A DNA stretch of 64,000 bases from Diplonema papillatum. Its lineage: Eukaryota > Euglenozoa > Diplonemea > Diplonemida > Diplonemidae. Under the pieces are notes generated by a model that saw only the letters and a program-made list of their open reading frames with translations, ran no database searches and was not told the origin of the DNA. A program made the position numbers and the translations under genes. Of the stretch, positions 1 to 64,000 are shown piece by piece. The stretch spans positions 434,001 to 498,000 of the forward strand of contig JAPJBO010000021.1 of the NCBI GenBank assembly GCA_030068145.1. The letters are read 5' to 3'. Numbering within the stretch: position 1 is the stretch's first letter; each line of letters begins with the position of its first letter.

Positions 1-374
1 CTCTCCCTACCCTCAGCCCCTCTTTGCGAAGAACCCACCTTCTAACTTATGAGTTAGTTACAACAAAGCGGGGTTACTATTGCCGCAGTCTCCCCTTAAG
101 CCTCCGTGCCCGCGCTTCTTCACACCCGCCGATAGCAACCAGAGACTGTCGAAAACGCGGCCTGTTCAACTCAAGTTCTAAAAACGGCGGACGACAAAAA
201 CCGTTCGTTTTCGTTTTCGTCTCCCTAGAAATAAATGAAGCTGCGCCCCACTTCCGTTCGTTTGTTCCATACGAAAAGATGCAGCGGAATATGCGACAAG
301 CCACGAGTTTACGAGGTCACAGCCACCAACCTGCTGATACTCCCTCCTCACTCCTCAAGGGAAAACGCTCCGAA

Positions 375-722
375 CTAGAAACGTCCCATTTCGCCAGAAC
401 ACTTTCGTTTCCACCAAACAAATGTTGAGCAAGGTTGGAGGATACGAAGAAGCTCGTCACTGGCAGCAGCGGCGTTTTGACGTGCGTCCTGAAAAGAAAG
501 CGATCGGGCAAGCGCAACGTGCAAATCGACCATCTTTTCATCAGCGCAATCAGTTTTAGTCACCGCCGCGGTTGTGCAAGTGATGAGCTCGTATTTCGCC
601 CTCTGACATTGCGCTCCAGGATACTCCGAACCCCCGCAGTTTTCAGCAAGCTTTTCAAAATACGAAGACGGAAGAATCCGAACTTCGTCCACCAAGGACA
701 GGTTGGTAGGTCGACCTCCAAC
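375..722 (-). CDS. Possible exon of an unrecognised minus-strand gene
   Basis: The minus strand has an open frame from an in-frame TAA (723-725) down to 375, with no ATG at its beginning, so it would have to be an internal exon. It reads as a plausible protein: a short helical lead, then four cysteines each separated by exactly nine residues, then an alanine-rich helical stretch. Repeated Cys-x9-Cys spacing recalls CHCH-type small mitochondrial proteins, but the first interval contains proline and glycines, which do not suit a helix. A strong splice-acceptor-like tract (ctttcttttcag) lies inside the frame, so the true exon may be shorter. The opposite strand also has a long open frame (435-755). 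I do not recognise the family. Confidence 0.22.
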   Translation of the reverse strand, partial: VGGRPTNLSLVDEVRILPSSYFEKLAENCGGSEYPGAQCQRAKYELITCTTAAVTKTDCADEKMVDLHVALARSLSFQDARQNAAAASDELLRILQPCSTFVWWKRKCSGEMGRF

Positions 723-801
723 TTAAAATGGCCCTTGGAATTAGTACATCTCTGAAGTGAACTTCGTCTTTTACCCACCTCTGGCTTCCAGTCTCGGATG
801 A

Positions 802-897
802 AATGCCAGAAGTACCTAGAACAGAGGAAGGGCGGAGGGGGTAAAATACATGCCAGAAGTACTTAGAAAAGAGGAAGGGAGGAGGAAGTAAAATACA
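802..897. repeat. Two-copy 48-bp tandem repeat
   Basis: Two adjacent copies beginning ATGCCAGAAGTAC (802-848 and 850-896) differ at a handful of positions. No gene is associated. Confidence 0.85.
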
Positions 898-1348
898 TGT
901 TCAATAGTAAAGCACAGAGAGAAGTTCAGAAGAAAACTTCACGCCCCTCCCTACAGTTGTCTGTAGGGAGAGAGAGGAGAGAGAGAGAGGAGAGAAGAGA
1001 GAGAAGCGCGCACGAGTCACCTGTGCCTGATATGCAGGCAGACTATGAAGTAGAAGTCAGAAAACAGAAGTATCCCCCCGAGCTTCAAGGTGCGCTTTGA
1101 AACTAAGCAAAGAGTTTCTGTTTTGGAGTGTTGCCCTATTGGGAGCACAACTTACAGTTTCCACAAAGAATACCGGTGATGAACCTCTCTGGGTAAAGAT
1201 CCTGCTTCGGAACCACGTTCACCCACGAAAAAAGAACCAGTGTTACGGTCTGCGTCTTTCAGTCCAGCATGCTTGAGATACAGACAGCTGCTACAACAGC
1301 TCCGACCATGTTCATGAATCTAGTGGGAAACTTCTTTCCATTGCATAT
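898..1348. other. Non-coding gap with GA-rich tract
   Basis: A purine-rich GAGAGA tract lies near 968-1005. Nothing else is recognisable before the transposon termini begin. Confidence 0.5.
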
Positions 1349-1350
1349 AA

Positions 1351-1432
1351 CGTTATATAACGTTATAATAACGTTATATAACGTTATATAACGTTATATA
1401 ACGTTATATAACGTTATATAACGTTATATAAC
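1351..1432. repeat. ACGTTATATA terminal array, left copy
   Basis: About eight copies of a 10-bp palindromic unit with one irregular spacing near 1365. It matches the array at 3744-3819 and forms the left end of the transposon. Confidence 0.9.
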
Positions 1433-1469
1433 GGTTTTTTACCAGTCCATAGGAGGTCACACTGTCCTC

Positions 1470-1780
1470 CAGATTTTGGTCGTTTTTGGCCATTTTTGCC
1501 ACATTTTCCAGATTTTGGCCAATTTTGGCTATTCTTGCCAATTTTTCCAGAATTTGGTCACTGTTGACCAGTTTTGCCGTGTTTTCCAGATTTTGGCCCG
1601 TTTTTGCCGATTTGGCCAGGATTGGCCATTTTTGCCATGTTTTTCAAAATTTGGCTATTTTTGCCGATTTTCCAGGTTTTGGCCAGTTTTGCCATGTTTT
1701 CCAGACTTTGCCCATTTTGGCCGTTTTTGCCGATTTTTCCAGGATTTTGGTCATTTATGCCCTGCCCTCACCAGAGCTAT
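1470..1780. repeat. Left subterminal TTTTGGCC/TTTTTCCAG repeats
   Basis: Degenerate short repeats dominated by TTTTGGCC, TTTTTGCC and TTTTCCAG. The same motifs recur in reverse complement at 3060-3700. Open frames over this region give artificial Phe/Cys-rich peptides. Confidence 0.85.
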
Positions 1781-1960
1781 TCTTGTCTGAGTTTCTTGGG
1801 CCCGCACAAGCTCGAACAGGCAGTCCGTGCGCGGAAAAAATAAAGTCGAAAGACACCAATCTGTACCCCCATTCGGGATCGTCGGAAACATAAAAACACG
1901 TGTACCGCCCCACCCGCTTCGATTTCAACCACACTAGTCTTTCCAAAGGGAAAATCGACT

Positions 1961-2689
1961 ATGCCTGCGAAAAGCTCCCCGAAGGTCCAGCCGAAGCCGA
2001 AGGCTCAGCCTAAAGCTCAGCCGAAAGCTCAGCCGAAAGCTCAGCCGAAGACCCCAGGTACACAGCGCAAACGGCCTCGCGTCGAAAGTACGGATAGCAA
2101 CAGCAGCAGCAGCAGCAGCAGCAGCGCCTCGGTTGCAAAGGCGCGACGCGGAAGGAAGAAGGTGGCGGAAACGCTGCGCGTCGAGGCCTTGTCCCGCGAC
2201 CTGGCATTGGCTGGCCCAAGCGTTCTCCCTGTCACGAAACCACCAAGTAAGAGCCCGGAACAACGATTCATGGACCGGATCAAGAAAACCGACCCCGGGC
2301 TGGCTGGGTTCTACGACGTCCGAGACGTCGATGCCCTCGACGTCAGTGACCTACAAAAGACGGCCTTCAAGGCGAATAGCGATCAAGTCGTTTTCTGCTT
2401 GGCGTGCAAAAAGGCGATGCCGGGAAAGAATCCCTATCACATGGGCAACATGCGCTCTCATGCTGTAACGCATGGCTACAGTTTACAGCCAAAGTCACCG
2501 AAGACGCCGACGGCAGGGTTCCCCCACGACAGCGTTTCGCTCGCAACCCCTGAATCCAGCCTCCAGGAAGTGCTCTCCCTTTATCCGGTAGCTCGACCTG
2601 CGCGTGTACGGGAAGCGCCAGCTGTGACTGCTCGACTTTGCATGTCTCGTGCTCATCATGCCCATATTTGGTACTGGGACATTGTCTGA
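1961..2689 (+). CDS. BED-like zinc-finger N-terminal part of an hAT transposase
   Basis: A 242-residue ORF with an ATG start. The first 45 residues contain a KAQP four-residue repeat encoded by a 12-bp tandem unit, followed by a serine run encoded by AGC repeats (about 2096-2127). Around residue 147 there is a C-x2-C pair followed after about 17 residues by H-x5-H, a zinc knuckle like the BED/C2H2 fingers that let hAT transposases bind DNA. After the finger the frame runs about 75 residues and stops; the RNase-H-like catalytic core and the hAT dimerisation domain are missing. It lies inside the inverted termini at 1349-3820, which supports a transposon origin. It is probably truncated, or the remnant of a spliced gene with deleted downstream exons. 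Confidence 0.5.
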   Translation: MPAKSSPKVQPKPKAQPKAQPKAQPKAQPKTPGTQRKRPRVESTDSNSSSSSSSSASVAKARRGRKKVAETLRVEALSRDLALAGPSVLPVTKPPSKSPEQRFMDRIKKTDPGLAGFYDVRDVDALDVSDLQKTAFKANSDQVVFCLACKKAMPGKNPYHMGNMRSHAVTHGYSLQPKSPKTPTAGFPHDSVSLATPESSLQEVLSLYPVARPARVREAPAVTARLCMSRAHHAHIWYWDIV

Positions 2690-3059
2690 CTGGCGTAGTA
2701 CGCAACGGTCTGCCGAGTGGACAAGCTTGGACAAGTTGGACTCCAGTGGCGGATCGTGCTCGTGACACACGCTACCGAACACTGTGCGGTTGCCACGACC
2801 GTTACGGGCCACCGACTGGGACGCGCGCCGGAAACCCAAAACTGCAGACATCCACGTCCCAAGAACAACACCGCACAGTGAAAGAGTCATGTGAATCCGG
2901 AAGGATCGCGTTTGTCGCGCTTGGGTGGAAGTCCGCAAGGAAATATGCAAGAGAAAAAGCTCTGGGGAGGGGCTATACAGACCCCTGAGGACCGGTTAAT
3001 ACGAATTATTTTCGGACCAGGTTTTGTTTCCGAACAGTTTCTGTGACCGGGATCCAAAA

Positions 3060-3700
3060 ATCGACAAGAGTCTGGAAATATTGGCAAAAATGGCCAAAAT
3101 CTGGAAATAATGGCAAAAATGGCCGAAATTGACCAAAAACTGGAAAAATCGGAAAATCGGAAAATTTGAAAAATCGGAAAAAATGGCCGAAATTGACTGA
3201 TCTGGATAAATCGGCCAGACTCTTCAATTTCCAAGTTTCGGTCTGATTTCTGCGCCCAATGAGCTAGTATCTGGGGTGTGTCCACTATTTCTGGTATGGA
3301 GTACCCAGCTTTTGGGCCAGCACACCTATTTTCGGGTTGGCACACCCTATTTTCCGGGTGTGGTCATACCCGCACTTGAGGCCGGACTTCAGCTCGAGCA
3401 AAAGTTGCTGGAGTTCACGGTGTACCACACACTGGCCAAAATCTCAAAATTGTCCAAAATCTTGAAAAATCGCCAAAAATGGCCGAAATCTGGAAAAATC
3501 GGCAAAGATTGCCGAAATCTGGAAAAATCGGCAAAATGGCCAAAACCTGAAAAAATCGGCAAAATCGGAAAAAATTGGCTAAGATTGACCAAAATCTGGC
3601 AAAAATGGCCAAAATCGGAAAAAATGGCCGAAATGGACCAAAATGAGGAAAAAATGACAAAAATCTGGAAATATGGCCAAAATCGGAAAAATTCCAAAAA
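3060..3700. repeat. Right subterminal GGCCAAAA/CTGGAAAA repeats
   Basis: Degenerate short repeats of GGCCAAAAT, CTGGAAAAAT and CGGCAAA, the reverse complement of the left subterminal block. No genuine coding sequence is seen here. Confidence 0.85.
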
Positions 3701-3743
3701 CCGTTATTTGCGTTATTTTTTCCGTTATTTTGCGTTTTCGACC

Positions 3744-3819
3744 GTTATATAACGTTATATAACGTTATATAACGTTATCACCGTTATAACGTTATATAAC
3801 GTTATATAACGTTATCAAC
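3744..3819. repeat. ACGTTATATA terminal array, right copy
   Basis: About seven copies of the same 10-bp palindromic unit as at 1351-1432, interrupted by one variant (ATCACCGTT). Confidence 0.9.
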
Positions 3820-4770
3820 CGGCCATCTATGTTCCAAGTTCCGCAAATCGACTTGAAGAAAAGCTTGTGTGCAGCTTCGGGGTACAAGAGTGTGAACCTG
3901 AGAGACTCCAGGGGATATTAGTTGTCGGCTTTGATGCTGCTAGCCACTCTCTCTGTGTTTTCACCAGCCACAGCGAAGAATGGAGACGGCTGCAATGGCT
4001 GTCCGGCAGTTTGGTGCGGATCGCCGTCAAAGGTAATGTTCAGTAGTCGCCACGTACCCAGCTGCATCGGCGTACTTCTTGCACGAGCGTTCCCATGTAC
4101 TCCAGTCTGTGGGCAACCGTTTCTTGAGTCTTTGGTGTGTCCTTCAAAAGTACCGAGTGTCTGCAAGCTTTTTCAATAACAAGTCCACCGTCAAACAACG
4201 CAAGAGGACGACTCGATTTGGTCGCTCACACAGCATACGATGAGTATGCGCTTTTGAGCAACACTGGGCATTTATCTTTGTCAAAGCATCAGTCAACATG
4301 CAACGACAGAAAACGTAGTCGAGCTCGCCACAGCCACACGTGGCCTCTATCGCGCGTTCCTTTGCGTTCTAAGCGCATCAGAATAGTAGGTTAGTAGCAG
4401 GCTGTTTGATCAAGGCGCGGTTCGAGCATGTGGCGAGCTTGACAACAGAAAAACGAGGGGTCAACACTTCTTTTTTTGTCCGATATCTTCCGCTCGTCGT
4501 CACGAATGCCTATTCATCTCTGTGCTCTTCCAGCAGTGCGGCCCTCTGCCCCTAGACTGTTCATCGTCGCTACTTTCGCTGTAACAACGAATGCTTGTTA
4601 TAATCAAGAAGTGACCGTCGAGGACGTACTGTGTGAGTGTTCATTCATCCGTAGCCTTGATTCCACAGGTGCACGCGGGCATTCCGTTCAATGGTACGCA
4701 GTGTCCGATTTCGCCCACTAATAAGACAGCCGATTGAACGTGCACTAATACCACGGACCAGCCTTCGGCT

Positions 4771-4800
4771 ACCGGACACGGGGTGAACCCCGTGTCCGGT
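4771..4800. repeat. Perfect 13-bp inverted repeat hairpin
   Basis: Arms ACCGGACACGGGG and CCCCGTGTCCGGT pair perfectly around a TGAA loop. There is no T-run, and in a eukaryote this is not a terminator. It could be an end of a small inverted-repeat element or simply a fold-back. Confidence 0.8.
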
Positions 4801-5094
4801 TTCCTGCATCCATGCGGCAATCAGCTCTCTTTTGGGAACGGAGTGTCCTGCTGCCCCAACAAAGATCTGCCCCTGTTATGCTTGCTGTCTATGTCTCTGA
4901 CGTGGCATGGGTCTTCCTTTTCTGTCGGCGGGGTCGATCTCGTATCCTTCGCCGGATCTGGCGACTGGTGCAAAGACCTTGCTCTGAGCCCGCTGTGGGG
5001 GGTGGCGAGCTTCTCAATTCTTCAGGTGCTTAGAGGAATTCATAGTTGAATGTATGGGCAGAACACTGCCTCTCATGTCCATCTGGGGGATAGC

Positions 5095-5391
5095 AACGTG
5101 TGACACACTTGAGAGAGAGAGAGAGAGACGAGTTAGAGTGCAGGGACCATCTCTCCGGGGAGTTTCCGGTCTCCTCACTCCTCTTCGCACTGCTACGGCG
5201 GGCGTAAGTCGCTCCGGAGGCGCGCTGCAGGTTGCGGCTCTGCTACAGTGAGTGGCGGCACCGGAGTTGGTGCTGCAGCGGGCGCTCTGGCCGGCGGGCG
5301 AGCTCGTCTCGCGGGGGATCGCCGCCTTGTAACGCTGCGGGCCCTCTTCTTCATCGCGACTACGGCGGCGGCTAACGTGTGACACACTTGA
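5095..5391. mobile_element. Short GC-rich insertion flanked by 18-bp direct repeats
   Basis: The 18-mer AACGTGTGACACACTTGA occurs at 5095-5112 and again at 5374-5391, enclosing 261 bp of much higher GC content than the surroundings. The insert starts with a GAGAGA run. Direct repeats of this length are typical target-site duplications of LINE-mobilised sequences. I see no poly(A) tail or pol III boxes, so a SINE cannot be confirmed. Confidence 0.4.
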
Positions 5392-7554
5392 TGCTTTCAG
5401 CACCCGTTGTAGCCTTCACAGTTCACTGAGGACATCCTTGCACTGTAGAATGCGCGATTGGCTAGCCAGCCTTCGCACCTAGTATTGGCAGTACTTACTG
5501 GAAGTCGTTTCACTCTGAAAGCAACCGTTGCTTTCCCCACCGTCCTTCTTCTCATTGCTACAAATCAATACCCTCGCAGCTTTCATCATCATCTGCGGCA
5601 ATGCAATGCTATATTTTAAGATCTGATTTTCCTTCTTCCGGTAGACATTTTCTCTCTGACCTGCTCTTAGGAAGCCAAGGTTCTTCGCTCCACGCAGAAT
5701 GTACTCTCTTTCTCTCTGTCTTTCTTTCTCTCTTTAGTATACATTTGCCTGATGCCCTGCGCCGACACGCTTCAACGATATTGTCTTGTGATGATCCGCT
5801 TTCTCTATCCGTGATGCACTCTACCCAACGGTAGTAGTCGTAGAAAACCGCGTTGCGGATGACAAGTACTACATTTGACAAGTCATACTTGCGGATGCCG
5901 GTTTGCATTGCAGCTGGAAATGCCTAAATTCTATGGATGAATTTGTCACTGTCGTCTGTGTGACAAATAAGTGGTCCAATACGGAGAGAAGAAAATTCCC
6001 ACGGTGCGTGAAGTGGTGAAAGCAGTGCTCAGGCAGCTGTCTGCGCGAATGCATACTCAGCCGCAAGGAGAAAAATAAAGACTGAAGCGAACGCGAAATC
6101 CGGTAAGTGTACAAATGATTTTCTGGAACCCTCCTTCTCTCTCCGGACAGCGATGAGACTTCCGCAGAAGAAGCAACTTGTTAAACAAACGAATGAAATC
6201 CCAATACCCGGCGATTGGCTGTAGGATGGAGCTCGGCAGAGGTAATCTGCATCGCCCGACCTTCTGAAAAACACTGCTTCGGTTCGGAGGCTGGACTTGC
6301 TGCCAAAAACGGTGGTGCGCGTTCAAAGTATGCAGACTTGGTTTGAGTGCGCCCGTACCACTTCACCAAAGCATAATATGGCGCGCGAAAGGTAGCCCAA
6401 CGGGCCACTGCAGAGACCTTCGGCGCTCGAGTGGCTCGGCCCGGAGAGAAGCCGCGCGTCAATATCAAGCAAGACGGCGGCAGATTGCACGATTGTCGTT
6501 CGGGAACGTATCTACAAGCGATCCCAAGCGCGCCAAAAAAGAGATTTTCTTCTTTTTTTTTTTAAAGCCCCAAAACATGAAAACTGTTGGATAAAACGGG
6601 AAGCTTGTCACCGCAAACCGTCGTGGCGTTTTTACTTGCGTCCGAATCTAACTCAACGTAATACCGATCAGGCACTGCGTTCAACGAAAACAACTCACTA
6701 TCGTCATTAGTTTTGTTATCAGCCGCGGTTGTGCATTACGAAAGTTCTTCGCGGGAACTTTAAGCTTCAAAAAGCTCTACGAACATCGATACATACTCGC
6801 GATTCACGTAAAGGAAGCCCGGACTTCGGCGAACAGATTCCATCGCAGCTTCATGTGATACCAGGAATCTGTGGAGTATCAACCGGAAGGGACGAAGGCA
6901 CGCAAAGCTGTGGTGACAGATGCCCTTGTTCGAAGCTGGCATGCTGAGCTTGTGCCGTACCTCAAATACGGCTTGGAAAAAATACGGATTGAACACGACA
7001 GCTTTGCTTCTTGTCCTCTTTTGCTTCTTGTTTCTCAAAAGTATGCGAATACTGAAGGGAATAGTTGCCTAGACTTCTAGAGTTTTCTGCTCATGACTGC
7101 GGGAGGGGCCGAGAAACCTAATTAGCTTGAAGCAGGACCCGACCCCCTTTTCATGAGAAAATGCGAAGCATAACACCAAAAGGCCAAGACGGTGGCAAAC
7201 AGTGGTTTCCCCCCCGAAAACGTTGCCACCGCGCGGAGGGCTCCGAAGAAGGAAAGAAAACGCGCAATGACCCTTCAAACGGTCAACATGCTACCGTACT
7301 ACAGGAGTACTACAGGCCGCGCCCACGGGCGGCCGACAAGGCACCCGATGCAGACAGGAAAAGAAAGAAGAACCACCCAAATATTAAACCCAGAGTTCCT
7401 TCGGCTATGCCAACAGTGGCGCCGTCTTCCGCTGTGCCAGAACTCCAGCCCGCTTCGACGAAACGACTTGCGTACGGTGGAGTAGTGAGGACCCGAAACT
7501 CCCCACCCAGGGAGATGGCCTCTGCACTCACACACTCGTGTCATTCTTTTGTTG

Positions 7555-7555
<1 letters not shown>

Positions 7556-7594
<39 letters not shown>
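7556..7594. repeat. (TC)n microsatellite
   Basis: A nearly uninterrupted CT/TC dinucleotide run followed by a short GT run. Confidence 0.9.
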
Positions 7595-7598
<4 letters not shown>

Positions 7599-7870
7599 GT
7601 GTGTGTGCGTGTGTAGGTAAGTGTTCTCTCTCTGAATTTGTGACAGGTGGCGGTGGAGTGATTTCCGGGTGTGATGCAGCTGTCTGCTGTGCGTTCGCCT
7701 GGTCGCTCGCGCAGCGCTCTGCCAGTGACGAGTGCCGAGTAGCCGCCTGGCTCGAGAGCCCGTCGGGTCCATGTCGACGGCTAGGAGGGGGGGACCAGTT
7801 CCTAACCGACTGAGTCCGCGGCCGTCTTTTCCGCCCCCCCTTGCCTTGGTGGACCCTGCTCGCCGCGCTC

Positions 7871-7961
7871 CGTGGACTCATGGACTCATGGACTCATGGA
7901 CTCATGGACTCATGGACTCATGGACTCATGGACTCATGGACTCATGGACTCATGGACTCGT
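7871..7961. repeat. 10-bp minisatellite TGGACTCATG
   Basis: About nine near-perfect head-to-tail copies of TGGACTCATG. Because ten is not a multiple of three, the array is open in several frames and creates a spurious repetitive peptide. Confidence 0.95.
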
Positions 7962-9565
7962 GGTCGTTGTTCCCCAACCTCGGGTGTGGCTGTTGGCAGG
8001 TTTCTCGGCCTTCTTTCAGTCGTGTAGTCGACAGTCGGGCATGGTCGCACCGTGCGACCGAACTCGCTGCCCCACAACACCACATTACCACAATACACGG
8101 GCCCCGCCGAGCTCTCTGCCCAGAGGGCCGGAGACGAGCGCCCACTTCGAACACGGCGGCCGCGAGATCGCCCGTCGCCTGTCGTATGCTAGCTCTTCGT
8201 GCTCGACGTTCAGTCCGGGTCAAGAAGTTTCACGGGCCGGGCTCCTTGCCCGCACCCCGGCCACCTCTAACGAAGCTAGGCCACAAGTTTTGCATGATAT
8301 CGCTGCTACTTCCCGAAGCCAAATAGATGCTCTATTCTACTTCTCTCTGTCTGTCTCTCTACTCTTTATCTCTGTCTTGTCCCCACCGAAGCCCTCCCTC
8401 GAAAGCACGACGAGAAAATCAACGCTTTTACCGGAGAAACGACTAGGCTGTCAGTCTAGTTCTGTCCTGAAAGGCCGACGGTGCCCGATGCCTGTTAGCC
8501 ATGAGCTCTATCATCGAAGGAAATGTGGCGGCTGTTCCTTTGCACTCAACGAAAGAGGAGTGGGAAAGGGGGAAGGCGAGGATGAAAAACAAGAAGCGGG
8601 GGGAAAAGCCGGCTTTCGAGGGGCAGTGCAAGCCAGCAACGCGATGAAATTTGTTTTTATTTGCTCTTACATTCTTAGTTCCACTTTTTCTTTCGATTTC
8701 CCGTGTGTTGTGCGTTTTTGCTGTTGCCAATGCAGAGGATGGCGCCAGAGACGTACTGGATTAACTCGGCCGATCCTACCTTCTGAAGCTGCATAGAATT
8801 GCCTGTTGCATTTGAGTACAACACGAGTGTCAGCCTTCGTAGGTGACCCCAGAAGGCGGCACATAACAGGAAAGAAGGACCGGTTTCCAGATGCCCGAGC
8901 GCGAATAAAAAGGCGGGAACAATCGAGACACCGTATTTGCCTGTCCTGAATGGCAACACTGTGTGAGCAGGTGCGGCAGATTCGTGTGTTTCAGTGAAGA
9001 AGGCTAGAAAAGTACAGGCAAGTGACGTCACCCCCCTTGCGTGTTACATCGTTCAAGGCGGGGGCTTACGAGTGAAGATGTGACCTTTCTTGGTGCTGTA
9101 CGCTGAGAGAGCAACAACCTAGAGTGCGCGCCACGTGCATTCGGGTTTGAAATTCTCAATTTATATTGAAGCCCCCCACTCAATGCCCGCACGCAGGTTG
9201 ACACAAATTTTCCAGAAAGAAAAGAACACAAGCTCCCCTTTGAACGAAAGCGAACCCAAGCGGGTCCGACGAAAAAAAGCCCGTACTTCGGATCGCACGA
9301 AAGAAAAAACCCGAACCCCGAATTAGTGCTCAGAAAGCAAAAATAAAACCGCATCCTCTGAACACCAATCAGAATAACCCGTCACGGGCAACTGACTGAG
9401 CGACTATCGCCGGAAACACGAAAAAGAGAGAACGAAGTCGCGCCTCAGAGAAAGCTCGTCATAAAGAAAAGGAGAGAAGGGAATTGCCGCACAGCTGCCT
9501 TCTGCTCTGTACCTTTCCTCGACGGCTCTTGCGGTTTGCCGACGACGCAACAACGCAGTGCGAAT

Positions 9566-10405
9566 ATGACGCCGCAGGCCACAGCGCAGGTTGAAGTGCC
9601 TGTACGGCTCGGTGGGTATCTCCTGGGCGCGACGATTGGGAGAGGGATTGGTGGGAAGGTGAAGGTAGCAGAGTGCTGCGAGACGGGTAGCCTCGTCGCG
9701 ATCAAGATCCAACGGAAAAAGGGAGTCGACGAAGCAGAGGCTCGGCGGGAGGCTGAAGTGCTCCGCCGGCTGGCCCAGCACAGCCATGCGCACTTGGTAA
9801 ACCTGCACGAGGTGATGGAGAGTGCGAAGTACCTGTACACCGTCCTCGAGTATGTCCCGGGTGGCGACCTCTTCGATGCTGTCGAGAAGGGCCGGATCTG
9901 CGAAGGAACAGACCGGTGGGTCTTCAAAGGCATCGTCGACGGCCTTGTGGCCCTTCACGCCAGCCTCGTTGCCCACCGTGACTTGAAGCCGGAGAACATC
10001 CTGTGCGACCTCGACCGCCGCATCGTCAAAATTTCGGATTTCGGGCTGTCGAAACTGCACGTTGCCGAGGGCGAGTTGTCGACGGAGTGCGTCGGCACGC
10101 CCAAGTACGCGGCGCCTGAAATCATGTCCCCGTCCGTTGAAGAGTACGATGCGTACCGTGCCGACATCTGGTCCTTCGGCGTCACGCTGTACGTGGCCCT
10201 CACGCGGTCGTTCCTTCCGGCTGAAAAGCTTCACTTTCCGGACGATCTCTCACACGACGCGTGCGACTTGCTCACCGACATCCTCCAACCGTTGCCGTTC
10301 CGGCGGCCCACGCTTCAGCAGATTCTTTCCCACGACTGGTTCGCCGGCGTCAGTGTCAACGGCGACAGCGGCGGCTCTCTCATCCACGAGAAACCGTCTC
10401 AATAG
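9566..10405 (+). CDS. Small stand-alone Ser/Thr protein kinase
   Basis: A 279-residue intronless kinase that is almost all catalytic domain. From the ATG at 9566 it shows the glycine loop (G25-x-G27-x-x-G30), the ATP-anchoring Lys in VAIK (K47), HRDLKPEN with catalytic D139, DFG with D158, and an APE motif at 183-185, followed by DIWSFGV. Every residue needed for catalysis is present, so an active enzyme phosphorylating Ser/Thr is expected. The KPEN and GTPKYAAPE signatures place it near the CAMK/SNF1-like kinases, but there is no calcium-binding, NAF or UBA domain. An in-frame extension upstream lacks an ATG, which is why 9566 was chosen. Upstream and downstream are repeat-rich, so context says nothing about its pathway. 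The substrate is unknown. Confidence 0.88.
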   Translation: MTPQATAQVEVPVRLGGYLLGATIGRGIGGKVKVAECCETGSLVAIKIQRKKGVDEAEARREAEVLRRLAQHSHAHLVNLHEVMESAKYLYTVLEYVPGGDLFDAVEKGRICEGTDRWVFKGIVDGLVALHASLVAHRDLKPENILCDLDRRIVKISDFGLSKLHVAEGELSTECVGTPKYAAPEIMSPSVEEYDAYRADIWSFGVTLYVALTRSFLPAEKLHFPDDLSHDACDLLTDILQPLPFRRPTLQQILSHDWFAGVSVNGDSGGSLIHEKPSQ

Positions 10406-12814
10406 CTCTGCTGAGGAAGAAAGCTGAGGTGGGAACTGCCTGGGTTTCTGCGCAGACCGGCGGTGTCCCGCTTCAGAAGCATGGCGAGCCCACGCTGGTC
10501 CCACTGCTATGCGCCTGCACAACTACATGCACTTTGCGTGTGGTGCACCCGCTATTCGGGCGTGACTCGGGCTCATCTTCGTTGTAGCCAGCCTCTGAGG
10601 CTGGACCCCAGCGTGTATATGACATGGAAAGACTGCCAATCGCCTGATCACGCGTCCTATCCTATCCGTACCAAGGACTCTTGAAGGGCATCGTGTTACT
10701 AAGATAGGATAGAAAAGGAATCTCAAGGGGCACGCAGAGACTTCTTAGGAGGGGTTCGCGCAGAAACAGAGTGGAGAGAGGTTCGCAAAGAAATACGCCC
10801 TGTGGTGTGGGTTTGCAAGCGTTTCGACGAACGGAGCGCGGGGGTGCAGAGAGCCCATTTCTGAACCCACACACGCCATTCGGCGCCTCGGAGACCACAA
10901 CACGTCGTGCAAGTTGCGGACCCCCCACAGCGACCCAGCAACAAGAAAAGCTTACGTTGTTAAAGACTCGGCTTCGCAAACGACGACACGCTCGGAGCAC
11001 TAACCAAACCCTCTCCGTGACCTCCCTCCAAGAGGGTCAGCCTGGGAACTTCAATCACGGGCCTCCCCGGGAGTTGAGCCCACTAATGGAATTAAGACAC
11101 TCTCCTTTGCCTGGCCTCCACCAGAGTGTTCCTCGACCGTCCGACGCTTCGACGACGCCTCCGAAGCCTTCGGAAGTTGGGGTCCCCGTACGTGCGCGTC
11201 GCTCCCCGTCTTCCCTACCTAATGGGGAAGGAGGGAGGGAGAAGCAAGGAAATTTGGTTCCAACACACACCTGCCAAACTACCTGCATAAGTATATCCGA
11301 AAACAAGCCGGAACGTCCCCCGGCTGTGTCAACATTGGCACCGTCACCACACGGAATGACCGGACCCACACGGAAAAACGAGCAGGTCGAGCACGCAAGG
11401 GGCGCCGATGCTCGATCCACGCACGTTTTGACAGCGCCCAACAGGTCTTCGCCCCCTGCCCCCTGCATCCTCCTTCCGTAGGGCAGCGTTGGAAAGTATG
11501 CTGAATCAACAGTGATATACGATTTCACTTTAAGCAGGATCTGGGGTGCGTAGGCGTAGCGTGCGACAACAGGAGGACGGAGCGGGCGTCCGACCGCGTG
11601 CGTGAGGACCGACCGTGCGGGCACCGGGAACCAACGAGAATCAGACGATGCGAACTTGTCTGACACGGTCCTTCACCTGCTTAAATACCGTGCGCCACGT
11701 CGTAGTTGTACACGTAACCGAACAACACAGCCGGGGCCTTTCTGAGAGCTGCGGCTTCGCTATTCAGCGTCGTTGCCCAGCTTTGTGCCCGAGGGCAGGA
11801 CGACTGGCTCGAAATGCCTTCGGCTGCCAACCAGAGAGCGCCTGTGAAGGAAATCTCACGGCTGTTGTCGTAAGTTGGACTCTCTCCCCGTTTTTCCTTT
11901 CCCACCCCAAGGTCAAGCGTCGTTTTCGTGCAAATAAGATCAGTCCACCGTATCCGTTGTTTTTTTCCGACCACCTCTGACCGCCCCCTCGGTCTTTCTT
12001 TACGAAAGCCTCGAGAGACTTTTGGACCAGCACTTGGGTTTCCAGCCCATTGAGTTCTGCACGGTGGGTCAGCCACAGAAGCTGAAGTTATAGAGGGTAC
12101 CGGTATACCCGATAGCAGGTGTGCTACAACCAGAAGGCGTCCAACTCAGGCAAACTCGAAAGTGCTACAATCAGAACGCGGGTCCAACTCGGGCACACCC
12201 GAAAAGCGGGTGTGTGACCCATTTTTGACTCTTTTTGAGGCTGGAATCCACCGTGTGTGTCACCTGACTTTTTCCCGAGTCTTCTGCGTGTGGCCGAGCC
12301 CTCGAGGTTGCCGATTTGGCGCAGGATCCAGAAGCACGTTGACAAACGATATATTCTGGGTTCAGGCCGTTAGTGCCCTCTGAAAAGAAAGAACAAACAC
12401 TATGAGGCGGCAGTACGTATAGCAGCATCGTTGGTTATCTGCTGCCTTGACCGGTTGAACCCGACTGCCAGTGCAAAAAAAGCTACAGAAACCGGGAGCT
12501 ATATCATTTGTGAAAAACACAATGTCCCCGTCCCAGTCTCGGCCGATACTCCGGTTCTTTCACCCGTTTTCACTTTTCTTCTTCTTCTTCTTCTCGTTGC
12601 GTTAGGGAGTCATTTGCATGCAAATGAGTACTACACTATACATTCCTTCAGCAGACAAGAAGACAAGACACGCTTCTTCCGAACAATCCATCGCCTTGCC
12701 GGTATCGAAGCTTCACCAGCTTCGACTGACACCAATTGCGCGAAAAACATCTGCACAATATCAGGGGATTATACGGGCTTAGTTTAGCGGTCTGAGAGAC
12801 CGGAACTCAAATTC
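10406..12814. other. Gap without recognised genes
   Basis: Open frames of about 200-236 codons exist on both strands around 10771-11666, but both are Pro/Ser/Arg-rich, overlap each other and match nothing I know. A CTT microsatellite occurs near 12577-12596 and a 42-bp imperfect duplication at 12121-12204. Confidence 0.45.
12121..12204. repeat. Imperfect 42-bp tandem duplication
   Basis: Two adjacent copies beginning GTGCTACAA.CAGAA (12121-12161 and 12162-12204) are diverged at about seven positions, plus a 2-bp indel. Confidence 0.8.
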
Positions 12815-12879
12815 TTCCGGTCTGGGGAAAAAAAAAAAAAAAACGGAGAAAACCATAAGGGAAGCACTTAAGTCGGGAA

Positions 12880-13072
12880 AATATTTATCGGAAACTGTTT
12901 CCGATAAATATTTTTTTTTGTTTCCGATAAATATTTTTTTTTGTTTCCGATAAATATTTTTTTGTTTCCGATAAATATTTTTTTGTTTCCGATAAATATT
13001 TTTTTGTTTCCGATAAATATTTTTTGTTTCCGATAAATATTTTTTTGTTTCCGATACATATTCTTGGTTTCC
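12880..13072. repeat. Left terminal array of the MULE
   Basis: About nine head-to-tail copies of a 20-22 bp unit built on TTTCCGATAAAT plus a T-run of varying length. The array is the inverted counterpart of 18527-18830. Confidence 0.92.
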
Positions 13073-14978
13073 GAGAAATGTTTGGGGTTCCGAATCGAGT
13101 TTCAAGGTACACTATAGCAGACAAGACGTCAATTGGTGTCGTTAGTCAATTGTCGTAAGCTCCGGGCCGTTTCAACACCATTTAGTGTCTCCCTGCTTCG
13201 TCCCTCCCGTCAGCTGCGGACGACTTTGTCTAGTGTCGGACAGAGCCCGAGCAAGGCAGACTCGCCTCGACATTGGCGCACTTGCAATCATGATAGGCAC
13301 ACGATGGTTACTTCTCTGCTACCAGCTCCTGCCGATTGTCACGCGTCACCTCGCGCAGTTTTGATTAGCCTCTGGGTTCGGCAAACGAACGTGAAAGAAG
13401 ACAGGCCAAAAGCCGCGGGTACATCGCCGGAAAGAACGTGGCAAAAAGGTGGCAATGATACCGCTGGAAGGAGGATGCGTCCGAGGAGAACGAGGGGCAT
13501 TGGCAACGCAACTCATTGGAATATCGCCCATTCCACGAAAAAATGACACAATTATTCCGTCTGAAAAGCAGCTCGTGCTGGGTCAAAAATTTGGAAACTT
13601 GGAACATGTTTTTTTGGTGGAAAGAGCTATCCCTGGCCATTATGGGCAAGCAATCAGCTCGCGTGGCGACCAAAATCTGGCGGATGGACAAAAGTTCGGT
13701 TTTTAGGGCTGTTTGAAAAAACTTGCAATTTAAAAACCCCGAAAAGGGTCTCAGACGGGAATCGAACCGTCGACCAGCAAGGTGACAGTAGTAGTAGTAT
13801 GTGTCATCCTAATCCGGGAACAAGTCAGGGAGAAGAACGGAGCAATCTTTAAACAAACGAGTGACATAAGGTGGCCGGTTGAGCGGCGCCAATCCGAGCG
13901 CACTCAGCAGCAGTGACGCGTCGGCAGTATTCGCACTTCGGGAGGTGACAAACAAAAAAAAGGCCGCTCGGCGATATTCGCTCAGTCAGTTTTTGAGTAA
14001 CCAGGGGTTATTCTAGGATTCTGGATTTTTGGTTTTGAGGGGTCCGGCTGTATTCGCCGGCCAAAGACTGGTTTTTTTGCATAAGCACAAGGCAGCCCCT
14101 CGAATGCAGTGTTGGTCTCTCAAGTTGCATGAGAACCCTTGGGGAGCCTGTTTTTCAGAATTATCCCCTGATGCGTTTTTACGTATATCCATGTGATTCC
14201 GACGTGTTCTGAAAGCTAAAACTTGGTAGACTCGTTTTTTCTTGAGGGGGCCGTTGGACCCCTTCGTTCGACCTTTCTAGAATAAACCCTGAGTAAGCAC
14301 TTCGTAAGAAATGCAGGGGCGAGGTCTGCATTTCCAGGTACGGGCAATTCACTTTATTTTGTTCCTTTTGTCTAACTAGGGAAGAAATGCGTAGTTTTGA
14401 AAGACACAATCTTCCTGTGCACGGAGTAAAAGTATAGTGAGGTCTTTTTCCAGTCACCCGATTCTGTTTACGTCATAGTCACGTCATGAACTGGCGAGAA
14501 GTTTGAGTTTTACTACCGAGAGAGCAAATTTGGATTCATTTTGGGTTCCTCGGAAAAAGCTCTCATTGCAGAATCACCCTCTTAAGACACTGAAAACCGG
14601 TAAGCGTCCTCTAAGAATCCCAACTGATCACGGACTGATCACCGAGTTCGGCCAAGAAATTGGCCGTGTAGCCTCGGTTACCAAACCAACTCGGCCAGTA
14701 CACAAAAGGCGCCCCAAGCTCGACCACAGCACGTAGCATGTGCAGGGCACACAACGCAAACGGCTATGACATTCTGGTGTCCCCTGAAAAGCGCTTATGG
14801 GTGGACAATTTCCGGTCTTCCATGCGTAGGAAGTGCGCATAGGAACTGGCAAAGGAGCGGGGACTTGCAGATACACACAACATGCTGCGTCCGAGGAACA
14901 AAGGTTGGTAGTGGAAGAGAACGGAATACAAAAAAATTTGAAATGGTGGGATACACGGGAAATTTCCCCTCAGTAAAT
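13073..14978. other. Non-coding left interior of the MULE
   Basis: Only short overlapping frames are visible. A sequence resembling a tRNA B box (GGTTCGATTCC, minus strand, near 13750-13765) is present without a matching tRNA fold. This stretch could once have held a second element-encoded gene. Confidence 0.4.
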
Positions 14979-17900
14979 TTACTTTGACGATGTCGATGAT
15001 GCTGATAGCGATGCTGTCTGTCTCGACCGTTTTCGAGCTGCCTTGGCAGCAGGCTTTGCCATTGTCTTCTTGGCAGCGGGTTTGGCCACAGCTTTCTGAG
15101 CAGCGGGCTTCGCCTTCTTCGGGATTGCTGACGAGCTTGACTTTGACGATGTCGATGATGCTGATAACGATGCTGTGTGTCTCGGCCGTTTCCGGGCTGC
15201 CTTGGCAGCAGGCTTTGCCGTTGACTTCTTGGCAGCGGGTTTGGCCATAGCCTTCTGAGCAGCGGGCTTCACCTTCTTCTGGATTGCTGACGAGCTTGAC
15301 TTTGACGATGTCGATGATGCTGATAACGATGCTGTGTGTCTCGACCGTTTCCGGGCTGCCTTGGCAGCAGGCTTTGCCGTTGACTTCTTGGCAGCGGGTT
15401 TGGCCATAGCCTTCTGAGCAGCGGGCGTCACCTTCTTCGGGATTGCTGACGAGCTTGACTTTGACGATGTCGATGATGCTGATAACGATGCTGTCTGTCT
15501 CGACCGTTTCCGAGCTGCCTTAGCAGCGGGCTTGGCCATAGCCCTCTGAGCAGCGGGCTTCGCCTGCTTCTGGATTGCCGACGACCTTGACTTTGACGAT
15601 GTCGATGATGCTGATAACGATGCTGACTGGCTCGACTGTTGCCGAGCTGCCTTAGCAGCGGGCTTGGCCTTTGCCTTCTTGGCGGCGGGCTTGGCCATAG
15701 CCTTCTTGGCAGCGGGCTTCGCCTGCTTCTGGATTGCCGACGAGCTTGACTTTGACGATGTCGATGATGCTGGTAGCGATGCTGTCTCAGCTGTTTGTTG
15801 TGTTTCCGAGTTCTCAGCTGTCTGTTGTGTTTCCGAGTCGTGGGCGCTATCGCTGTGGTCTTCGCTGGAGAAGTCGCTTCCGCGGTCGTTGTCAGCGTCG
15901 ATGGTGCCGCTTCTCTGCTCTGCCTTCGTTCTTGGGTGAAATCCATGCAAGATGGGGTGCTTGCACAATCTCTTCCCCTTAAAAAAGGCGCGGTGTCCCC
16001 ACCTCCCGCACCGCAGGCACTGCTGTGTGCCCTCGTCTGCCCCCTTCTTCCGCTTTTTGTCTTCCTTCTTAGGCCGGCCAACCGGTCGCGTGTCGCACAA
16101 GGGCGGCAGAAGTGCTTCCTCCGGCAAGTCGCGGATGACCGGCACCATTTCCGGTTGCGGCCCCACGCGATACATTTCCCGCAAAGTCTCCCAGGCCATC
16201 ACGTTGGGGACGAGATCTTTGACTGCAATATTTGCGGTGAGAGACACGGCAGCACACACATGCTTACAAGGCAGCAAGTCCAGAAGTGGCTTGCGGCATG
16301 TGCACGTCATGGTTTTCGTCGTCAGGTTAATAGTCGCGATGTGCACGACATCGTCTGCCTTGATCCCGGACGAAACCTCTGCGCACACGAGCTCCTCGTC
16401 GACCCTTCCAGGGATCGTCTGCAGTGTCCCACCTGCCTTGATTGAACGCATGATGGCGTTCGTGACAGAAGTGACGAAAGAACCTTCGGCGCCCCGCAGC
16501 TCTTGAGCACGTCTAGTCCACCACTCCGCCGATATCCGTCTCCATTCCCGAAAAAAGCAACATATTCCCAGCTCACGTGCCTCGAGGAGCTTTCCGTTCA
16601 GGGATTCCACTGCATTCGTCGTGTATTCACCCAAACGTGGTGACACCAGCTGCCGGTCAGCCCACGTCAGGCCTTCGCACTTTTTCACCACCTTCTTCAC
16701 AAACTCTTTACCGTATTCCTTACGAACATCCTCCCGGACTTCCTTGTACTGGGCGTCTGTCCGGGCTCCCGCGAGACGAAAGAGAATATCTGAAATAATT
16801 TCTTTCGACCCTGCCATCGACTCCAGGATATTCTTTGTCAGGTGCCGGAGGCATTTGACGAATCGGGGAGCGGCATCCTCGAAGACCTGTTCAACTAGAT
16901 TTTCTGTAAGCCCTTTCGAACGATCAGTCATAAACGTCCATGTGCTGAGGTCACCGTAGGAGGCCTTAATCATTGTCAGGAAATATTTCCATGACGCAGA
17001 ATTCTCAGAGCCAACAACTGCTACGCATAACGGGACAATGTTGCGATTGGCGTCCTTGCAGCAGGCCACTAAAGCTACGCCCCCGAACCCGCCGTGCATT
17101 GCGGTTCCATCCAAGAATATCTGCGGAAGAGCCCCGGCAAGAGCTCTCTTGGAACTGGCGAGAGCCAGAAACGCGCACTTGAAATGCACCGGTTCGCTGT
17201 CGTTGTCAGGGGGACCTGGTGTCACGTTCCAGACGGTATGCGGGTTTGCGTCCTCAATGGCACGCAAGAAACTCCTTACGAGCCCGTAATCGCGGGCAAA
17301 GTCGCCCATTTCGACCCTTTGCGCCTTGAGCTTCAGCCGTTGCACTGCGGAGTACGAAAGCGTAGTTTCGTGGTCAGTCTGCAGCGTTTTACGGGCAGAG
17401 GCTACCCCAGGAGAGGTTTGAAGAAGCGATGGGTGTTGCTTCCAAACGACCCCCGTTACCCCCCGCGTCAACCGCTTCTCCTCCGAAAGGCACGTGTGGG
17501 AGCCCACGCTGACAACCTTTACCTGGTTAGTGTCAGAATCTTTTTTGGCAACCACTGCCCAGCCGCACTCCTTGTCTCGACATGTCACCTTCCAATGACC
17601 ACGAGTTCCGTTCGAAAAAGCTTTTTTAAAAAACCTTCCCGTTCGGCTCGCGTGACTCAACAGAGCCTCCCTGCAATCTTCCCAATTGCGGAAGCACTCC
17701 TCCGCTTTCACGCCGCCCATGGTCACGTCGTCTGGTTCCGCTGCTGCGACCTGCTGCCCTGCCGCAGGAGGGGCTCCTCCCTCTGCCTGTGGTACGTCTG
17801 CGTGCATGTGCCCGGCAGCCGCATCTTCTGCTCGTGGCGCATTCTGATGTATTGTTTGCACCTGCCCAGCCGCTCCTTCTGCTCGTGGTGCGTCCTGTTG

Positions 17901-18461
17901 TTGTGCTGCTTGCACCTGCCCAACCGCTCCTTCTGCTCGTGGTGGGTTCCTTTGCCGTTGTACCTGCCGGGTTGCGGGTGCTCTTTGTGCTGGTCTTTGT
18001 TGTGCTGCTCGCACGTGCCCGGAGGCTGCGCCTTCTCGCGGTGCGTCAGGACGAGGGTTAGAAGGTGCGCCCGGATAGGCACCCGGATTGTAGTAGGACA
18101 CCGGGTTGTAGTAAGCCGGATAAACCGCGGGGTAGGAGTACGGGTTGTGCTGGTAGTGCTGCTGAGCATGCTGCGGAAGTTGCTGCTGGGGCGGGTGATA
18201 CTGTTGCTGATGCTGACTCTGAAACGGCTGCGGGTGCTGAAGATACTGCTGCGGGTGGTGCTGAAGATACTGCTGCGGGTGGTGCTGAAGATACTGCTGG
18301 TTTGGCTGGTGCTGAAGATACTGCTGCGGGTGGTGCTGAAGATACTGCTGGTTTGGCTGGTGCTGAAGATACTGCTGGTGTGGGTAATACTGTTGCTGGT
18401 GCGGAAGTTGCTGCTGGTGCTGAAACTGCTGCGGGTTCGGGTCGTCCTGTTGCCTGTCCAT
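14979..18461 (-). CDS. MULE transposase with AK-rich histone-H1-like tail
   Basis: A 1160-residue transposase read from the ATG at 18461; the frame is open further upstream, but only through terminal repeat sequence. The order is: a Gln/His-rich N-terminal region of short tandem repeats (residues about 5-110), an Ala/Pro-rich linker, a zinc-ribbon-like DNA-binding region around 'CRDKECGW' (about residues 290-330), the MULE DDE core with an FLDGTA aspartate near residue 451 and an MTDRSKGL aspartate near residue 513, and a SWIM zinc finger (CTC...CKHVC, about 718-740) followed by a CxxC-x3-GH knuckle. The last 260 or so residues are repeats of Lys/Ala/Pro-rich blocks alternating with Ser-rich blocks. 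The enzyme would cut and paste the element ends. No frameshift is seen. The third catalytic acid was not assigned. Confidence 0.85.
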   Translation of the reverse strand: MDRQQDDPNPQQFQHQQQLPHQQQYYPHQQYLQHQPNQQYLQHHPQQYLQHQPNQQYLQHHPQQYLQHHPQQYLQHPQPFQSQHQQQYHPPQQQLPQHAQQHYQHNPYSYPAVYPAYYNPVSYYNPGAYPGAPSNPRPDAPREGAASGHVRAAQQRPAQRAPATRQVQRQRNPPRAEGAVGQVQAAQQQDAPRAEGAAGQVQTIHQNAPRAEDAAAGHMHADVPQAEGGAPPAAGQQVAAAEPDDVTMGGVKAEECFRNWEDCREALLSHASRTGRFFKKAFSNGTRGHWKVTCRDKECGWAVVAKKDSDTNQVKVVSVGSHTCLSEEKRLTRGVTGVVWKQHPSLLQTSPGVASARKTLQTDHETTLSYSAVQRLKLKAQRVEMGDFARDYGLVRSFLRAIEDANPHTVWNVTPGPPDNDSEPVHFKCAFLALASSKRALAGALPQIFLDGTAMHGGFGGVALVACCKDANRNIVPLCVAVVGSENSASWKYFLTMIKASYGDLSTWTFMTDRSKGLTENLVEQVFEDAAPRFVKCLRHLTKNILESMAGSKEIISDILFRLAGARTDAQYKEVREDVRKEYGKEFVKKVVKKCEGLTWADRQLVSPRLGEYTTNAVESLNGKLLEARELGICCFFREWRRISAEWWTRRAQELRGAEGSFVTSVTNAIMRSIKAGGTLQTIPGRVDEELVCAEVSSGIKADDVVHIATINLTTKTMTCTCRKPLLDLLPCKHVCAAVSLTANIAVKDLVPNVMAWETLREMYRVGPQPEMVPVIRDLPEEALLPPLCDTRPVGRPKKEDKKRKKGADEGTQQCLRCGRWGHRAFFKGKRLCKHPILHGFHPRTKAEQRSGTIDADNDRGSDFSSEDHSDSAHDSETQQTAENSETQQTAETASLPASSTSSKSSSSAIQKQAKPAAKKAMAKPAAKKAKAKPAAKAARQQSSQSASLSASSTSSKSRSSAIQKQAKPAAQRAMAKPAAKAARKRSRQTASLSASSTSSKSSSSAIPKKVTPAAQKAMAKPAAKKSTAKPAAKAARKRSRHTASLSASSTSSKSSSSAIQKKVKPAAQKAMAKPAAKKSTAKPAAKAARKRPRHTASLSASSTSSKSSSSAIPKKAKPAAQKAVAKPAAKKTMAKPAAKAARKRSRQTASLSASSTSSK
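14985..15775. repeat. Tandem repeats of about 171 bp inside the transposase gene
   Basis: Four to five diverged copies of a coding repeat (57 codons, some shortened) encode alternating SASSTSSKS and KPAAKKAMAKPAAK-type blocks at the transposase C-terminus. Confidence 0.85.
18215..18420. repeat. 24-33 bp tandem repeats coding a Gln/His-rich segment
   Basis: Repeats of CTGAAGATACTGCTG followed by GGTTTGGCTGGTG or CGGGTGGTG encode a QYLQH-type repeat near the transposase N-terminus on the minus strand. Confidence 0.85.
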
Positions 18462-18526
18462 AGTTCGGAATTTCCTTCTTGTTCTTCGTCCTGTTGGTAT
18501 CGGAACCAAATCATATCTCGAAATTA

Positions 18527-18830
18527 TCGGAAACAAAAAAATATTTATCGGAAACAAAAAAATATTTATCGGAAACAAAAAATATTTATCGGAAACAAAA
18601 AAATATTTATCGGAAACAAAAAAATATTTATCGGAAACAAAAAAATATTTATCGGAAACAAAAAAATATTTATCGGAAACAAAAAAATATTTATCGGAAA
18701 CAAAAAAATATTTATCGGAAACAAAAAATATTTATCGGAAACAAAAAAAATATTTATCGGAAACAAAAAAAATTATTTATCGGAAACAAAAAATATTTAT
18801 CGGAAACAAAAAAATATTTATCGGAAACGT
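18527..18830. repeat. Right terminal array of the MULE
   Basis: About fourteen head-to-tail copies of a 20-22 bp unit, CGGAAACAAAAAAATATTTAT, differing mostly in A-run length. It is longer than its left counterpart and lies just upstream of the transposase start, so it probably also holds the promoter. Confidence 0.92.
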
Positions 18831-18945
18831 TCCCATAAATATTTTCCCCACTTAAGTGCTTCCGATATGGTTTTGTCTCAAAAAAAAAACCACATAGCGT
18901 TCGGGTTGGGGCTTACCGGGTGGGAGCGGTAACGGGAGGGCCAGT

Positions 18946-19833
18946 ATGCCACCAAAGAAGCTACAGCGTGTGGATCCAAAGAAGGAGGGGATTCCCCGGG
19001 ACATCGCAAGCATGTTCGGGCTCGCATCTCGGCAAACAGGACGGCAGACCAACGTCCCGAAAGAGGGGACAAACACGGAGTACGAGCGGTGGACAAAGGA
19101 GTCGTACTCAGAAGTTGAGAAGGCCAACTCCCTGCACGACTTTCTGCACGAAAATCACCCGACCTACTTCCTTTGCGATGTCGTGATAAACCGCGCAACT
19201 GAAGGTTTAGCAGGCTTTACCCGCGTGACACCCCAGACAGTCCAGGCCTATCATGCCGAAGTGGCCACGCCCTACGTTAACGGGCTAATCTCTGACCTTC
19301 GTTCGGGTTTGAAGAGCAACCTGGGTGTCATGGAGGGATTCAGCCTTTTTGACCTGAGTGGGCCTGTGGCTGGAAACCAACCTGAGGCGGTCAGACTTGT
19401 TGATATTCTTGTCGCCCATTACGGCGAGGAAAAGGTCCGACCAACCCAGGAAGGCAGATCCGCACGTTCTCCTCCCTTTCTCAATGCCCGCTTCATTGCA
19501 GATTTCAGGAATGAGGTTTTTCCCCGAGCCGACGACGAGCACAGATCTGTTCTCGAGGAGCTCAAAACTGTTGCAAACACACTGACTCGCTACAGCTATA
19601 CCGCAGCCCTAAAGCTGTTTCTCATGGATGTCACACTGACCTCTCTGTACCCGTGCACAAGCCTCCTCATGAACGCGGCCCTTTCGACACCTCTCGGAAC
19701 GGCATCGGTTGAAAGACTGTTCAGTTTGATGAAGCTGATCAAAACGAGGCAAAGGTGGCATACAGCATGCAGTTGCAGCAAAAAAAAAACACGCCCAGAC
19801 CGGAACTCAGGATTTTTTCGAAGCCCCGTATAA
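18946..19833 (+). CDS. hAT-type transposase fragment with C-terminal dimerisation domain
   Basis: A 295-residue ORF from an ATG. The first 100 residues are charged with no recognised finger. Residues about 180-275 match the hAT C-terminal dimerisation region, with the diagnostic stretch STPLGTASVERLFSLMKLIK near the end. The catalytic RNase-H core that normally lies between the N-terminus and this region is missing, so the protein is an internally deleted derivative and could not transpose by itself. The frame then runs straight into the presumed right inverted repeat (19794-19805). It could act as a repressor or be dead; the sequence does not decide. A related but non-overlapping N-terminal part exists at 1961-2689 in a different element. 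Confidence 0.6.
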   Translation: MPPKKLQRVDPKKEGIPRDIASMFGLASRQTGRQTNVPKEGTNTEYERWTKESYSEVEKANSLHDFLHENHPTYFLCDVVINRATEGLAGFTRVTPQTVQAYHAEVATPYVNGLISDLRSGLKSNLGVMEGFSLFDLSGPVAGNQPEAVRLVDILVAHYGEEKVRPTQEGRSARSPPFLNARFIADFRNEVFPRADDEHRSVLEELKTVANTLTRYSYTAALKLFLMDVTLTSLYPCTSLLMNAALSTPLGTASVERLFSLMKLIKTRQRWHTACSCSKKKTRPDRNSGFFRSPV

Positions 19834-22800
19834 ACCCCTGCACAATATCGAAATACGAAAAAGAAAAATTTGTATAAGCACCTGCTTTGTAGGAAATGCT
19901 TGAGGAGGCTGCCAGTTGCGATAGATCAAAGGAGGTAAATGTGCTGTAGCCAACACGAAACAGGTAAATCTGGGTTTAGTGGCGGGCGTAAGCGTTCAAC
20001 AAAAAAGACCCACTTTGTAGTTGTATTGTTTTCTCCCCCTCTAGCCTCCTTCGAAAATGAGCACAAGGCATTCCCTCGAGTATTTTGCTTGCAGATGACT
20101 CCCCATGAACGCAACAAGAAGACGAGGTTTGCAGAAGAATAGGGATACCGTTTAAGCTTGCTTTCGGCAACGAACCCCCCTCAAGTTTCGCCTCCTCTGC
20201 TGGAGTCTATGTTTTTGTTTTTAACTTGTGATGCGCACACACACAGGGGCAGCAGTCTTTAGCTGCAAGGTGCACCTACCCCGTGTAGGCGCACCGTTTA
20301 GCAACAAGGAGCCGTATGGAAAGCGCCCAGCGACAATCGCTTGCTGATACAACGGGAAGCCAAATGGCCGCCCAGGTGAGTCGCGTCACCTCCCCACGTG
20401 TGCACGTGAATGCTACGGCAGCACATAGAAAAGAAAGAACAAGCTGACACAAACGACACACTCACACACACACACACACACACACACGCTAAGTGTGGCT
20501 GACTAAGTCTTGCACTTGTGCGAAACTCCGCAACGTACTACTTGGGTTGAGCTCACACGCACGCACGCACACGCGTGAGAACGCTGACAGCCTGGGCTCT
20601 ACTCCGCGACAGGAGTAACCCGTACTTGAATTCTTACTCACACCACACATACAAGCGGCATCAGCCTACAGCAGGCGACGGCTGATTCGCACTGCCTCCC
20701 GTTTTGCGGCGCACCGTGGAGTGACGGGTAGCCGTCTTGACGACGACGGCGTTACTGTGGGACAGCCGACATGATTGCGTTTCGTGCAAAATAAAAAGCT
20801 GAATAACTGGGTCGCGCCACCTTCCTAGTGGTTGCGTACTACGGTACCCACGAAAGAGCACGTGGCGACAGGGTCCAGAACGCACATACAATCAAAGTGA
20901 GTCCCACATACGAATATATGGGTCGCCCCCTTGCAAAAGCACTTGCGCAAGAGATGTTTACTTTCCTTCATTGTATATTGTGGAGAACATTTCGGGAAGA
21001 ACGGTAGCACGTGAAAAGATAAACGAAGAGAGCTTCGCGCCCCTGTACATGCGAAGGACAAACAGAATCTTTTATTCCATCATTTATTACCTTTGTCATC
21101 GACCCGTTCTTGATTGTCCGCTACTTCGTTTATCAGTGCAGCCCCAACTCCGGAAATGCTCTCCGGTGGCTGCCGTGCTCAAGTGAAGTTTGCTTAGGTC
21201 TGCGAAGCACAGCCGAAAGAGGCTCAACCAAGGTAGGGCCACAAGAGAATTTCAAAGGAGAAAATGCGCTTGAACCTGCGTCTACCGGGTTGCCTACGTT
21301 TTCATGGTAGGGCCGTCGCCTCCCAGAGCTTGCAGCCGCGATAGCAAATTTCATGTAGCACGGTCTCCGCGGTCGTTTCGTTATTTGTACAAACATCAAT
21401 CCTTTTTCCCAATCTAAAGTAGCCGGAATCCTTTGCGTGCTTGCCGCCATCTTAGATGATGGCTAGCACGCTGTTCAGGCCCCCTCTCCTCGAACCGTCG
21501 TAGCTCAGTATGCTACCTTTAAAAGTTGACAGCGGGGAATCCCCGGTGGGTAAGTTTCAGTCGCTCGGTCGACTGAATCAGCAGATGCGGGCAGAGCACG
21601 CACCAACTTCGTCATTAGTCGGGAGATTTTGAACACCATTCACGTTTTCTCATTCCCCCACTCTTGTGCGTGCGAGACGGCTTTGCCTGTTCTCTCGCTG
21701 CATGCTGACGGTCCTGGCTGTCACGAACTACAGCCAACGGACAGCCGCCTAACAAGCCAGAACTCCTGTCCAGACACTCAGGCTCTGCGTAGATCCGATG
21801 ATCCGACTATGGGGTCGCATCATCGGTCTTGAAAAATCCGGTCCTAGCGGATAGCGGAATATGTTTCGCAGAAATCTGATCCTTATTCCAAAACGGGCGC
21901 GCCCCGAATTAGTGCGAAGGGCTGATTGCTCAGTTTGCGGGCACTTGGCCACCCGCTAGCTGAAGCTAGCGCCGCCAAACCCTCATATCTTAGTGCTGCC
22001 GTCTCGACGGGCAACAGGTAGGGTACGTCGCCGGCCACAGTGTACGCGAAGCTTGCCTTCGTGCAGCAGGGTTCTCTCTGGTATGTTCAAAGAGATGATC
22101 TGTCAAAGGCGTGATTCGATGCTTGCGGGTGAGACAGCTCCGTCAGCTTCTCTGTGCTGGCGCAGCAGTCCAAGCGTCATGCTTAATCCGGTGATCCACT
22201 CAGACCACTGGAAGAGCACACAGCGTCGCGAGCACATCAGCCAGCCACAAGAGACAGTATTAACTTAGAGTAAAGAAATAAACGCGAAAAGCGGGTGCCA
22301 CACCCACGGAGTGCTGTGGATTGCCCCTGAAAAGCACGTGTGCTTTGTCCCAAGCCCATCTCCACTCTGAGTTCCGCCATGTTCTTGCCCCCATTCCGAA
22401 TTTTGGTCGGGGGCCAAATGGACCTTCGCTCGCAGCCTCTGGAGCCTGAGAACCCAATACTACCCTATCCCCCTCACGAACCCCTCGAATCGAATTGCAA
22501 TCAATTAGCTGCGACCTGGTTTAACTCGTCTCGCCTGCGTCCTCTACAACGCGAGTGCTCTTTTTTTTCTGACAAAAAAACAACAGAAAAAAAACAAGTA
22601 CTCACGCTTAAGCAACGAGGACGATGCTCCCGCGACAGGAACCGGAAGAGAGGAAAAGTTGAAGGAAAAATGACCCAGCCAGACGTGACTGTCGCGGAAA
22701 CACGAAGACGAAGCGCACAAAAAAGAATTGAGGAAAAAGGTGGGGCCACCCCAAACCGGCAATCAAGAATCGTGGTGAGAAAGCGTGAGCTTTCCTGATC

Positions 22801-24708
22801 GGAGCACCTACGACACACGTGGAGTCTGGATCAGAAAATAAAACACACGGCACCAGTTATTTCCTGTCGTACACCTGTAAACGAGGAATCGTATCCGACG
22901 AATAACTGAAAGTGGACCAGATTTAGTACCCCCAGTGCTCGCTTGCCTTCATGGCCCTTGCACTTTACAGAACTCAATGCTTATCCAGAACGCTCGTGAC
23001 AAACACGCAGATTGACTGCTTTGCCATTCTAGCTTTGCACGCCAGCAGAAGGAAGGTGCGTTGTTAAGGTTATCACGCACCATTCCACCCCTAGATTTGG
23101 CTGTTTCATACGACAGGGTGAACCTCTTTCCCCCCCAGGTTTTCATCCTATGAAGGACTTGCTGAGGGCATGGCCTATCTACGTGAACTACTGCTGGCGG
23201 TGTGCAACGAGTCGCTTCTCTCTGTTTGAAACGTACTGCCGTACCGAGAAACAGAAACCCAGCGACAGGGTCGACGAAGCGTCCCATGTTTCCACCTGAA
23301 CTGCCCCCCGCCACTTTCCCTTGCATTGCCGATGCTTGAGTCGGGTTTCTTATACTTCAAACCAGTCTAGTTAGGACACGGTGGTGAAGTGGTGCGACTG
23401 ACTAAAGAGATCTCCAGCAGAGCCTGCAGGTGCCTACTGGCGCCCAAAGCAACAGGATAACTGCGGATGGTCCTTTTCACGTTCGCACTGCAGCACTCCC
23501 GCCCCAAGCCCCCCCTCCGACCCCTCAGTCTTCTCTCCTTCGCTCCATCCTGCGGAATTCTGCCCCCCTGAGGTCCTTCCTCTTTTCGTAGTAAAAGAAT
23601 AAACAGACGCTGTTCTTTTTGTTGACAGTACGCAAATAGTGCAGAGGATGGTAGACCCTTGAGTTTCTGCTGCTCACGATTGTGGGTCGGAACGTAACGT
23701 TCCTGACGCAGGACCGGCCCCCTTTCGTGAGAGTAAGCGGATACTAAAAGATCAGCCGGCCCGTCCCTTCCTGATAGACCGCGATGGACCGCCATCTGCA
23801 CTTCAAGGTAATTCCATGCAGCTCCGGGGAATGGTTAAAACACGTGAAGTATTCTAAAAACTATCGAAGTATCCAGAAGTTACTCGTATGTAACGTTCCA
23901 TTTTCTTTTTCGAATGAGCACCCAAAAGTAATGGATTTCTGACTGGTGGTATTCTGAAGAATCACGAAGCAATAATCGATTGATTTACAAATTAGAAATC
24001 CACGATTTGGATGACCACTGCTGACTATACCTCTCATGGCTTCAGAAGTATGGTCCTGACAATAAACTGTCTGGGTGGTGTCTGAACCATAGATTGTTGA
24101 GTCCTAAGTTGGGACGTCTTCACGATGCCGCTCAAAATATCCAACTTCGGTAGCAGACCCCTAATTACATTATATGACCATGAGTTTAAGTGCAGTGTGC
24201 AGTGCCTTTGGTACGACGTTCATCGTTGCAGCTTGTCTCAGTGTTGCGCGGTCGGCGAGCGAAGGCAGAGGAAAAAGAGTGAGAGAGAACACATAAATAG
24301 ATAGCCCCCTCCACCCCTCGCAACATAGTGCCTGGTGTTTTTTTTTTTTTAACTTTGAATACGCACCCGCTTGTAGAAAGTACTCATTTAGTAGGGGAGA
24401 TGAAGGAGGAGGACACTCATTGGCATGCCGATGACTCCTTCGAAAGAAGTCCAGCAGCAGTCCTCGAGTATGTCTCCTTCTCTCTTAAACTCACCGCAAA
24501 CGTTTTGGCTCGAGGACAAGTCAGTGGTGCCGAATGTGGAGCCTAATCGACGGTATTCGTTGATCTTTGGACTTCTACAGGGTGCTGTGGGTTTTTATCT
24601 CGTTTCTTTGTAGTTACAACACCGGGTTGGCCTACAATGCATTGTGCAGGCTAAGTAGACGCAGACAGCGTCTTGGGGTCGACCAGAGTTTTTTTCCTGA
24701 ACAAGAAC
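19834..24708. other. Gap without recognised genes
   Basis: Only scattered short frames are visible on both strands and none has a domain I know. Simple repeats occur at about 20460-20488 (AC)n and 20558-20572 (CGCA)n. Positions 23820-24190 are noticeably AT-rich. Confidence 0.45.
20460..20488. repeat. (AC)n microsatellite
   Basis: An uninterrupted CA/AC dinucleotide run. Confidence 0.92.
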
Positions 24709-25259
24709 CACGGATTGGAAACGATAGTGATATAAAACGATCATTTTCGAAAGTGAAATATCATCGTTTTTTATCGTTTTCAAAAAACGATCGTTTTTTG
24801 CTTCTCAAATTTTCCTGTTGCAATTATGAACCAACCAATCTTTGGCGCGTCTATTTCTTGTGCAAAATTGACTTTGGTGGCCAGATTCAGCTGTTTCATG
24901 GCCTTTCATGTAGGAAAGGGTAGCCAACATGCTCTTTTTCTCGTCCTTTTCCGCAATCGTGCGCTTTCTAGCCCACTCAAGGATTATCGACATGTATCCT
25001 TTCCAACTCAACTCTGAGGCTGGCGGCGTAGACTGAAGGTTTGCTGCTCATCGAAGTGCTTTTTCTACTTATTTGTGGACTCATCCTCGAACACTAGCTG
25101 CAATTGCGCTTCCCAGCTGTGGCTTCTCCCGCCGGATGCCCTCGGCCGCGCTCCTGTGCTGTGGCGGCTTGTGGCAACTCTTGACCAAGCCAACAAGTTT
25201 CTGCTATTTCCAGCTTCTTGTCCAGCTCGTCCGTTTTGATGTACTTCTTCATGATTCCT

Positions 25260-25753
25260 GGGGGGGGTCGAATACAAGAGGTACCTCTTGTATTCGGCGT
25301 GCTGATCCTGCAATTTTCCCGAAAAAAGAAATAGAAAACAGCACCGCAAACCCGGAACCCGCGGGAACTCCCTTCTTCTTGGAAGAGACGCACGTAATTT
25401 GTGGTCCCGTCTATTTGGCACGGTTCTCTTCATCGGAGCTGAACGCGAGCACATTCGCCGAAAAAGGTCTGCTACATGGGCCAGCAAAGAAATGTCACCA
25501 ACCAGTGGGTCTATTCCCGTCCTTTCCATTGAAAATCTGTGGGTTCCACGCCCGGTGCCCCGCATCTGGCAAAGACCCACGAACCACGCACATGTTTTTT
25601 GGTCCCCGGGTCTATTTTTCACGGTTCTCTGCATCGGGATCAGAAAATCGTCGAAAAGGTCCGTTATGCGGACCAAGGAAAAATCCAACCTTTTTCCAGA
25701 TTTCCAAAATGCCTCTTCTATTCAAGGTACCTCCTGTATTCAACCCCCCCCCC
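25260..25753. mobile_element. MITE nested within the larger element
   Basis: A 27-bp inverted repeat that starts with eight to ten G and continues T(C/T)GAATACA.GAGGTACC lies at 25260-25286 and, inverted, at 25727-25753. The interior of about 440 bp contains two diverged copies of a roughly 200-bp unit around the sequence CACGGTTCTCT.CATCGG (near 25420 and 25618). No ORF of known type is present. Confidence 0.7.
25269..25296. repeat. Perfect 28-bp palindrome at the MITE left end
   Basis: CGAATACAAGAGGT is followed immediately by its exact reverse complement, so the left terminal repeat of the MITE is itself a perfect palindrome centred on GGTACC. The right end is not palindromic to the same degree. 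Confidence 0.92.
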
Positions 25754-26052
25754 AGTAACTTGAGTTTTGACTCCTTCACCTAAGGCAATGCTTCGACTCC
25801 GGCGAACTCCGATGAACGGGGCTCCTTCAAAGACGAATCTGATGCCTACCCTCGACTGTCTGCTCGTTCCAGTGCCATAGCGCTGTCGTGGCAATAATGT
25901 GATACACAAAACCTTACTCGAACTACTCGTCACTCGACACACCGAAGCAAACCCCTATGGAAAAAAAACGATCGTTTTTTTTTTCACGATCGTTTTTTTT
26001 TAGGCCAAAATCACGAATTCTCGTAAACGATCGTTTCCAATCCGTGAAGAAC

Positions 26053-26945
26053 AGGGCAGAAACAAGATGGAAGTCGATCAACTGGCAAAACGAAGCGTCT
26101 TTTCTGTCAGCACGAAGCAATCTTGCGTGCAATGCATTGTGAAGGCTTAATAGATTTGGCGGTTGGTCAAAACTCCTACACCACGCACAAACAAAGAATG
26201 GGGGTGTTTTCTTCCCGAAAGACGGACCTCCGGTCCTCAAGTTGCATTAGAAGCTCTTCAAGTCAAGTGGTTCGCCACAGTCTGAACCGAAGGGGAAGTA
26301 TTTGCTTCAAGAACCGCATGTGCAAAGTAAGAAGCCCCGGGGGAAGGGAAAGGGGGAGACCAACTGTTGCACAAAATCTTTCGGTTTTCCTTTCTATCTT
26401 GCTTCCTCTTCTTTCTTCTTTTGCTGGCAACGTTTGCACGGCGCGGTGTTTACTTGGCACAACTACGGCGCTCACTTCGTCTTTTCTGCCTTTTCGTGAT
26501 GCCAGGCTTTTCCCGTACGTAGTTAGAATCCACCATCAGACGCCTCTGGAACGAGTAGTGTAGTATTTTTGAACTTGATATGCAGCAGCTATCTGTGACG
26601 ATGGACCCCCCCGTACCGGTTGTCTCCGGTTCACGTCCGCTGCGGAGGCTGACGAGTCCGAGGATATCTGAATCGGCACTTCCTCACGGTTGTCCTTGCA
26701 GTCGGGGACTCGATCGCTCTTCGATCCATGTTGCCTTCGCGGCTCGTTTTCGAGGGCCGCGAACGCGGCGCTGCTTGCTCGTCGTCGCGTGCGCGATGTC
26801 GCGGAGGGCATGCGCTGTCCTGCCTTGCACGTCCTTCGTTGGTGGGTGCGCGGTCGACTTGCTTGTCCCGACGCGCGTCCGGTCTGGGCCCTCTGGCCGT
26901 GGCTTGGGCTCCAGCACCCTCGAGGCACATACGCTCGTCTTTTGG
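26053..26945. other. Gap; GC-rich right half
   Basis: Positions 26053-26580 show nothing recognisable. From about 26600 the DNA becomes GC-rich and is open in several frames on both strands, which makes coding calls unreliable. Confidence 0.4.
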
Positions 26946-27344
26946 TCATTGCTGGCCGTGCTCCATGGTGCCCCCGCTAGCAGTGCTGCTTGGGCTTGCA
27001 CCGCACGTCGTACCACATACGCGCGTCGCATGTCGGCAGCTCGCGAACCAGGCACATGTGGGCTCCGTTACAGATTCTCCTCTTCCTTGTGGTGACTGGT
27101 GCAGCAACCTTCCAGCTTCAACTCTCGGCTTGCCGTGCAGGGGACACACGTGCTGGGGACGCCGCCCGGAATCCGCCTCGCGTCGCCTCCCGAACCAACT
27201 TCTGCTCTTCTTGGCAGCTGCGGACGTATCTCCAGGACCACCGGGCTGCACTATCACTCCGTTGGGCCCTCCGGGTACTCCGGGATCACATCCGCACCCC
27301 ACGACTCGCCGTTGAAGCCGTGGCGCGTACGTAACAGCTGCGTT
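26946..27344 (-). CDS. Possible exon with Gly/Pro-rich start
   Basis: A minus-strand open frame bounded by an in-frame TGA (27345-27347) and a stop at 26946. It has no ATG, so it would be an internal or last exon. It contains a short collagen-like Gly/Pro stretch (GVPGGPNGV...QPGGPGD), a basic segment and several Cys/His. It lies head-to-head with the SAS6L gene, so a divergent gene is conceivable. The high GC content alone could keep the frame open. Confidence 0.2.
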   Translation of the reverse strand, partial: NAAVTYAPRLQRRVVGCGCDPGVPGGPNGVIVQPGGPGDTSAAAKKSRSWFGRRREADSGRRPQHVCPLHGKPRVEAGRLLHQSPQGRGESVTEPTCAWFASCRHATRVCGTTCGASPSSTASGGTMEHGQQ

Positions 27345-27472
27345 TCAAGACCACGAGGGTGCAACCAGAACCGGGTTTGTAGATCAAAGACGCCGGCTCT
27401 ACGGAGCCTCGTCCAAGCATGTGCAGCAATCAAGGAGGGGTGTGCAGAAAGAACGGAGGGCTTCATTACAAC

Positions 27473-28877
27473 ATGTCTTACTACGGCGGGTCGTTCTCGC
27501 AAGGATACGCGCAGCAGCATAGCACCCAAAGGGGCGACCGAGCCGCTGTCTCTCATGTGTCGCACCAGAGCCACGGGAGTACAATGCACGACGCACAAGA
27601 CAAGTCGTCGCTGCTCGGCAGTTTGGATTTCCAGCCCATCTACGAAATGGATCCCTCGCTCTCCGACGGCCACCGTTGCATCTACGACAGGGAAGTGCAG
27701 GTATAGCCGGTTTCTTTACATTACGGGTGAGCAAACGGGTGCAAAACTGCTGGAGGAGGCAGATCCGTGCCATTGCGTTTTGACGTGAACGCAAATCTCT
27801 TTCCATTATCATGGTTGTACCAAAGCGCGCGACGAGCTCTCATCACGAGTCTTGTTTGCATGTAGTTTTTGCTCTTTTCTTGCATTCTCGTTGAATGAAG
27901 ATGTTGTTTGTATCTTACTATCACTCCAAGCAAACCCAACCAGTTCGAGTTGCGGACGCAGGAAAGTGCTGAGAAGCCTCACGATGTGGGCACGACTGAA
28001 GGTGTAAAGGTACGTACTCGTCCTCTCTTTCCATTTCTTCAGCTGGATCCTCTCAGGTCCCAGTCTCGTCTGAGGTCAGAAATTGCTGCACACACACGTG
28101 TCGGCAAGTTTATCACCGAAGGTTGATCATTGCCATGCGGCAATAATCAAGTACGGCGATCGCTGTTGATCTGAGATGGTGCCAAAAAAGCGAGCGAGAC
28201 CCAACACACCGACCACTTCGCGCATTGTAGCGAAGAACAAAACGTTTAGCTTCTTGAACTGAACCAGTGTGGCTCAATCATCAACCTTTGCCGTTCACCT
28301 TGTTTTAGTGAAAAGTATCAGGTTTCCTGAGGAGATTCAGCAGGCATCTATCGAGCTTGACGGCTGGTCCACATACACGCAGGTGAAGGTGCTGTCGATG
28401 GGTGAAGACGACAACGCGCTATCCCTCCGGATCGAGCTCAGCTCCGAATGTGACCTCTTCTTTCATTACACGTGCAACATCAATAGCGCTGGGTACATCG
28501 CCTTGCAAGAGGAGCAGAAGCTGATGTGCCATTTCCGCGACTTCGCACCGACGCTCATGCGGATGCTGAACAAGTGCATCAAGGAGCCCCAAAGCTACAT
28601 GGCCGTTCTCATCTTGCGCCGCGACGGCAACGCGTTCCTAGAGTTCATCCAGAACATGGAGTACAAGTTTGTCGAGCTGCTCTCTCTTCCGTTCAAAGAG
28701 TCGCCGGAGCACATCATTCGGCAGCACATCACGTTTCGGTACAACGCGTTGAAATCGCGACTGTCGATGATGCAGGCGCGACTGCAAGACGTCAACGCTC
28801 TCGTAAAGATCAAAAACCCGTCTCTTCTTCTCCAGCTCCAACGATCCGCGTCCGACATGTCGCATCACCACAGCTGA
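27473..28877 (+). CDS. SAS-6-like protein (SAS6L), three exons
   Basis: The N-terminal globular domain of SAS-6, the protein that sets nine-fold centriole symmetry, without the long coiled coil, as in SAS6L of apicomplexan apical structures and kinetoplastids. Exon 1 (27473-27700) starts at MSYYGG and ends in the first beta strand (CIYDREVQ), with donor CAG/GTATAG. Exon 2 (27944-28009) carries FELRTQES and ends at AAG/GTACGT, phase 0. Exon 3 carries the core motifs LRIELSSECDLFFHYTC, a hydrophobic FRDFAPTLMRML segment and a C-terminal helix pair, ending at 28877. Its acceptor is ambiguous: phase-consistent choices start at 28341 or 28383, and a strong TTGTTTTAG at 28308 would need the alternative donor at 28002. 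The protein is about 262-284 residues. Long exon-3 frames have no ATG, which supports splicing. Confidence 0.78.
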
Positions 28878-30386
28878 TGACACCCTCCTTGTAGGCCCGT
28901 AACACATGAGTTTGCTCGAGCAGCAATCTCCTGCATCTTGTTATTTAGATTGCGCTGTGTCGACAGCGCCAACTTAAAACCGACTTCACAGTATCCCTTG
29001 TGTCGATGTACGATGTAGCGGCCTACCGAGCCTGGAGATTGCCCAGCTTTTGTAAATGTACGTCCTGCTAAACGATCTCGTCGCTCGGCTGTTAATCCAA
29101 AAATTTAAAAGAGAAGATTCACTGTCCTACCGCATACAGAGCACAGAGCACCGAGGCTTCGCCTGAGGTTGGAATGGCCAGTGCTGAAAGAACAATTCAA
29201 AGTGCGCAAGCGGCATCGTGGTGTTGGGAGTTGGCCGCTTTGACGATCCCGTGATCGAACCTTTTGGTATAGAAAGACATTGAGCCTCACCCGAATCAAC
29301 TCCGCTTCAGCGGCTACGAGAAGGAATGCGGTTAGTGAAGGAAGTGGGTACTACTCGATTAGAAAAGTGAAAAGTGCAGGCATGTGTTCTCATTCGAGGA
29401 GGTTTGCCCCGCGAAAACATACCGCCAAACCCTATCGATACGGTCACAGGGACGCCAACGTAGAAGTATAAGAAAAAGTGCAAATACATTTTCATCCCGA
29501 GTGCTAAAGAAAGCGCCATGTTTTCTCCGAACCGGTCGCTAGCTTGCTGCAGATTACAGCCGCGATTTCACGGACTTTGTGTGTAAGACCTGAGACGAAT
29601 TGCAGAGCTAGTTGCAGTAGAAAAGTAACCCTTTCGTCGTACGCCACCATCTTTCTTTTGTGTAGATTCGATTTTTCCCCCCGTCTCTTTCCCTTACGGG
29701 TGTCCTCTTTTCTTGCATTCTGACAAGTTGCAGTGGTCCATATTTATCCAACCGGTCCTGGCTGCCGTCGCCGACCACTTCAGGAACCTTAGAATCGAAG
29801 AAGATTGCAAAGGCCAGGGATCTGGACAATCCTGGGCACTTCGAACAAGTCTGGACAATGACACTAACGCACTGGCCGCACACTTTACTGAAGTGCATGC
29901 TATTCCGAGTGGTTCATGTAATCCGAAATAGCTCAATTCGCACATTTTCGTAGGTGGGCGGCGTGAAGTGGCGAAACAAGTCCGTCTGCCCAGCACCCCG
30001 GAAGGGCTTTTGCTCTGCCGGGCCGCTGAGAGCAGAAAAGGTCTGAGGCAGGACCTTTACCCGAGATCTACCAACACTATCCCTCTACGAGCCATACAAC
30101 AGAAGTGTCCGGGATGTTTTGTCTTCTGATTGACCCCGCTTGCGGTGGCATGGCTTCGTGCATCTTAGCGGACTGCGACAAGCAGAAATAGGAGGGCGGG
30201 AGGAAGAACAAGCAAAGGGTTTAGGGGTCCAGTATTGAGGTGTTTGGTCACGCAGGGCAGGCAGGGAGAAATATTACACAGTGGCTTCCCGTCGCAGAGA
30301 CAGCGATAACGCTCTGAGCTACTCTACTCGCACGAGCTGCAGGGCAGGCCAGTTCCGTCCGCAGCTCACGGAACAGTTTGTAGCTG
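28878..30386. other. Gap upstream of the giant gene
   Basis: Apart from one possible exon (29737-29931) I see no coding signal. A tRNA A-box-like string lies on the minus strand near 30304-30324 without a B box. The promoter of the giant gene should be in the last few hundred bases, but no motif stands out. Confidence 0.4.
29737..29931 (+). CDS. Possible terminal exon, unrecognised
   Basis: An open frame, without ATG, preceded by a pyrimidine-rich acceptor-like tract (CTTTTCTTGCATTCTGACAAG, then TTGCAG). It reads as a plausible soluble segment (WSIFIQPVLAAVADHF..., HFTEVHAIPSG) and stops at 29931. No family was recognised and no donor exon identified, so this may be chance. Confidence 0.2.
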   Translation, partial: SIFIQPVLAAVADHFRNLRIEEDCKGQGSGQSWALRTSLDNDTNALAAHFTEVHAIPSGSCNPK

Positions 30387-33300
30387 ATGTTCTGGAGTAG
30401 GACACTGTGCTTTGTTATTATCGAGGTAACGTTGACGGCGTGCGCTCAGTGCACTACACATGGAACCGTCACCAAATGCAATGACGACTCAGCACACTGT
30501 GAGTGGGACTGCGTGAACGAGGTCTGCCACTCAATTTGCCGGACAGCAAACTACACCGGCTGCACTGCCAGCCCCGCGTGTCGGTGGGACATGATCACAG
30601 GGATGTGTCATAGGGCCAGGTGTCAATACACACACGAAGCGCCTTGCATGGCGAGTGGCGTGTGCGAGTGGATCAGTGAATCATTGACGTGCACCGAGCA
30701 TGCTTGCTACGGCATCGGGAACCAATGGCAGTGCGAGGTGTCCGGTGTTTGCGAATGGGACACGTCGTGTGGGTTTTGTAACAACGGGGAGTGCACGGAT
30801 TTGTATGCAACGGCGCAAACATGCACAGCAGACGCGGCAGCATTAGGTTGTCAATGGAGTGCTTCCAGTTGTGGACGGGCAACGTGTGATGACTACAACG
30901 GCTTTCCTGATATGGAGTGCCGTTGCAAGTTGAACGCAAATTGCTACCTGAACAAGGCCTCGACAACGGCTAAGTGCGTCGACAAAAGGTACTCGTCATG
31001 CGGCGATTTCGACATTGCGATCGCGGTGGATTCATCTTGCAAAATGTCAGAAGCAACGCCTCCGCAGCCCGTCATGTACGATGCCATCCTCGATACAATC
31101 CGCGACATGTTGCGGGCTACACCTTTGTCCGGCGATCCCGCCGGAAGTCTGTCCGTCGGTGGCGGTGGCTCTTTCCGGTTTGCTTTCAGCAGTTTCGCCG
31201 ACAGCGCTGCCGTCGGCGTGTGCACCGAGTGCAGCTGCGACTCGCGTCAGTGGGCGATCAATGACAAGTCGACCGCCTGCGGCAAATTAAGCGGTTCCCG
31301 GAGTCAGCTCGAGGCGGACTTGGCGGATCTGCACGCGCAGGGCCCGCAGGCGGAGGACTGCGGGAACGTGTCGTTGACGCACGAAGTCCTGTGGGCCGAG
31401 CAGGTATTCCGCGACTCGCCCCCGGCGCGAAAAAGGCTGCTGATCCTGTTCATCGCGTCTCCCGTCGATGACGTTGCGGACGAGCGGCAAAAAGCGGTCC
31501 GCGACAACCTCCTCGCGTCCGGCGTCGAGCTGTTCGTATTCTACCTCACAAAGCACAAGGACGCCACCGCCGGCGAACTCAGCGTTGCGGCTTCCCTCTC
31601 AGGCATCCCAAGCAAGGGTGGCACGCCTTTTGTCACTGTAGACGGAGTCCGCACTTACCTCGGCTCCTTCTGCGACGAGGAGAGCTACTTCGGGCAGTAC
31701 GAACGCATCTTCAGGAAATGCGAAGATGCCGGTACCGACGCGGCTCTGTGTCTTTTGCAGACCACTTGCACGTGGAGATCAACTAGTGGTACGTGTTCTG
31801 AGCACGCGTGCTTGCTCAACTGTGCCGAGCAGCCTTGCACAGCTTCCGCTTCAGGCTGTGTCTGGAAGTCTGCAACTAAAACGTGCGAGAAGCTTTCATG
31901 CGCGAGTCACTCGACTGAACTGCTTTGCGACCAAAACCCGTTTTGCGCCTACGATCCTTCGAAGATCCCGTCATGCTTCAATGACCCGTGCCCTGGTGTC
32001 TCGCTGGACGATTGCAACGCCTACGAACACTGCATTTGGGTTGGCAGTACCTGCGTCATCAACGAATGCGACTTCCCCAACCAAGTCACGTGCGAAGCGC
32101 ACTCCGCGTGCGAGTGGGACTCGTGTGCTGCCGGGTCTACCTGCCGCACGGTTCCTTGCTCGGGAGCTGTGCACAGAACACTGGAAGGCTGCAAAAAAGA
32201 CAGCAAGTGCGAATGGTCGTCGGCAAGCACGTGCGAGCCCCTCATCTGCGTTCACCACGCACTAAAGCAGTGCTGCGCTGACGACGTCAAGTGCGAGTGG
32301 GATGATGCGAATTCGGAATGCAAAATAGATCACTGCGCCGGGAATTATCAAACACCTGGGCACCGTATGGCATGCGATGATGATGTGAAGTGCATGTTCG
32401 ATGTCTCAAAGCAGCTATGCGTTGTGAAGAGCTGCCATAGCATGGAGAAGTGCCAGTGCAAGGCGGAACCTGACTGTTTCTGGCACGACAAAGGTATAGA
32501 GTCGTCGTGCAAGGACGCCGCCTTCGCACGGTGTCCTACCATGGATTTGATGATCTTAGTCGACGGGGCAAATCGGATGGGATTGAGTGCCGGCCCCACA
32601 GTTCCTGTTACGTGGGACTACATGTGGGACATCGTTAAGGGATGGATCAAGCGGATTCCGCTCAGCGGTGAACGGGCAGACAGTGACGAAGGTGCATCCG
32701 TCGGCGGCATGCGCCTCGCCTTCATACAGTTCTCTGGATCCAGCGAATATTGGAGCGGACCGGCTTTGACTTATCACTGTAATTCCACGGACTGTGCGAA
32801 CAATCGGTTCTCTGGTGATCAGGACGAGCTGCTTGCAGAAGCGGACTGGCACTTGAAGCACCTTGCGAATAGAGGCACGCGCATTGAACGCGCGTTGAAA
32901 ATCTTCCCCGAGTGGTACGACAAAAGGGCGAATGACAGAAGGAAGGTGGTTTTGATCCTGACAGACGGGAAGCTATACGATGAGCAAAGCGTTTGGGAAC
33001 TTGCTTTCAAGAACGCACGAGCAGAGGCTGAGATCATGGTCGTGACTCTACGGCGGGCGGGGAAAGGCGATTGGACAGACAGATACGCCGATCAGTACCT
33101 GAAGCCGCAAGTGACGGATCCCAGCAGGAATTACTATGAAAGCGCGCCGATCTGGCGAACGTGGGAGTTCTTCCAGGGCTTCTGCGACCCTTCAGAACTG
33201 TGGGGACAAGCGATCGTCAACGGTTCAGCTGACGAGCCGTGCCGGGAGATTATGGACTCTATCGAATGCGCTGCCGACCCTCGGTGCGTAGCAGACACGA

Positions 33301-36300
33301 CCACTCAAATGTGCGTTCCGTCGATGTGCTTGAACCAGTGTACGAAAGACGAGTGCGCCGCGCTTCTGTCTGGCATGTGCTTCTGGGACAATGTCAAGGA
33401 TGGCTGCTTGAAGCGAGCCGAGTGCGCGCATACGCAGGAGCAAACCTGCGTATCCGACACAAGGGGTTGCGCCTGGGATGCTGCAAACGGCTTGTGCGGC
33501 TTGCGGCCTTGCAACTACGATCATGTGTCAGAATGCTCCCAAATGGAGGGATGCCAGTGGATGATACGGAACGAGAGTTACATTTGCGAACAAGACAAGT
33601 GCCATGGCGTTATTCGCGCGTTCGATTGCGAGCACATACAGGGGTGCGAGTGGACGACTGCTTGCTCGTTGTCGGCTGATGAGACGTGGGATCAGACAGA
33701 GCAGGAAAAAATGTGCCTGCCGCGGTTGTGCACGCACTCGGACTACAAGTCGTGCGTCCTGGATCAAGACAACTACTGCGAGTGGGCAGTCGAAACCTCG
33801 ACTTGTCAGTTGTCACACTGCTCGCATCAGAGGAGCGAGCTCTGCTGCATGCAACGTGATGAGTGCGTATGGTCAACCGTACGCGCGCCGACGTCTTGCG
33901 TACCGAAGGCGTGCACTTATTTCAAGACAGGAGACACGTGCAACAGCGCGCAAGGTTGCATGTGGCGGGCAAACTCGACCGGCGTCGAAAAGTGCTTTCC
34001 CCTGGAGTGCCACTTGTTAACCGACCGCTGTGGTTGCGACACGCACCCGAGGTGCTACTGGAAATACTCCGGCAGCTCCAGTTTCTGCACGTCAGCTGAA
34101 TTCGGGCTCTGCCCGGACGCGGATATCTACGTAGTTCTTGACGGCAGCAAGAACTTTCACCGTTGGTACGACGGTTTCAACCCTGCATACGTGAACATTA
34201 TGAGCATCCTGCACGAATGGGTGACAGCGATCCCGCTCAACGGTGATGACATCGGCGTCCAGAAAAATACATCCGCCGGCGGGCTGCGTGCGACGTTTTT
34301 GCAGTCGTCTGGCGAAAGCACAAACAAAGGCGCCACGTCGATGGAGGTAGGAAGCACCCAAGGACTCTTCTCTGGCACCCTTTCTCAGCTACAGGCTGAC
34401 ATACAATGGCACACAGTCGTAAACTACAAGTTGTTGGGCCGGGTGACCGCTGGGCTGCTGCATGCGAGGAAAACCTTTGACGCGTGCACTCCTCCAGACC
34501 GGAAGAAGATCGTGTTGTTGGTGTACGGAGATGAGATGGTCGACGCGGCTGCTGATTCGCCGGATTTCTACACGCATTTGTCCGATGTAAAGGCCGTCGG
34601 CGCTGAGATTTTCGCGCTTGGTCTCATGCGTTATCCCTGGAGCTGGCAGGCACCAGACACCAAGCTGCAAAATAGCTTCAAAAAGATCACGACTGACGAT
34701 CATATCGTGATGGGGGGCTTCGACGACATTACCGAGGCGCTGTTCTCCATGTGCGACGCGGACGGCACATTCGGGCGGTTTATTGCCGTAAAGCCGACGA
34801 GTGGGCAGCATCATCCCTGCCCTAGTTACCGTGCCAAAGCAGACTGCAACGCGGACAAAGGATGCGTGTGGTCTGAGGCTGGCACCAGCTGCGTGAATAC
34901 ACCTTGTCTGGTACACTGTACCCCTGACAGCTGCTCCGCCGCCAATTCGCACGCTTGTCAGTGGGACCTGCTGGAGCAAGAGTGCTTCAAAGTGCCGCCT
35001 CCTCCTGTCTGCGCGTGCGACTACGACAGAAAAGCGTTGTGCCTTGCAAACACAACACACTGCGCATGGAACGAACAGTCAGGCAGTTGTTTGTTTGATG
35101 AGTGCAATATTTGGGGACCCTTCTGCGAGGCCGCCGCTCAAACGTGCACGGACCCCGACACCAGCCCGTGCTCGTCTGGCGACTGGCAGTGCAGCTGCAA
35201 TCCACCGGCACTGTCTGTAGGCAATGTGTGCGTACTCGACGAGTGCAACGTCACTGGTTGCGCGACATGTGCAAACTCCACCTGTGACGCCTTTGGGCAG
35301 GTGTGTACGGACCCTGACACCGGCGGGCTCAGTTTGCGCGATTGGACGTGCAACTGTCGTCCCCCTATTACAGGGTCTTCCATCATCCAACCGGCTACTT
35401 GCCATCTCGACGAATGCGGTACGGCTGTCTGTGCCACTTGTGCGGGGACAACGTGCTCAGATGCGAACCAGACCTGTATCGACATGAATCAAGAAGCACA
35501 CCAAACCAATGATTGGGTGTGCGCGTGTCCGCCTCCTTCACTGAACGTCGGGAATCAACAGCCAGCCACGTCGTGCGCGTTCGACGAATGTGACACGCAC
35601 AGTGCCGTGTGTACCAATTCGAACCAAACATGCACGGATACCGAACAACTGATTCTACACACCTGGATGTGCATCTGTTTGCCGCCTGAGATTGGAAACG
35701 CATCGTTGGCGAAAGCCATCTGTTTAATCGATGAGTGTGCTGCGCTTTGCACGACGTGCGCCAACGACACTTGCGGTCAAGCTAATCAGACTTGCTATGA
35801 TCCAGACATTTCTGGCGCCTCGAGATGGGACTGGATGTGCCTGTGCCCGGCCCCGTCTACAGACAACGCAACCAGTAGTGTGGCTACGTGTACTTACGAT
35901 GAGTGCTCTCCGGAAAGCAATTGTTCAGACTGTCCTTTCGACGTGTGCAAGGATGACAATCAGACTTGCTACGATGCCAACCGTTCGTTGGCAGACCTGC
36001 AGGACTGGGTTTGTGTCTGCCCGCCGCCTGTGGCAAAGACGCAGTTGCTCGGTGCTGCCGACTGCTCTTTCGACGAGTGCGAACACCACGGCGGCACGTG
36101 TACAGCCGTGAAACAAACCTGCGATGATCCGAACTACCTCATTCAGGGTGACTGGACATGCACTTGTGTAACTCCGGAACAGGGCTCCGCAACTGCGCGT
36201 GCTGCATTATGTGAATTCGATGAATGCGAGAATGTCTGTCGTACGTGCTCAAACGCAACGTGCACCGACGCTGGTCAAATATGTACTGACGTCTTGAATG

Positions 36301-39300
36301 CGACCGACTCTCAAAATGACTGGGTATGCTCATGCATCGGCATTTCCACAGGATCGGCGGTGGCGAATGCCGCCACTTGCTACCTCAATGAGTGCGACGT
36401 TAACTGCTCCACGTGCGCCGATACGACATGCTCCGTGGGCGGACAAACCTGCTACGACCCATCCCCACTTGAGGCTAGCCGATCGGATTGGATCTGCGTT
36501 TGCCCAGCACCAGCATCTGACACGGCATTACTGTCCCTCGCTGCTTGTGCAGTAAACGAGTGCGGCACACACGGATCGACTTGCACGGAGGTCCAGCAGC
36601 TCTGCGAAGACCCCGATGAGTACTCAGCAAGTGACTGGGTCTGCGTGTGTCGCTCTCCCGCGAGCGGGTCAGCGCAAGGAACGGCCGCGGTGTGCATTCT
36701 AGACGAATGCAAGGTGGCTGGCTGCTACACGTGCGCCAATGAAACGTGCTCCGATGTAAACCAAACCTGTATTGATCTCAGCACAGCGGAACAATCTACA
36801 AATGATTGGCAGTGTTTGTGCCGAGTCCCCTTCACCGGCTCAGCACAAGCGAATGCCGCCACATGTGCGTTGGACGAGTGCATGGCGAACTGCACGACCT
36901 GCGCGAATGGTACGTGCGATGACGTGGGGCAAGTATGTTTGGATACTAATCAGCTTGTTTTCAGCGATTGGACGTGTTTTTGCCCGCCACCGGCGTCCGA
37001 TTCTCGGCAGCTTGGCCCCGCTGACTGTCACTTCGACGAGTGCAGCGTGCACAGCGGAACGTGCGCCAGTAGCGATCAACTGTGCGACGATCCCGACCGA
37101 TACACGCAAGGGGATTGGATGTGCAGCTGCGCCATACCCTACAAAGGTAGCCAAGCCGCAGCTCCTGCTGCGTGCATGCTGGACGAATGTGAAGTCGTCG
37201 GCTGTCGTACTTGCGCTAATCAGACGTGTATCGACGCGGGGCAAACGTGCGTTGACTCCAACATGTCAGCTGCATCCTTGAATGATTGGGTGTGTGCATG
37301 CCCAGATCCGTCCAATGGCTCGGCAATTGCCAACAGAGCAGTCTGCAGCCTCAACGAGTGCTTCGTCAACTGCAGCGGATGCGCAGGGACGGTGTGCAGC
37401 GACGCAAACCAGGCGTGTTACGACCCCCAACCGTACTGGTTGTCCAAAGAGGACTGGATCTGCATCTGCCCGTCGCCGTCCAATGTAACGAAGCAAGCAG
37501 CCGTTGCTGACTGCGGGATTGACGAGTGCGACGGTAATTTGGAGTGCGCCAATGGTGGGCAGAATTGCACTGACCCAGACTATTACTGTCAAGATGACTG
37601 GCGGTGCGTGTGCGTGTCCCCTTTATCGGGTTGGGCCGTTGCTCAAATGGCGGAGTGCCACCAAGACGAATGCAATGCGACCTGCGCAACTTGCGAGAAT
37701 TCTATTTGTGCAAAAGCCGCCCAACTGTGCAATGATCCAAACACGGCCTTCAACTCAACGAGCGACTGGACGTGCACCTGTGTCTTTCCAGAGAATGGAA
37801 CGGCAACTGCAAACAGCGCGCGTTGCGTACTTGACGAGTGCATCGTCAGGGGCTGCCCTACTTGCGCAGATGACACGTGTTCGCTACAGAAACAGACCTG
37901 CTATGACAATGATGTATTGGAAAAGAGCAACTGGGAGTGCGTATGCGCACCGCCTGCATCCGCATCAAAGTCACTGGCGGCCGCTGACTGTGCTTTTGAC
38001 GAGTGCTCTATCCATGTTGCAGTGTGCCAGGCTGTAGACCAGGTGTGTGCGGATGCAGATTTGTACACCCAGGGCTCGTGGTACTGCAAATGCGTAGCGC
38101 CAGCAAACGGGACTGCCCACGCGGGAAGCGCTCTTTGCTTTCTTGATGAGTGTGCTCCTCATGCGAATTGCATGACGTGTGCAAACGAGACTTGCTCTCG
38201 CGCCGGGCAGTATTGCACTGACAACAACCTGTTGGCCGACACAACTAACGATTGGATGTGTATATGCGGGGCACCAGCCAATGGATCAGCTGTAGCAAGT
38301 GCAGCTGTCTGTAAACTCGACGAATGCTCAGTCGTGTGCGCCAGTTGTGCAAACGGGACATGTGCTGCGGCAGACCAGACGTGTTACGATCCGTTCCCCG
38401 TCGAGACGTCGCTGAGCGATTGGACGTGCACATGCCCTTCGCCGTCAACGAGCTATCAGGCAGCAGGAGTGGCTGACTGCGTGTACGATGAGTGTTACGA
38501 ACACAATTCGGCATGCCGCAATGTGAGAGATAGGATGGGAGATCAGTTTTGTGTTGACGAAGACACCCGAAGCTTTCGCACATGGAAATGCGTGTGCGTT
38601 GACCCTACTAGCGGAAGTGTTGCCCTCGGCCCTGCGCAGTGCATTCTGGATGAATGTCTTGCGACTTGCGGAACATGTGCAGGAAATACGTGTGTGGATG
38701 CTAACCAGACTTGCCACGACCCGAATACCAATGTGTCGACGACTGGTGATTGGACGTGCAGCTGTGAACATCCAAGAACAGGCTTCGCTGTCGCAAACGC
38801 TGCTACGTGCAAGTTACACGAATGCAACGTCACCTGTTCAACATGTGCAAATTCCACGTGTACTTCGTCGGGGCAGTCGTGTCTTGATCTAGACACCACA
38901 GACGCCTCTCGAGGCGACTGGCAGTGCATATGCCCTCCTCCCTCACACGCCATGCAAATAGCCGGCGCTGCTGACTGTGTGTTCGACGAGTGTTCTGTAC
39001 ACGGAAAGACCTGCGAGGGAGTTAATCAGACATGTGCAGACATGGACCTGTACACACAGAACACATGGCAGTGCCTGTGCGTAGCACCGACTTCTGGAAG
39101 TGGAATGACGGAGGTGGCTGTCTGCCGGCTTGATGAATGTTCAAGCCTTTGCCCGGCTTGTCCAAATGCAACATGTGCTGCCAAGGGCCAGACCTGCATT
39201 GACGACAACACGCTCGCTAACAGCGCTGGTGACTGGAGGTGCCTCTGTGAGCCACCTGCGTCAGGAAGCGCCGTAGCCAACACTGCTATCTGCCATTTGG

Positions 39301-42300
39301 ACGAGTGTCGGGTTCAAGGGTGTAGCTCTTGCGCCAACGACACGTGCAGCGCCGGTGGACAAGCATGCCAGGACCTCCTCCCAGACGTGGAAAACAAAGG
39401 TGATTGGTCGTGCGTGTGTCCGCCACCTGCCAAATCATTGCAAGTCGGAGCTCTAGCGGACTGCGCTTTTGACGAGTGCGTATTGCGCCGAACCGTGTGC
39501 ACACGCAACGGGCAGGCGTGCACAGATACGGACCTGTATCACGAAGGGACGTGGAGGTGCGATTGTGTCCCCCCGGCAGTTGGATCCGCGAATGCAGGGG
39601 GGGCCTCCTGTGTGCTGGACGAGTGTTCTGCGATTTGCCCGAGTTGTCAAAACTCTGTTTGTGACAACGCGGGCCAGGCATGCACGGATCTCAACACTTC
39701 TTCAGCTTCCATACATGATTGGACGTGTTCATGTACCGGCTTTGCAACCGGAACAGCAACGACGAATGCAGCAGCGTGCTTCCTCAACGAGTGCAAGGTC
39801 GCAGGGTGCTCATCGTGCGCGGGTACGACCTGCACTGTCGCAAACCAGACGTGTTTTGACCCGAACCCGTTGGAAGAGAGTCTGAACGACTGGGTCTGTG
39901 CATGCAAAGCACCTGCAACCGCAACAGCACCTCAGGCACCCGCTGACTGCGAGTTTGATGAATGTGTCCTCCACAGCGGAACCTGCTCAGCAGCGGATCA
40001 AGAGTGCATCGACCTCGACAGTTTTGGAATCGACACGTGGGGGTGTCGGTGTGCATCGCCAGCGCAAGGAAATGCATCTGAAGCTGTGGCGCGGTGTGTG
40101 CTCGACGAATGCGTGGAGTTGTGCAGCTCGTGCGCGGGAACCACCTGCTCCGTTGCAGGCCAGTACTGTACCGATCCGGACACCTCGTTTGATTCAACAG
40201 GCGATTGGGTTTGTGCCTGTACCCCCCCCTCCTCAGGCTTTGCAACGGCCAACACGGCTCAGTGCTTTCTAGATGAGTGTGTCACCCGAGGGTGCTCGAC
40301 TTGCGCAAATGGCACGTGCGACGCGGTAGGCCAGGATTGTTATGATCCTGAGCCATATGCACGGAAGCTCACTGATTGGCAGTGTGCTTGTCCGCCTCCA
40401 ACCAACACGACAAGTATCTATGGTGCTGCACATTGTGCCTACGACGAATGCCCTGTTCGCGGTAGTGTCTGTTTGAACGTTGATCAGACGTGCAATGACA
40501 CTGACTTATACACCCTCGGCTCGTGGCAGTGTATTTGTAAAACCCCGCTATCTGGCTATGGCGCAGCTGGTATTGCTTCGTGCGTAATTGATGAGTGCAA
40601 CCGGACATGCGCGACTTGTTCCAACGGCACTTGCGCCTCTGCCGATCAAGTGTGCACGGATCCCAACCCCTCATCTGATTCGACAGGAGACTGGTATTGC
40701 GCATGCCGTGGGCCTTCAGTTGGACAAGCAACTGCAAATGCTGCTACCTGCCTGCTCGATCAGTGCAAAGCGACTTGTCCCTTGTGTGCTGGCACAACCT
40801 GCACAGCTGGAGGTCAGATGTGTTTCGACCCTTCCCACATTGTGAGCAGTGTTTACGACTGGGTATGCGTGTGTGGAGCACCTGCGAATGCTACACAAGG
40901 GTTAGGCCTGGCGGACTGCTCCGTCGACGAGTGTGCTTACCATGCAGCTACGTGTACGAACATGAACCAGACGTGCAGCGATCCTGACGAGCTGGTCGAA
41001 GGTGACTGGATGTGCCAATGTCCATATCCCGAGTCTGGTGTTACTGTCGCTGCCCCTGCCACTTGTACCCTTGACGAGTGCACAGCCAACTGCACCAAGT
41101 GTGCTAACACCGTGTGCGGTGTTTCGGGTCAGGGCTGCAGTGACTTGAACATTCTCGCAGACTCCAGAAACGACTGGATGTGCGTGTGCCGAACGCCGTT
41201 CAGTGGTATTGCTATCGGCACTGCCGCGACGTGCACCATCGACGAGTGCGACAGTACGTGTCCGACGTGTGCGGGGACGACGTGTTCCGTTGGCGACCAG
41301 AAGTGTTCCGACCCAAATACTGCAGCTGGGAGCTTAAACGACTGGATTTGTTCCTGCAAGCCACCCGCTTATGACTTCAGGGTCGCCGGCGCGGCGAGTT
41401 GTGTTTTTGATGAATGCCATGACAACGAACACATCTGCCTCGCGGAAGGACAGGTCTGCAACGACGTGAACACCTCAGCGTCCAGCTTTGAAGATTGGGA
41501 ATGTGTTTGCATGGCGCCTGCCGTCTCGCCGTTTAGCAGGACGCAAGCAGCACCATCTCATTGCACGTACAAAGGCGAATGCGAACTCAGCAACGGGGCC
41601 TTTGCAAAAATCTGCGCAGCCGCCGGACAAGTGTGCAATGATCGTGATACAGCAGTTAATGGAGACTGGGAGTGTGAATGCCTTCCGCCCGCCGTTGGAT
41701 CGTCGCAGGCTACAGCCGCTGCAAATTGCGTCCTCGACGAATGCACCAGCAGTTGCTCCACCTGCGCTGACACGGGCAGTGGCAACGTGTGCGATAGCGA
41801 AGGGCAAGCCTGCGTGGATCCTAAGCGAGATCCGTTGAATCTGAACGATTGGTACTGTCAGTGTATTTCCCCCCGGACGCAAACGGGCAATCTTTCCGTA
41901 TCCATCGGAACGGCCGCCCAGTGCGAGCTTGATGAGTGCAACGCAGCTTGTGCGACTTGCGCTGGCGCGACGTGTTCATCTGCAGGGCAGAATTGCGATG
42001 ATCCAAATACGGATCCAGCATCAACAAGTGACTGGACGTGCACGTGCCCGATTGGCATCGGAAAAGCTACTGCACGGCCCGCGCAGTGCGGCTGCAATGA
42101 GTGCGCTGAAAACAATGGCACATGCATTTCTGCCAATCAGACGTGTTACGATGCTAATGCTTCATGCCCGCCTGCCAACGACTGGATCTGCCAGTGCCGT
42201 GCACCCTCCGTCGCGTCCGCTGTCACTTCTGCGGCTGTATGCGAATACGACGAGTGTATTGCTTTCGCAGGAACCTGCACATCGAATGGGCAGTTGTGTA

Positions 42301-45300
42301 TAGACACAGACTCGACGAAGCTGGATACGTGGTATTGTGTTTGTCCAATTCCTTCGGAAGGAAGCGCTTTAATGTCTGGTGTCGAGTGCATACTGGACGA
42401 ATGCTTGCAAAAGACCTGCGGTGCAGGCCAAGTGTGCAACGACCCAGATCAAAGGAGTAAAAGTCTCGGCGACTGGACATGCACGTGTGATCCCCCTGGC
42501 GTGGGCACATCGACGCAGGGGCGAACGCAGTGCGTTTGCAACGAGTGCATTGACAATGATACCTGCGCCGATGTCGGCCAATTGTGCTACGACCCCGACA
42601 CGTCGTGTCCGGCTGCGGGAGACTGGATTTGTGTTTGCCCATCCCCGTCTTCTAATACAGCGATGGCAGCCCCAGCATTTTGCGGCTACGACGAGTGCGA
42701 AGAGCAAGGCTCAGCGTGCACAGCCGTGGGGCAGCTTTGCGAAGATCCCGCTGAGCAGTCCTTCAACGACTGGCGGTGCCATTGCAAGTCACCCGCAACG
42801 GGGACGGCGATTGCCGTGGCTGCTGTTTGCGTGCTGGATGAGTGCGACGACGCTCCTTGCGGCATGCAGCTGTGCATGGATCGAAACGTCAGCGCGTTTT
42901 CCAAATCAGACTGGACTTGCTCTTGCGTGTTCCCCCAGGTAGGTGAGGCAACAGCGAAACCTGCTGTCTGTGTCTGCAACGAGTGTGTCCAACATAATGA
43001 TACATGCACGAGAGCGAACCAGATATGCTACGACCCGACGCCGGAATGCTTGGCTTCAAATACCAATGACTGGCTCTGCATTTGCCGGCCGCCATCTTCA
43101 AGAACAAATGTATCCGGAGCTGTGACTGCATGCATGTTCGATGAGTGCGCTGACCGTGCAGGCATCTGTCACGCTGCCAACCAGACCTGCCGTGATCCAC
43201 AGCACGATGTCATCGGTGACTGGACCTGCATTTGTCCGAACCCGAGTACCGGGCATGCCGAAGCGAAGGTTGCTGACTGTACGCTAGATGAATGCAGGGT
43301 TCACTGTCCCAGTTGCGCAAACGGAATGTGTGCAGGTGCCGGTCAAACGTGTGCGGATCCAAACGCAAATGCCCAGTCAACCTACGACTGGACTTGCAAC
43401 TGCGAGCTTCCTTCCACCGGAATGGCGACAGGCAAAGTAGCTGATTGTACATGCGATGAGTGCTTGACAGCACTTTGTATTGTTGATGACCAAACTTGTT
43501 ACGACGCAGTTAGAACGTGCCCTGGTGGAAATGACTGGCTTTGCGCGTGTAAGCTGCCATCGAGGACGACTGCTGTTGGAATGAACGTTGCCATCTGTGA
43601 GTATGACGAATGTGCATCGGTAGGCTCAGCTTGCTGTTCTGCTTCAGGGCAAGACTGTGCGGACCTTGATCATAGCGTCGAAGATGACTGGAAGTGTTTG
43701 TGCGTAGCCCCAAAGATTGGCAACATGACCACAGGTGTTGCTGAATGCACACTCGACGAGTGCTCGGAGAGATGTTCAACTTGTGCCAACAACACGTGCC
43801 TTGCAGCTGGTCAGGACTGTTTTGATGTGAACACTACGGCGGCGTCCGCCTCCGACTGGACCTGCTTGTGTAAGTTTCCAAAACACGGCGCTGCCACGGG
43901 AAAAGCAGTCGGCTGCTTGTGCAATGAGTGTCTGCAACACAGCGGAACATGCGCAACCGCCAACCAGACGTGCTTCGACCCGACGCATGAATGCTCAGCG
44001 AGCGCGGACTGGCTCTGTCAGTGTCCCCCACCGTCTACAACAACGAGCGCTGTTTCGGTGGCGGCTGTTTGTGAGTTCGACGAGTGTCTGGACGAAGCAT
44101 CTGTATGCATCGCACAGGGGCAATTGTGCGTTGATGGCGCGCCCGCCCAATACGGCAATTGGAACTGCACCTGCCAATCACCGTCCGTCGGCACCGCCAT
44201 GAACGCTCCCGCAGTCTGTGTCTTAGACGAATGCTCCGGCATTTGCTATTCGTGTGCCAACGACACGTGCAATGCCGCCGGCCAGCTGTGCGACGATCCG
44301 AATGAGTCTGCTCTGTCTCTTAACGATTGGATGTGTGTCTGTCAAGTAGGCTTTGGCAATGCAACACAGAAGGTGGCCACCTGTGTATGCGATGAATGCG
44401 ACGAGCACTCTCATGAATGCGCTGCGCTGAATCAGTCATGCTACGACCCTGACCATAGGTGCGCCATGGTAGACGATTGGGAATGCGAATGCAGCCCCCC
44501 ATCAACGGACAGAAATATTGGAGGCCCCGCTGTGCAGTGCACGTATAACGAGTGCTTTGAAAAAGCCAATGTTTGCGAGGCGGCAAAGCAAGCTTGCACA
44601 GATACCGACTTGTTGTCACTCAACACATGGACCTGCAGCTGCCCGCCGCCAACATCAGGAAGCGGTTCACTCACCGGCATAGCCGATTGCAGACTAAATG
44701 AGTGCGACGTTCCGTGCGACACATGCGCAAACAGCACCTGCGCAGACGCGCAACAGTCTTGCAGTGACCCTGATACTCATTCTTTGGCGAGACAAGACTG
44801 GATTTGCACGTGTTCGGCAAACGGGGAAGGCTCCGCCACAGGTCAAGCAGCGTCGTGCGTATGTAATGAATGCATTCAGTTCAGTAGCACGTGCACGGCT
44901 TCTAATCAGACATGCTTCGACCGCAACAAGAGTTGTGATGCGTCGTATGACTGGGAATGTGTTTGTCCTTCTCCTTCTTGGAGCACGGCTGTCGGCGGCG
45001 TGGTACCCATTTGTGAGTACGATGAATGCGCCGAATTCGCGTCGACGTGCACGGGAAATGGGCAGATGTGTCAAGACCTAAACACGGGCACCTTTGGCGA
45101 TTGGAAGTGCATCTGCATCCCTCCAGCGTCAGGCGAGGGCATCGCCGTAGCCGCCGTGTGCGTGCTGGATGAGTGTATGGCCGAATGCGATTTGTGTGCG
45201 AAGAGCATATGCACATCGGCTTCGCAAACTTGCGTCGACCCCGACGTGAGAGTAACATCAACCAGAGACTGGCTGTGCGTGTGTACGGAAGGCGTGGGTC

Positions 45301-48300
45301 AAGCGACGGGCAGAGCATCGACTTGCAGCTGTGATGAGTGTGTTCACCACAGCTCAACTTGCGCAGCGCAAAACCAAAGCTGCTACGACCCGCGACGTGG
45401 GTGCGAACAGAAAGACGATTGGACGTGTGTCTGCGCTCCGCCATCAACTGCCACGCAAGTAGGAGGCACTGTTCAGTACTGCTTATACGACGAGTGTAAA
45501 CAGCATGCGTCGGTGTGTGCGTCGGAGGGGCAAGAGTGCACGGACCACAATCCACATAGCTTTGACGACTGGTCATGTCGGTGCCCCTTCCCAAGCGAAG
45601 GGAACGCAACGATGTCGGCCGCTCGATGTGTGCTAAATGAATGCGCCGTCCCTTGTATATCTTGTGCAAACGACACGTGCCATTCCGCTTCGCAAAATTG
45701 CATCGACCCCAACATGGATGGGACTTCTACGTTTGATTGGATGTGTACCTGTACCGATGGCGCCGGAGAGGCTACGGCGAAACCAGCGACATGCAGCTGC
45801 AACGAGTGCGCAGGCAACACGGTGTGTATCTCGGCGAACCAGACATGTTATGACGGCACGTTTGATTGCTCATCGAAAGGGGACTGGGTCTGTCAGTGCG
45901 CACCGCCCTCTCATCGCGCTAATGTAGCCAACGCTGTGACAAGCTGCGAGTTTGACGAGTGCATAGACAACGCAGCGACCTGTTCTGGCAAAGACCAGAC
46001 GTGTGAAGATCCAGACACCAGTACAATCAACGACTGGATCTGTAGCTGTCCCGCTCCCTCGACCGGATATGCCACAACCGGTACAGCTGACTGCTACCTG
46101 GATGAATGCCTACCTGCGTGTGCTACGTGTCCATACTCGATTTGCGCCGAACATGGCCAAGGCTGCGAAGACCACGACAGGAGGTTGACTTCATTGAATG
46201 ATTGGCTGTGTGTCTGCAATGCTCCGGGCATCGGAAGTGCCACTGCGAAGCCAGCACTGTGCTCATGTGACGAATGTGCAATGCAGAATGGCACCAACAA
46301 CGCGATGTGCACTACTGGTGGACAGTCTTGTTTTGACGTTCACCCAGCCTGCGACTCACGCGACGACTGGTTTTGCCAATGTGCACCACCGTCGTCGGCC
46401 ACGCGACAAGGCGGCGTTGTTGAGGTGTGCTCCTTCAATGAATGCCAAGACTCCGCTGCTGTCTGCAGTTCAGCTGGACAGGTCTGTGATGATGTCAATC
46501 AAACCAAGATCGGCACCTGGACCTGCAACTGTACGGGTTATTCGAGTGGGAGTGCCATCGGTGGGCCTGCCTCGTGTCAGCTTGACGAATGCTTGGTCAT
46601 CGGATGCCCAACATGCGCAAACTCAACGTGTCTTGATGCGGGTCAATTGTGTGTAGATCCGAACAACAGCACCGCTGCAAAGTCCGACTGGCAGTGCGTT
46701 TGTCGTGACCTCGGCATTGGCAAAGCAACAGCAAAGCCCGCTGATTGCATGTGCCCAGAGTGCAAAATCGACGACGGCCGGAACAGTGCAGAGTGCTCCT
46801 CGATGAACCAGACGTGTTACGACCCCAATCACTCGTGCGAGACTCGCGACGATTGGATCTGCTCGTGCTTGCCGCCATACATTGGTACTGGGGACCGTGC
46901 TCCTGCTATTTGTTCTCTGGATGAATGCAGGGACTACGAGAGTACATGCACGGCTGTGGGCCAATTATGCATTGATCCGAACATGACAGTAACCGACGAC
47001 TGGACGTGTGTCTGCGACGCACCAAGTGACGGAGTCGCTGTTGGAAAGCCGGCCGTGTGTGTTTTGGATGAGTGCCTAAGACGGTGCTCAACGTGTGCGA
47101 ATGACACGTGCGCCGCTGCTGGGCAAGATTGCGAGGACATCGACACTGACTCGACTGCGCTGAAGACGTGGATGTGTACCTGCACCGAGGGCGTCGGTCG
47201 GGCAATGTTCAAGCCAGCCGTCTGCGTTTGCGACGAATGCGCCAACATCACTGGCTGCCCTCAGGACCAGACCTGCCACGACCCCAGCACAGCTTGCGAC
47301 TCACCAAACAACTGGGTCTGCAGGTGCGCGGCGCCTGCAACAGGAACCGGCCGGCCACAAGGTCCAGCAGTCTGCGAGTTTGATGAGTGCGTCGACTACA
47401 GGTCAGTATGCGTGAACCAAAACCAGACGTGTGTTGACATCAATTTAGCAGCTCTCGGCGATTGGACGTGCGTGTGCAGAGAACCCGGACGCGGTACGGC
47501 AACAGCCAGCGTCGCCGCGTGTAAGGTGGATGAGTGTGAAGAAGACTGTCCGACGTGCGCGGGTACGACGTGCAGCGACGAGGATCAGATTTGCTACGAT
47601 GCCGACACATCAGCACGGTCCCTCAAGGACTGGACGTGTTCCTGCCGCGGCCCGAGCGAAGGCAAAGCGACGCTTACCCCCGCGCAATGCGTCACGGACG
47701 AGTGCAAAGGGAATGACGCGTGCACCAAGGATTGCACAACAATGGTGGGCTGCTCGCAGAGCTGCTTAGACATGAATAGAAGCCCTTCTTCCCTAAACGA
47801 TTGGCGCTGCGTCTGTGCCTCCCCACTGACCGGCTACGCAGTCGGGGCGGCAGCTGCCTGCAACGCAGGAATCTGCGCGCATGAGACAGAAGCGTCTTGC
47901 ATTATGGACGCCGACGGTTGCGTTTGGACCGATATCCCAGCGCCCCGATGCTCCGAAGCCCCTTGCGCACACGACACCGTGCAGACATGCGAGGCTGACA
48001 ATACATGCGAGTGGCGGACATTCGCCGGGACCCGCTCTGGTACCGGAGTCAAAACCAACTCTGTGAACGTGCGTGTGATGCCCTTCGCGTCCTTGTCCTG
48101 CTCTTCAAACACAACGTCGTGGACAGGCCCGTGCAGCTGCTCCACTGTACTTGGGACGGGGTCAAAGGTTGGGTCCAGTGTGCTAGTTAGCAGAAGCTAC
48201 GTGTCCGGCAAAGACTTCCTCCTTTGCACCCGCTGCAGTGGGAAGATCACGTCTCTGTGGGACCAGAGCATCGGTCGTTTGGGGTTGTACGGTCTGGCGA

Positions 48301-51300
48301 CAGTGGAGGAGTACATGGCTGTAATCGCCACCGTCGAGTTCGTGACTTTTTCGGTTGACTCGATCAGCAAAGACGTCTCTTGGAACCTCGGGCATGGGTT
48401 GTTTTCGGAGGATATCGGTCATTATTACTCTTACGTCAGCGTAATGCCTGACGCTCTCGAATGGGTTGAAGCGCAGCAGGCTTGTGAAGGGGATGGCAAC
48501 ATGATCTTGGGGCTGCGAGGGTACCTGGCGACTGTCACCAGTTCGTTGGAAAACAGCTTCGTCCGGCGGTACACCGCGGGCAATGCTTGGCTCGGCGCTA
48601 CCCGCGCTGGTTCTGGCGCGTGGCGGTGGGTCACCGGCCCCGAGGCCCTCGGTGCTGCAAATGCATGTCGCTTCGCTTCTGGATCGTCGATGTGCACCTT
48701 TGACGTTTCACTGGCTGCGGGTGGGTATTCGCTCACAGGGCTCGATGCGGGAGGCCAAGGGTTGCCGCTGACCTTCGCCAACTGGAAGGACGCTCCAGAT
48801 ACAAGCGTGCACGCAGATTTTACCGCGTTGGTCGCGGGCTTCGGCACTTGGTCAGCCAACAACCTATCGGCCAGCAACACGACAGTTCAGGGCTACGTGT
48901 GCGAGTGGGGAGGTGTTGGCGACTTCTGCATGACAGATCCAACAGAAGCCTGGGGAACCGTCTCGTTATTTGCAGGCGTGTGCAAAGAAAAGCGCTGCAC
49001 AGAGACCGGTCAAGCGGAGTGCTCGGCGGATCCTCTCTGCGAATGGGTAGGAGGAAGCGCTGAGCCGTGCGTACTGAAGGAGTGTGCAAGATATCCGAAC
49101 GAAAGGTCGTGCGTCGCCCAGAGGAAATGCACGTGGGACGTCTCGATTTCGACGGGAATGTGCTCTTTGAGGCCGTGTGCCAAGCACGCCTCGGTCGACT
49201 CCTGCGAAACAGACGGAGGCTGCGCGTGGGTTGGCGATTGCATTGAAAAGGAATGCCAGAACGTAGACTCCGCCTGCGACTGCAAGCAGGAGACCGCCTG
49301 CTTCTGGAACGACCGGAACCCCGTGACGACACTTCGCAGCTGCATAGAGGAAGCGTATGGGCAGTGTCCGATCCTCGACCTCGCTGTCCTTGTTCCGGGC
49401 ACGCAGAGCATGCAAGCGATCTTTAGCCGGCACCCAAACGGATATTTCGCACTGACGACGATGCTGAAGGATTGGGTCCGAACGCTGTGGCTCACGGAAG
49501 AAAGCCACACGGCGCTAACAGAATCGAAAGCTCCGAGCGGCGGAGTCAGGGTGGCATTGATCCAGTACGGCGGGACTCCAGGAGCCAGTGGGTTAGGCAT
49601 GCTTCAAAGCCCCGTGGGTACCGGCGAGAGCGGAAGACTTTCAGGTAGTCGTAATGAACTGCTGGACGGCTTGGCTTATCATGAAAACAATTGCCTGGCA
49701 GGCAAAAAGGCTTACATCTTGCCAGCAATGAAGGCAGCAATAAGCGTGATGTCGGCATCTCCACAGTCGCGCAAGCGTGTTCTGATTGTATTGGCCACCG
49801 ACGAGATCCTAGACATTTCCGCCATTGCTTCCGTGCGGAGCAAGCTCGCCGTGCAGAACGTCGAAATCTTTGGAGCTGTGCTTCGTCGCGTTGCCCTCGT
49901 TTCTCCAACGAACAAACGCGTAGAAAAGGACTTGCAACGCGTCGTGAGCACCCCGTCCCTCCAACACTTAGCCAACATCCGCATCGACGAAGTACCTGCT
50001 CAGCTGTCAGGCATTTGCAACCCGCAGACCGTATGGGGTGCCCTGCTTTCATCTGCGCCTGAAGTAGGCGTTCGCAAGCCGTGCACACAGTACAGCAGGC
50101 AGGCTGACTGTGCAGCTGACAAAGGTTGTGTTTACAACAGCGTCTTTCTCAAGTGCGAGGACTCGCCTTGCGTAAGGCACTGCCACGAATTCAATTGCAC
50201 GGCGGAGGCCACGAGTAAGTGCCTGTGGAACGGGACAGAAGGTACCTGCTGGAAAGCGGGGGCATGCCCATACTCTGCGAGCCTGACTTGCGACGCGGAC
50301 ACCGACTGCTTGTGGGACAACGGTGTATGCAGTGAGCGATTGTGCAACGCAAAGACCGAAGTCGAGTGTCAGGTCAAAGCAGAGTCTGTCTGTGAATGGA
50401 GCTCTTTCGTGCGGAGATGCGACGTAAAGCAGTGTCAACACGAAACGAAAACAGCCTGTCTGCAACATCCGTCCGAAGCCTGCTTCTGGGACACCTGCGC
50501 AGCTTCACTGCCGGGTTCTTATGCTTGCATGCACAATCCGTGCTCAGGCGGGTCCGAGGCAGCGTGCACTGGTGACTCACGCTGCGCTTGGGATGGATCT
50601 GCCTGTGACTTCAGTCGTTGTGGCTCGTTTGGCGATGAGCGTTGTTGCGGTATGGCGACAGATTGCGCGTGGGACGTTGTGTCGTCACCAGGAAGATGTG
50701 TGCAAGGGTACTGTTCGAAGCTGGACTCGGCGCTCTGCGAGTCGGACGCTGCTTGTAGCTACGACAACGGAACGCAGGCCTGCGTAGAGAAGACGTGCGC
50801 GCAATTGGACAGGTGCGCATGCAACGCAGACACCAGCTGTTTCTGGCGCGCGGAAAACAGCCCGGGATGCTTGGCAGTGGACTATGCAGCGTGCCCCGTT
50901 ATCGACATCGTCGTGCTCGTCTCGGGGTCCAAACAGATGGCCGCTTCATTTGGACGGCACCCCCACGGCTTTTATGGCCTCTTTGGGCTGCTCCGGTCGT
51001 GGGTCTCAATCTTACCACTATCAGGTGAACTCGCCGGAACCACGACGCCTGTTGGCAAGCAAGGCGGGGTCCGGTTGGCGATGATGCAGTTTGCGGGCGT
51101 GAACAAAGACTCTCTAAACAAGGGATCGGCTGCGGTGGTGCATACCACCGTCGTAGGCACCAAAGGCAGGTTGTCAGGCAGTGCGGCAGAGCTGCTTGAC
51201 GATGTCAGGTGGCACGAGTTGAACTACGCGAACACAGGAAACATGCTTGCCGCTGGTATGCAAAGGGCCGGTGCACTGTTAGCCGCATCACCGCAAGATG

Positions 51301-53567
51301 GACGTGCAAAAGCGGTGTTTATCTTGACAGGGTCTAAGGTGTACGACAGCGACCAGCTCTCCACGCAGTTGTCTTTACTGGATTCCGTCTCTGCAAAGAT
51401 ATTTGCGGTCGTAGTGCGCCGGCAGGCGGTGAACACGAATTTGGACCGCGCAGCTGTCAGTTCGATTGAATCTGTGGTGTCCGTCCCGTCTGCGAATCAC
51501 GTTGCGAACGTGGAGTTGGATTCTCTCGTCACTATGGGGGGGCCTCTCACCGGCATTTGCGACGTAACTGCTGTTTTCGGGAGGGTGATCGTTCGCTCGG
51601 TCAACGCATCGGGTCACCCTCCTTGCAAACAGCTCTTAACGAAGCAGCTTTGTGTCACTGAAGGCCGCTGTGTTTGGTCGGCGGCTTTGCAGTCATGCGC
51701 TCAGAGCCGGTGCTTGCAACATTCCTGCCAGGAGAACGATTGTGAGGATGATGTCGCAAACCGCTGCGTTTGGCACTCACAGTCGTGCTGGAGGCAGCTT
51801 ATTGACTGCTCGTCATTAAATATCTCGCAGTGTACAACCGACCCTTCGTGCGAGCTTACCAACGAAGGCACCGCATGCCAAGACAGGACATGCGACCATT
51901 CGACTGCGGAAAGTTGCTTGAGCGACGCCGATGACTGCGCATGGGACACGGCAAAGAAGGTTTGTGTAGTGTCGCCGTGCGTTGCGATATCTGAAGCAGA
52001 GTGCGCGGGGCATGCTGCTTGCGAGTGGAATTCCTCCAAGTCACAATGTGAAGCATCCAACGGATGCTACTTGTATGCCACTCAGGCGTCGTGCAACCAT
52101 CAAATGCAGTGCGAATGGGCTGCGGTGGATTCAAAGTGTATCGCACTCAAGGACTGTGGCCGTCAAGTGACGCCGGCTGCATGCGATGGCGACAAATGTA
52201 CGTGGAGCGACGGAAGCTGTAATCAACTCAATCAGTGCCTGTTCTACTTGGCAGAAACAGGTTGTACAGAAAACGTTGACGGTCAAAACTGTTTGTGGCT
52301 TGCTCGCAATAATTCCTGTGTGCCTGTGACACAACAAGCATGCCGGAGCTTTGCTCAGAAAGAGGTCTGCGATCGTGAGGATCGATGCGCGTGGAATAAT
52401 GCAACTGCCGAGTGCCGACCGAACTGTGCCGGCACATGCCAGAATGGCAGGTGCAACGCGGGTGGATGCTGCGAATGTAATGCTGGATGGAGCGGCAAGA
52501 ACTGCGATACATGTGTGTGGCAGTATCCTTCCGGCGGAGAGTGCAACGCGTGTTCCGACAGGAAATGCTCGTATCACGGATCGTGTGATGTTGTATCCGG
52601 GGAATGTTTCTGTAACTCCGGGTGGGGTGGCACCTACTGTGACCTTCGCTCTTGCAATGCAGTGTCACCAGCTTGGGTGTCCTCGTACCCGCTCCGACCA
52701 CTAGCAAACGAACATTTCACCGCTGTCATCCACGGTTGCTTCTCCACCACCGACGATGCTGACGCCAAAGTGCGAGTGATGCCCGCCTTTTCCAGCAATG
52801 GGCAGCTCACAAGCTGCGATACGAACTTCACCGACCTTGGCGACGGTTGTGTTGTCGTCGAAGGCGGTATAGTCGTTGGCAACAATGCAACGTGTATTGC
52901 AGCAGAACATCAAAGGGCCGTCAAGGAACCGCGTTCCTCGATGGAACTGCTGGTGAACGTTACGTGGGCATCTGCGGATGCAAAAGGCGCCGAGTTGAGA
53001 GTTTGCTGGCATGACGGGAATCGATGGGTTACGGTCCCAAGTCACGACATGTACGGTGCGTTCACCGAAGGTATCATTGTACAAGGATCTGTCTCACGAT
53101 GGGCAGGCTCGAGGGCAGCTCCAGTTGCGACGTCTGCATGCTGTGAAGGGGCGCGTATTGGTACTGCCTGTCTCACGACCTCCTTTGTCATTATATGGTG
53201 GATCGTCTTTGCAACTTTGCTCGGAGCGCTATGCATGAAACAGCATCAGCAGCGAGGCATCAAGCAGCGCATGACGGAGCGAAGACGGGCGTCCCTGAAC
53301 GACAACGAGTCAGCAAGCAGCCCCAGAGGCCCGAGCCCAGAATCAGAGTATTCTGCGCCCCCGTCTCCAGAGGATTTCGAAAAGAGGGCAGCCGGAAGGT
53401 CGGATTTAGAACGAATCGATTCAGTCTTTGCCGATGTGCTGCGCACGCCGGCAGTAAACAAGCGCCTGCGATCTCCGGGCACGCACGCTCTGTGTACACC
53501 GAAGAGCCAGCCTCTTTTTCCACCACGACGCCGCAATACGTCAGCGGATCTTCAAATAACGATTTAG
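30387..53567 (+). CDS. Giant 7726-residue vWA/EGF-like/C-type-lectin transmembrane protein
   Basis: One uninterrupted exon encodes a type I surface protein. Order: signal peptide (residues 1-20, hydrophobic FVIIEVTLTACA); Cys-x-Trp modules; vWA domains at about 208-435, 719-935 and 1245-1455, each separated by further Cys-x-Trp modules; about 80 EGF-like modules of 47-65 residues from 1571 to 5830, most beginning DEC or NEC and carrying DWxCxC; a lectin-like domain (about 6011-6182, with WLGATR and a terminal GYVCEW); vWA domains at about 6329-6553 and 6838-7068; two EGF domains (7347-7419); a juxtamembrane domain; one membrane helix (7596-7617); and a Ser/Pro/Arg-rich tail of 109 residues. 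Such architecture suggests adhesion or matrix building at the cell surface. All five vWA metal sites are degenerate. No frameshift is visible over 23 kb. No named orthologue is recognised, and the function is inference. Confidence 0.9.
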   Translation: MFWSRTLCFVIIEVTLTACAQCTTHGTVTKCNDDSAHCEWDCVNEVCHSICRTANYTGCTASPACRWDMITGMCHRARCQYTHEAPCMASGVCEWISESLTCTEHACYGIGNQWQCEVSGVCEWDTSCGFCNNGECTDLYATAQTCTADAAALGCQWSASSCGRATCDDYNGFPDMECRCKLNANCYLNKASTTAKCVDKRYSSCGDFDIAIAVDSSCKMSEATPPQPVMYDAILDTIRDMLRATPLSGDPAGSLSVGGGGSFRFAFSSFADSAAVGVCTECSCDSRQWAINDKSTACGKLSGSRSQLEADLADLHAQGPQAEDCGNVSLTHEVLWAEQVFRDSPPARKRLLILFIASPVDDVADERQKAVRDNLLASGVELFVFYLTKHKDATAGELSVAASLSGIPSKGGTPFVTVDGVRTYLGSFCDEESYFGQYERIFRKCEDAGTDAALCLLQTTCTWRSTSGTCSEHACLLNCAEQPCTASASGCVWKSATKTCEKLSCASHSTELLCDQNPFCAYDPSKIPSCFNDPCPGVSLDDCNAYEHCIWVGSTCVINECDFPNQVTCEAHSACEWDSCAAGSTCRTVPCSGAVHRTLEGCKKDSKCEWSSASTCEPLICVHHALKQCCADDVKCEWDDANSECKIDHCAGNYQTPGHRMACDDDVKCMFDVSKQLCVVKSCHSMEKCQCKAEPDCFWHDKGIESSCKDAAFARCPTMDLMILVDGANRMGLSAGPTVPVTWDYMWDIVKGWIKRIPLSGERADSDEGASVGGMRLAFIQFSGSSEYWSGPALTYHCNSTDCANNRFSGDQDELLAEADWHLKHLANRGTRIERALKIFPEWYDKRANDRRKVVLILTDGKLYDEQSVWELAFKNARAEAEIMVVTLRRAGKGDWTDRYADQYLKPQVTDPSRNYYESAPIWRTWEFFQGFCDPSELWGQAIVNGSADEPCREIMDSIECAADPRCVADTTTQMCVPSMCLNQCTKDECAALLSGMCFWDNVKDGCLKRAECAHTQEQTCVSDTRGCAWDAANGLCGLRPCNYDHVSECSQMEGCQWMIRNESYICEQDKCHGVIRAFDCEHIQGCEWTTACSLSADETWDQTEQEKMCLPRLCTHSDYKSCVLDQDNYCEWAVETSTCQLSHCSHQRSELCCMQRDECVWSTVRAPTSCVPKACTYFKTGDTCNSAQGCMWRANSTGVEKCFPLECHLLTDRCGCDTHPRCYWKYSGSSSFCTSAEFGLCPDADIYVVLDGSKNFHRWYDGFNPAYVNIMSILHEWVTAIPLNGDDIGVQKNTSAGGLRATFLQSSGESTNKGATSMEVGSTQGLFSGTLSQLQADIQWHTVVNYKLLGRVTAGLLHARKTFDACTPPDRKKIVLLVYGDEMVDAAADSPDFYTHLSDVKAVGAEIFALGLMRYPWSWQAPDTKLQNSFKKITTDDHIVMGGFDDITEALFSMCDADGTFGRFIAVKPTSGQHHPCPSYRAKADCNADKGCVWSEAGTSCVNTPCLVHCTPDSCSAANSHACQWDLLEQECFKVPPPPVCACDYDRKALCLANTTHCAWNEQSGSCLFDECNIWGPFCEAAAQTCTDPDTSPCSSGDWQCSCNPPALSVGNVCVLDECNVTGCATCANSTCDAFGQVCTDPDTGGLSLRDWTCNCRPPITGSSIIQPATCHLDECGTAVCATCAGTTCSDANQTCIDMNQEAHQTNDWVCACPPPSLNVGNQQPATSCAFDECDTHSAVCTNSNQTCTDTEQLILHTWMCICLPPEIGNASLAKAICLIDECAALCTTCANDTCGQANQTCYDPDISGASRWDWMCLCPAPSTDNATSSVATCTYDECSPESNCSDCPFDVCKDDNQTCYDANRSLADLQDWVCVCPPPVAKTQLLGAADCSFDECEHHGGTCTAVKQTCDDPNYLIQGDWTCTCVTPEQGSATARAALCEFDECENVCRTCSNATCTDAGQICTDVLNATDSQNDWVCSCIGISTGSAVANAATCYLNECDVNCSTCADTTCSVGGQTCYDPSPLEASRSDWICVCPAPASDTALLSLAACAVNECGTHGSTCTEVQQLCEDPDEYSASDWVCVCRSPASGSAQGTAAVCILDECKVAGCYTCANETCSDVNQTCIDLSTAEQSTNDWQCLCRVPFTGSAQANAATCALDECMANCTTCANGTCDDVGQVCLDTNQLVFSDWTCFCPPPASDSRQLGPADCHFDECSVHSGTCASSDQLCDDPDRYTQGDWMCSCAIPYKGSQAAAPAACMLDECEVVGCRTCANQTCIDAGQTCVDSNMSAASLNDWVCACPDPSNGSAIANRAVCSLNECFVNCSGCAGTVCSDANQACYDPQPYWLSKEDWICICPSPSNVTKQAAVADCGIDECDGNLECANGGQNCTDPDYYCQDDWRCVCVSPLSGWAVAQMAECHQDECNATCATCENSICAKAAQLCNDPNTAFNSTSDWTCTCVFPENGTATANSARCVLDECIVRGCPTCADDTCSLQKQTCYDNDVLEKSNWECVCAPPASASKSLAAADCAFDECSIHVAVCQAVDQVCADADLYTQGSWYCKCVAPANGTAHAGSALCFLDECAPHANCMTCANETCSRAGQYCTDNNLLADTTNDWMCICGAPANGSAVASAAVCKLDECSVVCASCANGTCAAADQTCYDPFPVETSLSDWTCTCPSPSTSYQAAGVADCVYDECYEHNSACRNVRDRMGDQFCVDEDTRSFRTWKCVCVDPTSGSVALGPAQCILDECLATCGTCAGNTCVDANQTCHDPNTNVSTTGDWTCSCEHPRTGFAVANAATCKLHECNVTCSTCANSTCTSSGQSCLDLDTTDASRGDWQCICPPPSHAMQIAGAADCVFDECSVHGKTCEGVNQTCADMDLYTQNTWQCLCVAPTSGSGMTEVAVCRLDECSSLCPACPNATCAAKGQTCIDDNTLANSAGDWRCLCEPPASGSAVANTAICHLDECRVQGCSSCANDTCSAGGQACQDLLPDVENKGDWSCVCPPPAKSLQVGALADCAFDECVLRRTVCTRNGQACTDTDLYHEGTWRCDCVPPAVGSANAGGASCVLDECSAICPSCQNSVCDNAGQACTDLNTSSASIHDWTCSCTGFATGTATTNAAACFLNECKVAGCSSCAGTTCTVANQTCFDPNPLEESLNDWVCACKAPATATAPQAPADCEFDECVLHSGTCSAADQECIDLDSFGIDTWGCRCASPAQGNASEAVARCVLDECVELCSSCAGTTCSVAGQYCTDPDTSFDSTGDWVCACTPPSSGFATANTAQCFLDECVTRGCSTCANGTCDAVGQDCYDPEPYARKLTDWQCACPPPTNTTSIYGAAHCAYDECPVRGSVCLNVDQTCNDTDLYTLGSWQCICKTPLSGYGAAGIASCVIDECNRTCATCSNGTCASADQVCTDPNPSSDSTGDWYCACRGPSVGQATANAATCLLDQCKATCPLCAGTTCTAGGQMCFDPSHIVSSVYDWVCVCGAPANATQGLGLADCSVDECAYHAATCTNMNQTCSDPDELVEGDWMCQCPYPESGVTVAAPATCTLDECTANCTKCANTVCGVSGQGCSDLNILADSRNDWMCVCRTPFSGIAIGTAATCTIDECDSTCPTCAGTTCSVGDQKCSDPNTAAGSLNDWICSCKPPAYDFRVAGAASCVFDECHDNEHICLAEGQVCNDVNTSASSFEDWECVCMAPAVSPFSRTQAAPSHCTYKGECELSNGAFAKICAAAGQVCNDRDTAVNGDWECECLPPAVGSSQATAAANCVLDECTSSCSTCADTGSGNVCDSEGQACVDPKRDPLNLNDWYCQCISPRTQTGNLSVSIGTAAQCELDECNAACATCAGATCSSAGQNCDDPNTDPASTSDWTCTCPIGIGKATARPAQCGCNECAENNGTCISANQTCYDANASCPPANDWICQCRAPSVASAVTSAAVCEYDECIAFAGTCTSNGQLCIDTDSTKLDTWYCVCPIPSEGSALMSGVECILDECLQKTCGAGQVCNDPDQRSKSLGDWTCTCDPPGVGTSTQGRTQCVCNECIDNDTCADVGQLCYDPDTSCPAAGDWICVCPSPSSNTAMAAPAFCGYDECEEQGSACTAVGQLCEDPAEQSFNDWRCHCKSPATGTAIAVAAVCVLDECDDAPCGMQLCMDRNVSAFSKSDWTCSCVFPQVGEATAKPAVCVCNECVQHNDTCTRANQICYDPTPECLASNTNDWLCICRPPSSRTNVSGAVTACMFDECADRAGICHAANQTCRDPQHDVIGDWTCICPNPSTGHAEAKVADCTLDECRVHCPSCANGMCAGAGQTCADPNANAQSTYDWTCNCELPSTGMATGKVADCTCDECLTALCIVDDQTCYDAVRTCPGGNDWLCACKLPSRTTAVGMNVAICEYDECASVGSACCSASGQDCADLDHSVEDDWKCLCVAPKIGNMTTGVAECTLDECSERCSTCANNTCLAAGQDCFDVNTTAASASDWTCLCKFPKHGAATGKAVGCLCNECLQHSGTCATANQTCFDPTHECSASADWLCQCPPPSTTTSAVSVAAVCEFDECLDEASVCIAQGQLCVDGAPAQYGNWNCTCQSPSVGTAMNAPAVCVLDECSGICYSCANDTCNAAGQLCDDPNESALSLNDWMCVCQVGFGNATQKVATCVCDECDEHSHECAALNQSCYDPDHRCAMVDDWECECSPPSTDRNIGGPAVQCTYNECFEKANVCEAAKQACTDTDLLSLNTWTCSCPPPTSGSGSLTGIADCRLNECDVPCDTCANSTCADAQQSCSDPDTHSLARQDWICTCSANGEGSATGQAASCVCNECIQFSSTCTASNQTCFDRNKSCDASYDWECVCPSPSWSTAVGGVVPICEYDECAEFASTCTGNGQMCQDLNTGTFGDWKCICIPPASGEGIAVAAVCVLDECMAECDLCAKSICTSASQTCVDPDVRVTSTRDWLCVCTEGVGQATGRASTCSCDECVHHSSTCAAQNQSCYDPRRGCEQKDDWTCVCAPPSTATQVGGTVQYCLYDECKQHASVCASEGQECTDHNPHSFDDWSCRCPFPSEGNATMSAARCVLNECAVPCISCANDTCHSASQNCIDPNMDGTSTFDWMCTCTDGAGEATAKPATCSCNECAGNTVCISANQTCYDGTFDCSSKGDWVCQCAPPSHRANVANAVTSCEFDECIDNAATCSGKDQTCEDPDTSTINDWICSCPAPSTGYATTGTADCYLDECLPACATCPYSICAEHGQGCEDHDRRLTSLNDWLCVCNAPGIGSATAKPALCSCDECAMQNGTNNAMCTTGGQSCFDVHPACDSRDDWFCQCAPPSSATRQGGVVEVCSFNECQDSAAVCSSAGQVCDDVNQTKIGTWTCNCTGYSSGSAIGGPASCQLDECLVIGCPTCANSTCLDAGQLCVDPNNSTAAKSDWQCVCRDLGIGKATAKPADCMCPECKIDDGRNSAECSSMNQTCYDPNHSCETRDDWICSCLPPYIGTGDRAPAICSLDECRDYESTCTAVGQLCIDPNMTVTDDWTCVCDAPSDGVAVGKPAVCVLDECLRRCSTCANDTCAAAGQDCEDIDTDSTALKTWMCTCTEGVGRAMFKPAVCVCDECANITGCPQDQTCHDPSTACDSPNNWVCRCAAPATGTGRPQGPAVCEFDECVDYRSVCVNQNQTCVDINLAALGDWTCVCREPGRGTATASVAACKVDECEEDCPTCAGTTCSDEDQICYDADTSARSLKDWTCSCRGPSEGKATLTPAQCVTDECKGNDACTKDCTTMVGCSQSCLDMNRSPSSLNDWRCVCASPLTGYAVGAAAACNAGICAHETEASCIMDADGCVWTDIPAPRCSEAPCAHDTVQTCEADNTCEWRTFAGTRSGTGVKTNSVNVRVMPFASLSCSSNTTSWTGPCSCSTVLGTGSKVGSSVLVSRSYVSGKDFLLCTRCSGKITSLWDQSIGRLGLYGLATVEEYMAVIATVEFVTFSVDSISKDVSWNLGHGLFSEDIGHYYSYVSVMPDALEWVEAQQACEGDGNMILGLRGYLATVTSSLENSFVRRYTAGNAWLGATRAGSGAWRWVTGPEALGAANACRFASGSSMCTFDVSLAAGGYSLTGLDAGGQGLPLTFANWKDAPDTSVHADFTALVAGFGTWSANNLSASNTTVQGYVCEWGGVGDFCMTDPTEAWGTVSLFAGVCKEKRCTETGQAECSADPLCEWVGGSAEPCVLKECARYPNERSCVAQRKCTWDVSISTGMCSLRPCAKHASVDSCETDGGCAWVGDCIEKECQNVDSACDCKQETACFWNDRNPVTTLRSCIEEAYGQCPILDLAVLVPGTQSMQAIFSRHPNGYFALTTMLKDWVRTLWLTEESHTALTESKAPSGGVRVALIQYGGTPGASGLGMLQSPVGTGESGRLSGSRNELLDGLAYHENNCLAGKKAYILPAMKAAISVMSASPQSRKRVLIVLATDEILDISAIASVRSKLAVQNVEIFGAVLRRVALVSPTNKRVEKDLQRVVSTPSLQHLANIRIDEVPAQLSGICNPQTVWGALLSSAPEVGVRKPCTQYSRQADCAADKGCVYNSVFLKCEDSPCVRHCHEFNCTAEATSKCLWNGTEGTCWKAGACPYSASLTCDADTDCLWDNGVCSERLCNAKTEVECQVKAESVCEWSSFVRRCDVKQCQHETKTACLQHPSEACFWDTCAASLPGSYACMHNPCSGGSEAACTGDSRCAWDGSACDFSRCGSFGDERCCGMATDCAWDVVSSPGRCVQGYCSKLDSALCESDAACSYDNGTQACVEKTCAQLDRCACNADTSCFWRAENSPGCLAVDYAACPVIDIVVLVSGSKQMAASFGRHPHGFYGLFGLLRSWVSILPLSGELAGTTTPVGKQGGVRLAMMQFAGVNKDSLNKGSAAVVHTTVVGTKGRLSGSAAELLDDVRWHELNYANTGNMLAAGMQRAGALLAASPQDGRAKAVFILTGSKVYDSDQLSTQLSLLDSVSAKIFAVVVRRQAVNTNLDRAAVSSIESVVSVPSANHVANVELDSLVTMGGPLTGICDVTAVFGRVIVRSVNASGHPPCKQLLTKQLCVTEGRCVWSAALQSCAQSRCLQHSCQENDCEDDVANRCVWHSQSCWRQLIDCSSLNISQCTTDPSCELTNEGTACQDRTCDHSTAESCLSDADDCAWDTAKKVCVVSPCVAISEAECAGHAACEWNSSKSQCEASNGCYLYATQASCNHQMQCEWAAVDSKCIALKDCGRQVTPAACDGDKCTWSDGSCNQLNQCLFYLAETGCTENVDGQNCLWLARNNSCVPVTQQACRSFAQKEVCDREDRCAWNNATAECRPNCAGTCQNGRCNAGGCCECNAGWSGKNCDTCVWQYPSGGECNACSDRKCSYHGSCDVVSGECFCNSGWGGTYCDLRSCNAVSPAWVSSYPLRPLANEHFTAVIHGCFSTTDDADAKVRVMPAFSSNGQLTSCDTNFTDLGDGCVVVEGGIVVGNNATCIAAEHQRAVKEPRSSMELLVNVTWASADAKGAELRVCWHDGNRWVTVPSHDMYGAFTEGIIVQGSVSRWAGSRAAPVATSACCEGARIGTACLTTSFVIIWWIVFATLLGALCMKQHQQRGIKQRMTERRRASLNDNESASSPRGPSPESEYSAPPSPEDFEKRAAGRSDLERIDSVFADVLRTPAVNKRLRSPGTHALCTPKSQPLFPPRRRNTSADLQITI
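35097..47874 (+). repeat. Array of about 80 EGF-like modules in the giant gene
   Basis: Reading the protein by eye gives 80 modules, each starting DEC/NEC (rarely HEC, DQC, PEC or GEC) and ending before the next. The consensus is DEC...C..C....C....Q.C.D.......DW.C.C..P..G.A....A.C.L. Modules 2-40 (35238-41570) cycle with a period of three modules and 22 cysteines per cycle. Module 41 is irregular, and modules 43-78 (41931-47528) cycle with a different three-module pattern. Modules are well diverged from one another, so the array is old rather than a recent DNA-level expansion. Confidence 0.9.
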
Positions 53568-55515
53568 TACGAGTCTGTCCGGAGCAGAGCCGAAATTCAG
53601 TTCACTGCCAATAATCTGGCCAACCGAACAATGCAGGGAAGGACGACGTTTCAAGATCCCGTCGTGGATATAGGGACGGATGCTCACACGGAGTTTTCTA
53701 CCTCACGACCACACTACCATACTGGTTCTTCGCCGAGCGCTCAGCGAGTAACTTTTCCTTTCTGGTATCGGCACCTTGGGGGTGGTACTCTACCGGCCAA
53801 GCGTTGGTAGTCGTGGCTTGCGTCGTGTCGCTTCGGTTGGCATTTGACGGCAAAAAAAACAAGTACCCCGTTTTAAGACGATGTGTCAAGTTCTTGACCA
53901 AACACTTCCCTGGTGCTCTTGTGGGATGGTGCGGGTGTCATGTGGCTGGGTCTTTGGTTTGTAGACTTGCGGGGAGGATCCGCTTCCGAACCACCCGTCT
54001 GGTGCGATCTGCTGCTGACCTTTCAGCGCGATAGACGTCAAAGCCCGCAACTCAACAGCTAAATGCTCCTCGTCTAAAGCATGACCTTTCACCCGGCCTC
54101 GTCACATGTGCACTGGCAAGTTCTCGAAGGTCTGGAACACGGAGGTACTGGCCTTTCAGCACCTTCGATTGCCGCCTTTCCAGTAGATATTGCCATCGCC
54201 TTATTGCACGAACAAATTTGATTGCGCAATGCTTCAACACGTTCAGTGCGAAATTGTTTATCCGCAACAGAGAAGCGAGGATTATTTGCCCCAGTGTTCA
54301 GGATGTTGCGTGTGAATCCCTTATCGCTCTGTTAATGCAATCAGTCAACAAATCAACCAGTTTCAAGTTTCAAGATTACCTTTTCTATTTTCAACACACA
54401 ACAAGCATACAGTGTTGAAGAAAGGAGAAGCTCGCCACGGGTTCACTTGCGTCGTGTCTCCACGTGAGTGGAACAGTTCTAGCAGACGTGCAGACGTTCT
54501 CGTTGTTGTACATCGCGTGAGCATCTGCCGCCTTTGGCCTTCGGAAGACGAAAAACACACGTTTTCCTGCAATCAAAGGCCCGGTTAGTTGTTTGACACA
54601 CGATGACCACGCAATATTCCGGAGACGAGAAAGGAACCCCAGCGAGATAATATACAATTACACTCTTTCAACCCGTCAATTAAAGCTTCTGTGTGAATAC
54701 ACGGACTTGCGCTGCTTTCTCAGCTTCCAATTCTTTGCAAGGTCCGACCCCATCTTGGTCGCCACAGTTTGCTCGACATTATACTAGCATGGTACTTCAG
54801 CGGTGGCTATTTGTGGCAGGCCTACAAATTCTGCCACGCGTGGATCGATTCGCGCCGTTCCGGCCGCTTTCTTCTTGGCGAAGCTGCCAAAACCGACCGA
54901 TACCCCCTCCTCCAGAAAGAACAGCGTCTTTGTTCGTTTTCTCTAGCCCAAACGCTTCGTCCAACAACAACAGTACACTAATTCGTGGGGCAAGTCGTCG
55001 CGCAGCACGCCCGAGACAGCTATGTTGATGCTGACTGGCTTTTCCTTCACATCTTTGCCTTTGGGTCGCTTGCTCGCCTTAGCTTCGCTTGTTGTCGACA
55101 ACAAGCAAGTAAAAGATTAAACAAAACTACGCACTTCCTTTTCTTCCCTGTGGTTGCTGCACGCATGCAGACTAGCTGGCCCGCGCGTAAAGCGATTGCG
55201 CGGCAAACATCAAGCCCTGAGCTAGTCCAAGCCAGTGTGTGCGGGAAAGAACCCCACATGCCCGCGGCCTCTGCACTGAGCACGTGAAGTAGGGCTTCCC
55301 CCCACTACAATTATTTTACTCGCAAATGAAGGCACCAGCCTGACAGTCCTTCGTTCCCGCCCGGATGTGGCTGCCCTGTAGCTGATACAGTGAAAAAGTA
55401 CAACAAACAGAATCAGCACCTACCAACAGGCAAAAGGTCACCCGGGGACTTCAAACACCGGTTTCTTCATCCAATCTGGAACGAAAGCGTGGTACGCTTT
55501 CAGAAGAAGGGTTGC
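53568..55515. other. Intergenic region between the giant gene and the glycosyltransferase
   Basis: No gene is recognised. One short open frame (54769-54981) has coding-like codon choice. The remainder shows only scattered short frames, and the promoter of the downstream gene cannot be pinpointed. Confidence 0.4.
54769..54981 (+). CDS. Short ORF or exon of unknown function
   Basis: A 70-codon open frame without ATG whose third positions favour C/G, like the host genes. It begins with an aromatic hydrophobic stretch (LDIILAWYFSGGYLWQAY), then turns basic. It could be an isolated exon or a decayed gene. No family was recognised. Confidence 0.2.
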   Translation: MLDIILAWYFSGGYLWQAYKFCHAWIDSRRSGRFLLGEAAKTDRYPLLQKEQRLCSFSLAQTLRPTTTVH

Positions 55516-57805
55516 ATGAAGAAGTGGTGCTACCTCTTCGCCTTGTATGCAGTGATCCTGATCATCGTCGGCGACCGGTGGTGGTCGTTTGGTCAAGGCA
55601 AGGCCGACGAAGCCCCGCAAGACCTACCGGCGGAAGTTCAACGAAAGACTCCAGAAGAATGGGAAGCGGAGGAAAAAAAGCTCCTCGAGGACCTTTCGTT
55701 CTTACAAAGAACACCAGCGGTCGATGCGGCTCTGAAACAACTGAACCAAGATCACGCTATCAAGCACGCGGCAGCGTACCCGGGTGGAAAGATTCGCCCG
55801 GGCACTTCTCGAGAGGAAAACGTGCACTTGTTCTTCACGACGGACTGCACCCATCACAGCTTGTGGCAGTCCATTGCCTTGGAGCACACTTGGCAAAAGG
55901 TAGGGTCAAAAGGCGCGTTGTCAAGACTGGTGAGTGGCTGCATCGGCGACGACGGCACCTTGAATAGAAAGCACGAAGCCTTGAAGCGTACCGGCATCGA
56001 GCACGACCGGCTCTTCGTCTTTTTCGGCCCGCGCATTGATGCTCACGCAGTGCCGGGGCCGCACGGCTCCAAGGAATCTTATCCACCCATCAACCGTCCT
56101 GCCACCGTTCACTACTGGTTCTCCCATGTACACCCACCGGAGACGGTGTTGGGGCTTCTCGACCCGGATATGATCTTTCTCAAACCACTCGTCTATGAGG
56201 GAGTCGCACTTGGACACCCTGTTGGCCAGCATTACGACTACCTGATCAGCGAAGATTGGCACAAGGTTTTCAAGGATATGTATGCATTTTTCATTCGATT
56301 GTTGCCAAGCGTGCTTGTCGGCGACCTTCTTCGGCATCGGTGGAGTAAATGAGTTCTTCCAACTTAAGCACACACCAAAAAAATTGCCGGAAACACAAAA
56401 AGAAGACCTTACTTCACGTCAGCTGTCCGTTACTGGCAGGTACTGTCTGTCACTTGGCAGCTACTGTCCAATGTGTCCAATGTGTCCAATGGTGTATTTG
56501 CTGGTAAAAAGCCAACTTTCAGCCAAAGAGTACATAATATTGCCGTCAATCAATGCGGAGCGGGTAACACTGTCACCAAATACTTAAGATTCGACGAACA
56601 CACTCGACAGATGCACCGATTGCGCTCCGCTGACAGGAAAGCGCGACTTCTGTCCCGGACCGCCTCATATGATGCACAGGACAGACTGGGGGAACCTGGT
56701 GCAGTGGTGGCTTAGGTACACGGTGGAGGCACGGAAGCTTTGGGGAAAATGGGTTGCGGAAATGGCCGGTATGTCCATTGGCCTCGCAAAGTTGAACTTG
56801 CGTAGCAGGCTAGAAAATGACGGCATGTGGGATCGCAGCAACCAAGGGCTCGACCGCATGAAAGCAGTTGGCCTGTTCAGCAATTCGCTTGAGGTGTTGA
56901 AGCCTAATCGGTCAGACCCGCTCTTTCCGATGCCTCGCAGCAAGCTGCCGGCTATCTTCCACTACTGTTTCACCCCCGAGTTGGGAAGGAGAACTTACCC
57001 GAAGGCTTTCTGGGAGACGGGCTCACAGCCGCAGGAGAAATGGGAAAATAAGTTCCAGAAACCTCTTCTTCACTACATTCACTGGTATGCATAGCCTGTT
57101 TTGACAGCGGAGTCGTACTTTTCGACAAAACCAGACCGTGGCAACCTCCGAAAACAGCCAGCACCGCACGACTTCTGTGATTGGCGCTGTGCTATTTCGT
57201 CCTCGCTTCGTGAAGTAGTCGAGTCGCTTGTTATAAACAGGCCGCGACAAAAAACAGGTAGTGCAGACTGGACTGCAGCCAACTTTTTACTCACTCTGGC
57301 AGCGTTGGTTCTCGAAACGGCGTTCTTTCGCATGACACGTCGAAGAAGCATTGCACACACGACAGCAAACCAACACACGAACAGGTCGAAGTACCGCGTC
57401 CCCGGGGATTGGCCAAACGGATCGCAGACGCCTCGAGGAGGAACAATACTTGATTGCCACCAAGATCTCCTCTTTGAGTATCCTCCTCTCACGTACATGC
57501 TCAAGCACTACGCCTTCGATAGCGACGACAGGGGCTGGCTGCTGTTTTTTATGGCAATACCCACTGCCATTAACGAAGCGGTTTCTGAGTACAAGGCGAA
57601 GTACTGTCGTGGATCGATTAACTCGAACAAGTTTGTTCGGTCCGCTCACTCAGGTTCATGGAAGTCGGGGTATCAAATATCATACGATACACAGCATGAG
57701 CGTGGCTTTACGTTCATCGATACCGCCGGCAACGAAATCAAGAGCGACTGGGACGTCATAGAGCCGGCGGAGATACAGCATATCAACGCGTTTAAAAAGC
57801 AATGA
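55516..57805 (+). CDS. Peptidyl-serine/hydroxyproline glycosyltransferase-like Golgi enzyme, three exons
   Basis: Resembles the plant/algal peptidyl-serine alpha-galactosyltransferase (SGT1/SERGT) and hydroxyproline arabinosyltransferase families, which transfer sugars to secreted proteins in the Golgi. The model is 55516-56279, 56611-57084 and 57385-57805, giving 552 residues in a continuous frame. Both introns begin GTATGC and end CAG. The ATG at 55516 gives a type II anchor (residues about 4-19) after a short KKWC start; the upstream frame has no ATG. Family motifs are VHLFFTTDC (103), LDPDM with a DPD that fits a DxD metal site (216-218), a CPGPP segment at the start of exon 2, WVAEMAGMSIG, FHYC and, in exon 3, KYRVPGDWP and DLLFEYPP. 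The exon junctions restore family-typical sequence, which supports them. The donor sugar is inferred, not seen. Confidence 0.78.
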
Positions 57806-58847
57806 GCTCGCGATTACATGTTGCCTCTGCGGGTATACCTCATTGACCAGCTGCTCGCGTGCTTCATCAGTGAATCTAAACCGAGGCAAGGCTGCCACTG
57901 GAACATTAGCTCGGGGCTGGCTGGCAACTGTCTTCTTTCCCCACTTCCCACTTCTGCCGAGACTTGCAATGGGCTTTCTGCGCGATAACCTAAACGCTTG
58001 TGTGCGTGATCTGGTTTGATGTCTGAGCATCAGCCTTTCGTGTCAACACACACCAATGTTAATGCTGTTTTTTCCACGCGTTCGGCTTCCACGTTGTGTG
58101 TCACCCTTCTTCGAGCCTGTGAAATAAGCCATGCACAGCGCATGCGCGACTGAGCGCATGATGCGGACGTTTGAACACCGCCCAGCCTTTTTTGTTCAGA
58201 CACTGTTTCTTCGTCCGCACGTTTTCCACGTTGCTTGACACTCTTCTTCGATGAACGGTAGTCAGACAGCGGACAGGGTTACTGGGAATTAGTACAGGGC
58301 CTGTAGTACAAACCGTGCGGGCGAACGAATCCGGGGGTTTGGGGTAGGGGGGGTCGTGAAAAGGAACCCGGGAGGTCGACATGACGCTTGGCTTCGCTTA
58401 AATTCAGCTCCGGATCCATTATCGTGTGAACATGCGTCTTCTCCTCGAAAGCTTTGATTTGTCGTTAAAGACAAAAACACGAGGTAATGTCAGGGTAGTC
58501 TCCAGTACCAAGAATACAGATGGAAGTCTTTTGCGGCACCATTGCTAAACCTGAAACCTTCGACTGACAAACCCAGAGTCTCAGCTGTCAATGGTGTGAC
58601 CGCTTGACGACGTTCGTGCGTGTTTCAAAAGGGCGCCGAAAGGCAGGCGACGACATGTCTATCTGAAAAGACAGTTGGCCGAATCTACTCAATCGCGAAA
58701 CGCTCGTAGTGCATCTCCCATGTTGAACACCTTGGCCTTTCTGTTGTGTTCCAAGTGCTGAATCAAGTGACATGATTCTGCAAAGCCCTTTCTCCATGCA
58801 GGAAGTAGAGATCTCTCGGACAAGGAAGAGAGTTTCCGGGGGGTAAA
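57806..58847. other. Intergenic region
   Basis: Nothing is recognised on either strand. A similar short segment, TCCACG.GTT...(T)GACA/GTGTCA..CTTCTTCGA, occurs twice (about 58072-58115 and 58218-58252), suggesting a small local duplication. Confidence 0.35.
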
Positions 58848-61171
58848 ATGGGGGGGATGAAGATGGAGCTTTTTGTTCCTGTGGACAGAGAAGGGCTCGC
58901 ATTCGAGGACTACTGGCGAGAGCTAAAAGACAAGACTAAAGCCATGCAGGAGAAGGTCATGGCCAACGCTCAGCACGGCAACCGTCGCGTCGTTGAAGAA
59001 GACTGCGAGAAGGTGCTTAAGGAAGCGAATCAGGCAGTAAGTAAAGGCGAAAGAGACTACGCCTACTACTATTACTTCCTGTTCGTCTTCTACGTGGGCG
59101 AGGTGCTGCTGAAGCACGAAAGAATAAACGATGCCGACAAGAAAGTCTGGAACAAGCGCCTAAGGCAGGCGCTGGTTCATGTCGAAAACCCCGACTTGAA
59201 ACCGTTTTTTGAAGAGAAACGGGAGGCCATCCGAAGGCAGAAACAGGAAATCAGACAACGCGACCAGGCCGAGTACCTGCAGAAGCTTCCGATGGCCGAA
59301 CAGCAAGAAAGGCTGCGCATCTCGACTGACGAGGCTGAGGACCGACAGAACATCTGCATGGATGCAGAAGATTCGCTGCCGGAGGCTTGTTGGCAGGATG
59401 AGGCCGACGACATTTACCTGAGCCAAGATGTTGACGAGCCGACTGTTAGCAACGACTTCGGGCTGGACAGCGTGACCGAGGAAGAAGTGCTCAGAATACA
59501 AGATTCTGCACGGAAGACAACGAGTGATCTCTTTGACACTGCACCGACGGGGCAAAATGGCACGCTGAAGGGCGCTGGCATGTCTGCCCTGCTCGGGCCT
59601 GCACCTCCTCAGCAACAAGGGCCAGCTCCTGTCGAGAGTCGTGTCAGTGAAGTACAAGGACAGCATGCCCTTGATTCACTTTTCGCAGGCACTGCCCTCG
59701 CGCCAACTCTACACCGCGACAACAGACGTGAAGCTGAGGCTCTTCTTCATCAGTCGGATCACGTCCTCTCAAAGCTTTTAGCTGGTCAGCAGGTATGGAA
59801 AACCGTATTTGAAATAATTTGGAATAATCCTGAACCGGAAAACCCCTGAACAAGCCCAACATCAGGTCAAAAAAAAAATGTTTAAATCTTTCGTGGGCGA
59901 CGTCGCGGACTGATGGAAAAAGAGGGCACCATACTCAGCATCCACCCGATCTTTGCCCCCCCCCGCCTCGTTTTCGGCACAACCGAGAACGACTCCGAAC
60001 ACCGTGATGCCCACGAACTGCTGACATGGATGAGAAGCTGCGTGAAGGGGGATAATAACGACCCAACGATGGTGACATACTCACGACGAACCACCTGTAA
60101 CGTATGTCAGGAGACCTCGACAGCGGTGCCGGTGTTAGAACCATTTCTCCTTGTAGAGCTCAAAAACAGGGAGAACTCCTACACCGAGACGGTTGAAGCT
60201 CTTGTAAACAAGGTAAAGAACAAGAGAGCAGCCGATGTCGACCTCGACTGTACAACATGCCGAAAAAAGACGGTAGGCTCCTCGAAAGGAATCTATGCCT
60301 TTCCAACTGTGATGGATGGCACTGAAACGAGCCCAACGGTCGAAGAGGACAGGCGAGGAGATAAAAGTTAAAGCCCGCACACCAATCCAATCAACCATTG
60401 GGATTGGCGAAGACACGTACATGGTGACGGGTTTCATAATCCACACTGGAAAAGTACATGCTGGGCACTATTACACCATCATGAAAGAAGCAGACGAATG
60501 GGTGTGTTATGACGACCAGCAAGTATCAGTGCTCGCATGTGCCGGAAAGTTCGTTTCGAACGGTTACATCGTCTCCCTTGAGAAGATATAAACACTTTCA
60601 CTCAGTGGAAGCAGTGCCCCGTGGCGGTTGGTTACGAGCCACAACCCAAACCAGAACCCCCTTTTTTTAATCTGACGAAGGAAGGATGCGATATACATTG
60701 GAACCAGAAAGTTGTGATAGCACCGGAACAGGACCGAAAATCCCCGTCCAAAGGACCCACTGAAGAGCTCTAACTTTGGATTGGTATGCGTCCAAGAGCG
60801 AAACCAGAGTCAAAGAATGAGGTGCACACAACACCGCGGTGAAGAAGAAGAGGAAAAAGAAAAAGAAAAGAAAAAGGCCGCTCCTGGTCCAGGAACGTGA
60901 CGATCAACTACAGCTTGCATTTTAAGCTTGAGTCGGAGGCAGCACAGTGCCAATACCCCGTCCGCTCTGCCCTGCGGCTGACCGTCTCGATGAGCTTGTG
61001 TTCAGCGCGCGAGCGCCAAGCCCCAAGGTGCGCCAAGCCTTGATGCTTTAATTTGGGAAGTCGGTAGCCACTTGACCCGTAGGCCCGTGGCTCTGCAGTA
61101 CCGCCGAACACGTGAAGCTTGGCTCCCGTGTAGCAGGCTTTCCCTGGTACCTAGTCGTGGTACACCGCGGT

Positions 61172-61230
<59 letters not shown>

Positions 61231-64000
61231 TGTCGTCTCACCCCCGCAGATACGGGAGTAAAACGGAGCAGTGTTTGCATCCAAACGATTCAAGTGCGGT
61301 GGCAGCAGAAATCGTCAAGCCGTGACAGCATGCGGATGAGGTGTACCTTTCGCAAAGGTGGCATCTCAGTGTGGGGTACAGCGGATTATGGGCTGTCAGC
61401 GGAAAATGACAACTGATGCAGTGTTCTGCGCAGGCTTTGACATGGCACCGCGGCGCCGAGCAGACCAGTTCATCGATGTAGCGAAGGGCCAGAATGCGTC
61501 GTTGTCTTCTTGCAGCAGCTGTTGCTGTCGTCTTCTGTCGTCGTTGCCCCCGGGGCCGTATGAGCTTCCGTACTTTGCGCGGCGGCTCTTCGACGTTCTT
61601 GAGTGTGTTCGCGACGAATTCTTTCACCTTTGCGTCCCAGACCTCCCGGTCCTCCATCCACTCCCGGATTTGTGTACGGTCCCTTTCCGCGAGATCGTTG
61701 CAGATTACTCGAACATCAAGCCAGCAATCGGCTGATCAGAACGCATGCAGTGCGCCGCAAACCGCAGACGCTTCCCTTGCAGCACCGCCTCGATCCTCGG
61801 GAAACCGACCATCAACTCTGAGTTCTTTTTGCGCGTGTCATGGCTGTCTACTTGGATCCCCTTCACGTAGCGGACCATACACGTGTACGCCCCTATCACG
61901 TCTGCACGTAACTCGGTCCCCACCACCCATGCTTCCGCTCCAGCCAGGAAGATGCTGCGACAGTTCCACGTGCCAACGCGAGTCGAATCGTTTGCTGTAA
62001 ACACAGCCGTTCTTGGTCTGTCTGTCGTTCGCAATTCTTTGGCTCGACCAGGACCAAAGGTACTCCTTGCAGCACGAAACAGAGTTCTCCCAGCTAGCGT
62101 TCGCCGTCTCCGAGTTAGCCGTGCCTCTCTGCTCCGTCTGCCGCGTCTCACCGGGCAAGACAGGTTGGGGAATCGGCAACCGCAACATTCTGGAAACCAG
62201 AAGTGCACGTTATCAGTGTCGCCATCGAGAAGGCCCCCCCATTGACACCGCGGTGAAAAATAGAATAAAGAGGAATAGTCCCTCAAGGTTCCAGACCCTA
62301 CCTGCGGAGTCTTACACTCCCTGCGACCCCTTTTCCCTTTCCCCTATTTTATTTTACACTTTCTTCGACGAAGACTTGATGCTAGCATCAAACATGCATG
62401 CGAGGCAGTGCTGCCTAAACATTAAACTAAGGTTCCCCCCCCACCTCAAACCTGGTCACATCGATTCCGCTCCGATTCGACTGTACGAAGGAGTGGTCGA
62501 AAGTCCTGTTGATGCAGCAGTGTCGGGCCAGGGGGGGCAGAAATATTTTCTCCTCCATGTACTCTTGTTGACTGCACACCCCTCGGGACCTTTGCCGCTC
62601 TGTGGCTACTTTTCGACTTGTCAGCCGAGTCAAGAAAGCTGAAACACACAGGGTAATCAGCTGCACACTCAAGGCGACATTGGCGCTGGTGTCACACAAA
62701 TGCAACCCGAAGCACACATTGATCCGCAAGCAGCTCGACTGGGAGCTCCAATAGATGCAGCGATGCGAGCAAAGCCTGAACCGTCAAAAGTAGACCAAAG
62801 GGCGATGCGACCGACAGACGCACAGGTCGATGAAGAAAGCAGGCTCAGAAAACAAAAAGAAGCCGAAGAAGCCGCAATGAAGAAGAGGGAAGAAGCTGAA
62901 GAAGCCGCAATGAAGAAGAGGGAAGAAGCTGCCATGAAGAAAAGGGAAGAAGACGCACTCAAGCTCAAGGAAGAGGAAAAGGCCGAGCAACTCGAGCTCG
63001 AAGAGCAGCTGAGGGTTCTGAAGCAGCAGAAGCTGCTTGAAGAAGAGCGAGCCCTCGGCGAAATCGCTGGGCGGGTAGAGCCCATCACCAGGTCCGCTCT
63101 GATGCTGCTCGAACAGTGCCAACACGCCACTCTGATCCTCCAGCAACTTCCTACTGGCGTCACACGCCGTTTTGCGGAGCAGAAACTACCTTCGCCAATT
63201 ACTCTACTCGAACACGACGGCGAGGCAATCGAGCTGAAGCTTAGAGAAAGCCTAACGACGGAAGCTGGGAAGCTCGCGCAGCTGGCTAACGAGTATTCGA
63301 GACACCCTGTCCATCAGCAAGCGATGACCCTTGTCGATACGGGACTCAGTTACATTGAGGAAGCTCGGAACCGAGCGGAGCTCATTAAGCGACATTTGCA
63401 TCAGCTCGACACCGCAACCACATTGCGCGAGACTGAAGCCGTGCGATTGCGGCGACAACTGGCTCAGCAAGGGGGCTTACGGGGGCCGCAGCAGCGGCAG
63501 CACGACGTAGTGTATCTCAACCGCGAAGTCGGCGTTGCGAAGAAACGAAACTTTCTGCACGAACGACAACTGAAGGAGTCATATTGGACCATGAACTGTG
63601 GCACGCCCAAGCAACCGCGACGAGGGCTCGTCAATCTTGGCAACACATGCTACATGAACTCCGTCCTACAGTGTCTCATGGCAACAGAATTGGTGAAACC
63701 ATTTCTCGGCTACACGTTCACCTCGGACATCAACATCAGCAACCCCCTCGGCTCACGCGGGTGTATCGTCAATACCTTCCATGCAGTCGTGGAAGAAATG
63801 AGCCGTAACGTTTCCTATGCTGTCAGCCCGAACATGTTCAAACAGGCAATAGGTGATTACAACGAGACATTCCAAGGCCAGAAACAGCAAGATGCGAACG
63901 AGTTCATGCAGACTTTGCTGGGCTGTCTTCACGAGGATCTAAACATAGCTCGAGGTCGCGAAGGAAAAAAGGTGCCGGAGCTCACGTCAGACGGAAAGGT
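58848..64000 (+). CDS. USP8-type ubiquitin C-terminal hydrolase, 5' part
   Basis: A cysteine protease that removes ubiquitin, in USP8-like proteins typically from endosomal cargo. Exon 1 (58848-59792, 315 codons) encodes a helical N-terminal region resembling the USP8/AMSH dimerisation (MIT-like) domain, then an acidic and Pro/Gln linker. The donor CAG/GTATGG is phase 0. The frame resumes after an ACACACAG acceptor at 62652 (62661 also fits) and runs open to the window edge: a KKREEAEEAAMKK coiled coil (about residues 375-440), a helical bundle, then the catalytic Cys box GLVNLGNTCYMNSVLQC (Cys near residue 648) and QQDANEFMQ (near 727). The His box lies beyond the window. The joining of the two exons across a 2.9-kb intron is inferred from phase, strand and the USP8-like domain order; two separate genes remain possible. 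Confidence 0.75.
59913..60591 (+). pseudogene. Frameshifted C-terminal fragment of a second USP
   Basis: The fragment starts just before a DAHELL motif equivalent to the QQDA(H/N)EF box, contains two CxxC pairs of the USP zinc-ribbon fingers (TCNVC, CTTC), then loses frame near 60311 within the LPxVLxxxLKR region (the first frame ends at 60371, the other continues ALKRAQRSK...). It ends with an intact-looking His box (HAGHYYT) and WVCYDDQQV at 60591. The Cys box that should precede it by about 80 residues is absent, so it could not be an active protease. It differs from the downstream USP (DAHELL against DANEFM), so it is not a recent copy of that part. It sits on the sense strand within the intron. 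Confidence 0.72.
60831..60841. repeat. Extra copy of the LINE target ACACCGCGGTG
   Basis: The same 11-mer that flanks the LINE remnant (61162-61172 and 62245-62255) occurs here, followed by AAGAAGAAG. It may mark an older insertion of the same family. Confidence 0.5.
61173..61230. repeat. (GTA)n microsatellite, probable LINE tail
   Basis: About nineteen TAG/GTA trinucleotide units between the target duplication and the last LINE sequence. Read on the minus strand this is a (TAC)n 3' tail. Confidence 0.92.
61173..62244 (-). mobile_element. Internally deleted non-LTR retrotransposon (LINE)
   Basis: On the minus strand a frame at 61705-62286 carries the start of an apurinic-like endonuclease (RVGTWNCRSI) and passes directly into the tail of a reverse transcriptase ORF (KRLRFAAHCMRSDQPI). 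After a frameshift at about 61700, a second frame (about 61735-61238) supplies the usual ending (EWMEDREVWDAKV) and a Cys/His zinc knuckle (CHLC...CCH...CKHC). The reverse transcriptase core is missing. The 3' end is a GTA/TAC microsatellite, a common LINE tail. Both ends are flanked by ACACCGCGGTG (61162-61172 and 62245-62255), an 11-bp target duplication that is almost entirely palindromic. Confidence 0.7.

What the first reader, a model, noticed from the sequence alone, without database searches (positions are those of the whole stretch)
35238..47528. The EGF-like array is built of two kinds of three-module super-repeats (13 then 12)
Modules 2-40 cycle as A (CANxTC...DWxCxC...A.C.L), B (...AADC.F) and C (short, ...TQGDW...), thirteen times. 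After the irregular modules 41-42, modules 43-78 cycle as D (ending CxC), E (NEC, extra Cys after CYDP) and F (short), twelve times. This implies that the expansion unit was three modules (about 160 residues, 480 bp) and that the array arose in two separate amplifications.
Basis: seen in the sequence. Interest (0 to 1): 0.85.

Follow-up and report, generated by a model that had tools for sequence, protein, structure and literature searches.

The report
Giant surface protein with matched arms
A 7,726-residue protist surface protein carries 80 small cysteine-rich modules built as repeating groups of three, and in its relatives the two halves of that array change length together, which suggests that the array folds back on itself like a hairpin.

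Summary
One open frame (30387-53567, 7,726 aa) holds 80 EGF-like modules with period three in both blocks, ABC x13 (modules 2-40) and DEF x12 (43-78); 0 of 10,000 permutations reach the contrast in either block.

"Two separate amplifications" is only partly right. D aligns best with A, and F with C. The genome holds giant paralogues of the same plan: cap, ABCn, a three-module hinge, DEF(n-1), caps. ABC = DEF+1 in 14 of the 15 intact complete arrays that I could read, with n = 1, 4, 5, 6, 7, 8 and 13; C633 (5/5) is the exception. Arm lengths in residues differ by 1-4%. One count was predicted before its sequence was fetched and held; a broken gene, C432, could not decide.

I conclude that arm lengths are selected to match. 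The likeliest reason is fold-back at the hinge, so that ABC and DEF arms lie side by side. The fold-back is inferred, not shown. The organism is probably the diplonemid Diplonema papillatum; this is unproven.

The parts
30387..53567 (+). Single uninterrupted open reading frame, 7,726 aa giant surface protein
31011..31740 (+). vWA-like domain 1 (approximate bounds)
   Evidence: motif position; alignment; no Pfam hit at E<=1
32532..33280 (+). vWA-like domain 2 (approximate bounds)
   Evidence: Pfam VWA E 0.001, below cut-off; AlphaFold model mean pLDDT 56.6, alternating strands and helices
34110..34850 (+). vWA-like domain 3 (approximate bounds)
   Evidence: not scanned alone
35103..35243 (+). 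Module 1, left cap of the EGF-like array
   Evidence: counterpart before the first triplet by script in 12 of 14 genes (window included) and read by eye in the other two, C733 and C339
35244..41579 (+). Left arm: 13 ABC triplets (modules 2-40)
   Evidence: period 3; class profiles:
41415..41579 (+). Hinge module J40 (third module of the 13th triplet, ends KGEC)
   Evidence: counterparts with 6 Cys in 14 of 14 genes
41580..41741 (+). Hinge module J41; the array's midpoint is the J40/J41 boundary
   Evidence: 6 Cys in 14 of 14 genes
41742..41936 (+). Hinge module J42 (8 Cys, long C2-C3 stretch)
   Evidence: 8 Cys in 14 of 14 genes
41937..47534 (+). Right arm: 12 DEF triplets (modules 43-78)
47535..47861 (+). 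Modules 79 and 80, right caps of the array
   Evidence: two such caps listed in 12 of 14 genes (window included); C339 has them across a frame break; C62 has only one
48417..48914 (+). C-type lectin domain
   Evidence: Pfam Lectin_C E 3.8e-05, 24.8 bits over its cut-off of 22.6
49365..50100 (+). vWA-like domain 4 (approximate bounds)
   Evidence: not scanned alone
50892..51640 (+). vWA-like domain 5 (approximate bounds)
   Evidence: Pfam VWA E 0.00058, below cut-off
52422..52640 (+). EGF-like domains near the membrane
   Evidence: Pfam EGF_2 E 0.00013, 22.7 bits over its cut-off of 22.1
53181..53246 (+). Likely transmembrane helix, followed by a cytoplasmic tail of about 106 aa
   Evidence: read from sequence; position; no transmembrane predictor run

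Best explanation
The gene encodes a giant type I membrane protein of a protist. Its 80 EGF-like modules form two arms of equal module number: 13 ABC triplets out, a three-module hinge (J40-J42), then 12 DEF triplets and caps. Shown: the triplet period, the shared hinge, and copy numbers of the two arms that change together across paralogues. Inferred: the arms must match because the chain turns at the hinge and the DEF arm runs back along the ABC arm as an antiparallel hairpin. Module i would then face module 81-i, so that A faces D, C faces E, B faces F, J42 faces B13 and module 79 faces A1. Both ends of the array would lie at the same level, among the vWA and lectin regions, while the hinge forms the tip of a stalk. 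The extra cysteines of D and E, which occur together in every triplet counted, would form a D-E disulfide in each DEF triplet and stiffen the returning arm. Triplets are added or lost in both arms in step because a one-sided change would shift the register or leave one arm overhanging.
For: Period three in both blocks. ABC = DEF+1 in 14 of 15 intact complete arrays: 13/12, 8/7, 7/6, eight of 6/5, 5/4, 4/3 and 1/0 (14 of 14 examined; the fifteenth, C633, read by eye). Residues per arm differ by 1.4-3.9% over a 12-fold range of length (module 1 and module 80 left out, module 79 entered as a fixed 56 aa). For the 4-ABC gene I wrote down 3 DEF when two were seen; the fetched remainder gave 3. On a tree of the hinge region n changes at least 6 times. 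The window's 12 regular ABC triplets form their own clade, so at least that arm seems to have grown apart from the paralogues' while equality was kept. The hinge has a constant Cys pattern (6/6/8) in 14 of 14 genes, and the D and E extra Cys co-occur in 72 of 72 triplets.
Against: No structure shows the turn. The AlphaFold model of two ABC triplets is poor (mean pLDDT 48.8) and its fold search found nothing significant. Covariation between supposed partners is inconclusive: antiparallel pairing beats random within-gene pairings (reached by 1, 2 and 0 of 200 for A-D, C-E, B-F), but so nearly does parallel pairing (7, 14 and 0 of 200), and among ten fixed pairings the hairpin register ranks 5th, 2nd and 1st. 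C633, in an 11,503-codon open frame, has by my reading 5 ABC, 5 DEF and a degenerate hinge. C62 lacks the last cap (4 modules against 3), and its equality was not a blind prediction: its seven modules were already held, and their lengths printed, before I wrote it down. C432 shows at least 14 ABC and 11 DEF, but its frame is broken and its right end lost.
Confidence: 0.5

Rival explanations
1. The arms match because two molecules pair: the ABC arm of one lies along the DEF arm of another (an antiparallel dimer or a fibre), with no fold-back within a chain.
For: The same data: equal arm counts and a fixed register. The hinge could be a straight joint rather than a turn.
Against: Does not explain why a constant hinge of special modules sits at the midpoint in 14 of 14 genes, though it does not exclude it. 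In a mixed coat, genes with n from 1 to 13 would have to pair with their own kind.
Confidence: 0.25
2. Each arm has its own fixed-length partner (a glycan layer, a fibre or a membrane spacing), so both arms are independently tuned to the same length, as titin and nebulin super-repeats are tuned to a filament.
For: Super-repeats matched to a partner lattice are described for nebulin (PMC7109182, passages).
Against: Paralogues in the same genome differ 12-fold in arm length (n = 1 to 13), so a single outside ruler cannot set them; yet the arms match within each of 14 genes.
Confidence: 0.13
3. One reading: two separate amplifications of two different triplets, with counts of 13 and 12 that are similar by chance.
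For: The two blocks do have distinct module classes.
Against: Counts are locked in 14 of 15 genes. With one gene for each of the seven observed n, a random matching of the counts succeeds in 1 of 5,040 ways. D matches A and F matches C by profile.
Confidence: 0.04
4. Mutational by-product: some recombination process adds a triplet to both arms at once, with no selection for equal length.
For: Tandem repeats expand by unequal exchange (general knowledge).
Against: One exchange or duplication spanning both arms would also duplicate or delete the hinge, yet each of the 14 genes has one. Arms keep distinct classes, so they do not seem to swap triplets.
Confidence: 0.08

Closest known systems
Nebulin and titin super-repeats
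   Same: Giant modular proteins in which modules cycle in fixed-order higher units (in nebulin, seven-module super-repeats of 38.5 nm; PMC7109182, passages; titin from the search listing and recall)
   Different: Intracellular Ig/Fn3 or actin-binding modules on a muscle filament; one kind of block with the order set by an outside lattice. Here EGF-like modules, extracellular by inference, two blocks of different classes with matched counts about a hinge, and n varying 1-13 among paralogues.
Fibrillin, Notch and other tandem EGF proteins
   Same: Long rows of six-Cys EGF-like modules with xEC1, C3-x-D and aromatic-x-C4 signatures (recalled)
   Different: Pfam finds no family in the array (modules 2-78) at E<=1. 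The C3-C4 stretch is longer, A/B/D/E carry extra Cys, and there is a strict three-module cycle.
Fat and Dachsous giant cadherins
   Same: Giant extracellular rods reported to self-bend (title of Tsukasaki 2014, seen only as a reference entry in PMC9935876)
   Different: Cadherin repeats of animals; I recall no matched-arm copy-number rule there and did not search for one.
Apicomplexan TRAP/MIC-type vWA adhesins
   Same: Type I surface proteins with vWA domains plus small Cys-rich modules (recalled)
   Different: Much smaller; vWA with MIDAS; no 80-module array (recalled). The five vWA-like domains here lack the DxSxS motif on reading.

Membership tests
EGF-like domain superfamily | Six cysteines in order C1-C2-C3-C4-x-C5-C6 with a two-stranded hairpin between C3 and C4 | tested here: met
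   Cys order invariant in the 22 C/F modules and kept in the A/B and D/E rows; in the low-confidence model strands end at C3 and at C4-C5. Disulfide pairing itself not tested.
EGF-like domain superfamily | Match to a Pfam EGF profile above the curated cut-off | tested here: not met
   Array 35238-47528: 0 families at E<=1. Single C/F modules: EGF in 8 of 22, best E 0.002; the one score shown is 16.2 bits against a cut-off of 21.5.
Calcium-binding EGF (EGF_CA) | Consensus D-x-D/N-E/Q-C1 ... C3-x-D/N-x4-Y/F-x-C4 (recalled) | tested here: not met
   E-C1, C3-x-D and aromatic-x-C4 present, but the Asp at -4 is absent and the C3-C4 stretch is mostly 12-14 residues; EGF_CA in 3 of 22 modules, best E 0.048.
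vWA domain | Pfam VWA above cut-off | tested here: inconclusive
   Domains 2 and 5: E 0.001 and 0.00058, 19.7 and 20.6 bits against 23.8; domain 1 no hit; domains 3 and 4 not scanned alone.
vWA domain | MIDAS motif DxSxS (recalled) | tested here: not met
   Read from sequence in the five copies.
C-type lectin | Pfam Lectin_C above cut-off | tested here: met
   24.8 bits against 22.6, over profile positions 3-61 of 107.
Super-repeat giant proteins (titin/nebulin kind) | Higher-order unit of several modules repeated in register | tested here: met
   across genes.
Super-repeat giant proteins (titin/nebulin kind) | Super-repeat matches the spacing of a partner filament | not testable with these tools
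   No structure and no known partner.

The most novel reading that the evidence does not exclude
A family of giant surface proteins whose EGF-like array is an obligate intramolecular hairpin: two arms of different module classes, joined at a constant three-module hinge, zip up triplet by triplet. Genes lengthen or shorten the stalk only by adding or losing ABC-DEF rungs in pairs. This would be a coevolving two-strand protein zipper whose length evolves in steps.
Probability: 0.45. Interest if true: 0.85.

Novelty: new variant of a known kind. Interest (0 to 1): 0.7.

Why it matters
Repeat number in tandem-module proteins is commonly free to vary. Here two separate repeat blocks in one chain keep matched counts through at least six changes of length, in an array old enough that its fourfold sites are saturated. 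That gives a sequence-only sign of higher-order folding in a protein too large and too poor in relatives for the structure prediction available here, and a clear test: a one-sided triplet deletion should be harmful, a two-sided one harmless. It also describes a family of single-frame surface giants with stop-to-stop frames of up to 14,784 codons among those listed.

Tried and rejected
Independent origin of the two triplets: disfavoured by the profile pairings D to A and C-F. The E-B pairing holds in the window alone but not with all genes, where E is nearest C; and A's best match with all genes is B, not D. The phase claim therefore rests on D and F.

Recent duplication: rejected. Fourfold sites are saturated (0.27 and 0.28 against 0.25 expected), with no clear trend over lags 1-6; identity falls only slightly with lag; Tandem Repeats Finder called no row inside 30387-53567.

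Position-by-position descent of triplets across genes: the hinge triplet, and less often the first, map cleanly; inner ones mostly do not, though C64 against C1497 and C733 is partly in order.

Inter-arm covariation: inconclusive once other fixed pairings are used as control.

Structure: AlphaFold with 12 window rows and 5 vWA rows gave low confidence. The fold search of the array model gave nothing at E<=0.001, best uromodulin at E 0.29; the vWA model was never searched.

Relatives elsewhere: none in the viral contigs by one query; the alignment query to genome contigs was not accepted; no collection of eukaryote genomes was searched. Solved structures: 0 matches with profiles A1 and A4.

Organism: the U2-count test of the Diplonema idea did not complete. 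No light-harvesting family found in the genome by one family search.

Rows left out: near-identical copies of the C1183 and C339 genes were counted once. Arrays cut by contig ends or not read to both ends (C611, C1311, C265 twice, C1032 near 74 kb, C1710, C2191, C1243) were not counted. C432 is broken. The triplet trees left out C240, C319 and C623 as close kin of kept genes; the ABC tree also left out the hinge triplets. The pattern for the hinge was loosened; one search had not recognised it in C319 and C339, and C62, C1183 and C339 were read from longer stretches by then.
Full report
WHAT THE WINDOW HOLDS. The window lies at C21:434001-498000 of an unnamed 271-Mb genome in 2,910 contigs, plainly a eukaryote. 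One frame, 30387-53567, is open for 7,726 codons. Reading it: a signal peptide (by eye); Cys-rich modules with three vWA-like domains; the array; a C-type lectin (Pfam, over its cut-off); more Cys modules with two vWA-like domains (Pfam below cut-off where scanned); EGF-like modules (EGF_2 over its cut-off); a likely transmembrane stretch and a cytoplasmic tail (by eye; no predictor run). It looks like a type I surface giant.

THE OBSERVATION. Splitting at the xEC boundary gives 80 modules. Same-phase identity is 0.454 in modules 2-40 and 0.444 in 43-78, against 0.37-0.40 out of phase; 0 of 10,000 shuffles reach either contrast. Lengths alone cycle with period three. The best partner is in phase for 62 of 75 modules. 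Six class profiles built from the window label the paralogues' arrays as ABC runs, then hinge, then DEF runs, with some class confusion in single modules. The finding's description is right in substance; a few motif details are not general.

AGE. Fourfold-degenerate sites between triplets are saturated (0.27 and 0.28, expected 0.25) and nucleotide identity is 0.51 with no clear trend over lags 1-6. The frame has nevertheless stayed open over 23 kb.

A FAMILY OF GIANTS. Searches of the own genome (counts there are lower bounds) found many single-frame paralogues; the longest open frames listed are 14,784, 14,039, 12,491, 11,503, 10,975, 10,910, 10,894 and 10,658 codons. I read the arrays of those I could fetch (plus search loci). 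The intact complete arrays other than C633 share one plan: module 1; n ABC triplets, the last ending in hinge module J40; J41; J42; n-1 DEF triplets; caps 79 and 80 (C62 has one cap).

THE COUPLED COUNTS. ABC = DEF+1 in 14 of the 15 intact complete arrays that I could read: 14 of 14, C633 being read by eye. They are window 13/12, C339 8/7 (its frame breaks in the region of cap module 79, after the last triplet), C366 7/6, C390 5/4, C1183 4/3, C62 1/0, and 6/5 in C1497, C733, C623, C146, C240, C64, C4 and C319. Equivalently, the modules left and right of J40/J41 are equal in number (1+3n each; 40+40 in the window), save that C62 lacks one cap. Residue lengths of the arms have ratio 1.014-1.039 (module 1 and module 80 left out, module 79 entered as 56 aa).

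PREDICTIONS. I saw the rule after the first dozen genes, then wrote three expectations. The C1183 type, with 4 ABC and two DEF seen, should have 3 DEF: the newly fetched stretch gave 3. C62 should be equal at whatever n: it is 1/0, but this was not blind, because its seven modules were already held in L002 and their lengths and class letters printed; the fetch only showed that no further triplets follow. C432 should have DEF+1 ABC: it cannot decide. At least 14 ABC and 11 DEF are visible, but a non-coding stretch and a frame change break the left arm and the right arm is lost inside E11. C633 is a real exception (5/5, hinge degenerate); its total of 34 modules is even, but reading it as 17+17 would be after the fact.

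IS IT CHANCE? The eight 6/5 genes are not independent. On a tree of the hinge region n changes at least six times (1 of 11 inner branches starred; the window gene and C62 sit together with a long-branch warning). Taking one gene for each of the seven values of n, random matching of the two counts succeeds once in 5,040. The window's 12 regular ABC triplets form one clade among 57 triplets of 10 genes (SH-aLRT 96; a quick tree with long rows, so to be trusted less); for DEF the tree needs three label changes and does not resolve it. So the ABC arm at least probably grew, or was homogenised, in the window gene's own lineage, and the DEF arm kept pace.

WHAT IT MEANS. A single exchange spanning both arms would copy or delete the hinge, yet each of the 14 genes has one. 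Two steps are then needed each time, and unequal intermediates are rare (one in 15 here), so arm equality is probably under selection. The simplest physical reason is that the arms lie side by side. I favour fold-back at the hinge (about 0.5) over pairing between molecules (0.25). The rule also gives a class register: A opposite D, C opposite E, B opposite F, with module 79 opposite A1 and J42 opposite the last B. D's extra Cys and E's extra Cys occur together in 72 of 72 triplets, which fits a disulfide between them; that bond is inferred.

WHAT DOES NOT SUPPORT IT. AlphaFold was weak (mean pLDDT 48.8). In the inter-arm mutual-information test the hairpin pairing is reached by 1, 2 and 0 of 200 random within-gene pairings, but parallel pairing by only 7, 14 and 0, and among ten fixed pairings the hairpin register ranks 5th for A-D, 2nd for C-E and 1st for B-F. 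I count this as no evidence either way.

HOW THE BLOCKS RELATE. With all 14 genes, profile scores put D with A (112) and F with C (112, mutual); A itself is nearest B (120) before D (114); E is nearest C (86), then A (82) and B (79). In the window alone D-A, E-B and F-C are the best matches of D, E and F, with A level between B and D. Both blocks thus seem to keep the same register at two of three slots and most likely stem from one ancestral triplet; the split is older than the gene family as far as I could read it.

ORGANISM. No light-harvesting family was found, so probably not photosynthetic. If contigs are numbered by falling length, the contig lengths seen (for example C390 202 kb, C432 186 kb) imply by my rough sum an N50 near 190 kb. 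A MULE transposase lies in the window. The published Diplonema papillatum assembly has 280 Mb, N50 190,080 bp and MULE elements (PMC10161547, passages). I put it at about 0.6; the U2-copy test did not complete. Term counts over that paper's main text give 0 for EGF, von Willebrand and adhesion; its supplements were not read.

PRINT. Searches for papers on such a protein or rule gave no paper or, of 320, ten listed that are unrelated by title.

VERDICT. Period three: certain. Coupled arm counts: very likely real (about 0.95). Fold-back hairpin: about even. The finding matters more for the coupling than for the period.

Noticed in passing
G000:C432:150200-170500 (L065, L062, L059, L042, L018, L060, L066): A relative in which, by module spacing, the B modules other than that of the last ABC triplet carry a large insert; the two inserts scanned are ricin-type beta-trefoil lectins (RicinB_lectin_2, E 1.7e-18 and 3.2e-16). 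The gene is broken by a non-coding stretch and ends inside E11.
   Followed up: partly
12896-13083, 14979-18731, 18524-18828: A MULE transposase (Pfam E 1.6e-08) lies between arrays of a 21-bp repeat in opposite orientation, so the element seems to have terminal inverted repeats built of tandem 21-mers.
   Followed up: no
1345-3821: Two repeat clusters of similar units in opposite orientation (ATATAACGTT / CGTTATATAA, and a 29-57 bp TTGGCCATTTT-type unit) bracket about 2 kb; it looks like another element with repeat-built inverted ends.
   Followed up: no
9362-10405: Open frame with a protein kinase domain (Pkinase E 3e-52), upstream of the giant gene.
   Followed up: no
C1183, C2097, C1606, C2426, C1535, C1816, C1203; also C1831: Near-identical copies of the 4-ABC gene or its pieces on seven contigs, and identical matches in 1,951-codon frames on C1183 (twice), C1203, C1535, C1816 and C1831: recent copies or assembly redundancy.
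   Followed up: partly
30387-35100 and 47860-52700: By one pattern the flanks hold 17 C-C-CxW modules each. It may be chance, since the flanks are not symmetric in vWA count (3 and 2).
   Followed up: no
35103-47861: Modules are acidic (mean net charge -5.4 to -6.4 by class over the 14 genes), and the array (4,253 aa) has 88 NxS/T sites against 8 and 11 in flanks of about 1,600 aa each: perhaps a heavily glycosylated, cation-binding rod.
   Followed up: no
C366, C733, C1497, C146 and others: D modules, first and last B modules: Many D modules after the first, and several first and last B modules, have CxHC instead of CxTC at the start (seen by eye), unlike the window gene; a metal site or a position mark.
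   Followed up: no
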